The notes under the pieces were generated by a model. The model worked only from the letters and a program-made list of their open reading frames with translations. It did not search any database and had not been told where the DNA came from. Below are positions 1 through 64,000 of a DNA stretch of 64,000 nucleotides, piece after piece (position 1 is the first letter of the stretch; the number at the start of each line of letters is the position of its first letter). Location of the stretch: positions 16,223,513 through 16,287,512 of the forward strand of contig CM067315.1 in assembly GCA_034231615.1 (NCBI GenBank), in the 5' to 3' direction. The DNA comes from Meghimatium bilineatum (lineage: Eukaryota; Mollusca; Gastropoda; Stylommatophora; Philomycidae). A program made the translations under genes and the position numbers.

Positions 1-29
1 ATTTTTGTCGAAAGAAAGTATGTTACAGT

Positions 30-422
30 TTGTTTCCATGTGTCTCGACTACCATTTGTCACGTGAGTATGTATGCTTGTAGTTTGCTTGTCAGTGGAAT
101 GGCAACCAGAGAAATTGCCAGCCATATCAATTGTAATCAGTCCACTGTAGTATGGCTGCACCAACGATTCCTTGCGACAGGTACCACCGATGACAGTGCA
201 AAGCCTGGTCAGTCTTGTGTAACAACACTAGCTCAAGATCGTCATATTGTACTAATGCATCTGCAAAGTCCATTCCAAAAAGCAACGCAGACAGCAGCTC
301 ATACATTTGAATTATTATTGCAAACACTGTGCGAAGGAGAATTCATTCAGCTTGCTTGCACAAAAAGTACTAACATTAGTCATATTCCTACTAGTCGTCA
401 CATAACTTGCAGGCTGACTTGA
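30..422 (+). pseudogene. Tc1-type transposase, N-terminal DNA-binding fragment
   Basis: Tc1/mariner transposases bind their inverted repeats through an N-terminal bipartite helix-turn-helix. The frame here reads GMATREIASHINCNQSTV and then WLHQRF, TGTTDD, KPGQ and TTLAQDRHIVL (about 93-290), in the order of the Tc1 family motifs (GMS..EIAR..N.S.STV, TGS..DRPRSGRP, T...D..I). Similarity ends near 310. The remaining codons are unrelated, and the catalytic DDE domain is absent, so this is a truncated fossil of a plain DNA transposon. The usual GRP motif is degraded to KPGQ. No inverted repeat is visible, and the 5' side lies at or beyond the window edge. Family call is fairly secure; function is lost. 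Confidence 0.72.
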
Positions 423-950
423 TTTACTAGACGTCACATAACCAACACACTGACTTGACTTACTAGTCGTCACATAACTTGCAGGCTGACTTGACTTACT
501 AGACGTCACATAACCAACAAACTGACTTGACTTACTAGACGTCACTAACCAACAAACTGACTTGACTTACTAGACGTCACTAACCAACAAACTGACTTGA
601 CTTACTAGACGTCACTAACCAACAAACTGACTTGATTTACTAGACGTCACTAACCAACAAACTGACTTGATTTACTAGACGTCACTAACCAACAAACTGA
701 CTTGACTTACTAGACGTCACTAACCAACAAACTGACTTGATTTACTAGACGTCACTAACCAACACACTGACTTGATTTACTAGACGTCACTAACCAACAA
801 ACTGACTTGATTTACTAGACGTCACTAACCAACAAACTGACTTGATTTACTAGACGTCACTAACCAACAAACTGACTTGATTTACTAGACGTCACTAACC
901 AACAAACTGACTTGATTTACTAGACGTCACATAACTAACAAAATGGCTTG
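389..950. repeat. 35-bp minisatellite (about 16 copies)
   Basis: Tandem units built on CTGACTTGATTTACTAGACG followed by TCACTAACCAACAAA. The first four units at the left edge are 36-37 bp, keep CACATAAC and alternate 'cttgcagg' with 'ccaacaca'. Inner units lose two bases and are nearly identical except for a C/T switch in cttgaC/Tttac. Edge units are more diverged than inner ones, as expected of unequal exchange. It abuts the transposase fragment. Confidence 0.95.
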
Positions 951-1239
951 AGCCCAACAAAACAATCAGCATACACGCTTTTATTGTTGTGAAATACTGC
1001 AGATTTGATTCAGCACATTGTTCATTGATATGAAAACAGAACAGTTTTAGTTAATTTTGAATAAACAAGTCCGGTATCTCATGTACCAGCATGATTCTGC
1101 GGTTTTAAATGTTGCTAATATATGTACACACACACACATATCTTTTTCCAGAAAAAAAATAGTTCGGGGACGGTATATGCAAAAGTGGATAATTTAAATT
1201 TCGGTGCGACGAACTCCCTTGGACGCAACACGACTGGCG
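951..1239. other. No recognisable feature
   Basis: AT-rich sequence with a short CA run near 1,124-1,138. I see no coding, RNA or repeat signature. Confidence 0.5.
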
Positions 1240-1460
1240 AATATATGTTATCGTTATATTGGAACATTTAACTTTCTGAATGTATTCTAATGTTGACCTG
1301 CTCCCTAATTGTTTTCTTAGTTCTTCATTCCTAATTTTGTCTCTCAATCTAACTCCAATCATGTGTCTTACATATTTAATTTCAGTGATGAATTGTTCTA
1401 GAATCCAATGTCCAATTTTGACACTGATAACACAGCGTTGGTAGGAAAATGGTGTTGAAT
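1240..1460 (-). mobile_element. LINE ORF2 C-terminal fragment (lineage L2)
   Basis: Read on the minus strand this gives WILEQFITEIKYVRHM, then IGVRLRDKIRNEELRKQLG and LEYIQKVK. That is the post-RT C-terminal pattern of APE-type non-LTR retrotransposons (…R.LG/IGV..RDK.RNEE.R…). Only this segment remains. No RT or endonuclease domain is attached, as expected of a short 5'-truncated and decayed copy. A second copy of the same segment lies in the opposite orientation at about 1,520-1,612, so the two form an inverted pair. Confidence 0.7.
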
Positions 1461-1499
1461 ATCGCTTTCTTTATTTATAGTGTAATAAACAAAAGATAT

Positions 1500-1694
1500 T
1501 ACAAAAGAAACAAAGAAAACGATATTCAACAACATTTGTGAAATGAGAAAGACATATGATTGGAGTTAGCCTGAGAGACAAAATCAAGAATGAAGAACTA
1601 AGAAAACATGGTTCTGTCACATAACCAGACAGAAGGAGCACAGTATTATACAAAAAACTGTTAACAAATGATGCAAAAACAGTAGACTTATTGG
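1500..1694 (+). mobile_element. LINE C-terminal fragment (L2), left part, split by a SINE
   Basis: The plus frame contains MIGVSLRDKIKNEELRKHGS (about 1,556-1,615), matching the inverted copy at 1,240-1,460. Translation can be followed to the word GACTTATTGG at 1,685-1,694, where a SINE interrupts it. The LINE resumes at 1,997. The copy is decayed. Confidence 0.7.
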
Positions 1695-1996
1695 TAAAGG
1701 TAAAGGTAGGTCCCATGGCATCTGCCGTCGGGGATGAAGATAACTCTTCATGTACTAAGTCGCAGAAACTATTAGGTGGGGTGGCCAGTTCCCTTCCTTG
1801 CTGTTTTTACCTTCCCTAACTCATGCGTCAGGTACTCATTTACAGCTGAGTCGACTGGAGGAGTGGTCGTGTCAAGTGAGAAATCACAAACCGGATTTTT
1901 TTTTTTAATGTCCGAACGTGGTTTCGAACCTGGCACGCTGTAACCAGATGATAGCAAGCAAGCTCACTATCCACTAGGCTACTGCGATCCTCATTG
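1695..1996 (-). mobile_element. tRNA-derived SINE (copy 1) with target-site duplication
   Basis: On the minus strand the element begins with a tRNA-like head. A pol III A box resembles TAGCCTAGTGGATAGTGAGC and the B box is GGTTCGAAACC. An A-rich linker follows, then a body with CGACTCAGCTGTAAATGAGT, and the element ends in a CCTTTACCTTTACC tail. The 10-bp word GACTTATTGG flanks both sides (1,685-1,694 and 1,997-2,006), a textbook target-site duplication. The B box is intact, so this copy looks relatively young. Related copies lie at 31,387 and 37,313. Confidence 0.88.
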
Positions 1997-2155
1997 GACT
2001 TATTGGACACCCTCGTAAAAGGTGGATAGATAGTGTATTAGAGACAATATCGGAAATATAACAGCAGAAGACGCAAATAGAAGAGCAAAAGACCGCACAC
2101 TAACTCTCCCCTCAACACCGAAAGGTACACGAGAACAGAAAGAAGAAGTAGTTAT
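1997..2155 (+). mobile_element. LINE C-terminal fragment (L2), right part
   Basis: After the SINE the reading resumes as LIGHPRKRWIDSVL and, after a frame change, DNIGNITAEDANRRAKDRT. This is the (G)RPRKRWID…A…A.DR extreme C-terminus seen in many LINEs. It continues the piece ending at 1,694, so the LINE predates the SINE. Confidence 0.72.
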
Positions 2156-2184
2156 AAAGGAATTTTATAAAAAAATAGTTTCCA

Positions 2185-2490
2185 TTTGTCTTCTTATTCT
2201 TCTGCGTTCGTTCTCAAACTCCTGCAGATTAGCAGGATGTAGTCCGGAGAACGGAATGCGTTGTGTCATGGTTTACAGCAATGCTGCGATATCTGCGACT
2301 TTCGGCCTAACACATCCGACTTCAGCATGGCTTTGGGTCACTGCCCCTATATGGGATGGGACAGCCAACTCCATCCCATAACCTCCTTAGTCGCCTTTTA
2401 CGACATGCGTGGAAGGTAAACAGTGTTGTTATTCTTTGCTCCCCTTTCGGGCCTCGGCATCGCATGGGCGGTTTTCCATCTATAATAAAT
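2185..2490 (-). mobile_element. Interspersed retroposon family R (SINE-like), copy 1
   Basis: This repeat has at least four copies in the window (also near 13,880-14,230, 16,741-16,881 and 34,045-34,240). On the minus strand it contains GTCGTAAAAGGCGACTAAGG, then GAAGTCGGATGTGTTAGGCC, and ends at CGAACGCAGAAG followed by an A-rich tail. All copies end in A-rich tails after the same GAACG-type word, which suggests retroposition. I see no clear pol III boxes, so 'SINE' is an inference. Confidence 0.6.
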
Positions 2491-3094
2491 ATTTTAAGAA
2501 ATCTATAGTTTACTCTGTCCTACTGTTATTAAACAGGCGGTGAAGTGTTGTTAAGTTTCTTATTTTGTTATTTTTCTATTTTCATTATGAAGTTATTTAT
2601 TCTCAGAACTCAAGATACTTAACAAAATTATCAAAAATAGATAAGGTGGACTTTCGAGTTCTACATGTTGTAATTCATTGTTTTACGGACATGGAGATTT
2701 ATTTTCAGGATGGGGTAGAAAGAAAGCACGAACAGGGACATAATTTAGGGTCAAAGAGGTGAGAATATGGCGTATACCCGCGTACTCCCCCCCCCCCACC
2801 GCCCCCTAAAAAAATCACCCTCTATATGTATATACATGTATAACTTCTCCCACACGTCATTACCTACCTCTGTTTACATGATTTCAAAATCGTTTATCCA
2901 ATGAACTATTACTAAAGTTTACTTCCCAGATTCACTCATTCCATATGACTCCCTTCTATTTTTCTTAATCACTCTCCAACTCACTCACTTTTCCAACTAC
3001 TCTATCTCTCCCATTCATTCATACACTCTTCCATTCATTCATACACTAACATTTTATCTGCGCTAATTATTTGCTGGTAATTTTGCATATATGA
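2491..3094. other. Unassigned AT-rich stretch
   Basis: No gene or element recognised. It contains a run of C (about 2,787-2,797) followed by a short C/A-rich tract, and a TC-rich stretch near 2,930-3,050. Confidence 0.5.
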
Positions 3095-3231
3095 TGTGTC
3101 TCCAAGAGTTGGCAACATGTGTCTCCAAGAGTTGGCAACATGTGTCTCCAAGAGTTGGCAATATGTGTCTCCAAGAGTTGGCAACATGTGTCTCCAAGAG
3201 TTGGCAACATGTGTCTCCAAGAGTTGGCAAC
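3095..3231. repeat. 23-bp minisatellite, 6 copies
   Basis: Six near-perfect tandem units, GTGTCTCCAAGAGTTGGCAA plus CAT, with a single A/C change (gcaatat). The period is not divisible by 3 and there are no stops in several frames, so spurious peptides appear on both strands. Confidence 0.97.
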
Positions 3232-3629
3232 AGTGATCATCCCAATATTAATGATACCGTGTGTGACCAGCACGCAGAACCATTATTTAGAGAAAGATTT
3301 GGGTATTCAAGCGGATAATAATATCACACCAAAAAAGCCTTCGTCCATGACTGGATTTATGAAGGTTCCGCTTTCCATTTCCTACCATGTCTTCCCCTAT
3401 CCCCATAACGAACAGACGGCATTATCAGGCTTGTAGGAACATGATCTCTGGATTTGACTCCGCCAGCTCCAAGAGATAATCTTATTTATTCCGATCTAAC
3501 TGGACTGATTACATTCTATGATATACCTGCCAGTAGAATAGTTGTTTGTTTATTCTGATTATGGATGTCGGATGGCTTAATCTCGCGCCTCCATGTCATT
3601 ACTATATTCATAATTGTATTTCTCGTCAT

Positions 3630-3814
3630 CTTGTTATTTACTATCATACATTTCGACATGTGTATCCCCTTGTTATTTACTATCATACATTTCGACATGT
3701 GTATCCCCTTGTTATTTACTATCATACATTTCGACATGTGTATCCCCTTGTTATTTACTATCATACATTTCGACATGTGTATCCCCTTGTTATTTACTAT
3801 CATACATTTCGACA
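3630..3814. repeat. 39-bp minisatellite, 4.7 copies
   Basis: Near-identical 39-bp units (CTTGTTATTTACTATCATAC, then ATTTCGACATGTGTATCCC). The flanks 3,232-3,629 and 3,815-3,850 carry nothing else I recognise. Confidence 0.96.
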
Positions 3815-3849
3815 GCTGTACCATTCTCATGATTAGTATCGTCCTTATA

Positions 3850-3950
3850 ACTACATTCTTTAATAATATAAATATCCACAATGTCAGACGTTGTCCGGTA
3901 AAGTGGAGAGAGCCACAGTAACGAAACAAATAATCGATAAATACTATATT
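3850..3950. repeat. Interspersed repeat family T, copy 1
   Basis: This stretch matches 24,480-24,590 in the same orientation. Both share a core near GGTAAAGTGGA…GCC(A/G)CAGTAAC…ACAAATA. Only about 100 bp are shared, so the class is unknown. Confidence 0.5.
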
Positions 3951-4002
3951 AAGCAATAATGTTACTGTAATATATTCTATCTAATTAAAAAAAACAATGT
4001 AA

Positions 4003-4004
<2 letters not shown>

Positions 4005-4036
<32 letters not shown>
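4005..4036. repeat. (AAT)n microsatellite
   Basis: About ten AAT/ATA triplets, directly 5' of a LINE fragment. Confidence 0.95.
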
Positions 4037-4037
<1 letters not shown>

Positions 4038-4049
4038 ATTCAATAACAA

Positions 4050-4314
4050 GTGCCTATTCCACGTTGGTCCTACAATCGGGCATGTCCTACGCGCACACAT
4101 CAACAGAATACATCACCAATCTCTTGAATGGATACCTACAGGCAAAAGAGACAGGAATAGACCAAAAGAAACACTCAGAAGAACAATACTTAGAGAAAGT
4201 AAAACAATCAATATCAATACTATCCAAGAACTGCACAGAGTAGCTTTGAACAGACAGAATTGGAGAGAACTGACCTCTGCCCTATGCGCTAACTTCAGCG
4301 CAAAAGGAAAATGA
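4050..4314 (+). mobile_element. LINE ORF2 C-terminal fragment (lineage L1)
   Basis: After a frameshift inside RWSY/IGHVLR, the frame reads IGHVLRAHINRIHHQSLEWI, then RPKETLRRTILRE, NWRELTSALCA and a stop at 4,312-4,314. It aligns end to end with the better copy at 15,161-16,207 (IGHVLRM, RPRETLRRT, SALCAAYG). Only the last ~85 codons survive. It is 5'-truncated, with no APE or RT domain. Confidence 0.82.
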
Positions 4315-4422
4315 ATGAAATTAATTAAACGTTATGGTTCAACTGGGACATTTTTCAAGAAACACACAAAGTAATTAAATTATGGAAAATGTGATCACAG
4401 GGATATTTGCTCTGACCACAAA

Positions 4423-5149
4423 ACCTTCAAGTAATGGGAAGACATGCATGTTCCTTCAAGTAATGGGAAGACATGCATGTTCCTTCAAGTAATGGGAAGA
4501 CATGCATGCTCCTTCAAGTAATGGGAAGACATGCATGTTCCTTCAAGTAATGGGAAGACATGCATGTTCCTTCAAGTAATGGGAAGACATGCATGTTCCT
4601 TCAAGTAATGGGAAGACATGCATGTTCCTTCAAGTAATGGGAAGACATGCATGTTCCTTCAAGTAATGGGAAGACATGCATGTTCCTTCAAGTAATGGGA
4701 AGACATTCATGTTCCTTCAAGTAATGGGAAGACATGCATGTTCCTTCAAGTAATGGGAAGACATGCATGTTCCTTCAAGTAATGGGAAGACATGCATGTT
4801 CCTTCAAGTAATGGGAAGACATGCATGTTCCTTCAAGTAATGGGAAGACATGCATGTTCCTTCAAGTAATGGGAAGACATGCATGTTCCTTCAAGTAATG
4901 GGAAGACATGCATGTTCCTTCAAGTAATGGGAAGACATGCATGTTCCTTCAAGTAATGGGAAGACATGCATGTTCCTTCAAGTAATGGGAAGACATGCAT
5001 GTTCCTTCAAGTAATGGGAAGACATGCATGTTCCTTCAAGTAATGGGAAGACATGCATGTTCCTTCAAGTAATGGGAAGACATGCATGTTCCTTCAAGTA
5101 ATGGGAAGACATGCATGTTCCTTCAAGTAATGGGAAGACATGCATGTTC
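4423..5149. repeat. 29-bp minisatellite, 25 copies, highly homogeneous
   Basis: Twenty-five tandem units of CCTTCAAGTAATGGGAAGAC plus ATGCATGTT. I find only two substitutions in the whole array (one in 'gcatgct', one in 'acattcatg'). Such uniformity implies recent amplification or homogenisation. It is bordered by LINE C-terminal fragments on both sides (4,050-4,314 plus; 5,150-5,345 minus). Confidence 0.98.
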
Positions 5150-5345
5150 AACGAATCATAATCTCATCATCAGGTAGCATATCATGGACAGAATGTATTA
5201 GTCATAACTTTCGACACATACGTCCATCTTCAGCCAGTCGTCCTGCAGTTACTGTCATGTTTAGGTCATCTTTGATGCCTTGTGTCCATCTTCTTCGTGG
5301 TCTGCCTCCATTATCGTCTTCTCTAGAATGATAAACTGCGTTCAA
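5150..5345 (-). mobile_element. LINE ORF2 C-terminal fragment (lineage L3)
   Basis: The minus strand reads GGRPRRRWTQGIKDDLNMTV, then AGRLAEDGRMCRKL, a stop, and LIHSVHDMLPDDE. The GRPRRRW.-.IK.DL and A.DR.R.. pattern is the standard LINE C-terminal end. One in-frame stop is present. The piece ends exactly at the 29-bp array. Confidence 0.75.
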
Positions 5346-6039
5346 CATGTTTGTATACCATTTACAGACATAATTAGCAAAAGTTAGGTACCAAAGGTGA
5401 AGGAATAATTCATAATACATCAGATCAAGTTAAGGCCTGAAAAATAAGAAAAGATGACGAATGCAAACACAAAAACATACATAAACCTAGTACTGTATAA
5501 GATGAAAACAACAGGAGGACAACAACGTAGTAGGGGGATATCAATAAGCAACTTTCTCATTTTCTGTTCTCTTACTGTACCAAACCTTTTTTTTGTTGTT
5601 GTTGCGTCACTCTTAAAATGTCTATATTAGTGACATTCAGAAATCAATAAGTCTTATATTGATCAGTATAGTTATATTTTCTTGCTATTGCGGCTATTTG
5701 TCACCAGTGATCTATAACATGAAACTTGACTCTCTGTAAATCAATAGATCTAGAGTCGATTTTTTGCCAGTGAAATCATGTTTCGTAAAAAAAAGTAATA
5801 TTGTTCTTAATAAAGAACGTGTTCTTTTTCTTCGTTTTCTTTTTATCCTTTTACTTTTTTTACTATACCTTGTTAAATAATTCATTTGTGCTTTTATTTG
5901 AATGATTCAACCCAAGGTTAGCTAACGTCGCAGGAAAATATTTTTAAAATTATTTACTTCAAACAGGTGGTGATCTGTCTGCTTGAAATGGTATATCTCT
6001 ACCGCCTTACAAACATTCACATCATCTATGGGAACATCT
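5346..6039. other. Unassigned AT-rich stretch
   Basis: No supported gene or repeat. Contains T-rich runs (5,586-5,600; 5,820-5,865). Confidence 0.5.
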
Positions 6040-6370
6040 CTACCTTCTTAAATTCACTGCATCAATGGGTACATACATCTCTACCTCCTTCCACGTATTC
6101 ACTGCATCAATGGGTACATACATCTCTACCTCCTTCCACGCATTCACTGCATCAATGGGTACATACATCTCTACCTCCTTCCACGCATTCACTGCATCAA
6201 TGGGTACATACATCTCTACCTCCTTCCACGCATTCACTTCATCAATGGGTACATCTCTACCTTCTTACTTACATTCACTGCTTTGCTGGGTACATATACA
6301 CCTACTTACTTACATTCACTGCTTTACTGGATACATCTCTACCTCCTTGCTCACTTTTACTGCTTCAAAT
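6040..6370. repeat. 45-bp minisatellite
   Basis: Four to five close copies of a 45-bp unit (CACTGCATCAATGGGTACAT, then ACATCTCTACCTCC…) at about 6,055-6,255, followed by two or three degenerate, shortened units to about 6,370. The period is 15 codons, so several frames stay open. Confidence 0.93.
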
Positions 6371-6469
6371 ACGCTTGCAGCTAAAACAAAATCAACAGTC
6401 CCTATGGACTATTTCTAGTGTGAGAAACACTTTAGGTATCATTGACCAATAGGAGATGCGACCAAACAC

Positions 6470-6796
6470 CTTTCGCATGCAGCGCTCAGGTAGAGTTCTT
6501 GGAGTTAGGTGACAGGATAAAGTCACTAAACATTGATATGTTCAACAAAACAGGCAATACCACAGTATTATCTTTGCTGAATCTGCACTTACTCAGATGA
6601 CTAGGACACACTAGGACAGTATTATCTTTGCTGAATCTGCGCATACTCAGATGACTAGGACACACTAGGGGGACGGAAGACAGAAAACCGGAGAATCTAC
6701 TTTATCGAGAACTGCAGTCTGGGAAAAGATATCAGCATCGACCTCTACTTCGATACCAAGGGGTGTCCATTGCATGATATGCATGATGTTCGCATT
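6470..6796 (+). mobile_element. LINE ORF2 C-terminal fragment (lineage L6) with internal 54-bp duplication
   Basis: Across frames the sequence reads GRVLGVR/QDKVT, VLSLLNLHLLR, LGH, ENLLYRELQSGKRYQ and LRYQGV, in the order of a LINE C-terminus (R.LGV.WQDKVTN … LLR.LGH … LY.EL..GKR..GRP.LR). The 'VLSLLNL..LR' segment is tandemly duplicated as a 54-bp (18-codon) repeat at about 6,563-6,670. The reading then runs into the 27-bp array at 6,797. Several frame changes; clearly dead. Confidence 0.65.
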
Positions 6797-6931
6797 GATA
6801 CAAACATCAGAGTAGGATGCAATGATACAAACATAGGGGTAGGATGCAATGATACAAACATCGGGGTAGGATGCAATGATACAAACATCGGGGTAGGATG
6901 CAATGGTACAAACATCGGGGTAGGATGCAAT
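6797..6931. repeat. 27-bp minisatellite, 5 copies
   Basis: Units of GATACAAACATCGGGGTAGG plus ATGCAAT, 9 codons long. It begins where the LINE fragment at 6,470-6,796 ends and may have grown out of that coding sequence. Confidence 0.95.
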
Positions 6932-7124
6932 GGATCGTGTTGCATTGAATGGAAAGATCATGAATGGTATAAAGACAAAGATAAACGCGACATCAGATAT
7001 TTCATGGACTGCAATAATTTGGACAGCAGTATACGATGGCACACGCCGGTTTGTAAGTCCTCGAACTTTCTGTGGGAGACTAGCTGAGATTTGTCGTGTG
7101 ATTCATATCATCAACATCATGGAT

Positions 7125-7232
7125 TTTATTTCTTATAGCACAATACCATGGATAATATTTCGTATAGCACAACACCATGGATTATATCTCTTATAGCACA
7201 ATACCATGGATTATATTTTGTATATCACAACA
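7125..7232. repeat. 29-bp minisatellite, 3.5 copies
   Basis: Units AGCACAATACCATGGATTAT plus ATCTCTTAT (29 bp), with a few substitutions per copy. Confidence 0.9.
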
Positions 7233-7905
7233 CTTTTCTGGAAAGACAAAAATCTGCTTACTACTGGCTTCAGTGTAAAATCGTCAGTTTGTTGCACGGA
7301 CTTGATAGCCCCAGTAATTGCGAGATATTAGCTTTTACGTCCTATGCGCAGTGGGGTTGCTTTTCTGAGCTTTCTTTCTTATCTAGAAGACTTCAGCTTT
7401 TGGCTTAGTGCAATGCCTATTAAAGGAGCATTCTACTTAGAGGGGTCTTTAATTTTATAGATGTCATACTACAACGCTTCATTCCATAAGCGAGTCTAAA
7501 TATAACGGTATGTCATCTACTAAAGTTTTCTGTTGCATGGGTGGTTGTCTAGTGGGTCATCGGTGAGACCGATGGTTACTGTGTGTTTAATTATCGGACT
7601 TCGGTGACACACTTTATATCTTTCGTTTTAGGGTTGTGTTCTAGCTAGCCCGGTGGGTACCAACCCATTCCACGTGCGCATTGATGCTGCATTGCCTTTT
7701 AGAAATTACACACAAGTACTAGTAATAAAAAATGTAAAAACTAACCATATAAAACGTATGAATTATTAATCAATTTTAGAAATTTAATAAACAAGAACTT
7801 ATTCAAGCAATTATAGTGTACATAAGAATTACACACAGTTTCATAAGAACATATGTAATCATATGAATGTGGATAGTGTGAAGTGGTGCATTTTATCTAT
7901 GCTAT
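7233..7905. other. Mostly unassigned; possible degenerate SINE near 7,535-7,685
   Basis: At 7,540-7,680 the words TGGTTGTCTAGTGGGTCATC and CCCGGTGGGTACCAACCC resemble a tRNA-like A box and the SINE body word seen at 37,313-37,579, but no B box is clear. The rest is AT-rich with nothing supported. Confidence 0.3.
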
Positions 7906-8200
7906 GAGAATATTGGCGCATTTAAATTAGATCATGAAAATAGTGGCGATGTTTATTTAGAGCGCCAAAAAGACTGGCGTATTTAAACTGCAACATGAAA
8001 AAAGTATTAAGTTGAAACAAGAGCTTGAATAAATTGGCTCATTTCAAATAGAATGCTAAAACATTGGCCTATTTCAAATATAATTTTAACACATTGGCTC
8101 GTTTCAAAAAGAATTTTAACACATTGGCTCATTCCAAATAAAACACGAAAAATTGTTGTATTTCAACAATTGCCTGAACAAATTTGCGCATTTAATGTTG
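7906..8200. repeat. Degenerate ~30-bp AT-rich tandem repeat
   Basis: Recurring words ATTGGC(G/T)CATTT, CAAATA and AAAACA with spacing of about 30-33 bp. Copies are strongly diverged, so this is an old array. Confidence 0.7.
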
Positions 8201-8811
8201 AACTATTGAACTTTTAAACTATCCAGAAGGATATTGCTACAATTTTCTAGATACTTGGAAAAACACACATACGAGTAGTTAAAAAGCACTATGATTTAAT
8301 TTATATCTACTGACAGCACTGGCAGAAAGTCACATAAAAATTCCCATTACGAATACGACGGTTCAATAACACGAAATGTTTCCGGTAACAGCTAATCGGA
8401 TTGTCTCTGCTGAACTGTAACGGTGACATTTTGGGATGATGTTTCATTTTTGACATGCACGAATGTGTATAACTTTCTGAATTTCCTTTTTTTCTATATT
8501 AAAAGATAAGGAAAGAGAGAAAAGTGAATGATAAGAGAAGACGACAGTGATAAAATAGCAAGGAATAGAGATTCATGTAGGCAATCAGCACAAGATGATG
8601 ATAATAAATGGCAAAGTAATATGAGTTCTCGAATTGCTATTGTTCATTAAGTTAAAATGTTTTGTCAAAGTTTTTTACCTACGCCCCCCATCCCTAATAT
8701 GTCCCAACAACTATAAAGAATTCATGGACACACACTGCTTGATTATGTTAACATTTGCCCCACCCTCCAACCGGTAAGACTATTTGCAGAAAATGTACGA
8801 ATAAACTACAT
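8201..8811. other. Unassigned; MITE-like C-rich piece near 8,660-8,800
   Basis: The words AAGAATTCATGGAC…TTTGC(A)GAAAATGTACGAA at 8,718-8,800 recur, diverged, at about 30,030-30,115, so a dispersed repeat is likely. Nothing coding is seen. Confidence 0.4.
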
Positions 8812-9209
8812 GATGTTTCTCACACGTTTAGATAAGTGTTTCACACTTTTAGATACATGTTTCACACGTTTAGGTAAATGTTTCACACTTTTAGATACAT
8901 GTTTCACACGTTTAGGTAAGTGTTTCACACTTTTAGATACATGTTTCACACGTTTAGATAAGTGTTTCACACTTTTTGATAAATGTTTCACACGTTTAGG
9001 TAACTGTTTCACACTTTAAGATAAATGTTTCACGCGTTTAGTGTTTCACACTTTTAGATAAATGTTTCACACGTTTAGGTAACTGTTTCACACTTTTAGA
9101 TAAATGTTTCACACGTTTAGGTAAGTGTCTCACACGTTTAGATAAATGTTTCATACGTTTAGGTAACTGTTTCACACGTTTAAGGAAATGTTTCACACGT
9201 CTAGGTAAA
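8812..9209. repeat. 21-bp minisatellite, about 19 copies
   Basis: Units TGTTTCACACTTTTAGATAC plus one base, alternating with TGTTTCACACGTTTAGGTAA. The early part forms a 42-bp dimer (ttttagata / gtttaggta). Seven-codon period. Confidence 0.96.
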
Positions 9210-9329
9210 ATCAACGTCTACATTGACAGAATTATAAAAATAAACACAACATGAGATATATAGTGAAACAAAAGAAAATAAACAACTTAACAACGAACTA
9301 AATGAACTGTTTGTCGCTGACGACCAAAG

Positions 9330-9835
9330 CATCAAATATGGCGGCGAAGAAAAATGACAATCTCACATCAACTCACAGTCAAGAATATGCAATAAATACA
9401 ACTTGCGGATATATAATACAACACACAAAAGACAGAAACTATGCAAATAGCGAAATCAATAGAGCACTTAAACATCCACACAGAGAACACAAAAATAAAA
9501 CAAGTCAAGGAGTTCAAGTACCTAGGACGTATCTTTACCGAAGGCGAACGACTCGATAGAGACTGAAACAAGATGTCAAAAGGCAAACGCTATGACATAC
9601 CAGCTGTCACCTTTGATATTGCAGCTAAAAATCAACATGGAAGTAAAGAAACAAATGATTAAAATTATCTTTGTACTAATGTCACTAATGCCAGAATTAG
9701 CAACTGACATCTACACATAAGAGAAAGATCGAACCTTGTGAAATGAAATGTGTAAGGAAGGCTATTGGAGTCACCAGACAACAAAATGTGCAGTGAGAAC
9801 ATCATAAAGATAATAGTTATCACATCATGCATCAA
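9330..9835 (+). mobile_element. LINE ORF2 fragment, post-RT region (lineage L2)
   Basis: Across frames: INTTKTYIIQ-like, then IKQVKEFKYLGRIFTEGERL, then LTSTHKRK, PCEMKCVRKAIGVTRQQNVQ and SENIIKI. This follows the LINE order: 'thumb' (V.EFKYLGS.F), TWTLT, CEMKCLRKAIGV. Several frameshifts. No RT catalytic motif remains. Confidence 0.72.
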
Positions 9836-9884
9836 ATATTTAGAGAAACAACAGTTATATTTTTTTTAGATAAGCTCATAAAGG

Positions 9885-10165
9885 TAATGATCATGATGAA
9901 GAAATATAGACGAAGGAGGATGGTGAGGAAAATGAAAAGATGATAGAAGAGGAGGAGGGAGAAGGAAGAGGCTGGAGGAAAATGCGGAAGATTACGAGGA
10001 ACAATACGAGAGAGAAGAAGAAGAGTAGGTAAAGAAAAGGTGAAAGAGGAAGTTAAGGAATGGGAGGAGAATGGGCAGGTGGAACAGCAGAAGGCAGATT
10101 TTGAGGATAAAGAGGAGACGAAGAAGTACATGAGGAGAAAAGAATATGATACAGGAGAAGAATCT
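9885..10165. repeat. Purine-rich (GAA/GAG) low-complexity tract
   Basis: Strong G/A bias on the plus strand with irregular GAAGAAGAG-type runs, no regular period. Confidence 0.8.
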
Positions 10166-10315
10166 ATCTAATCTATCTAATCCATCCATACATCTATCCA
10201 TTCTTCCATCCATCCACCCATCTGTCTGGCTGTCCGTCCACCCGCCCGTCTACCTACTTACCTAATTTAACTTTTCTATCTATTCTACCTAATGTAATCT
10301 ATATAATATATTGAT
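10166..10315. repeat. TATC/CCAT simple-repeat cluster
   Basis: Imperfect tetranucleotides (CTATCTAAT, CCATCCAT, CATCTATC, GTCTACCTA) over about 150 bp. Confidence 0.85.
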
Positions 10316-10329
10316 CGACGTTTTTTCAG

Positions 10330-11395
10330 TGCCGAATACTATTCATGGCGTAGAAACCAGAGATCTCCAGTTCGATCGATGTCATGCTAATGTGTTATAT
10401 GGTGTTGAGACCCATAAGTCATATCAACTTTGATGGTTGTTCTACAAAGTCTCTTTTGCTGTTCCTCTTTTTCTGTTGCCATCTGGTACATATTTTAATG
10501 TTTGTAGTGTCAGTTTGTTTTCATTCATTCTAAGTACATTCCCGATATAAGTGCATGGTTCTCTTCCTATTTTTGTAGAAACATATTGTTGTTTAATGTC
10601 ATTTTACTTTCTTGATTGACCTCTCTTCTTCCTATTTAATATTGAATCGTTCTTTTAATGTATTTATTTTCAAATGAGTTTAATGTCTTCTCCTGTGATT
10701 TTGTTATTATGTTATTACGGTTATTGCAGTGTGGTTGAACAATTTAGTTTCGTATATTATTGTTTTTGATTTTCAGATGTTTTTCTTACGTGGTTGTAGC
10801 CACTACATGCACACGCAAATCTGGTAGAAATCTCTTTGTTGTATCTCCATCTTGTGTAATTTTGCTGCCTACATAGGAAGAAAGTTATCAATTGTTTGAA
10901 TTATTTCTCTACTGAGGGTGATTTTAAAATTACAATTTGTACAATTCATGATTTTATGGATAACTTGAAGGTGATATTGCTCTGAAAGATATCAAAGTCA
11001 ATTCAACATATCTCGTGCATTAGCAGAAGTTGGACTCAATAGTGTCAAGTCATCTGAAAAAACAAGATCCCTAATATCTCTATCATGTGTTAATTTTATA
11101 CAACAAGTATTTATTTTGTTTATAATTGTTCATAAATCAATCTATAACCAAGCTAAAACAAGCATAATTCAATAATTTGTTTTACTCTAGTTTCTATGTC
11201 AAACCATTATGTTTATTATTCTCGTTTGTCCTAACTATAAATCATATTGAGTTGTCATATAACGACTTGATTACATAAAAATATCTGGTTAGGAAGCCGT
11301 ATTTGGCGAGAATTTTCCGGTGTGTTGGTCGGTGCAGACTATCAAGTGCCTTTTCAAAATCAATAAAGTTGATAATAGCTGAGGGATTTTGAAAT
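10330..11395 (-). mobile_element. Decayed LINE: RT domain to C-terminus (lineage L1)
   Basis: From right to left on the minus strand I can follow: INFIDFEKALDSLHRP and KILAKYGF (RT motif A region, about 11,385-11,300); SLYDNS; FSLVID (about 11,140); VFSDDLTLLS (the YADD box, with S for the alanine position, about 11,060); NFSYVGSKITQDGDTTK (about 10,890); TKLFNH; LNSFENKYIKRTIQ; YIGNVLRMNE; RKRGTAKETL. This matches the order and spacing of the copy at 15,161-16,207, with many stops and frame changes. It is an old copy, about 1.07 kb, lacking its endonuclease half. Confidence 0.78.
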
Positions 11396-11635
11396 GTGAT
11401 ACAAATACATCATGCAAAAAATGATGTGTCCAGTGGAAAAATAATTAAATTAGTAGAAGTTTTAACAGAATGGTCAAATAATGTACTCGTAAATAATGAC
11501 GAGTATATGAAACATTTGATGTTAACTGAATTGATTCGGTTCGAATCTTGGTTTCAGTCTTCTAACTCAACAAAGGAACTTCGTTACGGGAATCTAACGC
11601 AAACCTGAACTACAGAGACTACTGGTATTAAATGT
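11396..11635. other. Unassigned stretch
   Basis: A 70-codon open frame (11,396-11,608, plus) has no recognisable domain or coding-like codon bias. It also contains GGTTCGAATCT (a B-box-like word near 11,540) without a convincing tRNA fold. I call no gene here. Confidence 0.4.
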
Positions 11636-11639
11636 TAAG

Positions 11640-11930
11640 ATTGATCAATTTCTTCTTTCGTTCTCTTGTGATATGTTTATGTCTATTGTTACGCCTCTTC
11701 CATAAACTTGACATTATAACTTGTATCGAGGTCCGTAACTGTTGTTCCTCTAGTATTGTCCTTTTAGTCACTGTTTTTGCCCCATGTTTCATATTTGGTA
11801 CATTCTTGAAGTATGTGCTCTGCTGTCTTCCCACGTGGATGTTTTTACGATCGTAAAATTTACAAACATGTTGCTGCAAGGTCGGTCGTGTCCAGTTATG
11901 ATGGGTCTATTGTCTATCCCCAGGTGAAGA
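11640..11930 (-). mobile_element. C-terminal fragment of an RNase H-bearing retroelement (lineage L10)
   Basis: Minus-strand frames give TGHDRPCSNMFVNFTIVKTS, then KTAEHILQECTKYETWGK and DTSYNVKFMEEA before a stop. 'TGH..L..HL… C..C…T.EHIL..C..Y' is the zinc-knuckle tail found after the RNase H domain in several LINE clades. No RNase H domain is adjacent. It directly follows lineage L4 on the same strand, probably two insertions side by side. Confidence 0.65.
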
Positions 11931-12265
11931 ATGGTTGATCGACTTCATTCTTGTCGTTAAGCGTAGAGGTGGGAGCTTGAGCTGTCGTTCCAAGACCAGG
12001 TGTGTCATCGTGGTTGCATTTAGTTCATATTTGTTCAAGATCATCTTGATGTTTTCTATCCACCGTTTCCGTGGTCTGCCTTTAGCCCTTACGTCTGGAT
12101 ATTCTTTTGTGATATGCTCTTATTCGTATTTGGTTTGGCTTCATTCTCATAAGGTGACCGAACCATTTTACTTTCTGTCTTTCAATAAGTTTAATACACG
12201 ATATTATACCAACACTTTTCCTAATTTCTTTATTTCATATTTTATCTAATTTGGTAACCATTGCA
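11931..12265 (-). mobile_element. LINE C-terminal fragment (lineage L4)
   Basis: Minus-strand reading: NKEIRKSVGI, KLIERQKVKWFGHLMRMKPN, then after a frame change GRPRKRWIENIKMILNKYEL, THLVLERQLKL. The same tail (GRPR.RWI.NI…LNKYG…L.ERQL.L) occurs at 13,655-13,840 and 35,860-36,115. One internal stop and one frameshift seen. Confidence 0.78.
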
Positions 12266-12305
12266 GCTTTTCTGATCTATAAACATAAAATTAACTCTTA
12301 AGGAA

Positions 12306-12400
12306 CTGAAACAATTGTCTCATGTACTATTTATAACTGAAACATTTGTCTCATGTACTATTTATAACTGAAACATTTGTCTCATGTACTATTTATAACA
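12306..12400. repeat. 31-bp minisatellite, 3 copies
   Basis: CTGAAACATTTGTCTCATGT plus ACTATTTATAA, three near-perfect copies. Confidence 0.95.
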
Positions 12401-12611
12401 TTCTTCATGATCATGTACCGCTGCGAGGACTAACGGCTCGAATGCTCAAAATGTGTACAGGATTGATTTCATTGCAATAACATTTCCCCTTATTGTGAGA
12501 CGACTCTTTCAACGACGAGCCATTAAACTAACAGAAGAGAGTACCTTCCGTACTTTTAAGATACATATAAAGAAGCATATGGCAAATAATGTAACCACTA
12601 AGATCGTTGTA

Positions 12612-13145
12612 ATACCTACACCAAGTAGATCACTGTAACAACTACACCAAGTAGACCAATCTAACAACTACGCCAAGTAGATCACTGTAACAACTACACC
12701 AAGTAGACCAATCTAACAACTACACCAAGTAGACCAATCTAACAACTACACCAAGTAGATCACTGTAACAACTACACCAAGTAGATCACTGTAACAACTA
12801 CACCAAGTAGACCAATCTAATAACTACACCAAGTAGACCAATCTAACAACTACACCAAGTAGATCACTGTAACAACTACACCAAGTAGACCAATCTAACA
12901 ACTACACCAAGTAGACCAATCTAACAACTACACCAAGTAGATCACTGTAACAACTACACCAAGTAGATCACTGTAACAACTACACCAAGTAGATCACTGT
13001 AACAACTACACCAAGTAGACCAATCTAACAACTACACCAAGTAGACCAATCTAACAACTACACCAAGTAGATCACTGTAACAACTACACCAAGTAGACCA
13101 ATCTAACAACTACACCAAGAAGATCACAGTAACAATTACATCAAA
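12612..13145. repeat. 26-bp minisatellite with two interleaved unit types
   Basis: About 20 units share CAACTACACCAAGTAGA and end either TCACTGTAA (type A) or CCAATCTAA (type B). The order I read is A B A B B A A B B A B B A A A B B A B A, with a decayed unit at the right edge. ABB and AAB blocks suggest several rounds of multi-unit duplication. Confidence 0.96.
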
Positions 13146-13654
13146 AAGATCGATGTTTCTTTGACCCTGTCCTAATAAAAGTTACGATTTTGTTTACCTT
13201 TAAACACCATATTACTTCTCTTGCCGCTACTTGCACCTAATCATTACGTTTGACTCTTCTTGCAACTATCACTCTTAATCGATTGCAGTTTCAAGGAAAT
13301 ATGACAACTCTTAACATTTGCTAACATTTTATCGTTAATTTCATTCCCTTGGAGACTCTTAACCATAATTGTTTTTCCTTGATTGCAATTGTGATGTCGC
13401 ATGATGTATTGAAAGGTCATGTACACGCCTTGGCTATCTTATTAGCCAAGGAACACAATTATCGTGATTGTAAACAAAAGGTCAGTGATAATGTCAACAT
13501 TCATATAAAATGCCAGTAATAAATAATCTATTTCTTGGGATGATATTTAGTATGGTCTTTTTGGAAAATCATTGCTTGACATGATGTTTAAATAATATGG
13601 TTGATTTTTATATTTTTGTTCTCGTGTTTCCGCAGCCTGAAAAATGGGTACATA
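13146..13654. other. Unassigned stretch with one small hairpin
   Basis: CCTTGGCTA…TAGCCAAGG at about 13,427-13,450 forms a 9-bp stem with a short loop. No gene recognised. Confidence 0.45.
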
Positions 13655-13840
13655 GTATTCGTAGGAATACTTTGAGGAAAATTTCTAGGAAGACCTAGAA
13701 CAAGATGGATAGATAACATCATGTCATCATTGAACAAATACGGATTCAACACAGCCAAGCCGACACATCTGGACATTGAAAGACAACTACAGCTCACAGT
13801 CACCTACTTTAACGGCAAGTGTGGATATTATGGCTAACAT
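13655..13840 (+). mobile_element. LINE C-terminal fragment (lineage L4)
   Basis: Plus frame: GRPRTRWIDNIMSSLNKYGF, NTAKPTHLDIERQLQLTVTY and a stop. It is the same tail as 11,931-12,265 and 35,860-36,115. Confidence 0.78.
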
Positions 13841-13879
13841 CCGCATTTGGATAGACAATATTATTCGTAGTAATACTGA

Positions 13880-14230
13880 TGTCTGTTGTTCTTTGTATTT
13901 TTCCTACTGCGTTCGTTCTCAAAATCCTGCAGATTAGTAGCATGTTGTAAGAACTTCTATATTGGTTCTCAAACTCTTGCAGAAAAGCATGTTGTAAGGA
14001 GAACGGAATTGCGCTTTGTCATGGTTTACAGCTTAGCTGTGATATTTGTATCTATATCTGTATCTGTAGCACATGTGTGGTCTGACACACTCGACTGCCG
14101 CGTAGATTCTGGGTTATGTTGACCCTATATTGATAGGACAGCCATTTCGACCCCAAAACCTTTTTGGTCTTATGAAAAATAAACTGCATTGCTATTCTTT
14201 ATTCCTTGGTCATGCCCCGGGAAAACGTCT
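13880..14230 (-). mobile_element. Interspersed retroposon family R, copy 2
   Basis: Shares with 2,185-2,490, in the same orientation, the word CTGCGTTCGTTCTCAAA, the 'catg/gatgt…agaacgga' core, TGTCATGGTTTACAGC and the GGACAGCC…CC(C/A)A(T/A)AACC block. A partial internal duplication of about 60 bp (13,915-13,995) is specific to this copy. Confidence 0.6.
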
Positions 14231-14370
14231 GCTATGAACGTTGTAAGGCTGTGTTGTGAGGTGATTAAGCAGGTTCGGCGATGATTTGACTATGTTTAGT
14301 GGCATGCCATAAGTCTTTACCCTGACCGAGATCGTCGTCATTATAACATACCTTCCTGCATAATTAATTA

Positions 14371-14546
14371 GACCCCCATTCGTGACGTTTTTCTATTATT
14401 ATTGGGTTTTCGGTTGGTGACTATTTATATACTTGGAGTCGCGATGGCTAATTTTGGCATGTGACTTTAAGTATGTAGATAATGACGAACTGAAATCCTA
14501 ACAATAGTCATAAACGTCACGTATGGGGGTCCTAATTAATTTATAT
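14371..14546. mobile_element. Large palindrome: two family-M arms head to head
   Basis: AATTAATTAGACCCCCAT… at the left pairs with …ATGGGGGTCCTAATTAATT at the right. The arms are about 80 bp with scattered mismatches, around a centre near 14,445-14,465. Each arm resembles the same end of family M (17,095, 23,700, 36,440): 'ggtgactatttatatacttggagtc'-type words. Weaker pairing may extend outward. Foldback or MITE-like element. Confidence 0.75.
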
Positions 14547-14834
14547 CCTCATAGTAGGTCTTTATTTGATGACGGCCATGCTCTGTTCATGAAGGAGTAC
14601 GATGAGTACGTTGAAATGTGGCACTGTAAAAATTGTGCGCACCGTCAGGCGCCACATCGGAAAAACCAGTTGATGTGCGAAATTCATACTTTACATGTCA
14701 CAGTTCAGTAAACAGTGCCGCTTATGGTAGGTACGATCATTGCAGCCCGGTACCTTAGTCCAGTCTGTTTATATCAGAGATTTTCAACCATCATAAATAG
14801 AAGGTTTATTCATGAAAAATACTGCGCAACTATT
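14547..14834. other. Unassigned stretch
   Basis: A 62-codon open frame (14,523-14,711) overlaps the palindrome arm and has no recognisable domain. I call no gene. Confidence 0.4.
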
Positions 14835-15160
14835 TCGTCATCATCATTATCATCAACAACATGATCATCGTTATCGTTATCATTACTATCGTCGTCATTA
14901 TAATACTTATCATTACCATCATTATTGGAATAATCGATACGACCATTATTATACTGATTACTATGCTCAGCATCCTCACCATCTTTATTATAATCTTTAT
15001 TATAATCAGCATTACAATAATCATAACCGTAATCATTATTATTTTCATCATAACCATCACGTTAATATCGTCACTATCATCACCAAAACCGTTATCAGCA
15101 TCATTACAAGCATCATCATAATTATAATTACTAATATCATCACCATAGTCACCATAGTCG
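14835..15160. repeat. ATC/ATT/ACC-rich imperfect microsatellite, left half
   Basis: Imperfect trinucleotide tract (ATCATC, ATTATC, ACCATC). It resumes at 16,219 after a LINE insertion, so it was one tract before. Confidence 0.92.
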
Positions 15161-16218
15161 TTATGGAATATTCTACAGCAATACGGTTTTCCTACTAAAG
15201 TAATCAATGTTATAAAGGCATTCTACACCAACTCACATTGCTGTGTTCAAACAAACACTGAGAAGTCAGAATGGTTCCAAGTTGTTACGGGCGTTAAACA
15301 GGGATGCATCATGTCCCCATTACTTTTCTGCGTCGCTATTGATTGGGTCATGAGAAAGAGCACTGAAAATGAGCTGACAGGAATAAAATGGATTAATAAT
15401 ACCATTCTCGAAGATCTTGACTACGCAGATGACCTAGCCCTTTTGAGCGCAAACCACACAGATGCTCAATCTAAGCTTGACAATCTCCAACACTACTCAA
15501 ATCAGATAGGGTTGAAAATCAACACATCAAAAACTCATATACTAGATTTTACGAGATCCAACGACAACATAGAAATTCAAAATGTTCCATTATTAAAAGT
15601 CAACAATTTTACATATTTAGGCACCAATCTAGCATTGGATGGAGACTCATCAAAAGAAATTTTACACCGTATTGCCCTTGCAGCGGGTGCTTTCAATAAA
15701 CTACGCAACATATGGACGTCAAACACACTAAGAAACACCACAAAACTCAAGTTATTTAACTCCAACATCATCCCTATTCTATCATATGGGTGCGAAAGTT
15801 GGAAAGCCACAAAAGCCACAGATAAAAGACTCGACTCCTTTGAAAACAAATGCCTACGTACCATTCTGAACGTTAAGTGGAGTGACTTTAAATCTAACAC
15901 TACTATAAGAGAGGAAAGCAAACAAACCTATATATCTTCCTTCATTAGACAAAGGCGTTGGACTTACATCGGCCATGTTCTCAGAATGAACAGCCTAAGA
16001 ATTCCCCAGCAATCACTATATTGGGTGCCACCTGGAGTAAGAAGAAGAGGGAGACCTAGAGAAACTCTACGAAGAACCATTAATAGAGAAGGCATGTCAA
16101 TGAACCTAAACAACACGCAACAATTGAAAGACCTGGCAACACAAAGACAGAAATGGAAAGCTATGGTTTCTGCCCTATGCGCCGCCTATGGCCCTGGAGG
16201 AACATAACATAACATAAC
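15161..16218 (+). mobile_element. 5'-truncated LINE (lineage L1), open RT-to-C-terminus frame
   Basis: This is the best-preserved retroelement here. The frame is open from 15,161 to the stop at 16,205-16,207 (348 codons). It starts inside the RT domain with LWNILQQYGF. The RT motifs TGVKQGCIMSPLLF and DLDYADDLALLS follow (catalytic DD), then the thumb (NNFTYLGTNLALDGD), YGCESWKAT, RWTYIGHVLRM, RRRGRPRETLRRT and the terminal ALCAAYG. A pentanucleotide tail (ACATA)n follows at 16,201-16,218. The APE endonuclease and N-terminal RT are missing by 5' truncation. A 5-bp AGTCG flanks both sides (15,156-15,160 and 16,219-16,223), a possible short target duplication. An intact frame suggests recent insertion. 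Clade not assigned. Confidence 0.9.
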
Positions 16219-16432
16219 AGTCGCCATCGCTATCGCTAGTATCATTATAATTACCCTCATCATTATCATCATCAGTATCGTCACAATTACAATAATCATT
16301 ATTGCATCATCCTCGCCATTATCTTCATCACGATCATCATCGTTACCTTTATTATTATCATAAACATTACCACCATGGTTATCATCAATATTAGTATCAC
16401 TACAATAAACATTAACATCAATGTTATCATTA
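16219..16432. repeat. ATC/ATT-rich microsatellite, right half
   Basis: Continues the tract interrupted at 15,160. Confidence 0.88.
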
Positions 16433-16685
16433 ACAGTAGTATCATTATAGCAATCATTAAAAGCATTGTTATCATTAACATTAGTATCATTATAGCAATC
16501 ATTACTATCATTGTTATCATTAACATTAGTATCATTATAGCAATCATTACTATCATTGTTATCATTAACATTAGTATCATTATAGCAATCATTACTATCA
16601 TTGTTATCATTAACATTAGTATCATTATATCAATCATTACTAGCATTGTTATCATTAACATTAGTAATATTACTATTTATATATA
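16433..16685. repeat. 45-bp tandem repeat within the ATT/ATC tract
   Basis: About five units beginning ATTAGTATCATTATAGCAAT, 45 bp apart (for example 16,480 and 16,525). It is a higher-order repeat that crystallised from the microsatellite. Confidence 0.92.
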
Positions 16686-16740
16686 ACAATCATTACCATC
16701 ATCATTCTCATCTACAGATGCTTCTTTGTTTACTGTTTTC

Positions 16741-16881
16741 GTATGCCGAAATCGGATGTGCTAGGCCTACAAGGCGCATAACGGTGGCACAACGTAATCA
16801 CGCTCCCAGCGGAAATCGCACGGATATCCGTGCTGGTTACAATGGAGCAAACGCAAAACAAACAAACAAACAAACTGTTTT
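16741..16881 (+). mobile_element. SINE-like repeat with (AAAC)n tail, probably diverged family R
   Basis: GCCGAAATCGGATGTGCTAG corresponds to the GAAGTCGGATGTGTTAGG word of family R, and GCACAACG to its ACACAACG. The element ends in AAACAAACAAACAAAC. It contains the perfect 14-bp palindrome CACGGATATCCGTG. It is in the opposite orientation to the other R copies. Confidence 0.45.
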
Positions 16882-16943
16882 CGTGCGTTCGCTTTATTTT
16901 ATCATTGTCTACACACAACTTTTAGTTTCGTGAGATTATAGGA

Positions 16944-17077
16944 TCACTGTTGTGTGAATATACGTTCGCTGCTATGTGAATATACGTTCGCTGCTATGTG
17001 AATATACGTTCGCTGCTATGTGAATATACGTTCGCTGCTATGTGAATATACGTTCGCTGCTATGTGAATAAACAGTC
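16944..17077. repeat. 22-bp minisatellite, 6 copies
   Basis: CGCTGCTATGTGAATATACG plus TT; the edge copies are diverged. Confidence 0.96.
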
Positions 17078-17094
17078 GCTGTGGCGACAAGTTC

Positions 17095-17325
17095 TAAGTT
17101 CTATCTGTATTGATATACATCTTCCATCTTCCAGGGAATGTGTGCATGGCGGGCTCAAGTAATGATCTCTTACAGATGGTAAACATGACATGAAAGGCTG
17201 CATCTTTATTATTCCCGTGCATTTCGTTGGTATGCGTGGACTTTTTTGGCATGCAACTCAAAGTATATAAATAGGGACGAACGAAAATAACGACAATAAT
17301 CAACAATGTAACGAATGAATTTTCG
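17095..17325 (+). mobile_element. Interspersed repeat family M, copy 1
   Basis: Words shared with 36,440-36,700 (same strand) and 23,690-23,900 (opposite strand): GGTAAACATGACATGAAAGG-type, TTTTTTGGCATGC(A/G)ACTC, AGTATATAAATAG and CAACAATGTAACGAATG. It is probably a MITE or a partial DNA element; no transposase is seen. Confidence 0.65.
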
Positions 17326-17526
17326 TAAATTTTATGACGCTTCTGCGTTAAGTGTTCAGCAATCGGCCTTTCTTATTCACGCACACACACGTGAGATAGG
17401 ACATGCTCGGTCCATGTAATTCATTGTTCAGTCTGTTGTGTCATGTTCTCCGTGTATCAACATTTCTGACGAGTATTGTATTTATGTGTACATGTCAACT
17501 GCTTTGACTTGATATTACGTTTGTTC

Positions 17527-17721
17527 CTATTTCAGTGAGATGTGGTAGTTTCTTTCGGATTTTTCACGATGTTTAAGGTTTCTTCTACAAGACATCTGAC
17601 ACAATCGATTTCGATAGCAATTATGTTTGCAAACTCTCCTGTTTTGATATCTGATATTTATTTTAGAGCTCACAAAACAAACGCATATCAGAAATACAAC
17701 AAACAAGTACACAAGATTCAT
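17527..17721 (-). CDS. Speculative small secreted Cys-containing peptide (64 aa)
   Basis: A minus-strand open frame begins MNLVYLFVVFLICVCFVSS, a convincing signal-peptide pattern. It continues with a basic segment VCKHNCYRNRLCQMSCRRN (spacing C-x3-C-x5-C-x3-C), then an Arg/Lys-rich tail to a TAG stop. CX3C…CX3C is a spacing used by some small helical-hairpin peptides. Against it: only 64 codons, no visible promoter or polyA signal, AT-rich codons and a repeat-rich setting. Chance is the more likely explanation. No function is claimed. Confidence 0.15.
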   Translation of the reverse strand: MNLVYLFVVFLICVCFVSSKINIRYQNRRVCKHNCYRNRLCQMSCRRNLKHREKSERNYHISLK

Positions 17722-17749
17722 AAAGTATCTTATAGCAAGCGTTCAACGA

Positions 17750-17993
17750 AGAAAGTTAATGTGTGGGGCTCGGACATGTTATACGGTAAGACTGCCTAAA
17801 TTAATCTCGTAGAAAACATTCGGGGTAGAAGAAATCGTGAGTTTCAGAGAGAGTCATGGATTTATAACATCAGAGAACGAACAGGAATTGAATTCTCCAC
17901 ACTCATCCTGTCCGTGTGGCAACGGGATTCTGGACTTCTAGCTCAGGCTGCAAGGAATCTGGCCACTGCATTCTTTCTAAGCATGACGTAGGA
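17750..17993 (+). mobile_element. LINE C-terminal fragment (lineage L7)
   Basis: Plus frame: VWGSDMLYGKTA, a stop, LVENIRGRRNREFQRESWIY, NIRERTGIEFSTLILSV, AQAARNLATAF and a stop at 17,991. It follows the LINE tail pattern G.RNRGRQR..W.D.IRERTG…L.R.A…A. One in-frame stop. Confidence 0.72.
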
Positions 17994-18864
17994 TACCAAC
18001 AAGATGGGGATGGGCTGATAACATGTCATCTATGAAACAAGTATTATCACTGCATGTCGTACTGTGATTTATTACTTTTCCTTTTGTCAAATGGTACTCA
18101 TGAATGACGGAGAGATGCACGCCAGCCAACATTGCACATTTGCCCTTTTGTGGCAGACTCTTAGCTGGGGGGGGGGATGGTAGATGTATCATCACTGCAA
18201 ATATTTCATCAGATCTGACGGAAGAATGATGGATTCGTTGACCCAGACGTAGATGATGCATTCCTGGCAGGGCACGGTGATCTCAGGACACTATCACACT
18301 GGAATCTCTCACTTCGGGGACTAAAAATGCATCTATAAACCTCCCTTCGGGGACTAAACATGCATCTATAAACCTCCCTAATACAACCACGTTTTTGAGA
18401 CAACAAAACGTATGCATTTCGCTCTCAGCTCGGTTACTCAACTGAGGATGATGTATGCTTTTGTCACGAGTTATCTTCTCACAGAGGGTTTGCTTCATCA
18501 GCATCATCACGGACTCGTCCACGTCAGAGACTGCTGACGCATCTACCGCAACTCAACTACGACACTTACCGTGAGCTAGAGTATACTACTCTATTATTTG
18601 AGCATAATATTTCTTGCATCTGCATCTGCTACTCAGACCCAGTGAGTTAATGGGGTCCTCTCAGGGATTCAGTGAATACTTGACGAACTATTACCAACCT
18701 TCACATGTACAATAAAAAATATATATGCAAGCGTATGTTTTTGTTGTTCATTGATTATTAATAACAAGTCAGCATTACATTTTCAATTGCTGAGATTATT
18801 TACTAACGTGAACACACAAATCATTCAGTCATAATTATTTTAACTATGCAATATTAGTGGATCC
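17994..18864. other. Unassigned stretch with a 33-bp duplication
   Basis: CTTCGGGGACTAAAAATGCA… is duplicated in tandem (33 bp x 2) at 18,312-18,377. There is a run of ten G at 18,167-18,176. No coding or known-element signature otherwise. Confidence 0.5.
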
Positions 18865-18890
18865 GCGAGAACAGAGAATTTGAGAACCGC
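18865..18890 (-). mobile_element. Possible hAT/MITE terminal inverted repeat
   Basis: The reverse complement reads CAGCGGTTCTCAAATTCTCT, which resembles the CAGNGGTTCTCAA ends of many hAT elements. I did not find the partner end. Confidence 0.35.
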
Positions 18891-19029
18891 TGTTGTAGGT
18901 TACCATGAAGTCTAACAGAATTTTAACCAAAGATGTCAGCTGATATACATGATTTTCATTTTTCCGTACATAAACAGTGGATTGTAAGTTATTTCTGTTG
19001 AACATAATTTGAATGAGTCAAGAATACGT

Positions 19030-19172
19030 TTCTTTCTCTCTCTCTCTCTATCTCTCTCTCTCTATCTCTCTCTCTCTCTCTCTCTCCCACCGTTTCTTAT
19101 TACAGTACACTTGTCATTCGTTACATTTTCTTCACTCTCTCTCTCTCTCTATTTCTCTCTCCCTCTCTCTTC
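19030..19172. repeat. (CT)n microsatellite cluster
   Basis: Two CT-repeat blocks (about 19,030-19,086 and 19,134-19,170) with CTAT interruptions. Confidence 0.95.
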
Positions 19173-19239
19173 AATTTCGTTTTGTCGTTTAACTATGTCA
19201 AATCAAACAAATTTAAGTTTCACACCACAATACTCTAAT

Positions 19240-19545
19240 ACAGGGGTCGGCAACCTTTTCCCAACTATGTGCCAACTTAAGGTTTCAAATTGTTCACAGT
19301 GCCAACATCACAAATAATTTTATACAAGTCGAGGCCAATATTATTATTGTACCATATATTTTATTTTTATATTTTAATTAATTAATATATAGTGATATTC
19401 AATAATATGTAAAGTTGTAAACAACATTAAAAGAAATAGAGTTTCTTGAAAGAGTTTTTTTTAAATACTTTTTTATTATTAATGGGAGCCTTGCACTTCT
19501 GCAACAGCTGCAAACTTTTCTAGATTTTCATTTTCCAGAGACTTC
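19240..19545 (+). mobile_element. hAT-like terminus followed by AT-rich sequence
   Basis: CAGGGGTCGGCAACCTTTT at 19,242-19,260 closely matches the CAGGGGTCGGCAAC terminus common to hAT-type non-autonomous elements. The following AT-rich sequence has no ORF. The opposite end is not identified, and the element may be interrupted by the Penelope-like piece at 19,546. Confidence 0.5.
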
Positions 19546-20110
19546 CGTAGATTGAGCGACCGCTTCTGTAACCATCTGCATGCTATCAAACACAGAAAAC
19601 CCACTCCTGTGGCCAATCACGGCGACGGCCACCGTGGTGCCCTTGACATTCAGGTCACTGCCATCAGATCCTGCACCACCGATGATAGATCTAGGTACGC
19701 CCTAGAAAATCGTATCATTTTCGAGTTGGGCACCATCAAGCCATTTGGACTCAATTCCGACCACTCTTTCGCTTAGTTCTCGGTCGGATTGGTCTTTGGT
19801 GTCTTTATTCATTTTGTGCCGCCATCCACGTCATCGTTTTGTTACTCTCGTTCTACCTGTATTATCGGCTTTGTGTACTCCCTGTTTGCATCCTTCCGGC
19901 ATGATATTTCACTTCCACATTTCACTCGGACACGCATTCATTTCTACTTGTCGTATTTTTATGTTTGTATGTTATGTGTGTATCTTGAAAAAGGCCTATT
20001 GGTCCGAAACGTCGACATTGTCTTGTGTATTGTCATTTGTATGATTATATTCTGTATTTTGTTTTGTTGTATGTACCATATTTATTCATGTAAACATCTG
20101 TCAGTGATAG
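19546..20110 (+). mobile_element. Penelope-like element tail: GIY-YIG endonuclease C-terminus and 3' region
   Basis: Penelope-like retroelements join an RT to a GIY-YIG nuclease. The frame 19,552-19,776 reads LSDRFCNHLHAIKH, TPVANHGDGHRGALDI, TAIRSCTTDDRSRYALENRI and FELGTIKPFGLN. This matches the second half of that nuclease (RF..HL..I….PVA.HF…H….L.V..I……R…E…I..L.T..P.GLN), including the conserved Glu of the ALEN segment. The GIY-YIG half and the RT are absent. About 210 bases downstream lies a hammerhead-like motif (19,984-20,012), as expected for this class. It is a 5'-truncated copy. Confidence 0.75.
19984..20012 (+). ncRNA. Hammerhead-ribozyme-like motif, copy 1
   Basis: CTTGAAAAAGGCCTATTGG followed by TCCGAAACGT. 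A short stem (GGCC/GGTC, loop TATT) sits between a CTGATGA-like box, degraded to CTTGAAA, and a GAAAC box. Penelope-like elements are known to carry hammerhead motifs. The first box deviates from consensus, so self-cleavage is doubtful. Confidence 0.45.
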
Positions 20111-20458
20111 TGTGTTAGTCGTCATCCAGTAGGACTTCATTACCTGTCTGCTACGTGAGTATTATTTTCAATTATGTTCTACTAGCAGTACCACCTTCTT
20201 CTGGAGATTTTGTAGTGAGTTTGGGCACTAACTAAAACTCAACCGCAAATAAAAAATTTTTTACACTTACACATTTATTTTAATTCTGCCATATTTAAAA
20301 GTATTTTTTCTTAATTTTTAGTGGTCGCAGGACACATTGTTGAAGCCTTCGCCAGATTCTGAAAAGAAAAGATTACTTGCTTCTATAAAATTGCGTCACC
20401 GTGACTATGTTTAAAGCTTTTCTCGAGATCTTGGGAAACCGTTTTCTTTTATTCTATA

Positions 20459-20561
20459 ACAATGGTGTCGCGGGACAGTTTACAACAATATACAATGGTG
20501 TCGCAGGACATGTTACAAAATATACAATGGTGTCCCGGGACATATTACAACAATATACATA
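20459..20561. repeat. 33-bp minisatellite, 3 copies
   Basis: AATGGTGTCGC(G/A)GGACA…TACAACAATATAC, with substitutions and a small deletion among the three copies. Confidence 0.9.
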
Positions 20562-21072
20562 GGTTTTGTAGCTTTAAAAAAATAAGAGTATGTACTGTAA
20601 TATTTTCTGTATCACTTCTATCATTTCCCTAACTCATTACATCCATCCCTTCCAATGACATGCGCAATGGTGAGAATCTAAGAACCTTCCAATATTCCAT
20701 TTTTGTGATAAGCTATTCTGGTATTCAGTTATTCAGTTTAGTATCGCAAGATCAGAACTGACATCATGGCACGGGACATAATCTATCACGTACAAAAAAA
20801 ATCAAGCTGGAGTTACTTGCCGACTATAAAACTCAGACACGAATATATTATTGCTCTTTCAGTGCTTTGGACTTTCACAATTGAAATTGTATTTATCCAG
20901 TTCATTAGAATATATATTTTCTAGAATTAATTGTGAATCTCTTTAGTTTATTTGACGAAATTTTTAATTAGTTTGTTGCAAGGGGTCATTGTTTTGCTTA
21001 ATAATTGGATCTTTTATACATCATATACGTACAATCGCATTGTCAGTCCGTCGTGGCTCACACATCTCTGCT

Positions 21073-21076
<4 letters not shown>
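20562..21076. other. Unassigned AT-rich stretch
   Basis: Nothing recognised. Confidence 0.5.

Positions 21077-21133
<57 letters not shown>
21077..21133. repeat. (TA)n microsatellite
   Basis: About 28 uninterrupted TA dinucleotides. Confidence 0.98.
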
Positions 21134-21134
<1 letters not shown>

Positions 21135-21489
21135 TTTAGCTATTTCGCGCGAGATTGGATTGTGCTGTTTTCTCAATTAGACACTTGTTAGGAATATAAT
21201 TCTGCATTGATAAAACTTTTGAAACTTACGTAGTGGTTGACAGTATGATGTCTATGATAATAAAAGAATTCACAAAACAAACATTAGAATACATTACAAG
21301 ACAAAATATGTATGTATAATAATAAGTATTAACAGATAGCTCACAAATTAACTCCTGCAGGTCACAGAAAACAGAAGCATACACAACAATAAAATGATAA
21401 ACAGTTCATATAACAAAAACTAACTCTATTTCTGACGAAAGGGGCTTCATATTGAAATGTAAAAACGCCATTTTCGCGGATTTAGATTA

Positions 21490-21850
21490 AAATAATTAAA
21501 GTATTGCTAGTGGGCCTGGTTTTTCCCCCCTCAGGTGTCCAAATAAGTGCTTGTTGGTTTATTATGTTTCCATTTAGTCTTAAACCGTGACCCAGGTATT
21601 TCCATCTGCGTTTTGTTATGACGTTTGAAACATATTCTTGGTGTGTTTTGTTTCTAAAATAACCATTTGTGACGAAATAGCTCTTTCTTATGTTTATCAG
21701 TTTCCGGAGACAATTTTTTTCGAAGGTGCTTGGTCTGTTACTTGAGTTGGTTTCCAGCTGTAACTTCCATTCATTAATAGCAGGACAATACAGGATTTGA
21801 ATCGTTTTAGCTTTGTGTTCCTTCCTAGATCTTTGTATTTCCATATATTT
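21490..21850 (-). mobile_element. LINE C-terminal fragment (lineage L1)
   Basis: Minus strand: EWKLQLETNSSNRPSTFEKN, CLRKLINIRKSYFVTNGYFR, QEYVSNVITKRRWKYLGHGL, RLNGNIINQQALIWTPEGG. These align with YGCESWKAT…FENKCLRTILNVKW…RRWTYIGHVLRMN…W.P.G of the 15,161 copy. The tail after TPEGGKTRP is lost. Confidence 0.8.
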
Positions 21851-22234
21851 GTGATTAATTAGCGCCAGCGGGGCATTATATGTAGGAATAAATTGCGAGA
21901 AGAGCGGTTTAGTGAAAATACTATTACGAGTAATTACGTATACAGTTTAATATAAAGAATAACAAATTATACTTTACGCGCCAATACATGACAAAATACA
22001 CTTGAAATGACTTGACAAAATGATCAAGATACAGGACAAAGCAGGAACAGAATTATCGCATAAAAATATAATCAACAAAATATAATTCTCTGGTATAATG
22101 GTTATTCGATAACTTTTATTTCAAAACTCGTGTATATAGACATATACAAAAACACACACATTCCAAATGTACAAAGAGCTACAAGTGAACATTCCGAAAT
22201 TAGAACTGACATGTAATTCAAATATTATCTATTA
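21851..22234. other. Unassigned AT-rich stretch
   Basis: No feature recognised. Confidence 0.5.
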
Positions 22235-22850
22235 TTCAACTTCAACAGGTGAAAGAGTTCACTTATCTTGGAAGCATCATTTCATCAAATGAGAAAAACA
22301 TCATAGAAATACAAATAAGTTGCAGTATAGCATACCGAATCGTTGGGCAAATGTTTCATATTTTCCACAATAAAAAAAAAAAAACCAAATATGTGAACAT
22401 GAGCACTAATACTGCACTATATAAAATTATCATCAGTCCATCACTATGCTACCAATGTCTAACGTGGACACTAACAACGAAAGCCAGAAGAAATCTTGTT
22501 ACACTAGAAATGACTTGCCTGTTTAGAATCCTTGGAGTAGCAATAAGATATAGAATCATAAACGAAAACAGCAGAATATTAACAAACACAATGCAAATCT
22601 GGATTACATAAAAAAACAGACTACGTTGTTTTCACATTCTTTCAGACTATCATAAAACAGTGTCTCTCAAAAAGTATTACTATACAGACACGGTGGATAC
22701 AGCACGAGGGAGACAGAAAATTCAAACGATGGATTACAGAAATAAAAGAGTCAGCGAAAACAAGAGGATAGAAGAAGACAAATAAGCGACTAGAAGAGGA
22801 ATTTAATTCAAACACACGTGCACAGTATTTCAAACATCTTTAAGAGGTTT
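22235..22850 (+). mobile_element. LINE ORF2 post-RT fragment (lineage L2)
   Basis: Open from VKEFTYLGSIISSNEKNIIE through SLCYQCLTWTLTTKARRN, LEMTCLFRILGVAIRYRIIN to a stop at 22,609. Weaker reading continues with TDTVDTARGRQKIQTMDYRN to about 22,795. The order YLGS.ISS…CYQ..TWTLT…E..CL.RILG… is typical for the region behind the RT domain. A run of nine A residues at 22,372-22,383 lies inside the frame. Confidence 0.78.
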
Positions 22851-23109
22851 TGATAACATCTGGAACTAGCTAGTATGTACACCTTGCAACATGTTATAGA
22901 AAATGTAAATGTCATCTATAGGCCCACTATAAAGATCTACATAATTCTGATTTGTATGGGTAGATATTTTGAAGATTTGTGATATGTGTCTGATCATGTC
23001 TATCTACTAGACCGTTTTATGGCAACATTATCATCGTGATGTCCTTCACCTTCAGTATCATCATGATTGAGTCTCCAAATATTGATAGATAAACCTTTAT
23101 AATATGGAT
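22851..23109. other. Unassigned stretch
   Basis: AT-rich, no feature recognised. Confidence 0.5.
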
Positions 23110-23690
23110 GTGCCACGTATCATCATTTCATTGATTTCACGCTTGCATTTGATCGTGTGTGGCACCAAGGTCGGTGGAAGATATTGATTGAATATTAATA
23201 TCTTCGACACATACATCACAGAAGTTATATCGAAGTGCTATATAAAAATGAAAAAAATGTTTTTTTCTTCAATAATGATATTGGCGAATTTTTCAAGACG
23301 GATTTAAGAGTGTGTCAGGTTTGCATACTTTCATCTGTAATTTATAACATTTATCTCGAAAATATGAGGTAGTAAGCATTACACGATCACCAGATATCAA
23401 TAACTATTGACGGTAAACCACTTTGTAACTTCCGTTGCGCCGAGGATATCGATCTCTTCGCTGGTTCCGAGTCTGGGCTCTAGAAATTCACCTCAAAGTT
23501 AGAAGACATCACTCGGAAATACAGCCTGGAAATTAACATTGATAAAAACAAAATACTTGTGACGGGTGATATCTAGCAAGATTCACGAAAATTCAGTTAA
23601 ACGGTCACAAACTTGAAGAAGTTACCACCTTCAAATATCTCGGGTCCCAAATGTGTGTCGATTTTTCAGTAGGAGATTTCTGTACATAAA
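23110..23690 (+). mobile_element. Decayed LINE RT domain (lineage L8)
   Basis: Across frames: HFIDFTLAFDRVWHQ (RT motif A, catalytic Asp in FID/FDR context), CQVCILSSVIYNIYLENM (motif B, Q.C.LSP.LYN), DGKPLCNFRCAEDIDLFAGS (degraded YADD box), KLEDITRKYSLEINIDKTK, LNGHKLEEVTTFKYLGS. The order is complete for an RT core, but it has numerous stops and frame changes. No other member of this lineage is visible in the window. Confidence 0.72.
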
Positions 23691-23900
23691 AAGAAAACTG
23701 AATCTCATTCGTTACATTGTAGATTATTGTCGTGGATTTCGCTGGTCACTATTTATATACTCAGAGTCGTATGCCAAAAAAGCCAAGTCCGACCAACGAA
23801 ATGGGCAGAAATAATCAAAATCGGCCTTTCAAGTCATCTTTACACCTTATTTTGTATACTGGAGCAGGTCCATGCAAATATATGATGACGGTAACTCGGG
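23691..23900 (-). mobile_element. Interspersed repeat family M, copy 2
   Basis: Reverse orientation relative to 17,095: CATTCGTTACATTGTAGATT, CACTATTTATATACTCAGAG and GCATACGAC/AAAAAAGCC-type words. It sits directly after the L8 LINE remnant. Confidence 0.65.
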
Positions 23901-23929
23901 AAATGAGACTAGGTTAATACTCGTGATGA

Positions 23930-24155
23930 CGTTGCTGCTGTAGCAGGATTGAATGTGATTTGGGAAAGTGAGATCAGTATTATAGTAAAGATAGGTCTAT
24001 TCAGATTGCTAGTGATGAAATGTGTCGATGACTGCTATGGCAGGATTGAATATGATGTGGGAAAGTCGGATCAGTATAGTATACTGTATAGATACTGTAT
24101 AGTATTACAGTAAAGATATGTGTATTCAGATTGCTAGTGATGAGAATACTTGTAT
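23930..24155. repeat. Two-copy ~105-bp direct duplication
   Basis: GCAGGATTGAAT(G/A)TGAT and TATTCAGATTGCTAGTGATG occur twice in order, about 100-120 bp apart. The second copy has gained a short TACTGTATAG repeat. Confidence 0.85.
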
Positions 24156-24479
24156 ACGGGTGAATGGGCTACGTTCAATGCCGGCAGGAAAAGAAGGATT
24201 CAGAATACACGTTGAATACACGTGCGGCAGACGTTTATTGAGAATTAGTTATATAGAGAACAAAACGCATGTATTTACGAAACAATTTAGAACTCTCAGA
24301 AGACGAATGTAACTAAAGGAATCAACGAAAACAAATATATATGAGGCACACAAACAGGCCAGAGAACTCTTCTATCCATGGCGCTGCAAGGCATAAATGG
24401 GTATAAAGCGAAAAGAAAGATTAATAATACGAAGTAGACACATATCCCGTAGACCCAAAGAGCTCCCTCTACACCCAGA
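24156..24479. other. Unassigned stretch
   Basis: No supported feature. Confidence 0.5.
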
Positions 24480-24590
24480 ATTATCAAAGTGAAAGATATA
24501 AATAACCAAATGGTCAGAGGGTGTTCGACAAAGTGGATGGTGCCGCAGTAACCTAATGAACAAATAGTCAAGCAAAATGAATTACATAAC
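24480..24590. repeat. Interspersed repeat family T, copy 2
   Basis: Matches 3,850-3,950 (GACAAAGTGGATGGTGCCGC and flanks), same orientation. Confidence 0.5.
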
Positions 24591-24950
24591 TCAGGATCAT
24601 TGTTTCCAAGCCTTGCTAGGTTGTCACACGAATATTTTCTCACGTCCCCATCTGTCTCTGTTCCCTTCAGTCTTGCCTGTTGTGACTATGTTCTTAAAAC
24701 CTGCCTGTCTGATAAAGTGACAAAAGGGGTATTTTTCTTATCTTTTTTAAAATATTATTCTTGCACTCATTATAAACATCCCAACTACATCTATAGTGCC
24801 TCTAATTTCCCACTTTCGGTTTGTTTATAATGAATGCACGCATATTCTCTTTTACTAGATGTATTGCCTTCCCTGCGTTACGGAGACGGGGCTTGATGAA
24901 ATCTAGTCATCTTTTTTGTTTTTTATTTTGTTGTTTTCTGTTGTTTGTCT

Positions 24951-24982
24951 CTTGAAAAAGGTTCAATTTGAGCCGATACGTG
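24951..24982 (+). ncRNA. Hammerhead-ribozyme-like motif, copy 2
   Basis: CTTGAAAAAGG, then TTCAATTTGAG, then CCGATACGTGG. It has the same left box as 19,984 and a compensated stem (GGTTC/GAGCC), with GATAC in place of GAAAC. Different stem sequence with kept pairing suggests descent from a structured ancestor. No nuclease remnant is seen upstream. Confidence 0.4.
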
Positions 24983-25084
24983 GAGAATTGTCCTGTTTAG
25001 TTTTATTGTGTGTTTTTTTATATATACTTTTTATATATTTTTATTAATAGGCAAGGTAAGTGTTTTAGTAACCTGTTTAATTCA

Positions 25085-26010
25085 TTTTTCTTGACTCAAA
25101 GTGAAAGGCAGTCGACTAAAGAGAGGAAAGTCGTGGTTGGGCGCGCAGAGGACGTTATACAGAGCGTGTGCAGATTGGAAGATGTATTACCTGGTGCCGA
25201 ATGGAGTCTGGCGCCCTCGGATTATCCAACAGCCTTCGAAGAATTAATAACACTCAATAGAAAGTGCAGGGAATGGTGTCCGACAGTGGTCGAGTCGGAG
25301 GTGCTCGCTCTGATCAGTGAGAATTCCAGGGAAGGTGATACAGTTATATATACAGATGGGTCGGTTGAGAGACACATCAGGAGTTCCTGGGCTTTCACGG
25401 CTAAAAGGTGGGGGGACACTATCAGAGAGGAAAGTGGTGCATTCGCTCAGACGACAAGCAGCATGACAATGGAGATTCTAGCAGTAACTACAGCTGTGCA
25501 ATGGGTCTGCTCACAGACTGTCTGCGAGCATGCCTGTATACTCAGTGACTCCATGAACATGATTGTGAAAGTTCAAACGGGGTACGTTCGAGAACAGTGG
25601 CTGGATGCAGTGAATAATTCTTGTGTGCGTACAGTAACTTTTATTTTTGTGCCGGGACACGCGGGAGTCCAGGGTAATGAGAGAGCAGATAGGCTGGCTG
25701 CCCACGCTGCTACTACGATTGTTGGTGGAGCGATGGATCGGGTAGACATTTTGAATGCCCTACGGGAAAACGCACGAACAAATGACTGTACAAGTGATGA
25801 TCACTCTTGTTCCATGATTAGAATAAAGTAGTTTGGTCTGAAATGTGGTGTCGCTAGAAAGAAGAGTTTTAGTGGGCGAGAAAGAATGATGGTCAATCAA
25901 CGACGTACTGGGACGGTCAGTCAACGTATAATGGCAGATACACTCAAGGAAAGATCTGAGCAGCTATGGACTTGTCCAGGGATGCAATGACGATGATCCA
26001 ACGACTAAAT
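25085..26010 (+). mobile_element. RNase H module and tail of a retroelement (lineage L9)
   Basis: RNase H degrades RNA in RNA-DNA hybrids. The fold's four acidic residues are present in order: IYTDGS (D), TMEILAVTTA (E), CILSDSMNMI (D) and GHAGVQGNERADRLA (last D), about residues 110-240 of the frame. The upstream part (LITLNRKCREWCPT, VESEVLALI) lacks an RT. After a stop at 25,829-25,831 the same frame continues FGLKCGVARKKSFSG, VNQRRTGTVSQRIM and SEQLWTCPG. A second frame then gives CNDDDPTTK and a stop. The tail looks like the end of a retroelement polyprotein or of an RNase H family dispersed by one. Stop plus frameshift: inactive. Confidence 0.75.
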
Positions 26011-26639
26011 AACTAACAAACCATATCCCATCAGGGTTGTAGCGATGCTACACTGGAGACATCAGCGCAAAAAAGTATCCAAACACCTCACTTCCCAGCC
26101 ATTCGAACAAGTGTAGTTAAATCATGTCATAACAATTTCCTGATGTTATCAATCAAGGACTTTCTTTGACAGCCACTTCTCCATCTACTCTCAAATGCTC
26201 CCATCAAAATAATTGTTAATTATTTCCAAAAGAGTCTTATAGAAACTTCATTAATTATTAGTATATTTATTTCCACATTGTCTGTGTTGATGCAAAAAGT
26301 AATAGGTATGTTGATTATCATTTTCTCACACCGGACATGTCCACAGGTGCTCAGATCTTCACTATCGTAAATCTCTCATGGCTGTTTCCGGTTCTATGTT
26401 GGTTCACTACTGTTTTTGAAATCTTTTTTTGAGTGGTCTCTATGGTACACGCATAAATTATGAAATTAATCATATTTATTTTAATGAACTCATTTGGGGA
26501 ATTAATACTCTAGGCTATTGTCTGAAGGTTGTTTAATTGTTCTGTGACCCTCATTTTCAGTCACTCAATCAGGTGTCATGTTGAGTGGCGTAGGCGATCA
26601 TTCTACTTCACAACTATGCCTGTCTCTTTTGTTGTTAAT
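26011..26639. other. Unassigned stretch
   Basis: AT-rich, no feature recognised. Confidence 0.5.
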
Positions 26640-26768
26640 AATTTCAGTTTATGATATTCTCTAATAGCACAACGGAAGCCCAGCAACTTCTCACACTGTC
26701 TTCATCTATCTTGTTTCCACCTTCCCCCCTGCCCTTGATCTATCCGGTAGTTGTTAAATGCTCAAGTT
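26640..26768 (-). mobile_element. LINE C-terminal fragment (lineage L5), left part
   Basis: Minus strand: GNMIRKAKLEHLTTTG, a stop, IKGRGEGG, then after a frame change GFRCAIREYHKL. This is the tail of the pattern GHMIR..KLEHL.TTGKI.GRR.RGRQR. It is the downstream (3') part of the LINE whose upstream part lies at 28,230-28,400. Confidence 0.65.
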
Positions 26769-26971
26769 TTGCTTTTCTGATCATATTTCCTCATGAATTG
26801 TTCTGCCTGCTTCTAAGTTTTACTGTTCTGATCATATGCCCTCAATAATTGTTCTGCCTACGTCTATGTTTTGCTGTTCTGATCATATGCCCTCAATAAT
26901 TGTTCTGCCCACGTCTATGTTTTGCTGTTCTGATAATATACCCTCAATAAGTGTTCTGCCTACGTCTATGT
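26769..26971 (-). repeat. 51-bp minisatellite born from LINE coding sequence, left part
   Basis: Four units containing TTCTGATCATATGCCCTCAA, TAATTGTTCTGCC and ACGTCTATGTTTTGCTG. On the minus strand each unit is 17 codons reading RRRQNNY, stop, GHMIRTAKH, exactly the '…RRRQ..Y.GHMIR…' LINE motif. The frame is kept across units. The array is split by another LINE and resumes at 28,194. Confidence 0.88.
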
Positions 26972-28193
26972 ATTAATTATCTATTGAGATAAACGAAACA
27001 CAGGCTTGTTTCAGATCGGGCATAGGAACAAGAGATCACATTCTTAACATGAGATTGATCATAGAAAAGTGTAGGGAATTTTCAACTGGCCTTCACTTGT
27101 GTTTCATAGATTACTCAAAAGCGTTCGACTGCGTCCAACACCAGCAACTATGGGAGATAATGAACAGCATGGGTTTCCCAAGACATCTGATTTATCTAAT
27201 AGAGGAACTTTACCAAGATCAAAAGGCTGCAGTGAAGTTAGAGGACGATCTCTCAGAGTGGTTTGAGGTACAGAGTGGAGTAAGGCAAGGGTGCACACTC
27301 TCCCCATACCTGTTCAACATCTACACTGAAAGTATAATGAGGAACGTGAGAGAAGACATACACAACACTGACTACCACGCTTTAAACATAGGTGGATTCC
27401 TAATCCCGAAACTACGCTACGCAGACGACACAGTACTTCTTTCAAATGATATAAAGGGATTGGAACAACTAATCAAGAACACAAAGAAATATAGCGAAGC
27501 ACAAAATTTGTATTTAAACACGCATAAAACGAAAATCATGTCAACAGATATAACAACACAACAACCAAAAATCAGAATAGACAATACCGAGAAAGAATGT
27601 GTGGATAAATTTGAATACGTAGGAGCAAACATCAACGGTGCAGGAGACTGTATGGCAGAAATAAGGAAGAGATTGGCAATGGCATATTGCAAAATAACAC
27701 GGCTGAAAAACATATGGAAAAACAACAAAATATAAACGAAAGTGCTAATGTTACGAACTTTTATTTTTCCGGTTGCAACATACGGCTGTGAAACATGGAC
27801 TCTAAGTAAAACAGCGGCAAAGAAGATCAACGCCTTCGAGCTGAAATGCTACAGAAAGATACTTAGAATATCATGGAAGGATAAAATCAGAAACTCAGAT
27901 ATTATAAACACACTGAATATTCCAGAGTGTTGGTTACTAAACACAATAACAAAAAGACAACTACGCCTGTTTGGTCATATAAAGAGACATAACTGTTTAG
28001 AAAGACAAATAATGGAGGGAAGAGTACCTGGGAGGAGAGGAGAAGGGGCAGACCAAGAAGACGATGGACTGACGACATTAAAGATAACATGAATACATCG
28101 CTAGAAAATGCAAGCCACATCGCCCAAGACAGAGAGAGGTTCAGAGAGTTCATTGGGAAGACAACGTTCTGGAAGGAATACGTCACATGACAC
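26972..28193 (+). mobile_element. 5'-truncated LINE (lineage L3) inserted in the 51-bp array
   Basis: Starts within the RT domain: INETQACFRSGIGTRDHILN, then FIDYSKAFDCVQHQ (motif A), GVRQGCTLSPYLFN (motif B) and LRYADDTVLLS (catalytic DD), then the thumb KFEYVGANINGAGD. After a single in-frame stop (27,733-27,735) come TYGCETWTLSKTAAKK, FELKCYRKILRISW and LFGHIKRHN. After one frameshift near 28,040 come GRPRRRWTDDIKDN and TTFWKEYVT, with the stop at 28,188-28,190. ACGTCTATGT flanks both ends (26,962-26,971 and 28,194-28,203). The endonuclease is missing. Two lesions in 1.2 kb suggest moderate age. Confidence 0.88.
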
Positions 28194-28262
28194 ACGTCTA
28201 TGTTTTGCTGTTCTGATCATATGCCCTCAATAATTGTTCTGCCTACGTCTAAGTTTTGCTTT
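28194..28262 (-). repeat. 51-bp minisatellite, right part
   Basis: Continuation of the 26,769-26,971 array after the LINE; slightly more than one unit. Confidence 0.88.
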
Positions 28263-28400
28263 TATTTCTCTTTTTACTCCAGCATCTTGGATGATTTCTA
28301 CATTTGTGTTTTTGCTGTCCATGGTATGTTCATCATTTTCTTCTTATAGTCCATTCCATAGGGCCTTTGTTATTATGTCCTTCTCCAGCTTTTTGTTTCT
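28230..28400 (-). mobile_element. LINE post-RT fragment (lineage L5), right part
   Basis: Minus strand: KKMMNIPWTAKTQ, NVEIIQDAGVKREIKAKLRR, RQNNY, leading without a break into the 51-bp units. Together with 26,640-26,768 this gives one LINE C-terminus whose middle was expanded. Confidence 0.65.
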
Positions 28401-28884
28401 GGTAATGTCAATCATTTCCGATACCGATTTTCAGTCATATGACCCATGATGCCCGACTGCCTAGCATCTGCTCACTTAGTCTTCCCTACCACTCTGGCTT
28501 TTCAACTCGTCTGATGTCTCGATGTTTTCCACGTTTTTTCTTCTCATGATGTCTCCATAATAATGGGACTGTCTCTTTTTTATTCGAAGAAGCATTCCTT
28601 ATTTTTAAAATTAACTTCTTTCAAGATATCTTCATTACACTTAATTTGTCTATATGGTTATTAATATTCTTCTATACATCCGCATTTCTGTCACATCTTA
28701 TATAATGTTTTACCATTCTGTTGGTTGTTCAAGATTCATTTTCGTATATCCTTATGTGTTGTTTGTAATCGTTAATTCCCAGCAAATCACCAATTAACAT
28801 TCCATATTTATGGCAGCTGTCGTGTTTATTTTAATTGAGATTCAACTAGCAAAGTGAATCTCAATGTTTTACCGCCATTGGTAA
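28401..28884. other. Unassigned stretch
   Basis: May hold more L5 LINE sequence on the minus strand near 28,400-28,560 (not convincing). Otherwise AT-rich. Confidence 0.4.
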
Positions 28885-29165
28885 CTTGGAACAGTGAGGT
28901 TTTGAATATGCTGAATATAGAGGAAGGATGGCTTGTGAATACAATTTTACTTAGAAAATAGAAATATTTGGGTCATATAAAAAGACACAATTGCATGGAA
29001 CGACGCATATTATAGGGCAGAATTCAAGAAAATAGAAGAAAAAGTAGACCTGGAAGGAGATGGATAAATAAGACCAAAGACTTTATCCCAAAGACATAAA
29101 GTCGGGTTCAGGTCATCACTTACTAAGACAACGTTCTGTACAGAATATGTCACCTGATGATGATG
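28885..29165 (+). mobile_element. LINE C-terminal fragment (lineage L3) with (TGA)n tail
   Basis: Plus frames: SEVLNMLNIEEGWLVNTILL, a stop, KYLGHIKRHNCMERRI, RKSRPGRRWINKTKDF and TTFCTEYVT plus stop. It parallels the last third of the 26,972-28,193 LINE (NTLNIPECWLLNT, LFGHIKRHNCLERQI, TTFWKEYVT). A TGATGATGATG tail follows. Confidence 0.78.
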
Positions 29166-29573
29166 ATGGTCCCATTTGCGTAGTAAAAATAAGGTTCGTA
29201 GCTAAATTTTTTACCAAGTCATGTTCACTGATCCGTAAAGATCATTTAAAATGGTTGCATGCACTGTCCCGTGAACTCAGAAAAAACTAATTAGAACTTC
29301 AAATGACTGGTAAAAATATGTCATCATCTTATTAGATAAATGCTCACTCTGCCCTGCCACACCAAAATGTAGCCAGAATTTTCTCTAGACAGATACTTGA
29401 ACTCCTAGCACTCACTTCCAATGTTTACATCGTTGCAGCTACTTAATTGCTGCTGCTCCCAGGGCGTCATTAGGACTATTAACAGTACAAGGTTGAACAT
29501 TAATGAATATGTTTGAATTGGAAATATGTATGTAAGCATGTGGGATTGTGGTAATAAAGTCATCAGGATCTCC
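29166..29573. other. Unassigned stretch
   Basis: No supported feature. Confidence 0.5.
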
Positions 29574-29700
29574 GTAGATTGTTGGAGGTTGTGGTAATCC
29601 AATCATCAGGCTCTTCGTAGATTGTTGGGGGTTGTGGTTATCCAATCATCAGGCTCTTCGTAGATTGTTGGGGTTGTGGTAATCCAATCATTACGATATC
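29574..29700. repeat. 43-bp minisatellite, 3 copies
   Basis: GTAGATTGTTGG(A/G)GGTTGTG followed by GTAATCCAATCATCAGGCTCTTC, with one partial unit at the left. Confidence 0.92.
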
Positions 29701-29739
29701 CAAAGATTTGTAGAAATTAATAATTTTCTTTGGACACTA

Positions 29740-30310
29740 ACATATTGGGGTGGGGGGGGGGGGTTCCATAAATTTCGTCAGTATATGAATAACAATATGG
29801 AAGCACTGGGGGTTTATTGAATAGAGAAAAATAATGTAGCTAACATGGTTCCAACCAGGACTGATCAAATGGCACACAATCGCCTTGCACCATGAGTCAC
29901 CACGTTAAATATTGACGTTTGCAGCACGATTTATCATCTTAAATTACGTCACGTTTTCTTTTGGTGTCACATTTTGACTCTCCGCCCCTTTCCATGTCAA
30001 TAATTCCATGTCAATAATTTTAGATGGGAGGTCCAAGAATTCATAGACCATTCTCTACTTAAGTATGTCAAAATGTTTACCACCTCCCATCTAAATTCAT
30101 TTGCAGAAAAAGTACGAAACACCAAATTATTTGGTCGGATTTTTTTAAGGAAAATCTCACAAATTTATACAGTTTAATTGATATCTAAAAACAGTAGTGC
30201 CAACGTTAGCTGTTGTTATCCCTTCTCACCATGTCAATGACTGTCAAAATTGTTTCAGATCCCCCTTCCTCCCCCTTCCGTAGTTTTTGACGTATGCTAT
30301 TTGTTAGTAA
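29740..30310. mobile_element. Degenerate MITE-like sequence with C/G-rich blocks
   Basis: A run of G with one T (29,748-29,762), TTAAATTACGTCACGTTTTC (about 29,939) and the CCCCCTTCCTCCCCCTTCCG block (about 30,265) followed by GTAGTTTTTGACG fit a class of invertebrate elements ending near 'tccataaattacgtcac' with C-rich interiors. Termini not defined. Confidence 0.35.
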
Positions 30311-30926
30311 ATTGTACCGCTTATGTTGATGTACGCTACATTCAACCGGAGGCGTTAGTCCTATTTATTTGTATAAGAGCTTAACAAGTATAAAAATAGT
30401 GGATGTCGTAGTTCTCGTAATATATCCACCATGACATCCGTGATATAAGCTATGGACACTTACGAACAGTCCATGTGTGCAGTGATTGAGAAGTCGGCAC
30501 TACCTGCTGGAAACTTGTCGGAAATAGGTGTAATAATGCGATATGACGTCGGTTCATAAATAAACTACGTTAATCAACACAAAGTAACTTCGTGAAACGT
30601 AACAAAAATTGTACTTACGTAAAACACAGGTTTAATATAATCGCTTCAATCAGACACGACAGATTATAAATAAACTAATACATTTCTTTAGGTGGTATCT
30701 GTATCTGCAGTTGTGCTTAAACTGTGTTTATAATTATAATAATATCACATATGGAATTATTGATGAAAAAGTAATGAAATCATTTTACTATAATGATATT
30801 CTAGTATAATAATTACTTCCCTTGTTAAACATGTGCAGAAGAAACACGATTGTCTCCCTTGTACAGTTAGTACCAAAATAAACGTCTAGTGTTTATTTCG
30901 CGGACGTTGATTTGTTGCTTGGATAA
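30311..30926. other. Unassigned stretch
   Basis: AT-rich, no repeat or gene recognised. Confidence 0.5.
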
Positions 30927-31048
30927 ATCACTCACTGGTGTATATCTTCTTATCTTGTGATAATCATATACGTTATTGTGGATACGCCCTTGCGTGATAT
31001 GGAAACAGAAGTTCTGGATATACTTAGCGAACTGCACGTCCACAAACG
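30927..31048 (-). CDS. Candidate internal exon of an unknown host gene
   Basis: On the minus strand, CTTCTACCTGTGCAG (acceptor-like, pyrimidine-rich with AG) precedes an open segment reading KTFVDVQFAKYIQNFCFH, ITQGRIHNNVYDYHKIRRYT, P. It ends at CCA|GTGAGT (donor-like). Third positions in the first 20 codons are mostly G or C (AAG, ACG, GTG, GAC, GTG, CAG, TTC, AAG, ATC, CAG, AAC, TTC), against an AT-rich background. I recognise no domain. The opposite strand also shows an open frame ending at a GTGAGT (31,091), so strand is uncertain. A single short exon proves little. Confidence 0.25.
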
Positions 31049-31386
31049 TCTTCACTGCACAGGTAGAAGACACACCCTTGCAAATGTCCGGTGAGTACCC
31101 AGTGTTACTATGTTAGTTATGGACCCGATGAATTCACACGCAAACATATTATCAGTTATTGTTTATTTGACGGTAGGCGCGTTACTATGGTTTGAATGGA
31201 AAACTAGAAACATTGATAATGACGTGCCATGTAGATTGTTAGAGGCGAAATGGAAGGTGGTTTTTACCCACACAATTGCTACACAGCAAACAGCATAACT
31301 ATTATCACCAGTGTGTGTCCTAAACATGGTAATAAACAAATTAGCCATTGCTACTTGTCTTGTCTAAAAGACAATTTATCTAATTT
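31049..31386. other. Unassigned stretch
   Basis: Contains a plus-strand GTGAGT at 31,091 and a 62-codon plus-strand frame starting at 31,110. Neither is supported as a gene. Confidence 0.4.
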
Positions 31387-31622
31387 GAGGTGCGCGGTAG
31401 CCTAGTGAATAGGGAGCTTGCTTGCTATCACTGGGTTACGGCTTGCCAGATTCAAAACCACGTACGAACAAAAAAAGTCCGGGTTGTGATTTCACGCTTG
31501 ATTTCCACTCCATCACTCGACTCAGCTGTAAATGAGTACCTGAAGCATCAGTTAGATGAGGTAAAGATAGCAAGGACGGAAACTAGACATCCCACCCAGT
31601 AGTTGCTAAATAATACATGAAA
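31387..31622 (+). mobile_element. tRNA-derived SINE (copy 2)
   Basis: Same family as 1,695-1,996. GGTAGCCTAGTGAATAGGGA (A box), GATTCAAAACC (B box, two changes from the intact copy), then the CGACTCAGCTGTAAATGAGT body. It loses similarity at the 3' end, with no CTTTACC tail and no clear target duplication, so it is older than copy 1. Confidence 0.82.
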
Positions 31623-32034
31623 AGCTAACACACATATGCTAGGAAATGTAACTTGTACTTTTGACATTCTCCTGGAGGCACACTTAAACTGACCGGAGTT
31701 TTCTTTGAAGTAGTATACAAACTTCGGAGGTTGTAGTTTTCTTAATCATAATCTCTAATATTTTTAAAATAAAATAATGGTAGCATATGATATACAGGTA
31801 GTTGCCATCAACACAACATTTTTGGATGTAGTAGTTGTGCAGACAATATTATAAATGTGGTCACTAGTTTGTTGGTATGCGCAACTGCCTGCGGTGGGAT
31901 TTCAAGTCGGTACCTTGGCCGCCACAGATGTTCTATGTTCCTAACAGCCACGGTTACGGATAATAGTAAAATGTTATGATAAACAAAATTGGATTAACTT
32001 TCGTGGTTGAAAGAGTATCACTTAAAAAAACAGA
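31623..32034. other. Unassigned stretch
   Basis: No supported feature. Confidence 0.5.
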
Positions 32035-32933
32035 CATTTTTGCTTGGTCAGAAGACAATAGTGTCTACCTTTTGTTCGGTCAGAAGACAATAGTGTCTAC
32101 TTTTGCTTGGTCAGAAGACAGTAGTGTCTACTTTTTGCTTGATCAGAAAGTAGTGTCTACTTTTGTTTGGTCAAAACACAATAGTGTCTACTTTTAAATA
32201 GTCCGAAGATAGTAGTGTCTACTTTTTACTTGGTCAGAAAACTGTAAAGTCTACTTTTGCTTGGTCAGAAGACATAATTGTCTACTTTTGCTTGGTCAGA
32301 AGACATAATTGTCTACTTTTGATTGCTAAGAAGAAATAATTGTCTACTTTTGATTGCTAAGAAGACATAATTGTCTACTTTTGATTGGTCAGAAGACATA
32401 ATTGTCTACTTTTGATTGGTCAGAAGACATAATTGTCTACTTTTGATTGGTCAGAAGACATAATTGTCTACTTTTGATTGGTAAGAAGAAATAATTGTCT
32501 ACTTTTGATTGCTAAGAAGAAATAATTGTCTACTTTTGATTGCTAAGAAGACATAATTGTCTACTTTTGATTGGTCAGAAGACATAATTGTCTACTTTTG
32601 ATTGGTCAGAAGACATAATTGTCTACTTTTGATTGGTCAGAAGACATAATTGTCTACTTTTCATTGGTAAGAAGACATAATTGTCTACTTTTGATTGGTA
32701 AGAAGAAATAATTGTCTACTTTTGATTGCTAAGAAGACATAATTGTCTACTTTTGATTGGTCAGAAGACATAATTGTCTACTTTTGATTGGTCAGAAGAC
32801 ATAATTGTCTACTTTTGATTGGTCAGAAGACATAATTGTCTACTTTTGATTGGTCAGAAGACATAATTGTCTACTTTTGATTGGTCAGAAGGCAAAATTG
32901 TCTACTTTTGATTGGTCAGAAGACATAATTGTC
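32035..32933. repeat. 31-bp minisatellite running into a gap
   Basis: About 29 units of CTTTTGATTGGTCAGAAGAC plus ATAATTGTCTA. The left edge units are diverged. Inner units vary only at GGTC/GCTA/GGTA and AGACA/AGAAA. These variants recur as blocks, suggesting multi-unit duplication of about 250 bp. The right end is cut by Ns. Confidence 0.96.
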
Positions 32934-33033
32934 NNNNNNNNNNNNNNNNNNNNNNNNNNNNNNNNNNNNNNNNNNNNNNNNNNNNNNNNNNNNNNNNNNN
33001 NNNNNNNNNNNNNNNNNNNNNNNNNNNNNNNNN
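32934..33033. other. Assembly gap (100 N)
   Basis: Exactly 100 N inside or at the end of the 31-bp array. A round-number gap usually means unknown length, so the array is probably longer. Confidence 0.98.
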
Positions 33034-33665
33034 GGGGAGAAATAACTGGCGCTGTGCTTGCTCTAGAACTAAATGTACTGTTCTGATTTCATCAGACAGA
33101 ATGGGCTATAACCTCTCAAATCTCCTTCTGCCCTAAACTGTCGTCGGGTATTCTTAGAATTTGTGTTTTTCCAGTACACATTTTCTCCGCGAAGATTTTA
33201 CGTCTTTTTTTGTTTTCTTATGCTATGACCGACCACCCCTTCACATTTTCTCAGCGGAGACATATCTACGGCCCTGGACATTTTACAGCCCTTTGAAATA
33301 AGATGATAATGGATCACTGCAGCTACCTTTCGGAGATGTTGTGTGTAGGTGTCAATACCGATTCGTCGTCTGTGTCAATTAAGAATATTGTCCAGAATGT
33401 TTATTTTTTGGGGGCTTCAGCAATCTCTATTCTGAAATTGTACATGTTACCACAATATTCTTCTTATAAAATATGTCCCACCTTTATAATATGCCCACAA
33501 AATGATGAGTGCTTCTTTACAGTGTTTCTCAGACGCTGCCACAGAAGCTGCCTCTATGGAATAAAAATGACATTGATGATTCCTTATTCATCTCCAGAAA
33601 AGTAACTGGACTTAAAGGAAAACATTACCACAGATAACTGGAACTGTCACCCACCATATAATGAT
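33034..33665. other. Unassigned stretch
   Basis: A 100-codon plus-strand open frame (33,303-33,605) has no recognisable domain or codon bias, so I call no gene. Confidence 0.4.
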
Positions 33666-33805
33666 GGATACACTCAAGTGGAGCTCAGTGCACCTATGTT
33701 GCACATCGTGTACTGGTGGATACACTCAAGGGAAACCGGTGCACCTATAACACCCATCGTGTACTGGTGGATACACTCAAGTGGAGATCGGTGCACCTAT
33801 GGACG
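33666..33805. repeat. 51-bp minisatellite, 2.7 copies
   Basis: GGTGGATACACTCAAG…GGTGCACCTAT…CATCGTGTACT repeated, with substitutions. Confidence 0.9.
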
Positions 33806-34044
33806 TGCAATAATAATCGATGCACTCTTGGAGTGCAGTGGTGATTATCCGATAACTAATTTTATGTGGTTAATTAACATTGGTCGGTTGCAAATTCGCA
33901 ATGATATTTGTAGCTGCTCTCAAGACACGAAACTTCCATCAACTACATTATGGATGTCGGGGTATCTGGATAACCAGAATCACGACCTCCACTATTATTT
34001 GATAATTGGAAAGTCGTGATATAACCAAATTAAATTAACTTTTG
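33806..34044. other. Unassigned stretch
   Basis: No supported feature. Confidence 0.5.
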
Positions 34045-34240
34045 CTATTTTTCTTTTTCTTCATCGTTCATTCTGAAACTACTATCGATTCTCTCATATA
34101 GCATGACAATGAACATACTACATTTCTAGCAGGATGTAGTCCAGATAATGGAAATGCGTTGTGTCGCCGTTTTATTTGTGCTAATGACCCGACACGTTCG
34201 TCTTCGGCAAGTTCGCTGATTAACGGGCGTACCTGTCCAT
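34045..34240 (-). mobile_element. Interspersed retroposon family R, copy 3 (partial)
   Basis: CTAGCAGGATGTAGTCCAGA, GGAAATGCGTTGTGTCG and GACACGTTCGTCTTCGGCAA match family R at 2,185-2,490. Its A-rich 3' tail lies on the minus strand at 34,045-34,060. Confidence 0.6.
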
Positions 34241-34287
34241 TAGAGGTACATTTTTACTTAACTTTCATTTGTAAAACAACATACCTA

Positions 34288-34490
34288 GTGAATCTATAGC
34301 AACAGATCTAGTGAATCTGTAGAAACATCTAGTGTATCTGTAGAAACATCTAATGAATATGTAGAAACATCTAGTGAATCTGTAGAAACAGATCTAGTGA
34401 ATCTGTAGAAACAGATCTAGTGACTGTAGAAACAGATCTAGTGAATCTGTAGAAACAGTTCTAGTGACTGTAGCAACAGATCTAGTGATT
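34288..34490. repeat. 23-bp minisatellite, about 9 copies
   Basis: TAGTGAATCTGTAGAAACAG plus ATC, with frequent small deletions (19- and 20-bp units). Confidence 0.93.
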
Positions 34491-35029
34491 CCGGTGTTGT
34501 TATTGAATGACTACTAATTGTCCATGATGTATAACCATATGTAAAGTAATCTATGGAAGTAGGTGATACAAAATTGTTGCGACGTGGATAAATTGAATGA
34601 TCATGCGTATCCTCCTATGACTGTCCGTCATGAGACTTATGCATCCATATATGATGTGTGCTCAATAGTGAGCCTAGGTAAATACCTCTGGATAGTTGCA
34701 GACATTGATGTCATAGGATATCTGTATATACATTGTTGAAGATATGCACCAAATATCGTCTGAAGTAGTACCTTCTCCTCAAAGCATTGACTAACGATGA
34801 GAGTTGGGGGGTCTTCTGTGTAGGAAAGAAAACGTTGGAGAATCTCTCCCCTCCACCAATCGTCCCCCCTTCCCCGATTGCAAATGACCAACAAGAACTT
34901 ACTTCATCGTAGTTCATGAAGATGGAACAATCCATTTTCGTAAGATCATTGTGTAGCCACGTGACAACATAACAGTGGTTTTTAAAAATGGATTCCTTCC
35001 CGAAAACCGATGAGTCGAACATTTAGAGA
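34491..35029. other. Unassigned stretch
   Basis: Two overlapping minus-strand frames (34,637-34,894; 34,711-35,022) have no recognisable domain. No feature called. Confidence 0.4.
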
Positions 35030-35390
35030 AATTAGAGAACAACATCCTGCTGGAAATATACTATTTTGTTCATTAGTTGCTGGGCGATTTGGTGCCGTTG
35101 AACGGACTGGTTCAATTCCCGTTAGTCTCAAGAATTTTTGCTGGAAATATAGTCGTAAATTTGAGAACTACATCTTGCTGGAAATATAGTAGTACATTTG
35201 AGAACTACATCCTGCTGGAAATATAGTAGTACATTTGAGAACTACATCTTGCTGGAAATATAGTAGTACATTTGAGAACTACATCCTGCTGGAAATATAG
35301 TAGTACATTTGAGAACTACATCTTGCTGGACATATAGTAGTACATTTGAGAACTACATCCTGCTGGAAATATAGTAGTACATTTGAAAAT
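35030..35390. repeat. 37-bp minisatellite with a tRNA-like insertion
   Basis: About seven units of TTTGAGAACTACATCCTGCT plus GGAAATATAGTAGTACA. C and T variants (catcCtgct/catcTtgct) alternate strictly, giving a 74-bp dimer. Between the first and second units, at about 35,070-35,140, lies a foreign piece with GGTTCAATTCC, a B-box-like word. Confidence 0.94.
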
Positions 35391-35504
35391 TAAGGCAGTG
35401 ATAGTGGTAAGTTAAGAATGAACGCAAAAATAACAACAAATTCGTTCCATGTAGCATTGTATGTCCGGACATAGTTTTCATCTTGTGTAAACCCGTATTT
35501 GCTT

Positions 35505-35505
35505 G

Positions 35506-35543
<38 letters not shown>

Positions 35544-35625
35544 TTAACAATTAATAATTAAATCAGCCAATCAATCAATGAATGTGCCAGTCAATCAATC
35601 AATATATTAATCAATCAATCTACAT
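35505..35625. repeat. (AATC)n microsatellite
   Basis: About nine perfect ATCA tetranucleotides followed by decayed ones. Confidence 0.95.
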
Positions 35626-35679
35626 GACGAGATACGTAGGTTCTTATCAACGCTCTATTCTTTTGTGAATAAGTTCAGT

Positions 35680-35858
35680 TGTGGCATTCTCACATGCAAT
35701 AGTAATAAATCATGCAGCAACTTCTCTCTTTGTCTTCCTCTTGTCTCTTCTGCCCTCAATCTTTCGGGTGGTTACTAAATGTTTACGTTTTCTTCTTCTC
35801 ACCACATTCCCTAAAATTCTTGACTGTCTTCTAATTTTGGCTATTATTTGTCTTTCTA
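35680..35858 (-). mobile_element. LINE C-terminal fragment (lineage L5)
   Basis: Minus frames: ILGNVVRRRKRKHLVTTRKI, EGRRDKRKTKREVAA. It fits GHVMRR.KLEHLVTTGKIEGRR.RGRQR and the L5 piece at 26,640. Confidence 0.7.
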
Positions 35859-36120
35859 TCCAAGAGTCTGGCCACATCATGAGAATGCATCACAATAAGT
35901 TACTCGTACATGCATATAAACAAATGAGATGAGGGTATAAAACCAGAGGAAGACCACAGAAAAGATTCATACAAAACGTCAGGGACACCCTGAACAGATA
36001 CGGTTAAAGCACAGCCGAGGCCTCATATCTGGCTTTGGAACGCAAGCTCGTGCTCCAATCAAACCTATGTTTAACGGCCAGATTGAATAACAAAACACCA
36101 GGAGAAAGACAATAAACAAT
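35859..36120 (+). mobile_element. LINE C-terminal fragment (lineage L4)
   Basis: Plus frame: SGHIMRMHHNKLLVHAYKQM, a stop, GYKTRGRPQKRFIQNVRD, TLNRYG, a stop, YLALERKLVLQSNL, PGERQ and a stop. Same tail as 11,931 and 13,655. It abuts the oppositely oriented L5 fragment. Confidence 0.78.
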
Positions 36121-36439
36121 AGACAATTACCCAAGCATCTTTGAAGACGTATAAATGTATTTTCTTGGCAATTCATGAAATTTTCAAGATTGTTCACAAA
36201 AACTCTATCCCAGTAGCCTGCATCTCAGTATGAACTATTTATTTTACCGTCTATGTTTTACATCCATAAAGTAAAATTGATTCAATGTACCATCAGATTA
36301 CTAAATTCTCATATGCATTGATAGTGCACCTTTACTATAAAAAAAGTATTTTCTTGTCGAGGTTTTCACTTAATTTATGAAATGCATTTTCAATATACTG
36401 GTATTACAGAAGAAAGAATTTGCATAGAAAAACATATAA
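36121..36439. other. Unassigned AT-rich stretch
   Basis: No supported feature. Confidence 0.5.
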
Positions 36440-36700
36440 AGTTGTCATTTTCTAAGTAGATGTACCAGGGGCAAATACGAAGATGTGGGAAACTTCCAAG
36501 GCCTGGTGGGCCATGATCGGACTCAAGTAAAGACTTGTGTACGAAAGTAAACATAACCTGGAAGGGTGATTTTTGATGATTTCGTTGCATTTATTGTTCG
36601 GCATTGACGTTTTTTCGTCATGCGATTCCAGGTACATAAATAATGACCAACGACAATCAGGGACAATAATAAAAATACGTAACGAATAAAAGCTTCTTCA
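36440..36700 (+). mobile_element. Interspersed repeat family M, copy 3
   Basis: GTAAACATAACCTGGAAGGG, TGATTTTTGATGATTTCGTT, GCATT(…)TTTTTCGTCATGCGATTCC and TACATAAATAATGACCAACG match copies at 17,095, 23,691 and 62,740. It is the longest copy, with about 90 bp more on its left. Confidence 0.65.
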
Positions 36701-36824
36701 CTTTCTGTACATATGTATTTAAGTCGACGGTCTCGGTTAAGCCAAGACTTACTAGCTGAATAACAACAGGTCTTCAAGCGTGATGTAACATCTTGTTTAC
36801 AAGTGGATTTTTGTTGTTGTTGAG

Positions 36825-36904
36825 ATTAGAGGTTGTCCATAAATCACATCGTACTTATTTTGTCAATACTTGATCCCATTCTTCTTCCATGTAAACAATT
36901 ATGG
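36825..36904. mobile_element. Possible MITE terminus
   Basis: GAGGTTGTCCATAAATCACA resembles the 'gttgtccataaattacgtcac' end of a C-rich invertebrate MITE class. No partner end identified. Confidence 0.3.
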
Positions 36905-37312
36905 GACCTCACTGCTAAATTATGTCAAGAAAATACATACTCAACAGCTACATTATGCCGCTAAGTATGAGACCCACTGCTAATTTACCTCGATAATTCT
37001 GGGATCCAACTGCTAAATTATGTAAAGAATATAAGGACCCCACCACAAAAATATGTCAAAAATACAGTGATCCCTTTGTTAAATTATGTCAAGAACTCAA
37101 AAACCGCACTGCTAAATTATTAAATTATGTCACGAATTCAGGGACCGCACTGCTAAATTATTAAATTATGTCACGAATTCAGGGACCACACTGGTAAATT
37201 ATGTATAAAGAAAGCAGGGACAGCACTGCTAAATTATGTCACGAAAGCAGAAAGTGCACTAGTAAATTATGTCAAGAATTCAGCGACTGCATATGCTAGT
37301 ATATTATTATTA
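36905..37312. repeat. Degenerate 31-41-bp AT-rich minisatellite, left part
   Basis: Units GGGACC(A/G)CACTGCTAAATTA plus TGTCAAGAATTCA, diverged, with internal ATTATTAA duplications. The array resumes at 37,576-37,640 on the far side of a SINE. Confidence 0.85.
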
Positions 37313-37579
37313 TGCGCATAGCGCAGTGGTTAGCGCACTGGTTTTCGCATACGAGTGGTCCTGGGTTCATTCCTCATTTGAGGCGAAAATGTTTTTCAGA
37401 ACGCAATGGCTCCCGGGTCGACCCAGCCTTAAATGGGTACCGGATTTTTCCGGGAAGTAAAGACTGCGAGGGAAAGAAGATGGCTACCGCCCTCATTTTC
37501 AGAGCCTTTGAAATGTGAGATCGCTAATATCTCATACCCGTACGGCATTAATAAATTCTATGGCTTACTTTACTTTACT
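37313..37579 (+). mobile_element. tRNA-derived SINE (copy 3); contains the macro-duplication breakpoint
   Basis: GCGCATAGCGCAGTGGTTAG (A box region), GGGTTCATTCC (B box), then the GGGTCGACCCAGCC…AAATGGGTACC body, and a 3' end of AATAAATTCTATGG followed by a CTTTACTTTAC tail. It shares the body and tail logic with copies 1 and 2 but belongs to another subfamily. From 37,526 onward its last ~54 bp also begin copies 2 and 3 of the macro-unit. Confidence 0.82.
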
Positions 37580-37639
37580 GCTAAATTACTAAATTATATC
37601 AATAATTCAGCGAACGCACTGCTATATTATATTATTAAA

Positions 37640-39703
37640 TTTCAAAACAATGTACATCTACACCAATAGAAAAAAACAATTTTGCAGAATATACTACATA
37701 ATTGCGGGTAACCCTCCCCCCACCCGGCTTTAGAGCGTTATGACTAATCCAAGCTATTTAAATAGTGTATAAAAACATTATTGTTTACATCAACTTTTGT
37801 TAAACTATTCCTCCGCCCTCTCCCTTCTCCTTTGCTGACAGCTGTCAAACTTATTCCGACCCTCTCCCCCCTCCCCCTCTAAATTGTTGACGTTACTTAT
37901 GGACATCCTCTTATTGCTTGAAGCTACAGATTTACGTGCTATGATCGGTGCTCTCGTCAGACGTTGTGTCGCTCTTTTAGGGGAAGAAATAATTTTGAAT
38001 ATTGGGTAACTCGAGTTCACTGAAGTAAATCCTCTATGCATTTCCAAAATACGAACACGTCAAAGAGATGTTTATCATGGAGGTCGTTGGGCTAGAATTA
38101 ACTTCAGCACTGTATGCATAAATTGTATGATTAAAAGCATTGATAATATAATTATATTAACGTCAACTGCATAAAGAGAGTAGACTTTATCAAAAGAGTT
38201 GATTTTTATTTAAAATATATATAAACTTCAAACATGAAGCATACATTAATCTCGCGTGGCATTCCTAGTCCTTGTGTGTGTGTGCTAGAAAACATGAATG
38301 GGTGCGTGTGTGTGTGTGTGTGTTAGTGTTTGCGTATTCGTGTGATCGTCTTTCTCGTTTTCATGCTCTTGTGTGCATGTTTGTCTGCTTTGTTTGTGAT
38401 TGTTCAATGATGTGTTTGTGCTTTTTCACTAATCTAATATAATTCGTTTTATTGTGTGATATTATTCGTGCTAGTGTGATATTATTCGTGCTAGTGAGAT
38501 ATTATTCGTGTTAGTGTGTAATAATATTTGTGCTAGAGTGTGATTTTATTCGTGCTAGTGTGTGATATTAGTTGTGCTAGTGTGTAATAATATTTGTGTT
38601 AGAGTGTGATATTATTCGTGCTAGTGTGATATTATTCGTGCTAGTGTGTAATAATATTTGTGCTAGAGTGTGATAGTATTCGTGCTAGTGTGTAATATTA
38701 TTTGTGCTAGTGTGATACGTTTCCATTTTTACTGTAACATTTGTTTTAATGTGGAAAAATATGTGCGAACGTATATGTGTACAAAAACGTGTCAGTGTTT
38801 ATGTGTATTAACGTGTGGAAAAATGTAAGAATGTGTATATTCCATGGCCATCTAACTACAAGGATAATTATAGTTATAGATTATAATAGAAGGCATTGCC
38901 ACGTCACATGAACAGTTGGTTATAAGACATACACTTACGGAATTACTTTTAAATCACTGATATTTCCTATATGTTTTTGCTATACTGATGAAAATATGTC
39001 ATATTGGTTATATAATCCTTGAATAATTTTCTCTATCAGCGCCGTAGATACGTATTCATTAAGGGAGTTGTTATCTTTAAACGAAGGAAATTTTACCATT
39101 ATATTCGTGAGTAATTATACTTTCATGTATATGACATTTTGATGACTTTTTGGAAATCGCTACAGGGTCGAAGGGAAGAATGAATCTTCCCCAACTCTGC
39201 AGTTTACGGATTTATTGCCCAGTATAGCCATAAAATGTATCATCTTGAAGACAAACGACCATACCTACACTGTAGAAACGTGAATAGAAAACATATGGTA
39301 GGTTTTCCTTAGTGGAGTGGTTAAGCCATTCACCATGTTCTCACGCGATAGAAGAATCGAATCTTTCTCATTACGTATTGTTTACAGTTTAGAGCGTTTT
39401 GGAGATCCCTGGTGTTTATCGAGTGAAGGTATATGGTGATATCTTAGTTGTCCTATTGACATGAATCTTTCCTCTTTGTTGAGAATAACGGTGTATATAT
39501 GGTAAAACCCGAGTACAATGCAGTCAATCATCTAACCTTCTCAACCTTTTCAAAATTAGGTAGACATTACCTCATGGAGGTCACTCCTTGAAGTGGAGAT
39601 GCGACTTAGTTTTGTCAACATAGGCTGGAAACTAAGATTGATCGGATCCTTTCTGACAACGAGGAGGAACGCAGTCGTACTAAGCAATCACTGAAGTTGA
39701 GGC
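37640..39703. other. Low-copy block of macro-unit 1
   Basis: No gene. C-rich MITE-like blocks at 37,690-37,880, GT-rich tracts at 38,270-38,325 and the 22-bp repeat at 38,450-38,715. A minus-strand 80-codon frame (37,805-38,047) recurs in the other copies only because the DNA does. The same block lies at 44,354-46,418 and 50,053-52,117. Confidence 0.6.
38450..38715. repeat. ~22-bp minisatellite in unit 1
   Basis: TGTGATATTATTCGTGCTAG and TGTAATAATATTTGTGCTAG variants, about 12 units of 20-24 bp. Copies at 45,164-45,429 and 50,863-51,128. Confidence 0.92.
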
Positions 39704-42700
39704 GTAGATACCAGTAGTAGATACCAGTAGTAGATAACAGTAGTAGATACCAGTCGTACATACACGTCGTAGATACCAGTAGTAGATACCAGTAGTAGAT
39801 ACAATTAGTAGATAACAGTAGTAGATACAAGTCGTAGATACCAGTAGTAGATACCAGTAGTAAATACAAATAGTAGATACCAGTAGTAGATACCTGTAGT
39901 AGATACCAGTAGTAGATAGCAATAGTAGATACCAGTAGTAGATACCTGTAGTAGATAACAGTAGTAGATAGCAATAGTAGATACCAGTAGAAGATACCTG
40001 TAGTAGATACCAGTAGTAGATACCAGTAGTAGATACCAGTAGTAGATACCAGTAGTAGATAGCAATAGTAGATACAAGTCGTAGATACAAGTAGTAGATA
40101 CAAGTAGTAGATACAAGTAGTAGATAGCAATAGTAGATACAAGTAGTAAATACCAGTAGCAGATACCATTAGTAGATACCATTAGTAGATACCAGTAGTA
40201 GATACCAGTAGTAGATACCAGTAGTAGATACCAGTAGTAGATACCAGTAGTAGATACCAGTAGTAGATAGAAGTAGTAGATACAAGTCGTAGATACCAGT
40301 AGAAGATACAAGTAGTAGATAACAGTAGTAGATACCAGTAGTAGATACTAGTAGTAGATACCAGTAGTAGATACCAGTAGTAGATACCAGTAGTATATAG
40401 AAGTAGTAGATACAAGTAGTAGTTACCAGTAGTAGATACCAGTAGTAGATACCAGTAGTAGATAACAGTAGTAGATACAAGTCGTAGATACAAGTAGTAG
40501 ATACAAGTAATAGATAGCAATAGTAGATACAAGTAGTAAATACCAGTAGCAGATACCATTAGTAGATACCATTAGTAGATACCAGTAGTAGATACCAGTA
40601 GTAGATACCAGTAGTAGATACCAGTAGTAGATACCAGTAGTAGATACCAGTAGTAGATACCAGTAGTAGATAACAGTAGTAGATAGAAGTAGTAGATACA
40701 AGTCGTAGATACCAGTAGAAGATACAAGTAGTAGATAACAGTAGAAGATACCAGTAGTAGATACCAGTAGTAGATACCAGTAGTAGATACCAGTAGTAGA
40801 TACCAGTAGTAGATAGAAGTAGTAGATACCAGTAGTAGATACCATTAGTAGATACCAGTAGTAGATACCAGTAGTAGATAACAGTAGTAGATACCAGTAG
40901 TAGATACCAGTAGTAGATACCAGTAGTAGATACCAGTAGTAGATACCAGTAGTAGATAGAAGTAGTAGATACAAGTAGTAGATACAAGTCGTAGATACCA
41001 GTAGAAGATGCAAGTAGTAGATACCAGTAGTAGATAACAGTAGTAGATACAAATAGTAGATACCAGTAGTAGATACCAGTAGTAGATACCAGTAGTAGAT
41101 ACCAGTAGTAGATACCAGTAGTAGATAACAGTAGTAGATACCAGTAGAAGATACAAGTAGAAGATACCAGTAGTAGATAACTGTAGTAGATAACAGTAGT
41201 AGATACCAGTAGTAGATACCAGTAGTAGATACCAGTAGTAGATACCAGTAGTAGATACCAGTAGTAGATAACAGTAGTAGATACCAGTAGAAGATACAAG
41301 TAGTAGATACCAGTAGTAGATAACAGTAGTAGATACCAGTAGTAGATACCAGTAGTAGATAACAGTAGTAGATACAAATAGTAGATAACAGTAGTAGATA
41401 CCAGTAGAAGATACAAGTATTAGATACCAGTAGTAGATAACAGTAGTAGATAACAGTATTAGATACCAGTAGTAGATACCAGTAGTAGATACCAGTAGTA
41501 GATACCAGTAGTAGATACAAGTCGTAGATACCAGTAGAAGATACAAGTAGTAGATAACAGTAGAAGATACCAGTAGTAGATACCAGTAGTAGATACCAGT
41601 AGTAGATACCAGTAGTAGATACCAGTAGTAGATAGAAGTAGTAGATACCAGTAGTAGATACCATTAGTAGATACCAGTAGTAGATACCAGTAGTAGATAA
41701 CAGTAGTAGATACCAGTAGTAGATACCAGTAGTAGATACCAGTAGTAGATACCAGTAGTAGATACCAGTAGTAGATAGAAGTAGTAGATACAAGTAGTAG
41801 ATACAAGTCGTAGATACCAGTAGAAGATGCAAGTAGTAGATACCAGTAGTAGATAACAGTAGTAGATACAAATAGTAGATACCAGTAGTAGATACCAGTA
41901 GTAGATACCAGTAGTAGATACCAGTAGTAGATACCAGTAGTAGATAACAGTAGTAGATACCAGTAGAAGATACAAGTAGAAGATACCAGTAGTAGATAAC
42001 TGTAGTAGATAACAGTAGTAGATACCAGTAGTAGATACCAGTAGTAGATACCAGTAGTAGATACCAGTAGTAGATACCAGTAGTAGATAACAGTAGTAGA
42101 TACCAGTAGAAGATACAAGTAGTAGATACCAGTAGTAGATAACAGTAGTAGATACCAGTAGTAGATACCAGTAGTAGATAACAGTAGTAGATACAAATAG
42201 TAGATAACAGTAGTAGATACCAGTAGAAGATACAAGTATTAGATACCAGTAGTAGATAACAGTAGTAGATAACAGTATTAGATACCAGTAGTAGATACCA
42301 GTAGTAGATACCAGTAGTAGATACCAGTAGTAGATAACAGTAGTAGATACCAGTAGAAGATACAAGTAGTAGATACCAGTAGTAGATAACAGTAGTAGAT
42401 ACCAGTAGTAGATACCAGTAGTAGATAACAGTAGTAGATACAAATAGTAGATAGCAGTAGTAGATACCAGTAGTAGATACAAGTCGTAGATACCAGTAGT
42501 AGATACCAGTAGTAGATACCATTAGTAGATACCAGTAGTAGATACCAGTAGTAGATACCAGTAGTAGATACCAGTAGTAGATACCAGTAGTAGATAGAAG
42601 TAGTAGATACAAGTAGTAGATACAAGTCGTAGATACCAGTAGAAGATACAAGTAGTAGATACCAGTAGTAGATACCAGTAGTAGATACCAGTAGTAGATA

Positions 42701-43254
42701 CCAGTAGTAGATACCAGTAGTAGATACCAGTAGTAGATACCAGTAGTAGATACAAGTAGTAGATACAAGTCGTAGATACCAGTAGAAGATACAAGTAGTA
42801 GATACCAGTAGTAGATAGCAGTAGTAGATACAAATAGTAGATACCATTAGTAGATACCAGTAGTAGATACCAGTAGTAGATACCAGTAGTAGATACCAGT
42901 AGTAGATACCAGTAGTAGATACCAGTAGTAGATAGAAGTAGTAGATACAAGTAGTAGATACAAGTCGTAGATACCAGTAGTAGATACAAATAGTAGATAC
43001 CAGTAGTAGATACCAGTAGTAGATACCAGTAGTAGATACCAGTAGTAGATACCAGTAGTAGATACCATTAGTAGATAGAAGTAGTAGATACAAGTAGTAG
43101 ATACAAGTCGTAGATACCAGTAGAAGATACAAGTAGTAGATACCAGTAGTAGATACCAGTAGTAGATAACAGTAGTAGATACAAATAGTAGATACCATTA
43201 GTAGATACCAGTAGTAGATACCAGTAGTAGATACCAGTAGTAGATACCAGTAGT
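39704..43254. repeat. 13-bp satellite, array 1 (3,551 bp, ~273 units)
   Basis: Unit ATACCAGTAGTAG with recurrent variants (ataaCagtagtag, atacAagtagtag, ataGAagtagtag, atacAagtCgtag, ataccagtagAag, ataccaTtagtag, ataGcaAtagtag). The minus-strand unit CTACTACTGGTAT has no stop in any frame, giving the long reading YLLLVSTTGIYYW. An 819-bp (63-unit) block is duplicated in tandem: markers at 40,698, 41,003 and 41,042 recur at 41,517, 41,822 and 41,861. Confidence 0.98.
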
Positions 43255-43279
43255 ACGAACATTTCTTGATAGCAAATTT

Positions 43280-43550
43280 TAAGCCAAGACTGATTCCATC
43301 ACCTTTGTGTCCAAGTTGGCAGGCAGCACAGAATGGTTCCGTCACTTTTGTGTCCATGTGGGCAGGCAGCACTGAATGGTTCCATCACCTTTGTGTCCAA
43401 GTGGGCAGGTAGCACAGAATGGTTCCATCACCTTTGTGTCCAAGTGGGCAGGTAGCACAGAATGGTTCCATCACCTGTGTGTCCAAGTGGGCAGGTAGAA
43501 CACTATGGTTCCATCACCTTCGTGTCCAAGTGGGCAGGCAACACACTCTG
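43280..43550. repeat. 43-bp minisatellite in unit 1, ~6 copies
   Basis: GGTTCCATCACCTTTGTGTC plus CAAGTGGGCAGGTAGCACAGAAT. The copies in units 2 and 3 are at 48,979-49,249 and 54,821-55,091. Confidence 0.95.
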
Positions 43551-43974
43551 TTAAACATGCTCTGCAAGACTAAATTACCGTAGACGAGTTTAGAGAGGAA
43601 CACTGGCACACAGAGATGTATATCTACAGAGAGCTTTATGTCATCATTGAGGAGAATTACATCAGTATGTATATATGAAACCGTCCGTACTGTGTAGACA
43701 TGTTTATCTGTCAACAAGAAGAAGATGAGAAATACCTGAGTAATCGCCATCAATAATTGCATTTATTACGATGTTCTTAATCACCACCGTTATTATTGAC
43801 ATCGCAAACCATCATCTATCACACCACCATGGTCCTCAAATTGAATGTGTGCTTTAATTGTTGATTGTTTCATTCCCCAGCTTGATAACTTTTGTCATTT
43901 TAATTACTGACATTTATTGAATGATGATGTGTCAAGAATCACCACTCTCTGTCATTATCAAAATCGTTCTCACA

Positions 43975-44239
43975 CTTTGATTGCACAATTTTCGTTCACA
44001 CACGCACTCAATATTACTGTCCAATGTGCGTGCACACCCGTTCTCACTATCTCTGTATAATGAGTGTGCACACAAGCTCTCAGTGTCACTGTCCAATCAT
44101 TGTGCACACCAGTTCTCACTTTTACTGCCCAATGTGCGTCCACGCTCTTTCTTACTATCCACTGTCCAATGTGAGTGCACAACAGTTACTATTATCACTG
44201 TCCATTGCGCGTACAAAAATGTTCTCACTACCACTGCTC
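43975..44239. repeat. Diverged edge of the 36-bp satellite in unit 1
   Basis: About seven diverged units with GTTCTCACTAT..CTGTCCAATG words. The same edge occurs at 49,674-49,938 and, joined to the main array, at 55,515-55,780. Confidence 0.9.
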
Positions 44240-46418
44240 AATATCTCATACCCGTACGGCATTAATAAATTCTATGGCTTACTTTACTTTACTGCTAAAT
44301 TACTAAATTATATCAATAATTCAGCGAACGCACTGCTATATTATATTATTAAATTTCAAAACAATGTACATCTACACCAATAGAAAAAAACAATTTTGCA
44401 GAATATACTACATAATTGCGGGTAACCCTCCCCCCACCCGGCTTTAGAGCGTTATGACTAATCCAAGCTATTTAAATAGTGTATAAAAACATTATTGTTT
44501 ACATCAACTTTTGTTAAACTATTCCTCCGCCCTCTCCCTTCTCCTTTGCTGACAGCTGTCAAACTTATTCCGACCCTCTCCCCCCTCCCCCTCTAAATTG
44601 TTGACGTTACTTATGGACATCCTCTTATTGCTTGAAGGTACGGATTTACGTGCTATGATCGGTGCTCTCGTCAGACGTTGTGTCGCTCTTTTAGGGGAAG
44701 AAATAATTTTGAATATTGGGTAACTCGAGTTCACTGAAGTAAATCCTCTATGCATTTCCAAAATACGAACACGTCAAAGAGATGTTTATCATGGAGGTCG
44801 TTGGGCTAGAATTAACTTTAGCACTGTATGCATAAATTGTATGATTAAAAGCATTGATAATATAATTATATTAACGTCAACTGCATAAAGAGAGTAGACT
44901 TTATCAAAAGAGTTGATTTTTATTTAAAATATATATAAACTTCAAACATGAAGCATACATTAATCTCGCGTGGCATTCCTAGTCCTTGTGTGTGTGTGCT
45001 AGAAAACATGAATGGGTGCGTGTGTGTGTGTGTGTGTTAGTGTTTGCGTATTCGTGTGATCGTCTTTCTCGTTTTCATGCTCTTGTGTGCATGTTTGTCT
45101 GCTTTGTTTGTGATTGTTCAATCATGTGTTTGTGCTTTTTCACTAATCTAATATAATTCGTTTTATTGTGTGATATTATTCGTGCTAGTGTGATATTATT
45201 CGTGCTAGTGAGATATTATTCGTGTTAGTGTGTAATAATATTTGTGCTAGAGTGTGATTTTATTCGTGCTAGTGTGTGATATTAGTTGTGCTAGTGTGTA
45301 ATAATATTTGTGTTAGAGTGTGATATTATTCGTGCTAGTGTGATATTATTCGTGCTAGTGTGTAATAATATTTGTGCTAGAGTGTGATAGTATTCGTGCT
45401 AGTGTGTAATATTATTTGTGCTAGTGTGATACGTTTCCATTTTTACTGTAACATATGTTTTAATGTGGAAAAATATGTGCGAACGTATATGTGTACAAAA
45501 ACGTGTCGGTGTTTATGTGTATTAACGTGTGGAAAAATGTAAGAATGTGTATATTCCATGGCCATCTAACTACAAGGATAATTATAGTTATAGATTATAA
45601 TAGAAGGCATTGCCACGTCACATGAACAGTTGGTTATAAGACATACACTTACGGAATTACTTTTAAATCACTGATATTTCCTATATGTTTTTGCTATACT
45701 GATGAAAATATGTCATATTGGTTATATAATCCTTGAATAATTTTCTCTATCAGCGCCGTAGATACGTATTCATTAAGGGAGTTGTTATCTTTAAACGAAG
45801 GAAATTTTACCATTATATTCGTGAGTAATTATACTTTCATGTATATGACATTTTGATGACTTTTTGGAAATCGCTACAGGGTCGAAGGGAAGAATGAATC
45901 TTCCCCAACTCTGCAGTTTACGGATTTATTGCCCAGTATAGCCATAAAATGTATCATCTTGAAGACAAACGACCATACCTACACTGTAGAAACGTGAATA
46001 GAAAACATATGGTAGGTTTTCCTTAGTGGAGTGGTTAAGCCATTCACCATGTTCTCACGCGATAGAAGAATCGAATCTTTCTCATTACGTATTGTTTACA
46101 GTTTAGAGCGTTTTGGAGATCCCTGGTGTTTATCGAGTGAAGGTATATGGTGATATCTTAGTTGTCCTATTGACATGAATCTTTCCTCTTTGTTGAGAAT
46201 AACGGTGTATATATGGTAAAACCCGAGTACAATGCAGTCAATCATCTAACCTTCTCAACCTTTTCAAAATTAGGTAGACATTACCTCATGGAGGTCACTC
46301 CTTGAAGTGGAGATGCGACTTAGTTTTGTCAACATAGGGTGGAAACTAAGATTGATCGGATCCTTTCTGACAACGAGGAGGAACGCAGTCGTACTAAGCA
46401 ATCACTGAAGTTGAGGCG

Positions 46419-48953
46419 TAGATACCAGTAGTAGATACAGTAGTAGATACCAGTCGTAGATACCAGTAGTAGATACCAGTAGTAGATACCAGTAGTAGAT
46501 ACCAGTAGTAGATACCAGTCGTACATACACGTCGTAGATACCAGTAGTAGATACCAGTAGTAGATACAATTAGTAGATAACAGTAGTAGATACAAGTCGT
46601 AGATACCAGTAGTAGATACCAGTAGTAAATACAAATAGTAGATACCAGTAGTAGATACCTGTAGTAGATACCAGTAGTAGATAGCAATAGTAGATACCAG
46701 TAGTAGATACCTGTAGTAGATAACAGTAGTAGATAGCAATAGTAGATACCAGTAGAAGATACCTGTAGTAGATACCAGTAGTAGATACCAGTAGTAGATA
46801 CCAGTAGTAGATACCAGTAGTAGATAGCAATAGTAGATACAAGTCGTAGATACAAGTAGTAGATACAAGTAGTAGATACAAGTAGTAGATAGCAATAGTA
46901 GATACAAGTAGTAAATACCAGTAGCAGATACCATTAGTAGATACCATTAGTAGATACCAGTAGTAGATACCAGTAGTAGATACCAGTAGTAGATACCAGT
47001 AGTAGATACCAGTAGTAGATACCAGTAGTAGATACCAGTAGTAGATAGAAGTAGTAGATACAAGTCGTAGATACCAGTAGAAGATACAAGTAGTAGATAA
47101 CAGTAGTAGATACCAGTAGTAGATACCAGTAGTAGATACCCGTAGTAGATACCAGTAGTAGATACCAGTAGTAGATACCAGTAGTATATAGAAGTAGTAG
47201 ATACCAGTAGTAGATACCATTAGTAGTTACCAGTAGTAGATACCAGTAGTAGATACCAGTAGTAGATACCAGTAGTAGATACCAATAGTAGATACCAGTA
47301 GTAGATACCAGTAGTAGATAGAAGTAGTAGATACAAGTAGTAGATACAAGTCGTAGATACCAGTAGAAGATGCAAGTAGTAGATACCAGTAGTAGATAAC
47401 AGTAGTAGATACAAATAGTAGATACCAGTAGTAGATACCAGTAGTAGATACCAGTAGTAGATACCAGTAGTAGATACCAGTAGTAGATACCAGTAGTAGA
47501 TAACAGTAGTAGATACCAGTAGAAGATACAAGTAGAAGATACCAGTAGTAGATAACAGTAGTAGATAACAGTAGTAGATACCAGTAGTAGATACCAGTAG
47601 TAGATACCAGTAGTAGATACCAGTAGTAGATACCAGTAGTAGATAACAGTAGTAGATACCAGTAGAAGATACAAGTAGTAGATACCAGTAGTAGATAACA
47701 GTAGTAGATACCAGTAGTAGATACCAGTAGTAGATACAAGTAGTAGATACAAGTCGTAGATACCAGTAGAAGATACAAGTAGAAGATACAAGTAGTAGAT
47801 ACCAGTAGTAGATAACAGTAGTAGATACCAGTAGTAGATACCAGTAGTAGATACCAGTAGTAGATACCAGTAGTAGATACTAGTAGTAGATAACAGTAGT
47901 AGATACCAGTAGAAGATACAAGTATTAGATACCAGTAGTAGATAACAGTAGTAGATAACAGTATTAGATACCAGTAGTAGATACCAGTAGTAGATACCAG
48001 TAGTAGATACCAGTAGTAGATAACAGTAGTAGATACCAGTAGAAGATACAAGTAGTAGATACCAGTAGTAGATAACAGTAGTAGATACCAGTAGTAGATA
48101 CCAGTAGTAGATAACAGTAGTAGATACAAATAGTAGATAGCAGTAGTAGATACCAGTAGTAGATACAAGTCGTAGATACCAGTAGTAGATACCAGTAGTA
48201 GATACCATTAGTAGATACCAGTAGTAGATACCAGTAGTAGATACCAGTAGTAGATACCAGTAGTAGATACCAGTAGTAGATAGAAGTAGTAGATACAAGT
48301 AGTAGATACAAGTCGTAGATACCAGTAGAAGATACAAGTAGTAGATACCAGTAGTAGATACCAGTAGTAGATACCAGTAGTAGATACCAGTAGTAGATAC
48401 CAGTAGTAGATACCAGTAGTAGATACCAGTAGTAGATACAAGTAGTAGATACAAGTCGTAGATACCAGTAGAAGATACAAGTAGTAGATACCAGTAGTAG
48501 ATAGCAGTAGTAGATACAAATAGTAGATACCATTAGTAGATACCAGTAGTAGATACCAGTAGTAGATACCAGTAGTAGATACCAGTAGTAGATACCAGTA
48601 GTAGATACCAGTAGTAGATACCAGTAGTAGATAGAAGTAGTAGATACAAGTAGTAGATACAAGTCGTAGATACCAGTAGTAGATACAAATAGTAGATACC
48701 AGTAGTAGATACCAGTAGTAGATACCAGTAGTAGATACCAGTAGTAGATACCAGTAGTAGATACCATTAGTAGATAGAAGTAGTAGATACAAGTAGTAGA
48801 TACAAGTCGTAGATACCAGTAGAAGATACAAGTAGTAGATACCAGTAGTAGATACCAGTAGTAGATAACAGTAGTAGATACAAATAGTAGATACCATTAG
48901 TAGATACCAGTAGTAGATACCAGTAGTAGATACCAGTAGTAGATACCAGTAGT
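46419..48953. repeat. 13-bp satellite, array 2 (2,535 bp, ~195 units)
   Basis: Same unit and variants as array 1, 1,016 bp shorter. That is essentially the whole length difference between copies 1 and 2. Confidence 0.97.
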
Positions 48954-48978
48954 ACGAACATTTCTTGATAGCAAATTT

Positions 48979-49249
48979 TAAGCCAAGACTGATTCCATCA
49001 CCTTTGTGTCCAAGTTGGCAGGCAGCACAGAATGGTTCCGTCACTTTTGTGTCCATGTGGGCAGGCAGCACTGAATGGTTCCATCACCTTTGTGTCCAAG
49101 TGGGCAGGTAGCACAGAATGGTTCCATCACCTTTGTGTCCAAGTGGGCAGGTAGCACAGAATGGTTCCATCACCTGTGTGTCCAAGTGGGCAGGTAGAAC
49201 ACTATGGTTCCATCACCTTCGTGTCCAAGTGGGCAGGCAACACACTCTG
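48979..49249. repeat. 43-bp minisatellite in unit 2
   Basis: Identical layout to 43,280-43,550. Confidence 0.95.
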
Positions 49250-52117
49250 TTAAACATGCTCTGCAAGACTAAATTACCGTAGACGAGTTTAGAGAGGAAC
49301 ACTGGCACACAGAGATGTATATCTACAGAGAGCTTTATGTCATCATTGAGGAGAATTACATCAGTATGTATATATGAAACCGTCCGTACTGTGTAGACAT
49401 GTTTATCTGTCAACAAGAAGAAGATGAGAAATACCTGAGTAATCGCCATCAATAATTGCATTTATTACGATGTTCTTAATCACCACCGTTATTATTGACA
49501 TCGCAAACCATCATCTATCACACCACCATGGTCCTCAAATTGAATGTGTGCTTTAATTGTTGATTGTTTCATTCCCCAGCTTGATAACTTTTGTCATTTT
49601 AATTACTGACATTTATTGAATGATGATGTGTCAAGAATCACCACTCTCTGTCATTATCAAAATCGTTCTCACACTTTGATTGCACAATTTTCGTTCACAC
49701 ACGCACTCAATATTACTGTCCAATGTGCGTGCACACCCGTTCTCACTATCTCTGTATAATGAGTGTGCACACAAGCTCTCAGTGTCACTGTCCAATCATT
49801 GTGCACACCAGTTCTCACTTTTACTGCCCAATGTGCGTCCACGCTCTTTCTTACTATCCACTGTCCAATGTGAGTGCACAACAGTTACTATTATCACTGT
49901 CCATTGCGCGTACAAAAATGTTCTCACTACCACTGCTCAATATCTCATACCCGTACGGCATTAATAAATTCTATGGCTTACTTTACTTTACTGCTAAATT
50001 ACTAAATTATATCAATAATTCAGCGAACGCACTGCTATATTATATTATTAAATTTCAAAACAATGTACATCTACACCAATAGAAAAAAACAATTTTGCAG
50101 AATATACTACATAATTGCGGGTAACCCTCCCCCCACCCGGCTTTAGAGCGTTATGACTAATCCAAGCTATTTAAATAGTGTATAAAAACATTATTGTTTA
50201 CATCAACTTTTGTTAAACTATTCCTCCGCCCTCTCCCTTCTCCTTTGCTGACAGCTGTCAAACTTATTCCGACCCTCTCCCCCCTCCCCCTCTAAATTGT
50301 TGACGTTACTTATGGACATCCTCTTATTGCTTGAAGGTACGGATTTACGTGCTATGATCGGTGCTCTCGTCAGACGTTGTGTCGCTCTTTTAGGGGAAGA
50401 AATAATTTTGAATATTGGGTAACTCGAGTTCACTGAAGTAAATCCTCTATGCATTTCCAAAATACGAACACGTCAAAGAGATGTTTATCATGGAGGTCGT
50501 TGGGCTAGAATTAACTTTAGCACTGTATGCATAAATTGTATGATTAAAAGCATTGATAATATAATTATATTAACGTCAACTGCATAAAGAGAGTAGACTT
50601 TATCAAAAGAGTTGATTTTTATTTAAAATATATATAAACTTCAAACATGAAGCATACATTAATCTCGCGTGGCATTCCTAGTCCTTGTGTGTGTGTGCTA
50701 GAAAACATGAATGGGTGCGTGTGTGTGTGTGTGTGTTAGTGTTTGCGTATTCGTGTGATCGTCTTTCTCGTTTTCATGCTCTTGTGTGCATGTTTGTCTG
50801 CTTTGTTTGTGATTGTTCAATCATGTGTTTGTGCTTTTTCACTAATCTAATATAATTCGTTTTATTGTGTGATATTATTCGTGCTAGTGTGATATTATTC
50901 GTGCTAGTGAGATATTATTCGTGTTAGTGTGTAATAATATTTGTGCTAGAGTGTGATTTTATTCGTGCTAGTGTGTGATATTAGTTGTGCTAGTGTGTAA
51001 TAATATTTGTGTTAGAGTGTGATATTATTCGTGCTAGTGTGATATTATTCGTGCTAGTGTGTAATAATATTTGTGCTAGAGTGTGATAGTATTCGTGCTA
51101 GTGTGTAATATTATTTGTGCTAGTGTGATACGTTTCCATTTTTACTGTAACATATGTTTTAATGTGGAAAAATATGTGCGAACGTATATGTGTACAAAAA
51201 CGTGTCGGTGTTTATGTGTATTAACGTGTGGAAAAATGTAAGAATGTGTATATTCCATGGCCATCTAACTACAAGGATAATTATAGTTATAGATTATAAT
51301 AGAAGGCATTGCCACGTCACATGAACAGTTGGTTATAAGACATACACTTACGGAATTACTTTTAAATCACTGATATTTCCTATATGTTTTTGCTATACTG
51401 ATGAAAATATGTCATATTGGTTATATAATCCTTGAATAATTTTCTCTATCAGCGCCGTAGATACGTATTCATTAAGGGAGTTGTTATCTTTAAACGAAGG
51501 AAATTTTACCATTATATTCGTGAGTAATTATACTTTCATGTATATGACATTTTGATGACTTTTTGGAAATCGCTACAGGGTCGAAGGGAAGAATGAATCT
51601 TCCCCAACTCTGCAGTTTACGGATTTATTGCCCAGTATAGCCATAAAATGTATCATCTTGAAGACAAACGACCATACCTACACTGTAGAAACGTGAATAG
51701 AAAACATATGGTAGGTTTTCCTTAGTGGAGTGGTTAAGCCATTCACCATGTTCTCACGCGATAGAAGAATCGAATCTTTCTCATTACGTATTGTTTACAG
51801 TTTAGAGCGTTTTGGAGATCCCTGGTGTTTATCGAGTGAAGGTATATGGTGATATCTTAGTTGTCCTATTGACATGAATCTTTCCTCTTTGTTGAGAATA
51901 ACGGTGTATATATGGTAAAACCCGAGTACAATGCAGTCAATCATCTAACCTTCTCAACCTTTTCAAAATTAGGTAGACATTACCTCATGGAGGTCACTCC
52001 TTGAAGTGGAGATGCGACTTAGTTTTGTCAACATAGGGTGGAAACTAAGATTGATCGGATCCTTTCTGACAACGAGGAGGAACGCAGTCGTACTAAGCAA
52101 TCACTGAAGTTGAGGCG

Positions 52118-54795
52118 TAGATACCAGTAGTAGATACAGTAGTAGATACCAGTCGTAGATACCAGTAGTAGATACCAGTAGTAGATACCAGTAGTAGATA
52201 CCAGTAGTAGATACCAGTCGTACATACACGTCGTAGATACCAGTAGTAGATACCAGTAGTAGATACAATTAGTAGATAACAGTAGTAGATACAAGTCGTA
52301 GATACCAGTAGTAGATACCAGTAGTAAATACAAATAGTAGATACCAGTAGTAGATACCTGTAGTAGATACCAGTAGTAGATAGCAATAGTAGATACCAGT
52401 AGTAGATACCTGTAGTAGATAACAGTAGTAGATAGCAATAGTAGATACCAGTAGAAGATACCTGTAGTAGATACCAGTAGTAGATACCAGTAGTAGATAC
52501 CAGTAGTAGATACCAGTAGTAGATAGCAATAGTAGATACAAGTCGTAGATACAAGTAGTAGATACAAGTAGTAGATACAAGTAGTAGATAGCAATAGTAG
52601 ATACAAGTAGTAAATACCAGTAGCAGATACCATTAGTAGATACCATTAGTAGATACCAGTAGTAGATACCAGTAGTAGATACCAGTAGTAGATACCAGTA
52701 GTAGATACCAGTAGTAGATACCAGTAGTAGATACCAGTAGTAGATAGAAGTAGTAGATACAAGTCGTAGATACCAGTAGAAGATACAAGTAGTAGATAAC
52801 AGTAGTAGATACCAGTAGTAGATACCAGTAGTAGATACCCGTAGTAGATACCAGTAGTAGATACCAGTAGTAGATACCAGTAGTATATAGAAGTAGTAGA
52901 TACCAGTAGTAGATACCATTAGTAGTTACCAGTAGTAGATACCAGTAGTAGATACCAGTAGTAGATACCAGTAGTAGATACCAATAGTAGATACCAGTAG
53001 TAGATACCAGTAGTAGATAGAAGTAGTAGATACAAGTAGTAGATACAAGTCGTAGATACCAGTAGAAGATGCAAGTAGTAGATACCAGTAGTAGATAACA
53101 GTAGTAGATACAAATAGTAGATACCAGTAGTAGATACCAGTAGTAGATACCAGTAGTAGATACCAGTAGTAGATACCAGTAGTAGATACCAGTAGTAGAT
53201 AACAGTAGTAGATACCAGTAGAAGATACAAGTAGAAGATACCAGTAGTAGATAACAGTAGTAGATAACAGTAGTAGATACCAGTAGTAGATACCAGTAGT
53301 AGATACCAGTAGTAGATACCAGTAGTAGATACCAGTAGTAGATAACAGTAGTAGATACCAGTAGAAGATACAAGTAGTAGATACCAGTAGTAGATAACAG
53401 TAGTAGATACCAGTAGTAGATACCAGTAGTAGATAACAGTAGTAGATACAAATAGTAGATAGCAGTAGTAGATAGCAGTAGTAGATACAAGTCGTAGATA
53501 CCAGTAGTAGATACCAGTAGTAGATACCATTAGTAGATACCAGTAGTAGATACCAGTAGTAGATACCAGTAGTAGATACCAGTAGTAGATACCAGTAGTA
53601 GATACCAGTAGTAGATACCAGCAGTAGATACAAGTAGTAGATACAAGTCGTAGATACCAGTAGAAGATACAAGTAGAAGATACAAGTAGTAGATACCAGT
53701 AGTAGATAACAGTAGTAGATACCAGTAGTAGATACCAGTAGTAGATACCAGTAGTAGATACCAGTAGTAGATACTAGTAGTAGATAACAGTAGTAGATAC
53801 CAGTAGAAGATACAAGTATTAGATACCAGTAGTAGATAACAGTAGTAGATAACAGTAGTAGATACCAGTAGTAGATACCAGTAGTAGATACCAGTAGTAG
53901 ATACCAGTAGTAGATAACAGTAGTAGATACCAGTAGAAGATACAAGTAGTAGATACTAGTAGTAGATAACAGTAGTAGATACCAGTAGTAGATACCAGTA
54001 GTAGATAACAGTAGTAGATACAAATAGTAGATAGCAGTAGTAGATACCAGTAGTAGATACAAGTCGTAGATACCAGTAGTAGATACCAGTAGTAGATACC
54101 ATTAGTAGATACCAGTAGTAGATACCAGTAGTAGATACCAGTAGTAGATACCAGTAGTAGATAGAAGTAGTAGATACAAGTAGTAGATACAAGTCGTAGA
54201 TACCAGTAGAAGATACCAGTAGTAGATACCAGTAGTAGATACCAGTAGTAGATACCAGTAGTAGATACCAGTAGTAGATACCAGTAGTAGATACAAGTAG
54301 TAGATACAAGTCGTAGATACCAGTAGAAGATACAAGTAGTAGATACCAGTAGTAGATAGCAGTAGTAGATACAAATAGTAGATACCATTAGTAGATACCA
54401 GTAGTAGATACCAGTAGTAGATACCAGTAGTAGATACCAGTAGTAGATACCAGTAGTAGATACCAGTAGTAGATAGAAGTAGTAGATACAAGTAGTAGAT
54501 ACAAGTCGTAGATACCAGTAGTAGATACAAATAGTAGATACCAGTAGTAGATACCAGTAGTAGATACCAGTAGTAGATACCAGTAGTAGATACCAGTAGT
54601 AGATACCATTAGTAGATACAAGTAGTAGATACAAGTAGTAGATACAAGTCGTAGATACCAGTAGAAGATACAAGTAGTAGATACCAGTAGTAGATACCAG
54701 TAGTAGATAACAGTAGTAGATACAAATAGTAGATACCATTAGTAGATACCAGTAGTAGATACCAGTAGTAGATACCAGTAGTAGATACCAGTAGT
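52118..54795. repeat. 13-bp satellite, array 3 (2,678 bp, 206 units)
   Basis: Starts like array 2 and ends with private variants. The extra 143 bp relative to array 2 is exactly 11 units. Confidence 0.97.
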
Positions 54796-54820
54796 ACGAA
54801 CATTTCTTGATAGCAAATTT

Positions 54821-55091
54821 TAAGCCAAGACTGATTCCATCACCTTTGTGTCCAAGTTGGCAGGCAGCACAGAATGGTTCCGTCACTTTTGTGTCCATGT
54901 GGGCAGGCAGCACTGAATGGTTCCATCACCTTTGTGTCCAAGTGGGCAGGTAGCACAGAATGGTTCCATCACCTTTGTGTCCAAGTGGGCAGGTAGCACA
55001 GAATGGTTCCATCACCTGTGTGTCCAAGTGGGCAGGTAGAACACTATGGTTCCATCACCTTCGTGTCCAAGTGGGCAGGCAACACACTCTG
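54821..55091. repeat. 43-bp minisatellite in unit 3
   Basis: Same layout as in units 1 and 2. Confidence 0.95.
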
Positions 55092-55514
55092 TTAAACATG
55101 CTCTGCAAGACTAAATTACCGTAGACGAGTTTAGAGAGGAACACTGGCACACAGAGATGTATATCTACAGAGAGCTTTATGTCATCATTGAGGAGAATTA
55201 CATCAGTATGTATATATGAAACCGTCCGTACTGTGTAGACATGTTTATCTGTCAACAAGAAGAAGATGAGAAATACCTGAGTAATCGCCATCAATAATTG
55301 CATTTATTACGATGTTCTTAATCACCACCGTTATTATTGACATCGCAAACCATCATCTATCACACCACCATGGTCCTCAAATTGAATGTGTGCTTTAATT
55401 GTTGATTGTTTCATTCCCCAGCTTGATAACTTTTGTCATTTTAATTACTGACATTTATTGAATGATGATGTGTCAAGAATCACCACTCTCTGTCATTATC
55501 AAAATCGTTCTCAC

Positions 55515-56885
55515 ACTTTGATTGCACAATTTTCGTTCACACATGCACTAAATATTACTGTCCAATGTGCGTGCACACCCGTTCTCACTATCTCTGTATA
55601 ATGAGTGTGCACACAAGCTCTCAGTGTCACTGTCCAATCATTGTGCACACCAGTTCTCACTGTTACTGCCCAATGTGCGTCCACGCTCTTTCTTACTATC
55701 CACTGTCCAATGTGAGTGCACAACAGTTACTATTATCACTGTCCATTGCGCGTACAAAAATGTTCTCACTACCACTGCTCAATGTGAGCCCATACTAGTT
55801 CTCACTACAACTGTTCAATGTGAGCCCATACTAGTTCTCACTACAACTGTTCAATGTGAGCCCATACTAGTTGCCACTACAACTGTTCAATGTGAGCCCA
55901 TACTAGTTCTCACTACAACTGTTCAATGTGAGCCCATACTAGTTGCCACTACAACTGTTCAATGTGAGCCCATACTAGTTCTCACTACAACTGTTCAATG
56001 TGAGGCCATACTAGTTCTCACTACAACTGTTCAATGTGAGCCCATACTAGTTCTCACTACAACTGTTCAATGTGAGCCCACACTAGTTCTCACTACCACT
56101 GCTCAGTGCGAGACCACACGGGTTTCTCTATCACTACTCAATGTGAGCCCATACTAGTTCTCACTACAACTGTTCAATGTGAGCCCATACTAGTTCTCAC
56201 TACAACTGTTCAATGTGAGCCCATACTAGTTGCCACTACAACTATTCAATGTGAGCCCATACTAGTTCTCACTACAACTGTTCACTGTGAGCCCATACTA
56301 GTTCTCACTACAACTGTTCAATGTGAGCCCATATTAGTTCTCACTACAACTGTCCAATGTGAGCCCATACTAGTTCTCACTACAACTGTTCAATGTGAGC
56401 CCATACTAGTTCTCACTACAACTGTTCAATGTGAGCCCATACTAGTTCTCACTACAACTGTTAAATGTGAGCCCACACTAGTTCTCACTACCACTGCTCA
56501 GTGCGGGACCACACGGGTTTCTCTATCACTACTCAATGTGAGCCCATACTAGTTCTCACTACAACTGTTCAATGTGAGCCCATACTAGTTGTCACTACAA
56601 CTGTTCAATGTGAGCCCATACTAGTTGTCACTACAACTGTTCAATGTGAGCCCATACTAGTTCTCACTACAACTGTTCAATGTGAGCCCACACTAGTTCT
56701 CACTACCACTGCTCAGTGCGAGACCACACGGGTTTCTCTATCACTACTCAATGTGAGCCCATACTAGTTCTCACTACAACTGTTCAATGTGAGCCCATAC
56801 TAGTTGTCACTACAACTGCTCAATGTGAGCCCATACTAGTTGCCACTACAACTGCTCAATGTGAGCCACCACACTAGTTCTCACT
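55515..56885. repeat. 36-bp satellite, variant subfamily (GAGCCCATACTAG)
   Basis: After the diverged edge units, about 30 units of AATGTGAGCCCATACTAGTT plus CTCACTACAACTGTTC. A distinctive unit with GACCACACGGGTTTCTC recurs near 56,110, 56,505 and 56,720, giving a higher-order period of roughly 200-400 bp. CTAGTTCTC/GCC/GTC variants mark sub-blocks. Confidence 0.95.
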
Positions 56886-59800
56886 ATCACTGCCCAATGT
56901 GCGTGGACACCAGTTCTCACTATCACTGACGTATGTGCGTGGACACCAGCTCTAACTATTTCTGCCGAATGTGCGTGGACACCAGTTCTCACTACTACTG
57001 CTCAATGTGCGTGGACACCAGTTCTCACTATCACTGCCCAATGTGCGTGGACACCAGTTCTCACTATCACTGCCGAATGTGCGTGGACACCAGTTCTCAC
57101 TATCACTGCCGAATGTGCGTGGACACCAGTTCTCACTATGTCTGCCCAATGTGCGTAAACACCAGTTCTCACTATCATTGCCGAATGTGCGTGGACACCA
57201 GTTCTCACTATCACTGCCGAATGTGCGTGGACACCAGTTCTCACTATTTCTGCCCAATGTTCGTGGACACCAGTTCTCACTATTTCTGCTCAATGTAAGT
57301 GGACACCAGTTCTCACTATTTCTGCTCCATGTGCGTGAACACCAGTTCTCACTATTTCTGCCCAATGTGCGTGGACACCAGTTCTCACTATTTCTGCCCA
57401 ATGTGCGTGAACACCAGTACTCACTATTTCTGCCCAATGTGCGTGGACACCAGTTCTCACTATTTCTGCCCAATGTGCGTGGACACCAGTTCTCACTATC
57501 ACTGCCGTATGTGCGTGGACACCAGTTCTCACTATTTCTGCTCAATGTGCGTGGACACCAGTTCTCACTATTTCTGCCCAATGTTCGTGGACACCAGTTC
57601 TCACTATTTCTGCCCAATGTGCGTGGACACCAGTTCTCACTATTTCTGCTCAATGTTCGTGGACACCAGTTCTCACTATTTCTGCCCAATGTGCGTGGAC
57701 ACCAGTTCTCACTATCACTGCCGTATGTGCGTGGACACCAGTTCTCACTATCACTGACGTATGTGCGTGGACACCAGCTCTAACTATTTCTGCCGAATGT
57801 GCGTGGACACCAGTTCTCACTACTACTGCTCAATGTGCGTGGACACCAGTTCTCACTATCACTGCCCAATGTGCGTGGACACCAGTTCTCACTATCACTG
57901 CCGAATGTGCGTGGACACCAGTTCTCACTATCACTGCCGAATGTGCGTGGACACCAGTTCTCACTATGTCTGCCCAATGTGCGTAAACACCAGTTCTCAC
58001 TATCATTGCCGAATGTGCGTGGACACCAGTTCTCACTATCACTGCCGAATGTGCGTGGACACCAGTTCTCACTATTTCTGCTCAATGTTCGTGGACACCA
58101 GTTCTCACTATTTCTGCTCAATGTAAGTGGACACCAGTTCTCACTATTTCTGCCCAATGTGCGTGGACACCAGTTCTCACTATCACTGCCGAATGTGCGT
58201 GGACACCAGTTCTCACTATCACTGTCGAATGTGCGTGGACACCAGTTCTCACTATTTCTGCCCAATGTGCGTGGACACCAGTTCTCACTACCACTGCTCC
58301 ATGTGCGTGGACACCAGTTCTCACTACCACTGCTCCATGTGCGTGAACACCAGTTCTCACTATTTCTGCCCAATGTGCGTGGACACCAGTTCTCACTATC
58401 ACTGCCGTATGTGCGTGGACACCAGTTCTCACTATCACTGACGTATGTGCGTGGACACCAGCTCTAACTATTTCTGCCGAATGTGCGTGTACACCAGTTC
58501 ACACTACTACTGCTCAATGTGCGCGGACACCAGTTCTCACTATCACTGCCCAATGTGCGTGGACACCAGTTCTCACTATCACTGCCGAATGTGCGTGGAC
58601 ACCAGTTCTCACTATCACTGCCGAATGTGCGTGGACACCAGTTCTCACTATTTCTGCTCAATGTTCGTGGACACCAGTTCTCACTATTTCTGCTCAATGT
58701 AAGTGGACACCAGTTCTCACTATTTCTGCTCCATGTGCGTGAACACCAGTTCTCACTATTTCTGCTCAATGTAAGTGGACACCAGTTCTCACTATTTCTG
58801 CTCAATGTTCGTGGACACCAGTTCTCACTATTTCTGCCCAATGTGCGTGGACACCAGTTCTCACTATTTCTGCCCAATGTGCGTGAACACCAGTACTCAC
58901 TATTTCTGCCCAATGTGCGTGGACACCAGTTCTCACTATTTCTGCCCAATGTGCGTGGACACCAGTTCTCACTATCACTGCCGTATGTGCGTGGACACCA
59001 GTTCTCACTATTTCTGCTCAATGTGCGTGGACACCAGTTCTCACTATTTCTGCCCAATGTTCGTGGACACCAGTTCTCACTACCACTGCTCCATGTGCGT
59101 GAACACCAGTTCTCACTATTTCTGCCCAATGTGCGTGGACACCAGTTCTCACTATATCTGCCCAATGTGCGTGAACACCAGTACTCACTATTTCTGCCCA
59201 ATGTGCGTGGACACCATCTCACTATTTCTGCCCAATGTGCGTGGACACCAGTTCTCACTATTTCTGCCCAATGTGCGTGGACACCAGTTCTCACTACCAC
59301 TGCTCCATGTGCGTGGACACCAGTTCTCACTACCACTGCTCCATGTGCGTGAACACCAGTTCTCACTATTTCTGCCCAATGTGCGTGGACACCAGTTCTC
59401 ACTATCACTGCCGTATGTGCGTGGACACCAGTTCTCACTATCACTGACGTATGTGCGTGGACACCAGCTCTAACTATTTCTGCCGAATGTGCGTGTACAC
59501 CAGTTCACACTACTACTGCTCAATGTGCGCGGACACCAGTTCTCACTATCACTGCCCAATGTGCGTGGACACCAGTTCTCACTATCACTGCCGAATGTGC
59601 GTGGACACCAGTTCTCACTATCACTGCCGAATGTGCGTGGACACCAGTTCTCACTATTTCTGCTCAATGTTCGTGGACACCAGTTCTCACTATTTCTGCT
59701 CAATGTAAGTGGACACCAGTTCTCACTATTTCTGCTCCATGTGCGTGAACACCAGTTCTCACTATTTCTGCCCAATGTGCGTGGACACCAGTTCTCACTA

Positions 59801-62225
59801 TTTCTGCCCAATGTGCGTGAACACCAGTACTCACTATTTCTGCCCAATGTGCGTGGACACCAGTTCTCACTATTTCTGCCCAATGTGCGTGGACACCAGT
59901 TCTCACTATCACTGCCGTATGTGCGTGGACACCAGTTCTCACTATTTCTGCTCAATGTGCGTGGACACCAGTTCTCACTATTTCTGCCCAATGTTCGTGG
60001 ACACCAGTTCTCACTACCACTGCTCCATGTGCGTGAACACCAGTTCTCACTATTTCTGCCCAATGTGCGTGGACACCAGTTCTCACTATATCTGCCCAAT
60101 GTGCGTGAACACCAGTACTCACTATTTCTGCCCAATGTGCGTGGACACCATCTCACTATTTCTGCCCAATGTGCGTGGACACCAGTTCTCACTATCACTG
60201 CCGTATGTGCGTGGACACCAGTTCTCACTATTTCTGCTCAATGTGCGTGGACACCAGTTCTCACTATTTCTGCCCAATGTTCGTGGACAGCAGTTCTCAC
60301 TATTTCTGCCCAATGTGCGTGGACACCAGTTCTCACTATTTCTGCTCAATGTACGTGGACACCAGTTCTCACTATTTCTGCCCAATGTGCGTGGACACCA
60401 GTTCTCACTATCACTGCCGTATGTGCGTGGACACCAGTTCTCACTATCACTGACGTATGTGCGTGGACACCAGCTCTAACTATTTCTGCCGAATGTGCGT
60501 GGACACCAGTTCACACTACTACTGCTCAATGTGCGCGGACACCAGTTCTCACTATCACTGCCCAATGTGCGTGGACACCAGTTCTCACTATCACTGCCGA
60601 ATGTGCGTGGACACCAGTTCTCACTATCACTGCCGAATGTGCGTGGACACCAGTTCTCACTATTTCTGCCCAATGTGCGTGGACACCAGTTCTCACTATG
60701 TCTGCCCAATGTGCGTGGACACCAGTTCTCACTATCACTGCCGAATGTGCGTGGACACTAGTTCTCACTATCACTGCCGAATGTGCGTGGACACCAGTTC
60801 TCACTATTTCTGCTCAATGTTCGTGGACACCAGTTCTCACTATTTCTGCTCAATGTACGTGGACACCAGTTCTCACTATTTCTGCCCAATGTGCGTGGAC
60901 ACCAGTTCTCACTATCACTGCAGAATGTGCGTGGACACCAGTTCTCACTATTTCTGCCCAATGTGCGTGAACACCAGTACTCACTATTTCTGCCCAATGT
61001 GCGTGGACACCAGTTCTCACTATTTCTGCCCAATGTGCGTGGACACCAGTTCTCACTATCACTGCCGTATGTGCGTGGACACCAGTTCTCACTATTTCTG
61101 CTCAATGTGCGTGGACACCAGTTCTCACTATTTCTGCCCAATGTTCGTGGACAGCAGTTCTCACTATTTCTGCCCAATGTGCGTGGACACCAGTTCTCAC
61201 TATTTCTTCTCAATGTACGTGGACACCAGTTCTCACTATTTCTGCCCAATGTGCGTGGACACCAGTTCTCACTATCACTGCCGTATGTGCGTGGACACCA
61301 GTTCTCACTATCACTGACGTATGTGCGTGGACACCAGCTCTAACTATTTCTGCCGAATGTGCGTGGACACCAGTTCACACTACTACTGCTCAATGTGCGC
61401 GGACACCAGTTCTCACTATCACTGCCCAATGTGCGTGGACACCAGTTCTCACTATCACTGCCGAATGTGCGTGGACACCAGTTCTCACTATCACTGCCGA
61501 ATGTGCGTGGACACCAGTTCTCACTATTTCTGCCCAATGTGCGTGGACACCAGTTCTCACTATGTCTGCCCAATGTGCGTGGACACCAGTTCTCACTATC
61601 ACTGCCGAATGTGCGTGGACACTAGTTCTCACTATCACTGCCGAATGTGCGTGGACACCAGTTCTCACTATTTCTGCTCAATGTTCGTGGACACTAGTTC
61701 TCACTATTTCTGCTCAATGTACGTGGACACCAGTTCTCACTATTTCTGCCCAATGTGCGTGGACACCAGTTCTCACTATCACTGCAGAATGTGCGTGGAC
61801 ACCAGTTCTCACTATCACTGCCGTATGTGCGTGGACACCAGTTCTAACTATTTCTGCTGAATGTGCGTGGACACCAGTTCTCACTACCACTGCTCAATGT
61901 GCGTGGACACCAGTTCTCACTATCACTGCCCAATGTGCGTGGACACCAGTTCTCACTATCACTGCCGAATGTGCGTGGACACCAGTTCTCACTATCACTG
62001 TCGAATATGCGTGGACACCAGTTCTCACTATTTCTGCCCAATGTGCGTGGACACCAGTTCTCACTATTTCTGCCCAATGTGCGTAGACACCAGTTCTCAC
62101 TATCACTGCCCAATGTGACTTGGACACTAGTTCTCACTATCACTGCCGAATGTGCGTGGGCACTATTTTTCACTATATCGGCCCAATGTAAGCCCACTCT
62201 ATTTTTTACTACCACTGCTCAAAAT
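56886..62225. repeat. 36-bp satellite, main array with higher-order structure
   Basis: About 148 units of GTGCGTGGACACCAGTTCTC plus ACTATCACTGCCCAAT. A marker (TGACGTATGTGCGTGG then ACACCAGCTCTAACTATT) recurs at 56,929, 57,757, 58,441, 59,447, 60,453 and 61,317, so higher-order lengths are 828, 684, 1,006, 1,006 and 864 bp. Four are not equal but three are multiples of 36. The two 1,006-bp blocks both carry the same 2-bp deletion (ACACCATCTCAC at 59,213 and 60,147). Units at the right edge (62,100-62,225) are diverged. The 12-codon period keeps five frames open; no gene. Confidence 0.97.
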
Positions 62226-62249
62226 GAGCACACACAATATTCACTGTAT

Positions 62250-62554
62250 CTGTGTAGCATAGCCTGCTGCGGTATGCTATCTGGCTGTAGTCTGTTGATA
62301 TGTGCAAGCCATCTGATCTGTGGGCTCTTAATATATTCCAAGATTCTGGCGATGCCTGTTCTTTGTCAAATGTTTTCATTTCTCTTAGTGATATTCTTAG
62401 GATTATGTGTAAGCTTGTAATTTAAGTTGTCACTAGTTTACGTTTGTCTTGTGCTGTCGCTGTCCATGTTTGGCATTGGTAGCACAGATTTGGCATAATA
62501 ATCGTTTATAATAGTGTTATTTTTGTATTTAAATCTACATTTTTGTTTCTGAAG
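62250..62554 (-). mobile_element. LINE post-RT fragment (lineage L2)
   Basis: Minus strand: NVDLNTKITLL, MPNLCYQCQTWTATAQDKRK, LHIILRISLREMK, ARILEYIKSPQIRWLAHINR, LQPDSIPQQAM. This is the order LCYQCQTWTLT…R.ILRISLRDK…RILEYIKS..IRWLAHI.R… of LINE C-termini. Frame changes present. Confidence 0.75.
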
Positions 62555-62708
62555 TTTGGTGTCATTTGTCCCAGTGCTTGGTATGATTTACTACATCTAT
62601 TGTGTATTGGTGTCCTTCAACCTAGTGCTTGGTGTGCTTTACTACATATATTGTGTATTGGTGTCATTTGTCCTAGGGCTTGGTATGCTTTACTACATCT
62701 ATGGTTTC
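62555..62708 (-). repeat. 51-bp in-frame expansion inside a LINE, 3 copies
   Basis: Each 51-bp unit reads on the minus strand as 17 codons, CSKAYQALGQMTPIHN-like. It leads without a frame change into TPNFRNKNVDLNTKI of the LINE at 62,250-62,554. LINEs normally have a single '..AY.ALGQ…F.N.' here. Confidence 0.8.
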
Positions 62709-62739
62709 CCCTTTTTTCGATAGGTCATATGAAAACGGT

Positions 62740-62880
62740 TGTCATGCATAGAGTATACGGAAAATGACCAAGTAAAGACAAGACCGACGTAAAAACGAAT
62801 CCTTCTGTATAAAAAGTAAACATGACACAGAAAGGCTGATTTTTGATTATGTACAATATCTCGTACGAAATATAGTCAAC
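62740..62880 (+). mobile_element. Interspersed repeat family M, copy 4 (partial)
   Basis: GTAAACATGACACAGAAAGG and CTGATTTTTGATTATG match the 17,095 and 36,440 copies. The end with AGTATATAAATAG is missing. Confidence 0.55.
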
Positions 62881-63174
62881 CCAAGTGCAAATTTCTGCTT
62901 ACCGTCTACAATCATTGAAGACTGCCACCAATGGTACATGTTTTGGTCTGCAATGTCCAGAGGTAAAGTGGGTGAACTGTAACTGCGCTGGCTAATTATA
63001 GGAAGGCTGTCTAGGTAACCATACCTGCAGCAAAATCATGCGAAAAATGGATATTCTATCCACAAAGGCGCAAAAATCACAGTTTGCAAAAAGTAGCAGC
63101 ACTGTGTACTTCATGATTTCCGTCCAACATTACATGAACATTAGTGAGAGCGTGCACAGAAGAATAAAAATAAT
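62881..63174. other. Unassigned stretch
   Basis: No supported feature. Confidence 0.5.
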
Positions 63175-64000
63175 TCAGTTACACACTCTGTTAATTAGTA
63201 ATTGAGTTACACACTCTGTGAAGTAGTAATTCCTTTACACACTCTGTGAAGTAGTAATTCCATTACACACTCTGTGAAGTAGTAATTCCATTACACACTC
63301 TATGAAGTAGTAATTCTATTACACACTCTGTGAAGTAGTAATTCCAATACACACTCTGTGAAGTAGTAATTCCACTACACACTTTTGTGTGAGCTTCACG
63401 CTCTATGAATTAGTAATTCAGTTACACTCTTTGTGAATTAGTGATTCAGTTACAAATAATGTGAGTTAGTAATTCAGTTCAACTGGCTGAGACTTATTAA
63501 TTAAGTGACACACTCTGTGAGTTAGTAATTCAGTTACACACTCTCTGAGTTCGTTCTTCAGTTACACACTCTCTGAGTTCGTACTTCAGTTACAAACTCT
63601 GTGAGTTAGTACTTCAGTTATACTCTCTGTGAGTTAATACTTCAGTTATACTCTCTGTGAGTTAGTACTTCAGTTATACTCTCTGTGAGTTAGTACTTCA
63701 GTTATATACTCTGTTAGTTAGTACTTCAGTTACACACTCTGTGAATTAGTAATTCAGTTATACACTCTGTGAGTTAGTAATTATGTTATACACTCTGTGA
63801 GGTACTACTTCAGTTACACACTCTATGAGTTAGCACTTCACTTATACTCTCTGTGAGTTCGTACTTCAGTTACACACTCGTGAGTTCGTACTTCAGTTAC
63901 ACACTCTCTGAGTTAGTAATTCAGTTACACACTCTGTGAGTTCATACTTCAGTTACACACTCTGTGAGTTCATACTTCAGTTACACACTCTGTGAGTTAG
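63175..64000. repeat. 28-bp minisatellite, continues past the window
   Basis: About 29 units of AGTTACACACTCTGTGAGTT plus AGTACTTC. The left units end AAGTAGTAATTCC, the right ones GAGTTAGTACTTC or GAGTTCGTACTTC. This gives two sub-blocks divided by a degenerate zone at 63,380-63,500. Confidence 0.95.

Follow-up and report, generated by a model that had tools for sequence, protein, structure and literature searches.

Tandem arrays with long units have been described in several systems. For the yeast CUP1 arrays, the initial duplication is described as having arisen at junctions with minimal homology (3 bp or less) or none, and unequal crossover as one way in which existing arrays change their repeat number (PMC4232551). 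The expansion of human megasatellites with interspersed elements in their unit is ascribed to unequal crossing-over (PMC2588610). The locus analyzed here, in the slug Meghimatium bilineatum, resembles the human megasatellites in its several-kb tandem units with dispersed repeats and in an array longer than 10 kb, while the human examples described have about six or more units and the slug array has three (PMC2588610). Its history, as proposed below, would resemble the one described for CUP1, with a low-homology first join and a later unequal crossover (PMC4232551). Unlike the CUP1 units, which carry a gene, the slug units show no indication of one, and the second exchange would have taken place inside an internal minisatellite. 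A literature search on titles and abstract openings returned nothing about this locus. The structure is of a known kind, a tandem segmental duplication or macrosatellite, caught at an early stage; the level of detail in its sequence record is unusual, while the process itself is not.

The window, by which we mean the whole analyzed stretch of 64,000 nucleotides (C18:16223513-16287512), comes from an assembly of 1.61 Gb in 32 contigs. A sequence-only reading of it had placed the starts of three tandem units at 37526, 44240 and 49939. These starts are exact, with AATATCTCATACCCG occurring three times on the plus strand of the whole window and not at all on the minus strand, and the unit lengths (6714, 5699 and 5842 bp) and the repeated order of parts were likewise confirmed. 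Each unit consists of a left block L of 2178 bp, which includes a 22-bp array, an array A of a 13-bp satellite, and a right block R of 984 bp, which contains a 43-bp array and has degenerate monomers of a 36-bp satellite at its end. The units and their arrays are as follows.

37526..44239, plus strand: macro-unit 1 (L1-A1-R1), from block comparison and repeat coding
44240..49938, plus strand: macro-unit 2, recombinant, with L as in unit 3, R as in unit 1 and an array that switches between them, from block comparison, array tiling and the one-switch test
49939..55780, plus strand: macro-unit 3 (L2-A3-R2), continuing into the 36-bp satellite, from block comparison and repeat coding
39704..43255, plus strand: 13-bp array A1, 273 repeats, with a perfect internal duplication of 63 repeats, from repeat coding
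46418..48954, plus strand: 13-bp array A2, 195 repeats, mosaic, from repeat coding, tiling and the one-switch test
52117..54796, plus strand: 13-bp array A3, 206 repeats, from repeat coding

Such threefold repetition lies far beyond chance. As in a macrosatellite, where units of at least 1 kb follow each other head to tail with high identity, three direct units of 5.7-6.7 kb are present, and any two of them differ at 0 to 7 positions in L (2178 bp) and at 0 to 3 in R (984 bp). The differences in unit length were also correctly assigned by the sequence-only reading to the 13-bp satellite. The 143 bp by which copy 3 exceeds copy 2 are 11 repeats (206 vs 195), and the 1015 bp by which copy 1 exceeds copy 2 are 78 repeats (273 vs 195) and 1 bp, the latter because the second repeat of copies 2 and 3 has 12 bp. 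In A1 a block of 63 repeats (819 bp) stands twice in a row without a mismatch, which accounts for part of the excess of copy 1. No coding function is indicated in the units, where frames of more than 110 codons at least partly overlie satellite arrays. The Pfam scan took in eight frames, all outside the units, and returned three retroelement remnants, two of them fragments of a reverse transcriptase and one of an RNase H (15158-16204, 26977-27732 and 25001-25828).

The low-copy parts do differ by only a few bases, as had been claimed. We count 7/2178 positions in the left blocks and 3/984 in the right blocks, and they are distributed in an ordered way. The L block of unit 2 is identical to that of unit 3, both differing from unit 1 at the same seven positions; the R block of unit 2 is identical to that of unit 1, both differing from unit 3 at three. 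Unit 2 thus has no base of its own in the 3162 positions of L and R, and matches unit 3 at 7/7 left sites and unit 1 at 3/3 right sites. If positions were mixed, the chance that seven sites of one kind precede three of the other would be 1/120. The three R-block differences, at offsets 747, 753 and 865, span about 120 bp, and two are 6 bp apart; with this clustering they may represent fewer than three events. The same change of affinity is seen within the array. When A2 was tiled with longest exact matches, it resolved into two A3 runs (101 repeats, then 18) followed by two A1 runs (50, then 26), that is, 119 repeats like unit 3 and 76 like unit 1 overall. The 18-repeat exact match between A2 and A3 is absent from A1. 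A3 has 15 extra repeats between the 101- and 18-repeat runs matched by A2, and A2 has one repeat more than A1 between its 50- and 26-repeat A1-like runs. For a one-switch test the arrays were split into repeats, each coded by its variant, and scored with gap costs, exactly one switch being permitted. Built from A3 on the left and A1 on the right, A2 costs 9.3; from A3 alone it costs 28.5, from A1 alone 69.0 and in the reverse order 28.5. The same test on the other arrays lowers the cost of A3 from 28.5 to 20.4 and of A1 from 69.0 to 57.3. A2 is therefore the best recombinant of the three arrays, since the switch gains less for A3 and leaves A1 costly. The most likely place of the switch is the following.

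47886..47963, plus strand: likely switch tract, six repeats common to A1 and A3, from exact-match tiling

The A3-specific repeats end just before this tract (the last at 47873-47885), and the A1-specific ones start just after it, at 47964. An unequal crossover is expected to add a unit that is a recombinant of both its neighbours with one switch point. Unit 2 has this composition, with a switch point that is not unique under gap-cost scoring, where it falls after repeat 101, 113 or 114 and so could also lie 12 repeats further left; we prefer the later place because of the 18-repeat exact match to A3. As read from the sequence, the mosaic is what would be expected if unit 2 of one chromatid had crossed over with unit 1 of another. 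The sequence-only reading, which had proposed a recent triplication or an assembly artefact, had the right pair of options. Its three copies are not equivalent, however, the middle one being the left of copy 3 joined to the right of copy 1, so the history is better described as a duplication with one later unequal exchange than as one triplication.

The edges of the array show where the duplicated segment was cut, and the features concerned are these.

37319..37575, plus strand: SINE-like dispersed element with approximate ends and tail (ACTTT)n, with relatives elsewhere in the genome
44237..44242, plus strand: unit 1/unit 2 junction, edge of the 36-bp satellite joined to the SINE tail, AAT shared, from sequence comparison
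49936..49941, plus strand: unit 2/unit 3 junction, same as the unit 1/unit 2 junction, from sequence comparison
55553..62189, plus strand: 36-bp satellite array, the first degenerate monomers of which close each macro-unit, from repeat and edge comparison

The left breakpoint falls in the 3' part of the SINE-like element, which extends onto the left flank. With a 286-bp query for this element, 40 of 5045 candidates were scored, and 39 of them are other places with 91-93% identity. All of the fetched relatives (19/19) match over the range 37319/37320 to 37570/37575, which includes the breakpoint, and have different flanks; the first ~11 bases found in many relatives are not recognisable in the copy at 37319..37575. 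The element may derive from a tRNA, given a likeness to A and B boxes; ARAGORN in its bacterial setting found no tRNA gene in it, and Rfam gave one match, far under the cut-off (14.4 vs 40 bits). A hairpin as cause of the left breakpoint was rejected: a stem TGAGAT...ATCTCA is present and folds no better than shuffled sequences (z -0.32; 63/200 as good). The right breakpoint lies among the edge monomers of the 36-bp array. This satellite comprises two subfamilies (~55779-56820 and 56871-62189) and is organized in higher-order blocks, in which exact runs measure 538 bp (lag 1006), 486 bp (lag 864), 447 bp (lag 934) and 357 bp (lag 828). Three 2-kb bins from 56001 have a GC content of 0.48-0.50 and the other bins one of 0.33-0.42.

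Both internal junctions and both parent sequences have AAT in common, and at the right edge the shared sequence extends by these three bases beyond the claimed end, as far as 55783, which leaves an uncertainty of 3 bp in each breakpoint. At least 3 shared bp were found in 1086/18126 random cut-point pairs (about 6%). With such sharing common at random cuts, the word microhomology describes the join, and the mechanism is not proven by AAT. We also rejected as evidence the 8-mer AATGTGAG, found at the right breakpoint and also 14 bp to the left of the left one, an 8-mer being shared within such windows in 878/20000 random draws (the total includes draws that were passed over for lying less than 3 kb apart or for containing N).

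Three low-copy stretches of the unit (1000, 989 and 984 bp; the queries left out ~190 bp of the L block, within its 22-bp array) have full-length matches only at the three units, among 40 candidates scored per search. Shorter pieces of the low-copy blocks, at 69-96% identity, are scattered over other contigs, and the low-copy DNA therefore holds old interspersed repeats. Both satellites are private to the locus in the 1.61-Gb assembly at the mismatch levels searched: all 361 genome-wide matches of a 13-bp trimer (up to 2 mismatches) are in the window, with starts from 39704 to 54755, and so are all 105 of the main-subfamily consensus of the 36-bp satellite (up to 3 mismatches). When the seven left-block differences were compared with dispersed relatives, three sites were covered, by one relative each; two of them favour the base of unit 1 as ancestral and one that of units 2 and 3, which is too few to give a direction.

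From the sequence organization we consider it likely that the locus is an embryonic macrosatellite, formed by a young tandem segmental duplication that has reached two to three copies, and that its recombinant middle arose through unequal crossover. An ancestral single copy fits, because the SINE-like element is uninterrupted on the left flank and the 36-bp array continues on the right. Judging from the junctions, a break or a replication template switch would first have connected the 36-bp satellite, at its edge, with the upstream 3' part of the SINE-like element, the two sharing AAT where they met, and everything between the joined points would have been duplicated. The two copies would then have diverged, as seen in the 10/3162 differing positions of L and R (about 0.3%), with the 13-bp array turning over faster. 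Finally, chromatids or homologues would have paired one unit out of register and crossed over inside the 13-bp array, which may account for the observed mosaic L1-A1-R1 / L2-(A3/A1)-R1 / L2-A3-R2. Later change in the arrays would comprise the loss of 15 repeats from A2, or their gain in A3, and the one further repeat. The segment of about 5.7 kb that is now present twice has 0 base differences, where the 10/3162 rate predicts ~18 (for 5683 bp), and the chance of this at that rate is about 1.6e-8. The second step is therefore far younger than the first, or the second copy of the segment is an assembly overlap. The 10 differences may perhaps be allelic if the first duplication joined two homologues, in which case no age can be drawn from them. 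Host function is not needed as an explanation. If real, the locus is a nearly complete sequence record of the birth of a multi-kb tandem array, in which a near-homology-free join made two copies and an exchange in an embedded minisatellite made three. It also suggests a quick test at such loci: comparison of the middle copy with its neighbours, and a search for differences in repeat number of a kind not left by an assembly overlap.

The first alternative is that only two copies are real and that, when two overlapping contigs or reads were joined during assembly, their overlap inside the 13-bp array was left unmerged, so that A1tail-R1-L2-A3head was written twice. This would give exactly the same mosaic order and the same base-perfect identity, so the pattern alone is not proof of a real array. 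False duplications are named among the commonest assembly errors, and those of the homotype kind, in long-read assemblies, are described as near-identical duplicates of about read length, often at contig boundaries (PMC8081667). The slug duplicate is like them in its near identity and its read-like length, and a 100-N gap (32934-33033) adjoins a tandem array nearby. It is unlike them, as so described, in its repeat-number differences and in having no N gap, the count of N inside 37526-55780 being 0 (PMC8081667). A false duplicate should equal its source apart from read error; here the two versions of the segment have 0 base differences but differ by 15 repeats (195 bp) and by 1 repeat, which is unexpected for an overlap within one haplotype. 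An overlap of two haplotypes should also show base differences, unless the animal is locally homozygous. The repeat register is, moreover, kept across the arrays, 669/674 repeats being exactly 13 bp, and of the other five three are array ends. The 15-repeat and 1-repeat differences tilt the choice to a real, recent exchange, and we regard the overlap error as possible but unlikely, and less likely than ordinary unequal crossing-over.

It has also to be considered whether the 13-bp satellite, private to this locus, might be a hot spot of recombination and thereby drive the formation of the macrosatellite. This would include a nested series of recent tandem duplications, from the 13-bp repeat through the 819-bp block of A1 and the ~830-1000-bp blocks of the 36-bp satellite to the 6-kb unit, and as a whole we hold it to be rather doubtful. 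Gene conversion is frequent in tandem arrays, and the three copies could have arisen together or earlier, with unit 2 later matched to its neighbours by conversion. This would, however, require two tracts from opposite sides to meet in the same array where a single crossover covers everything, and seems to us very improbable. A self-amplifying mobile or rolling-circle element, such as a Helitron carrying internal minisatellites, can be rejected with near certainty: the unit does begin within a dispersed element and contain tandem repeats, but its ends are not element ends, its start lying inside the SINE-like element, no whole unit is dispersed (the searched stretches match in full length only here, among the 40 candidates scored per search), and the 361 matches of the 13-bp satellite are confined to the window.

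Tandem arrays (period of at least 7) cover 39% of the window and 19% of it outside 37526-62189; in four 10-kb stretches taken as controls, the share is 5-23%. Direct duplicates of at least 500 bp that lie at least 1 kb apart were absent from these four stretches, which are too short to give a base rate. In another slug, Deroceras laeve, tandem repeats are stated to have raised the masked part by 28.39% of the genome (PMC12506671), and on that figure a minisatellite-rich landscape is not unusual for a pulmonate. The 100-N gap immediately follows a 31-bp tandem array (32038-32933) and is probably an unsized scaffold gap beside a satellite. Elsewhere in the assembly, a stretch that resembles part of COX1, seemingly that of a pulmonate land snail or slug, and has 5 TGA codons in frame lies in a large contig (C2:121989805-121990428) and is followed by apparent tandem repeats in the translation; it is probably a mitochondrial insertion.
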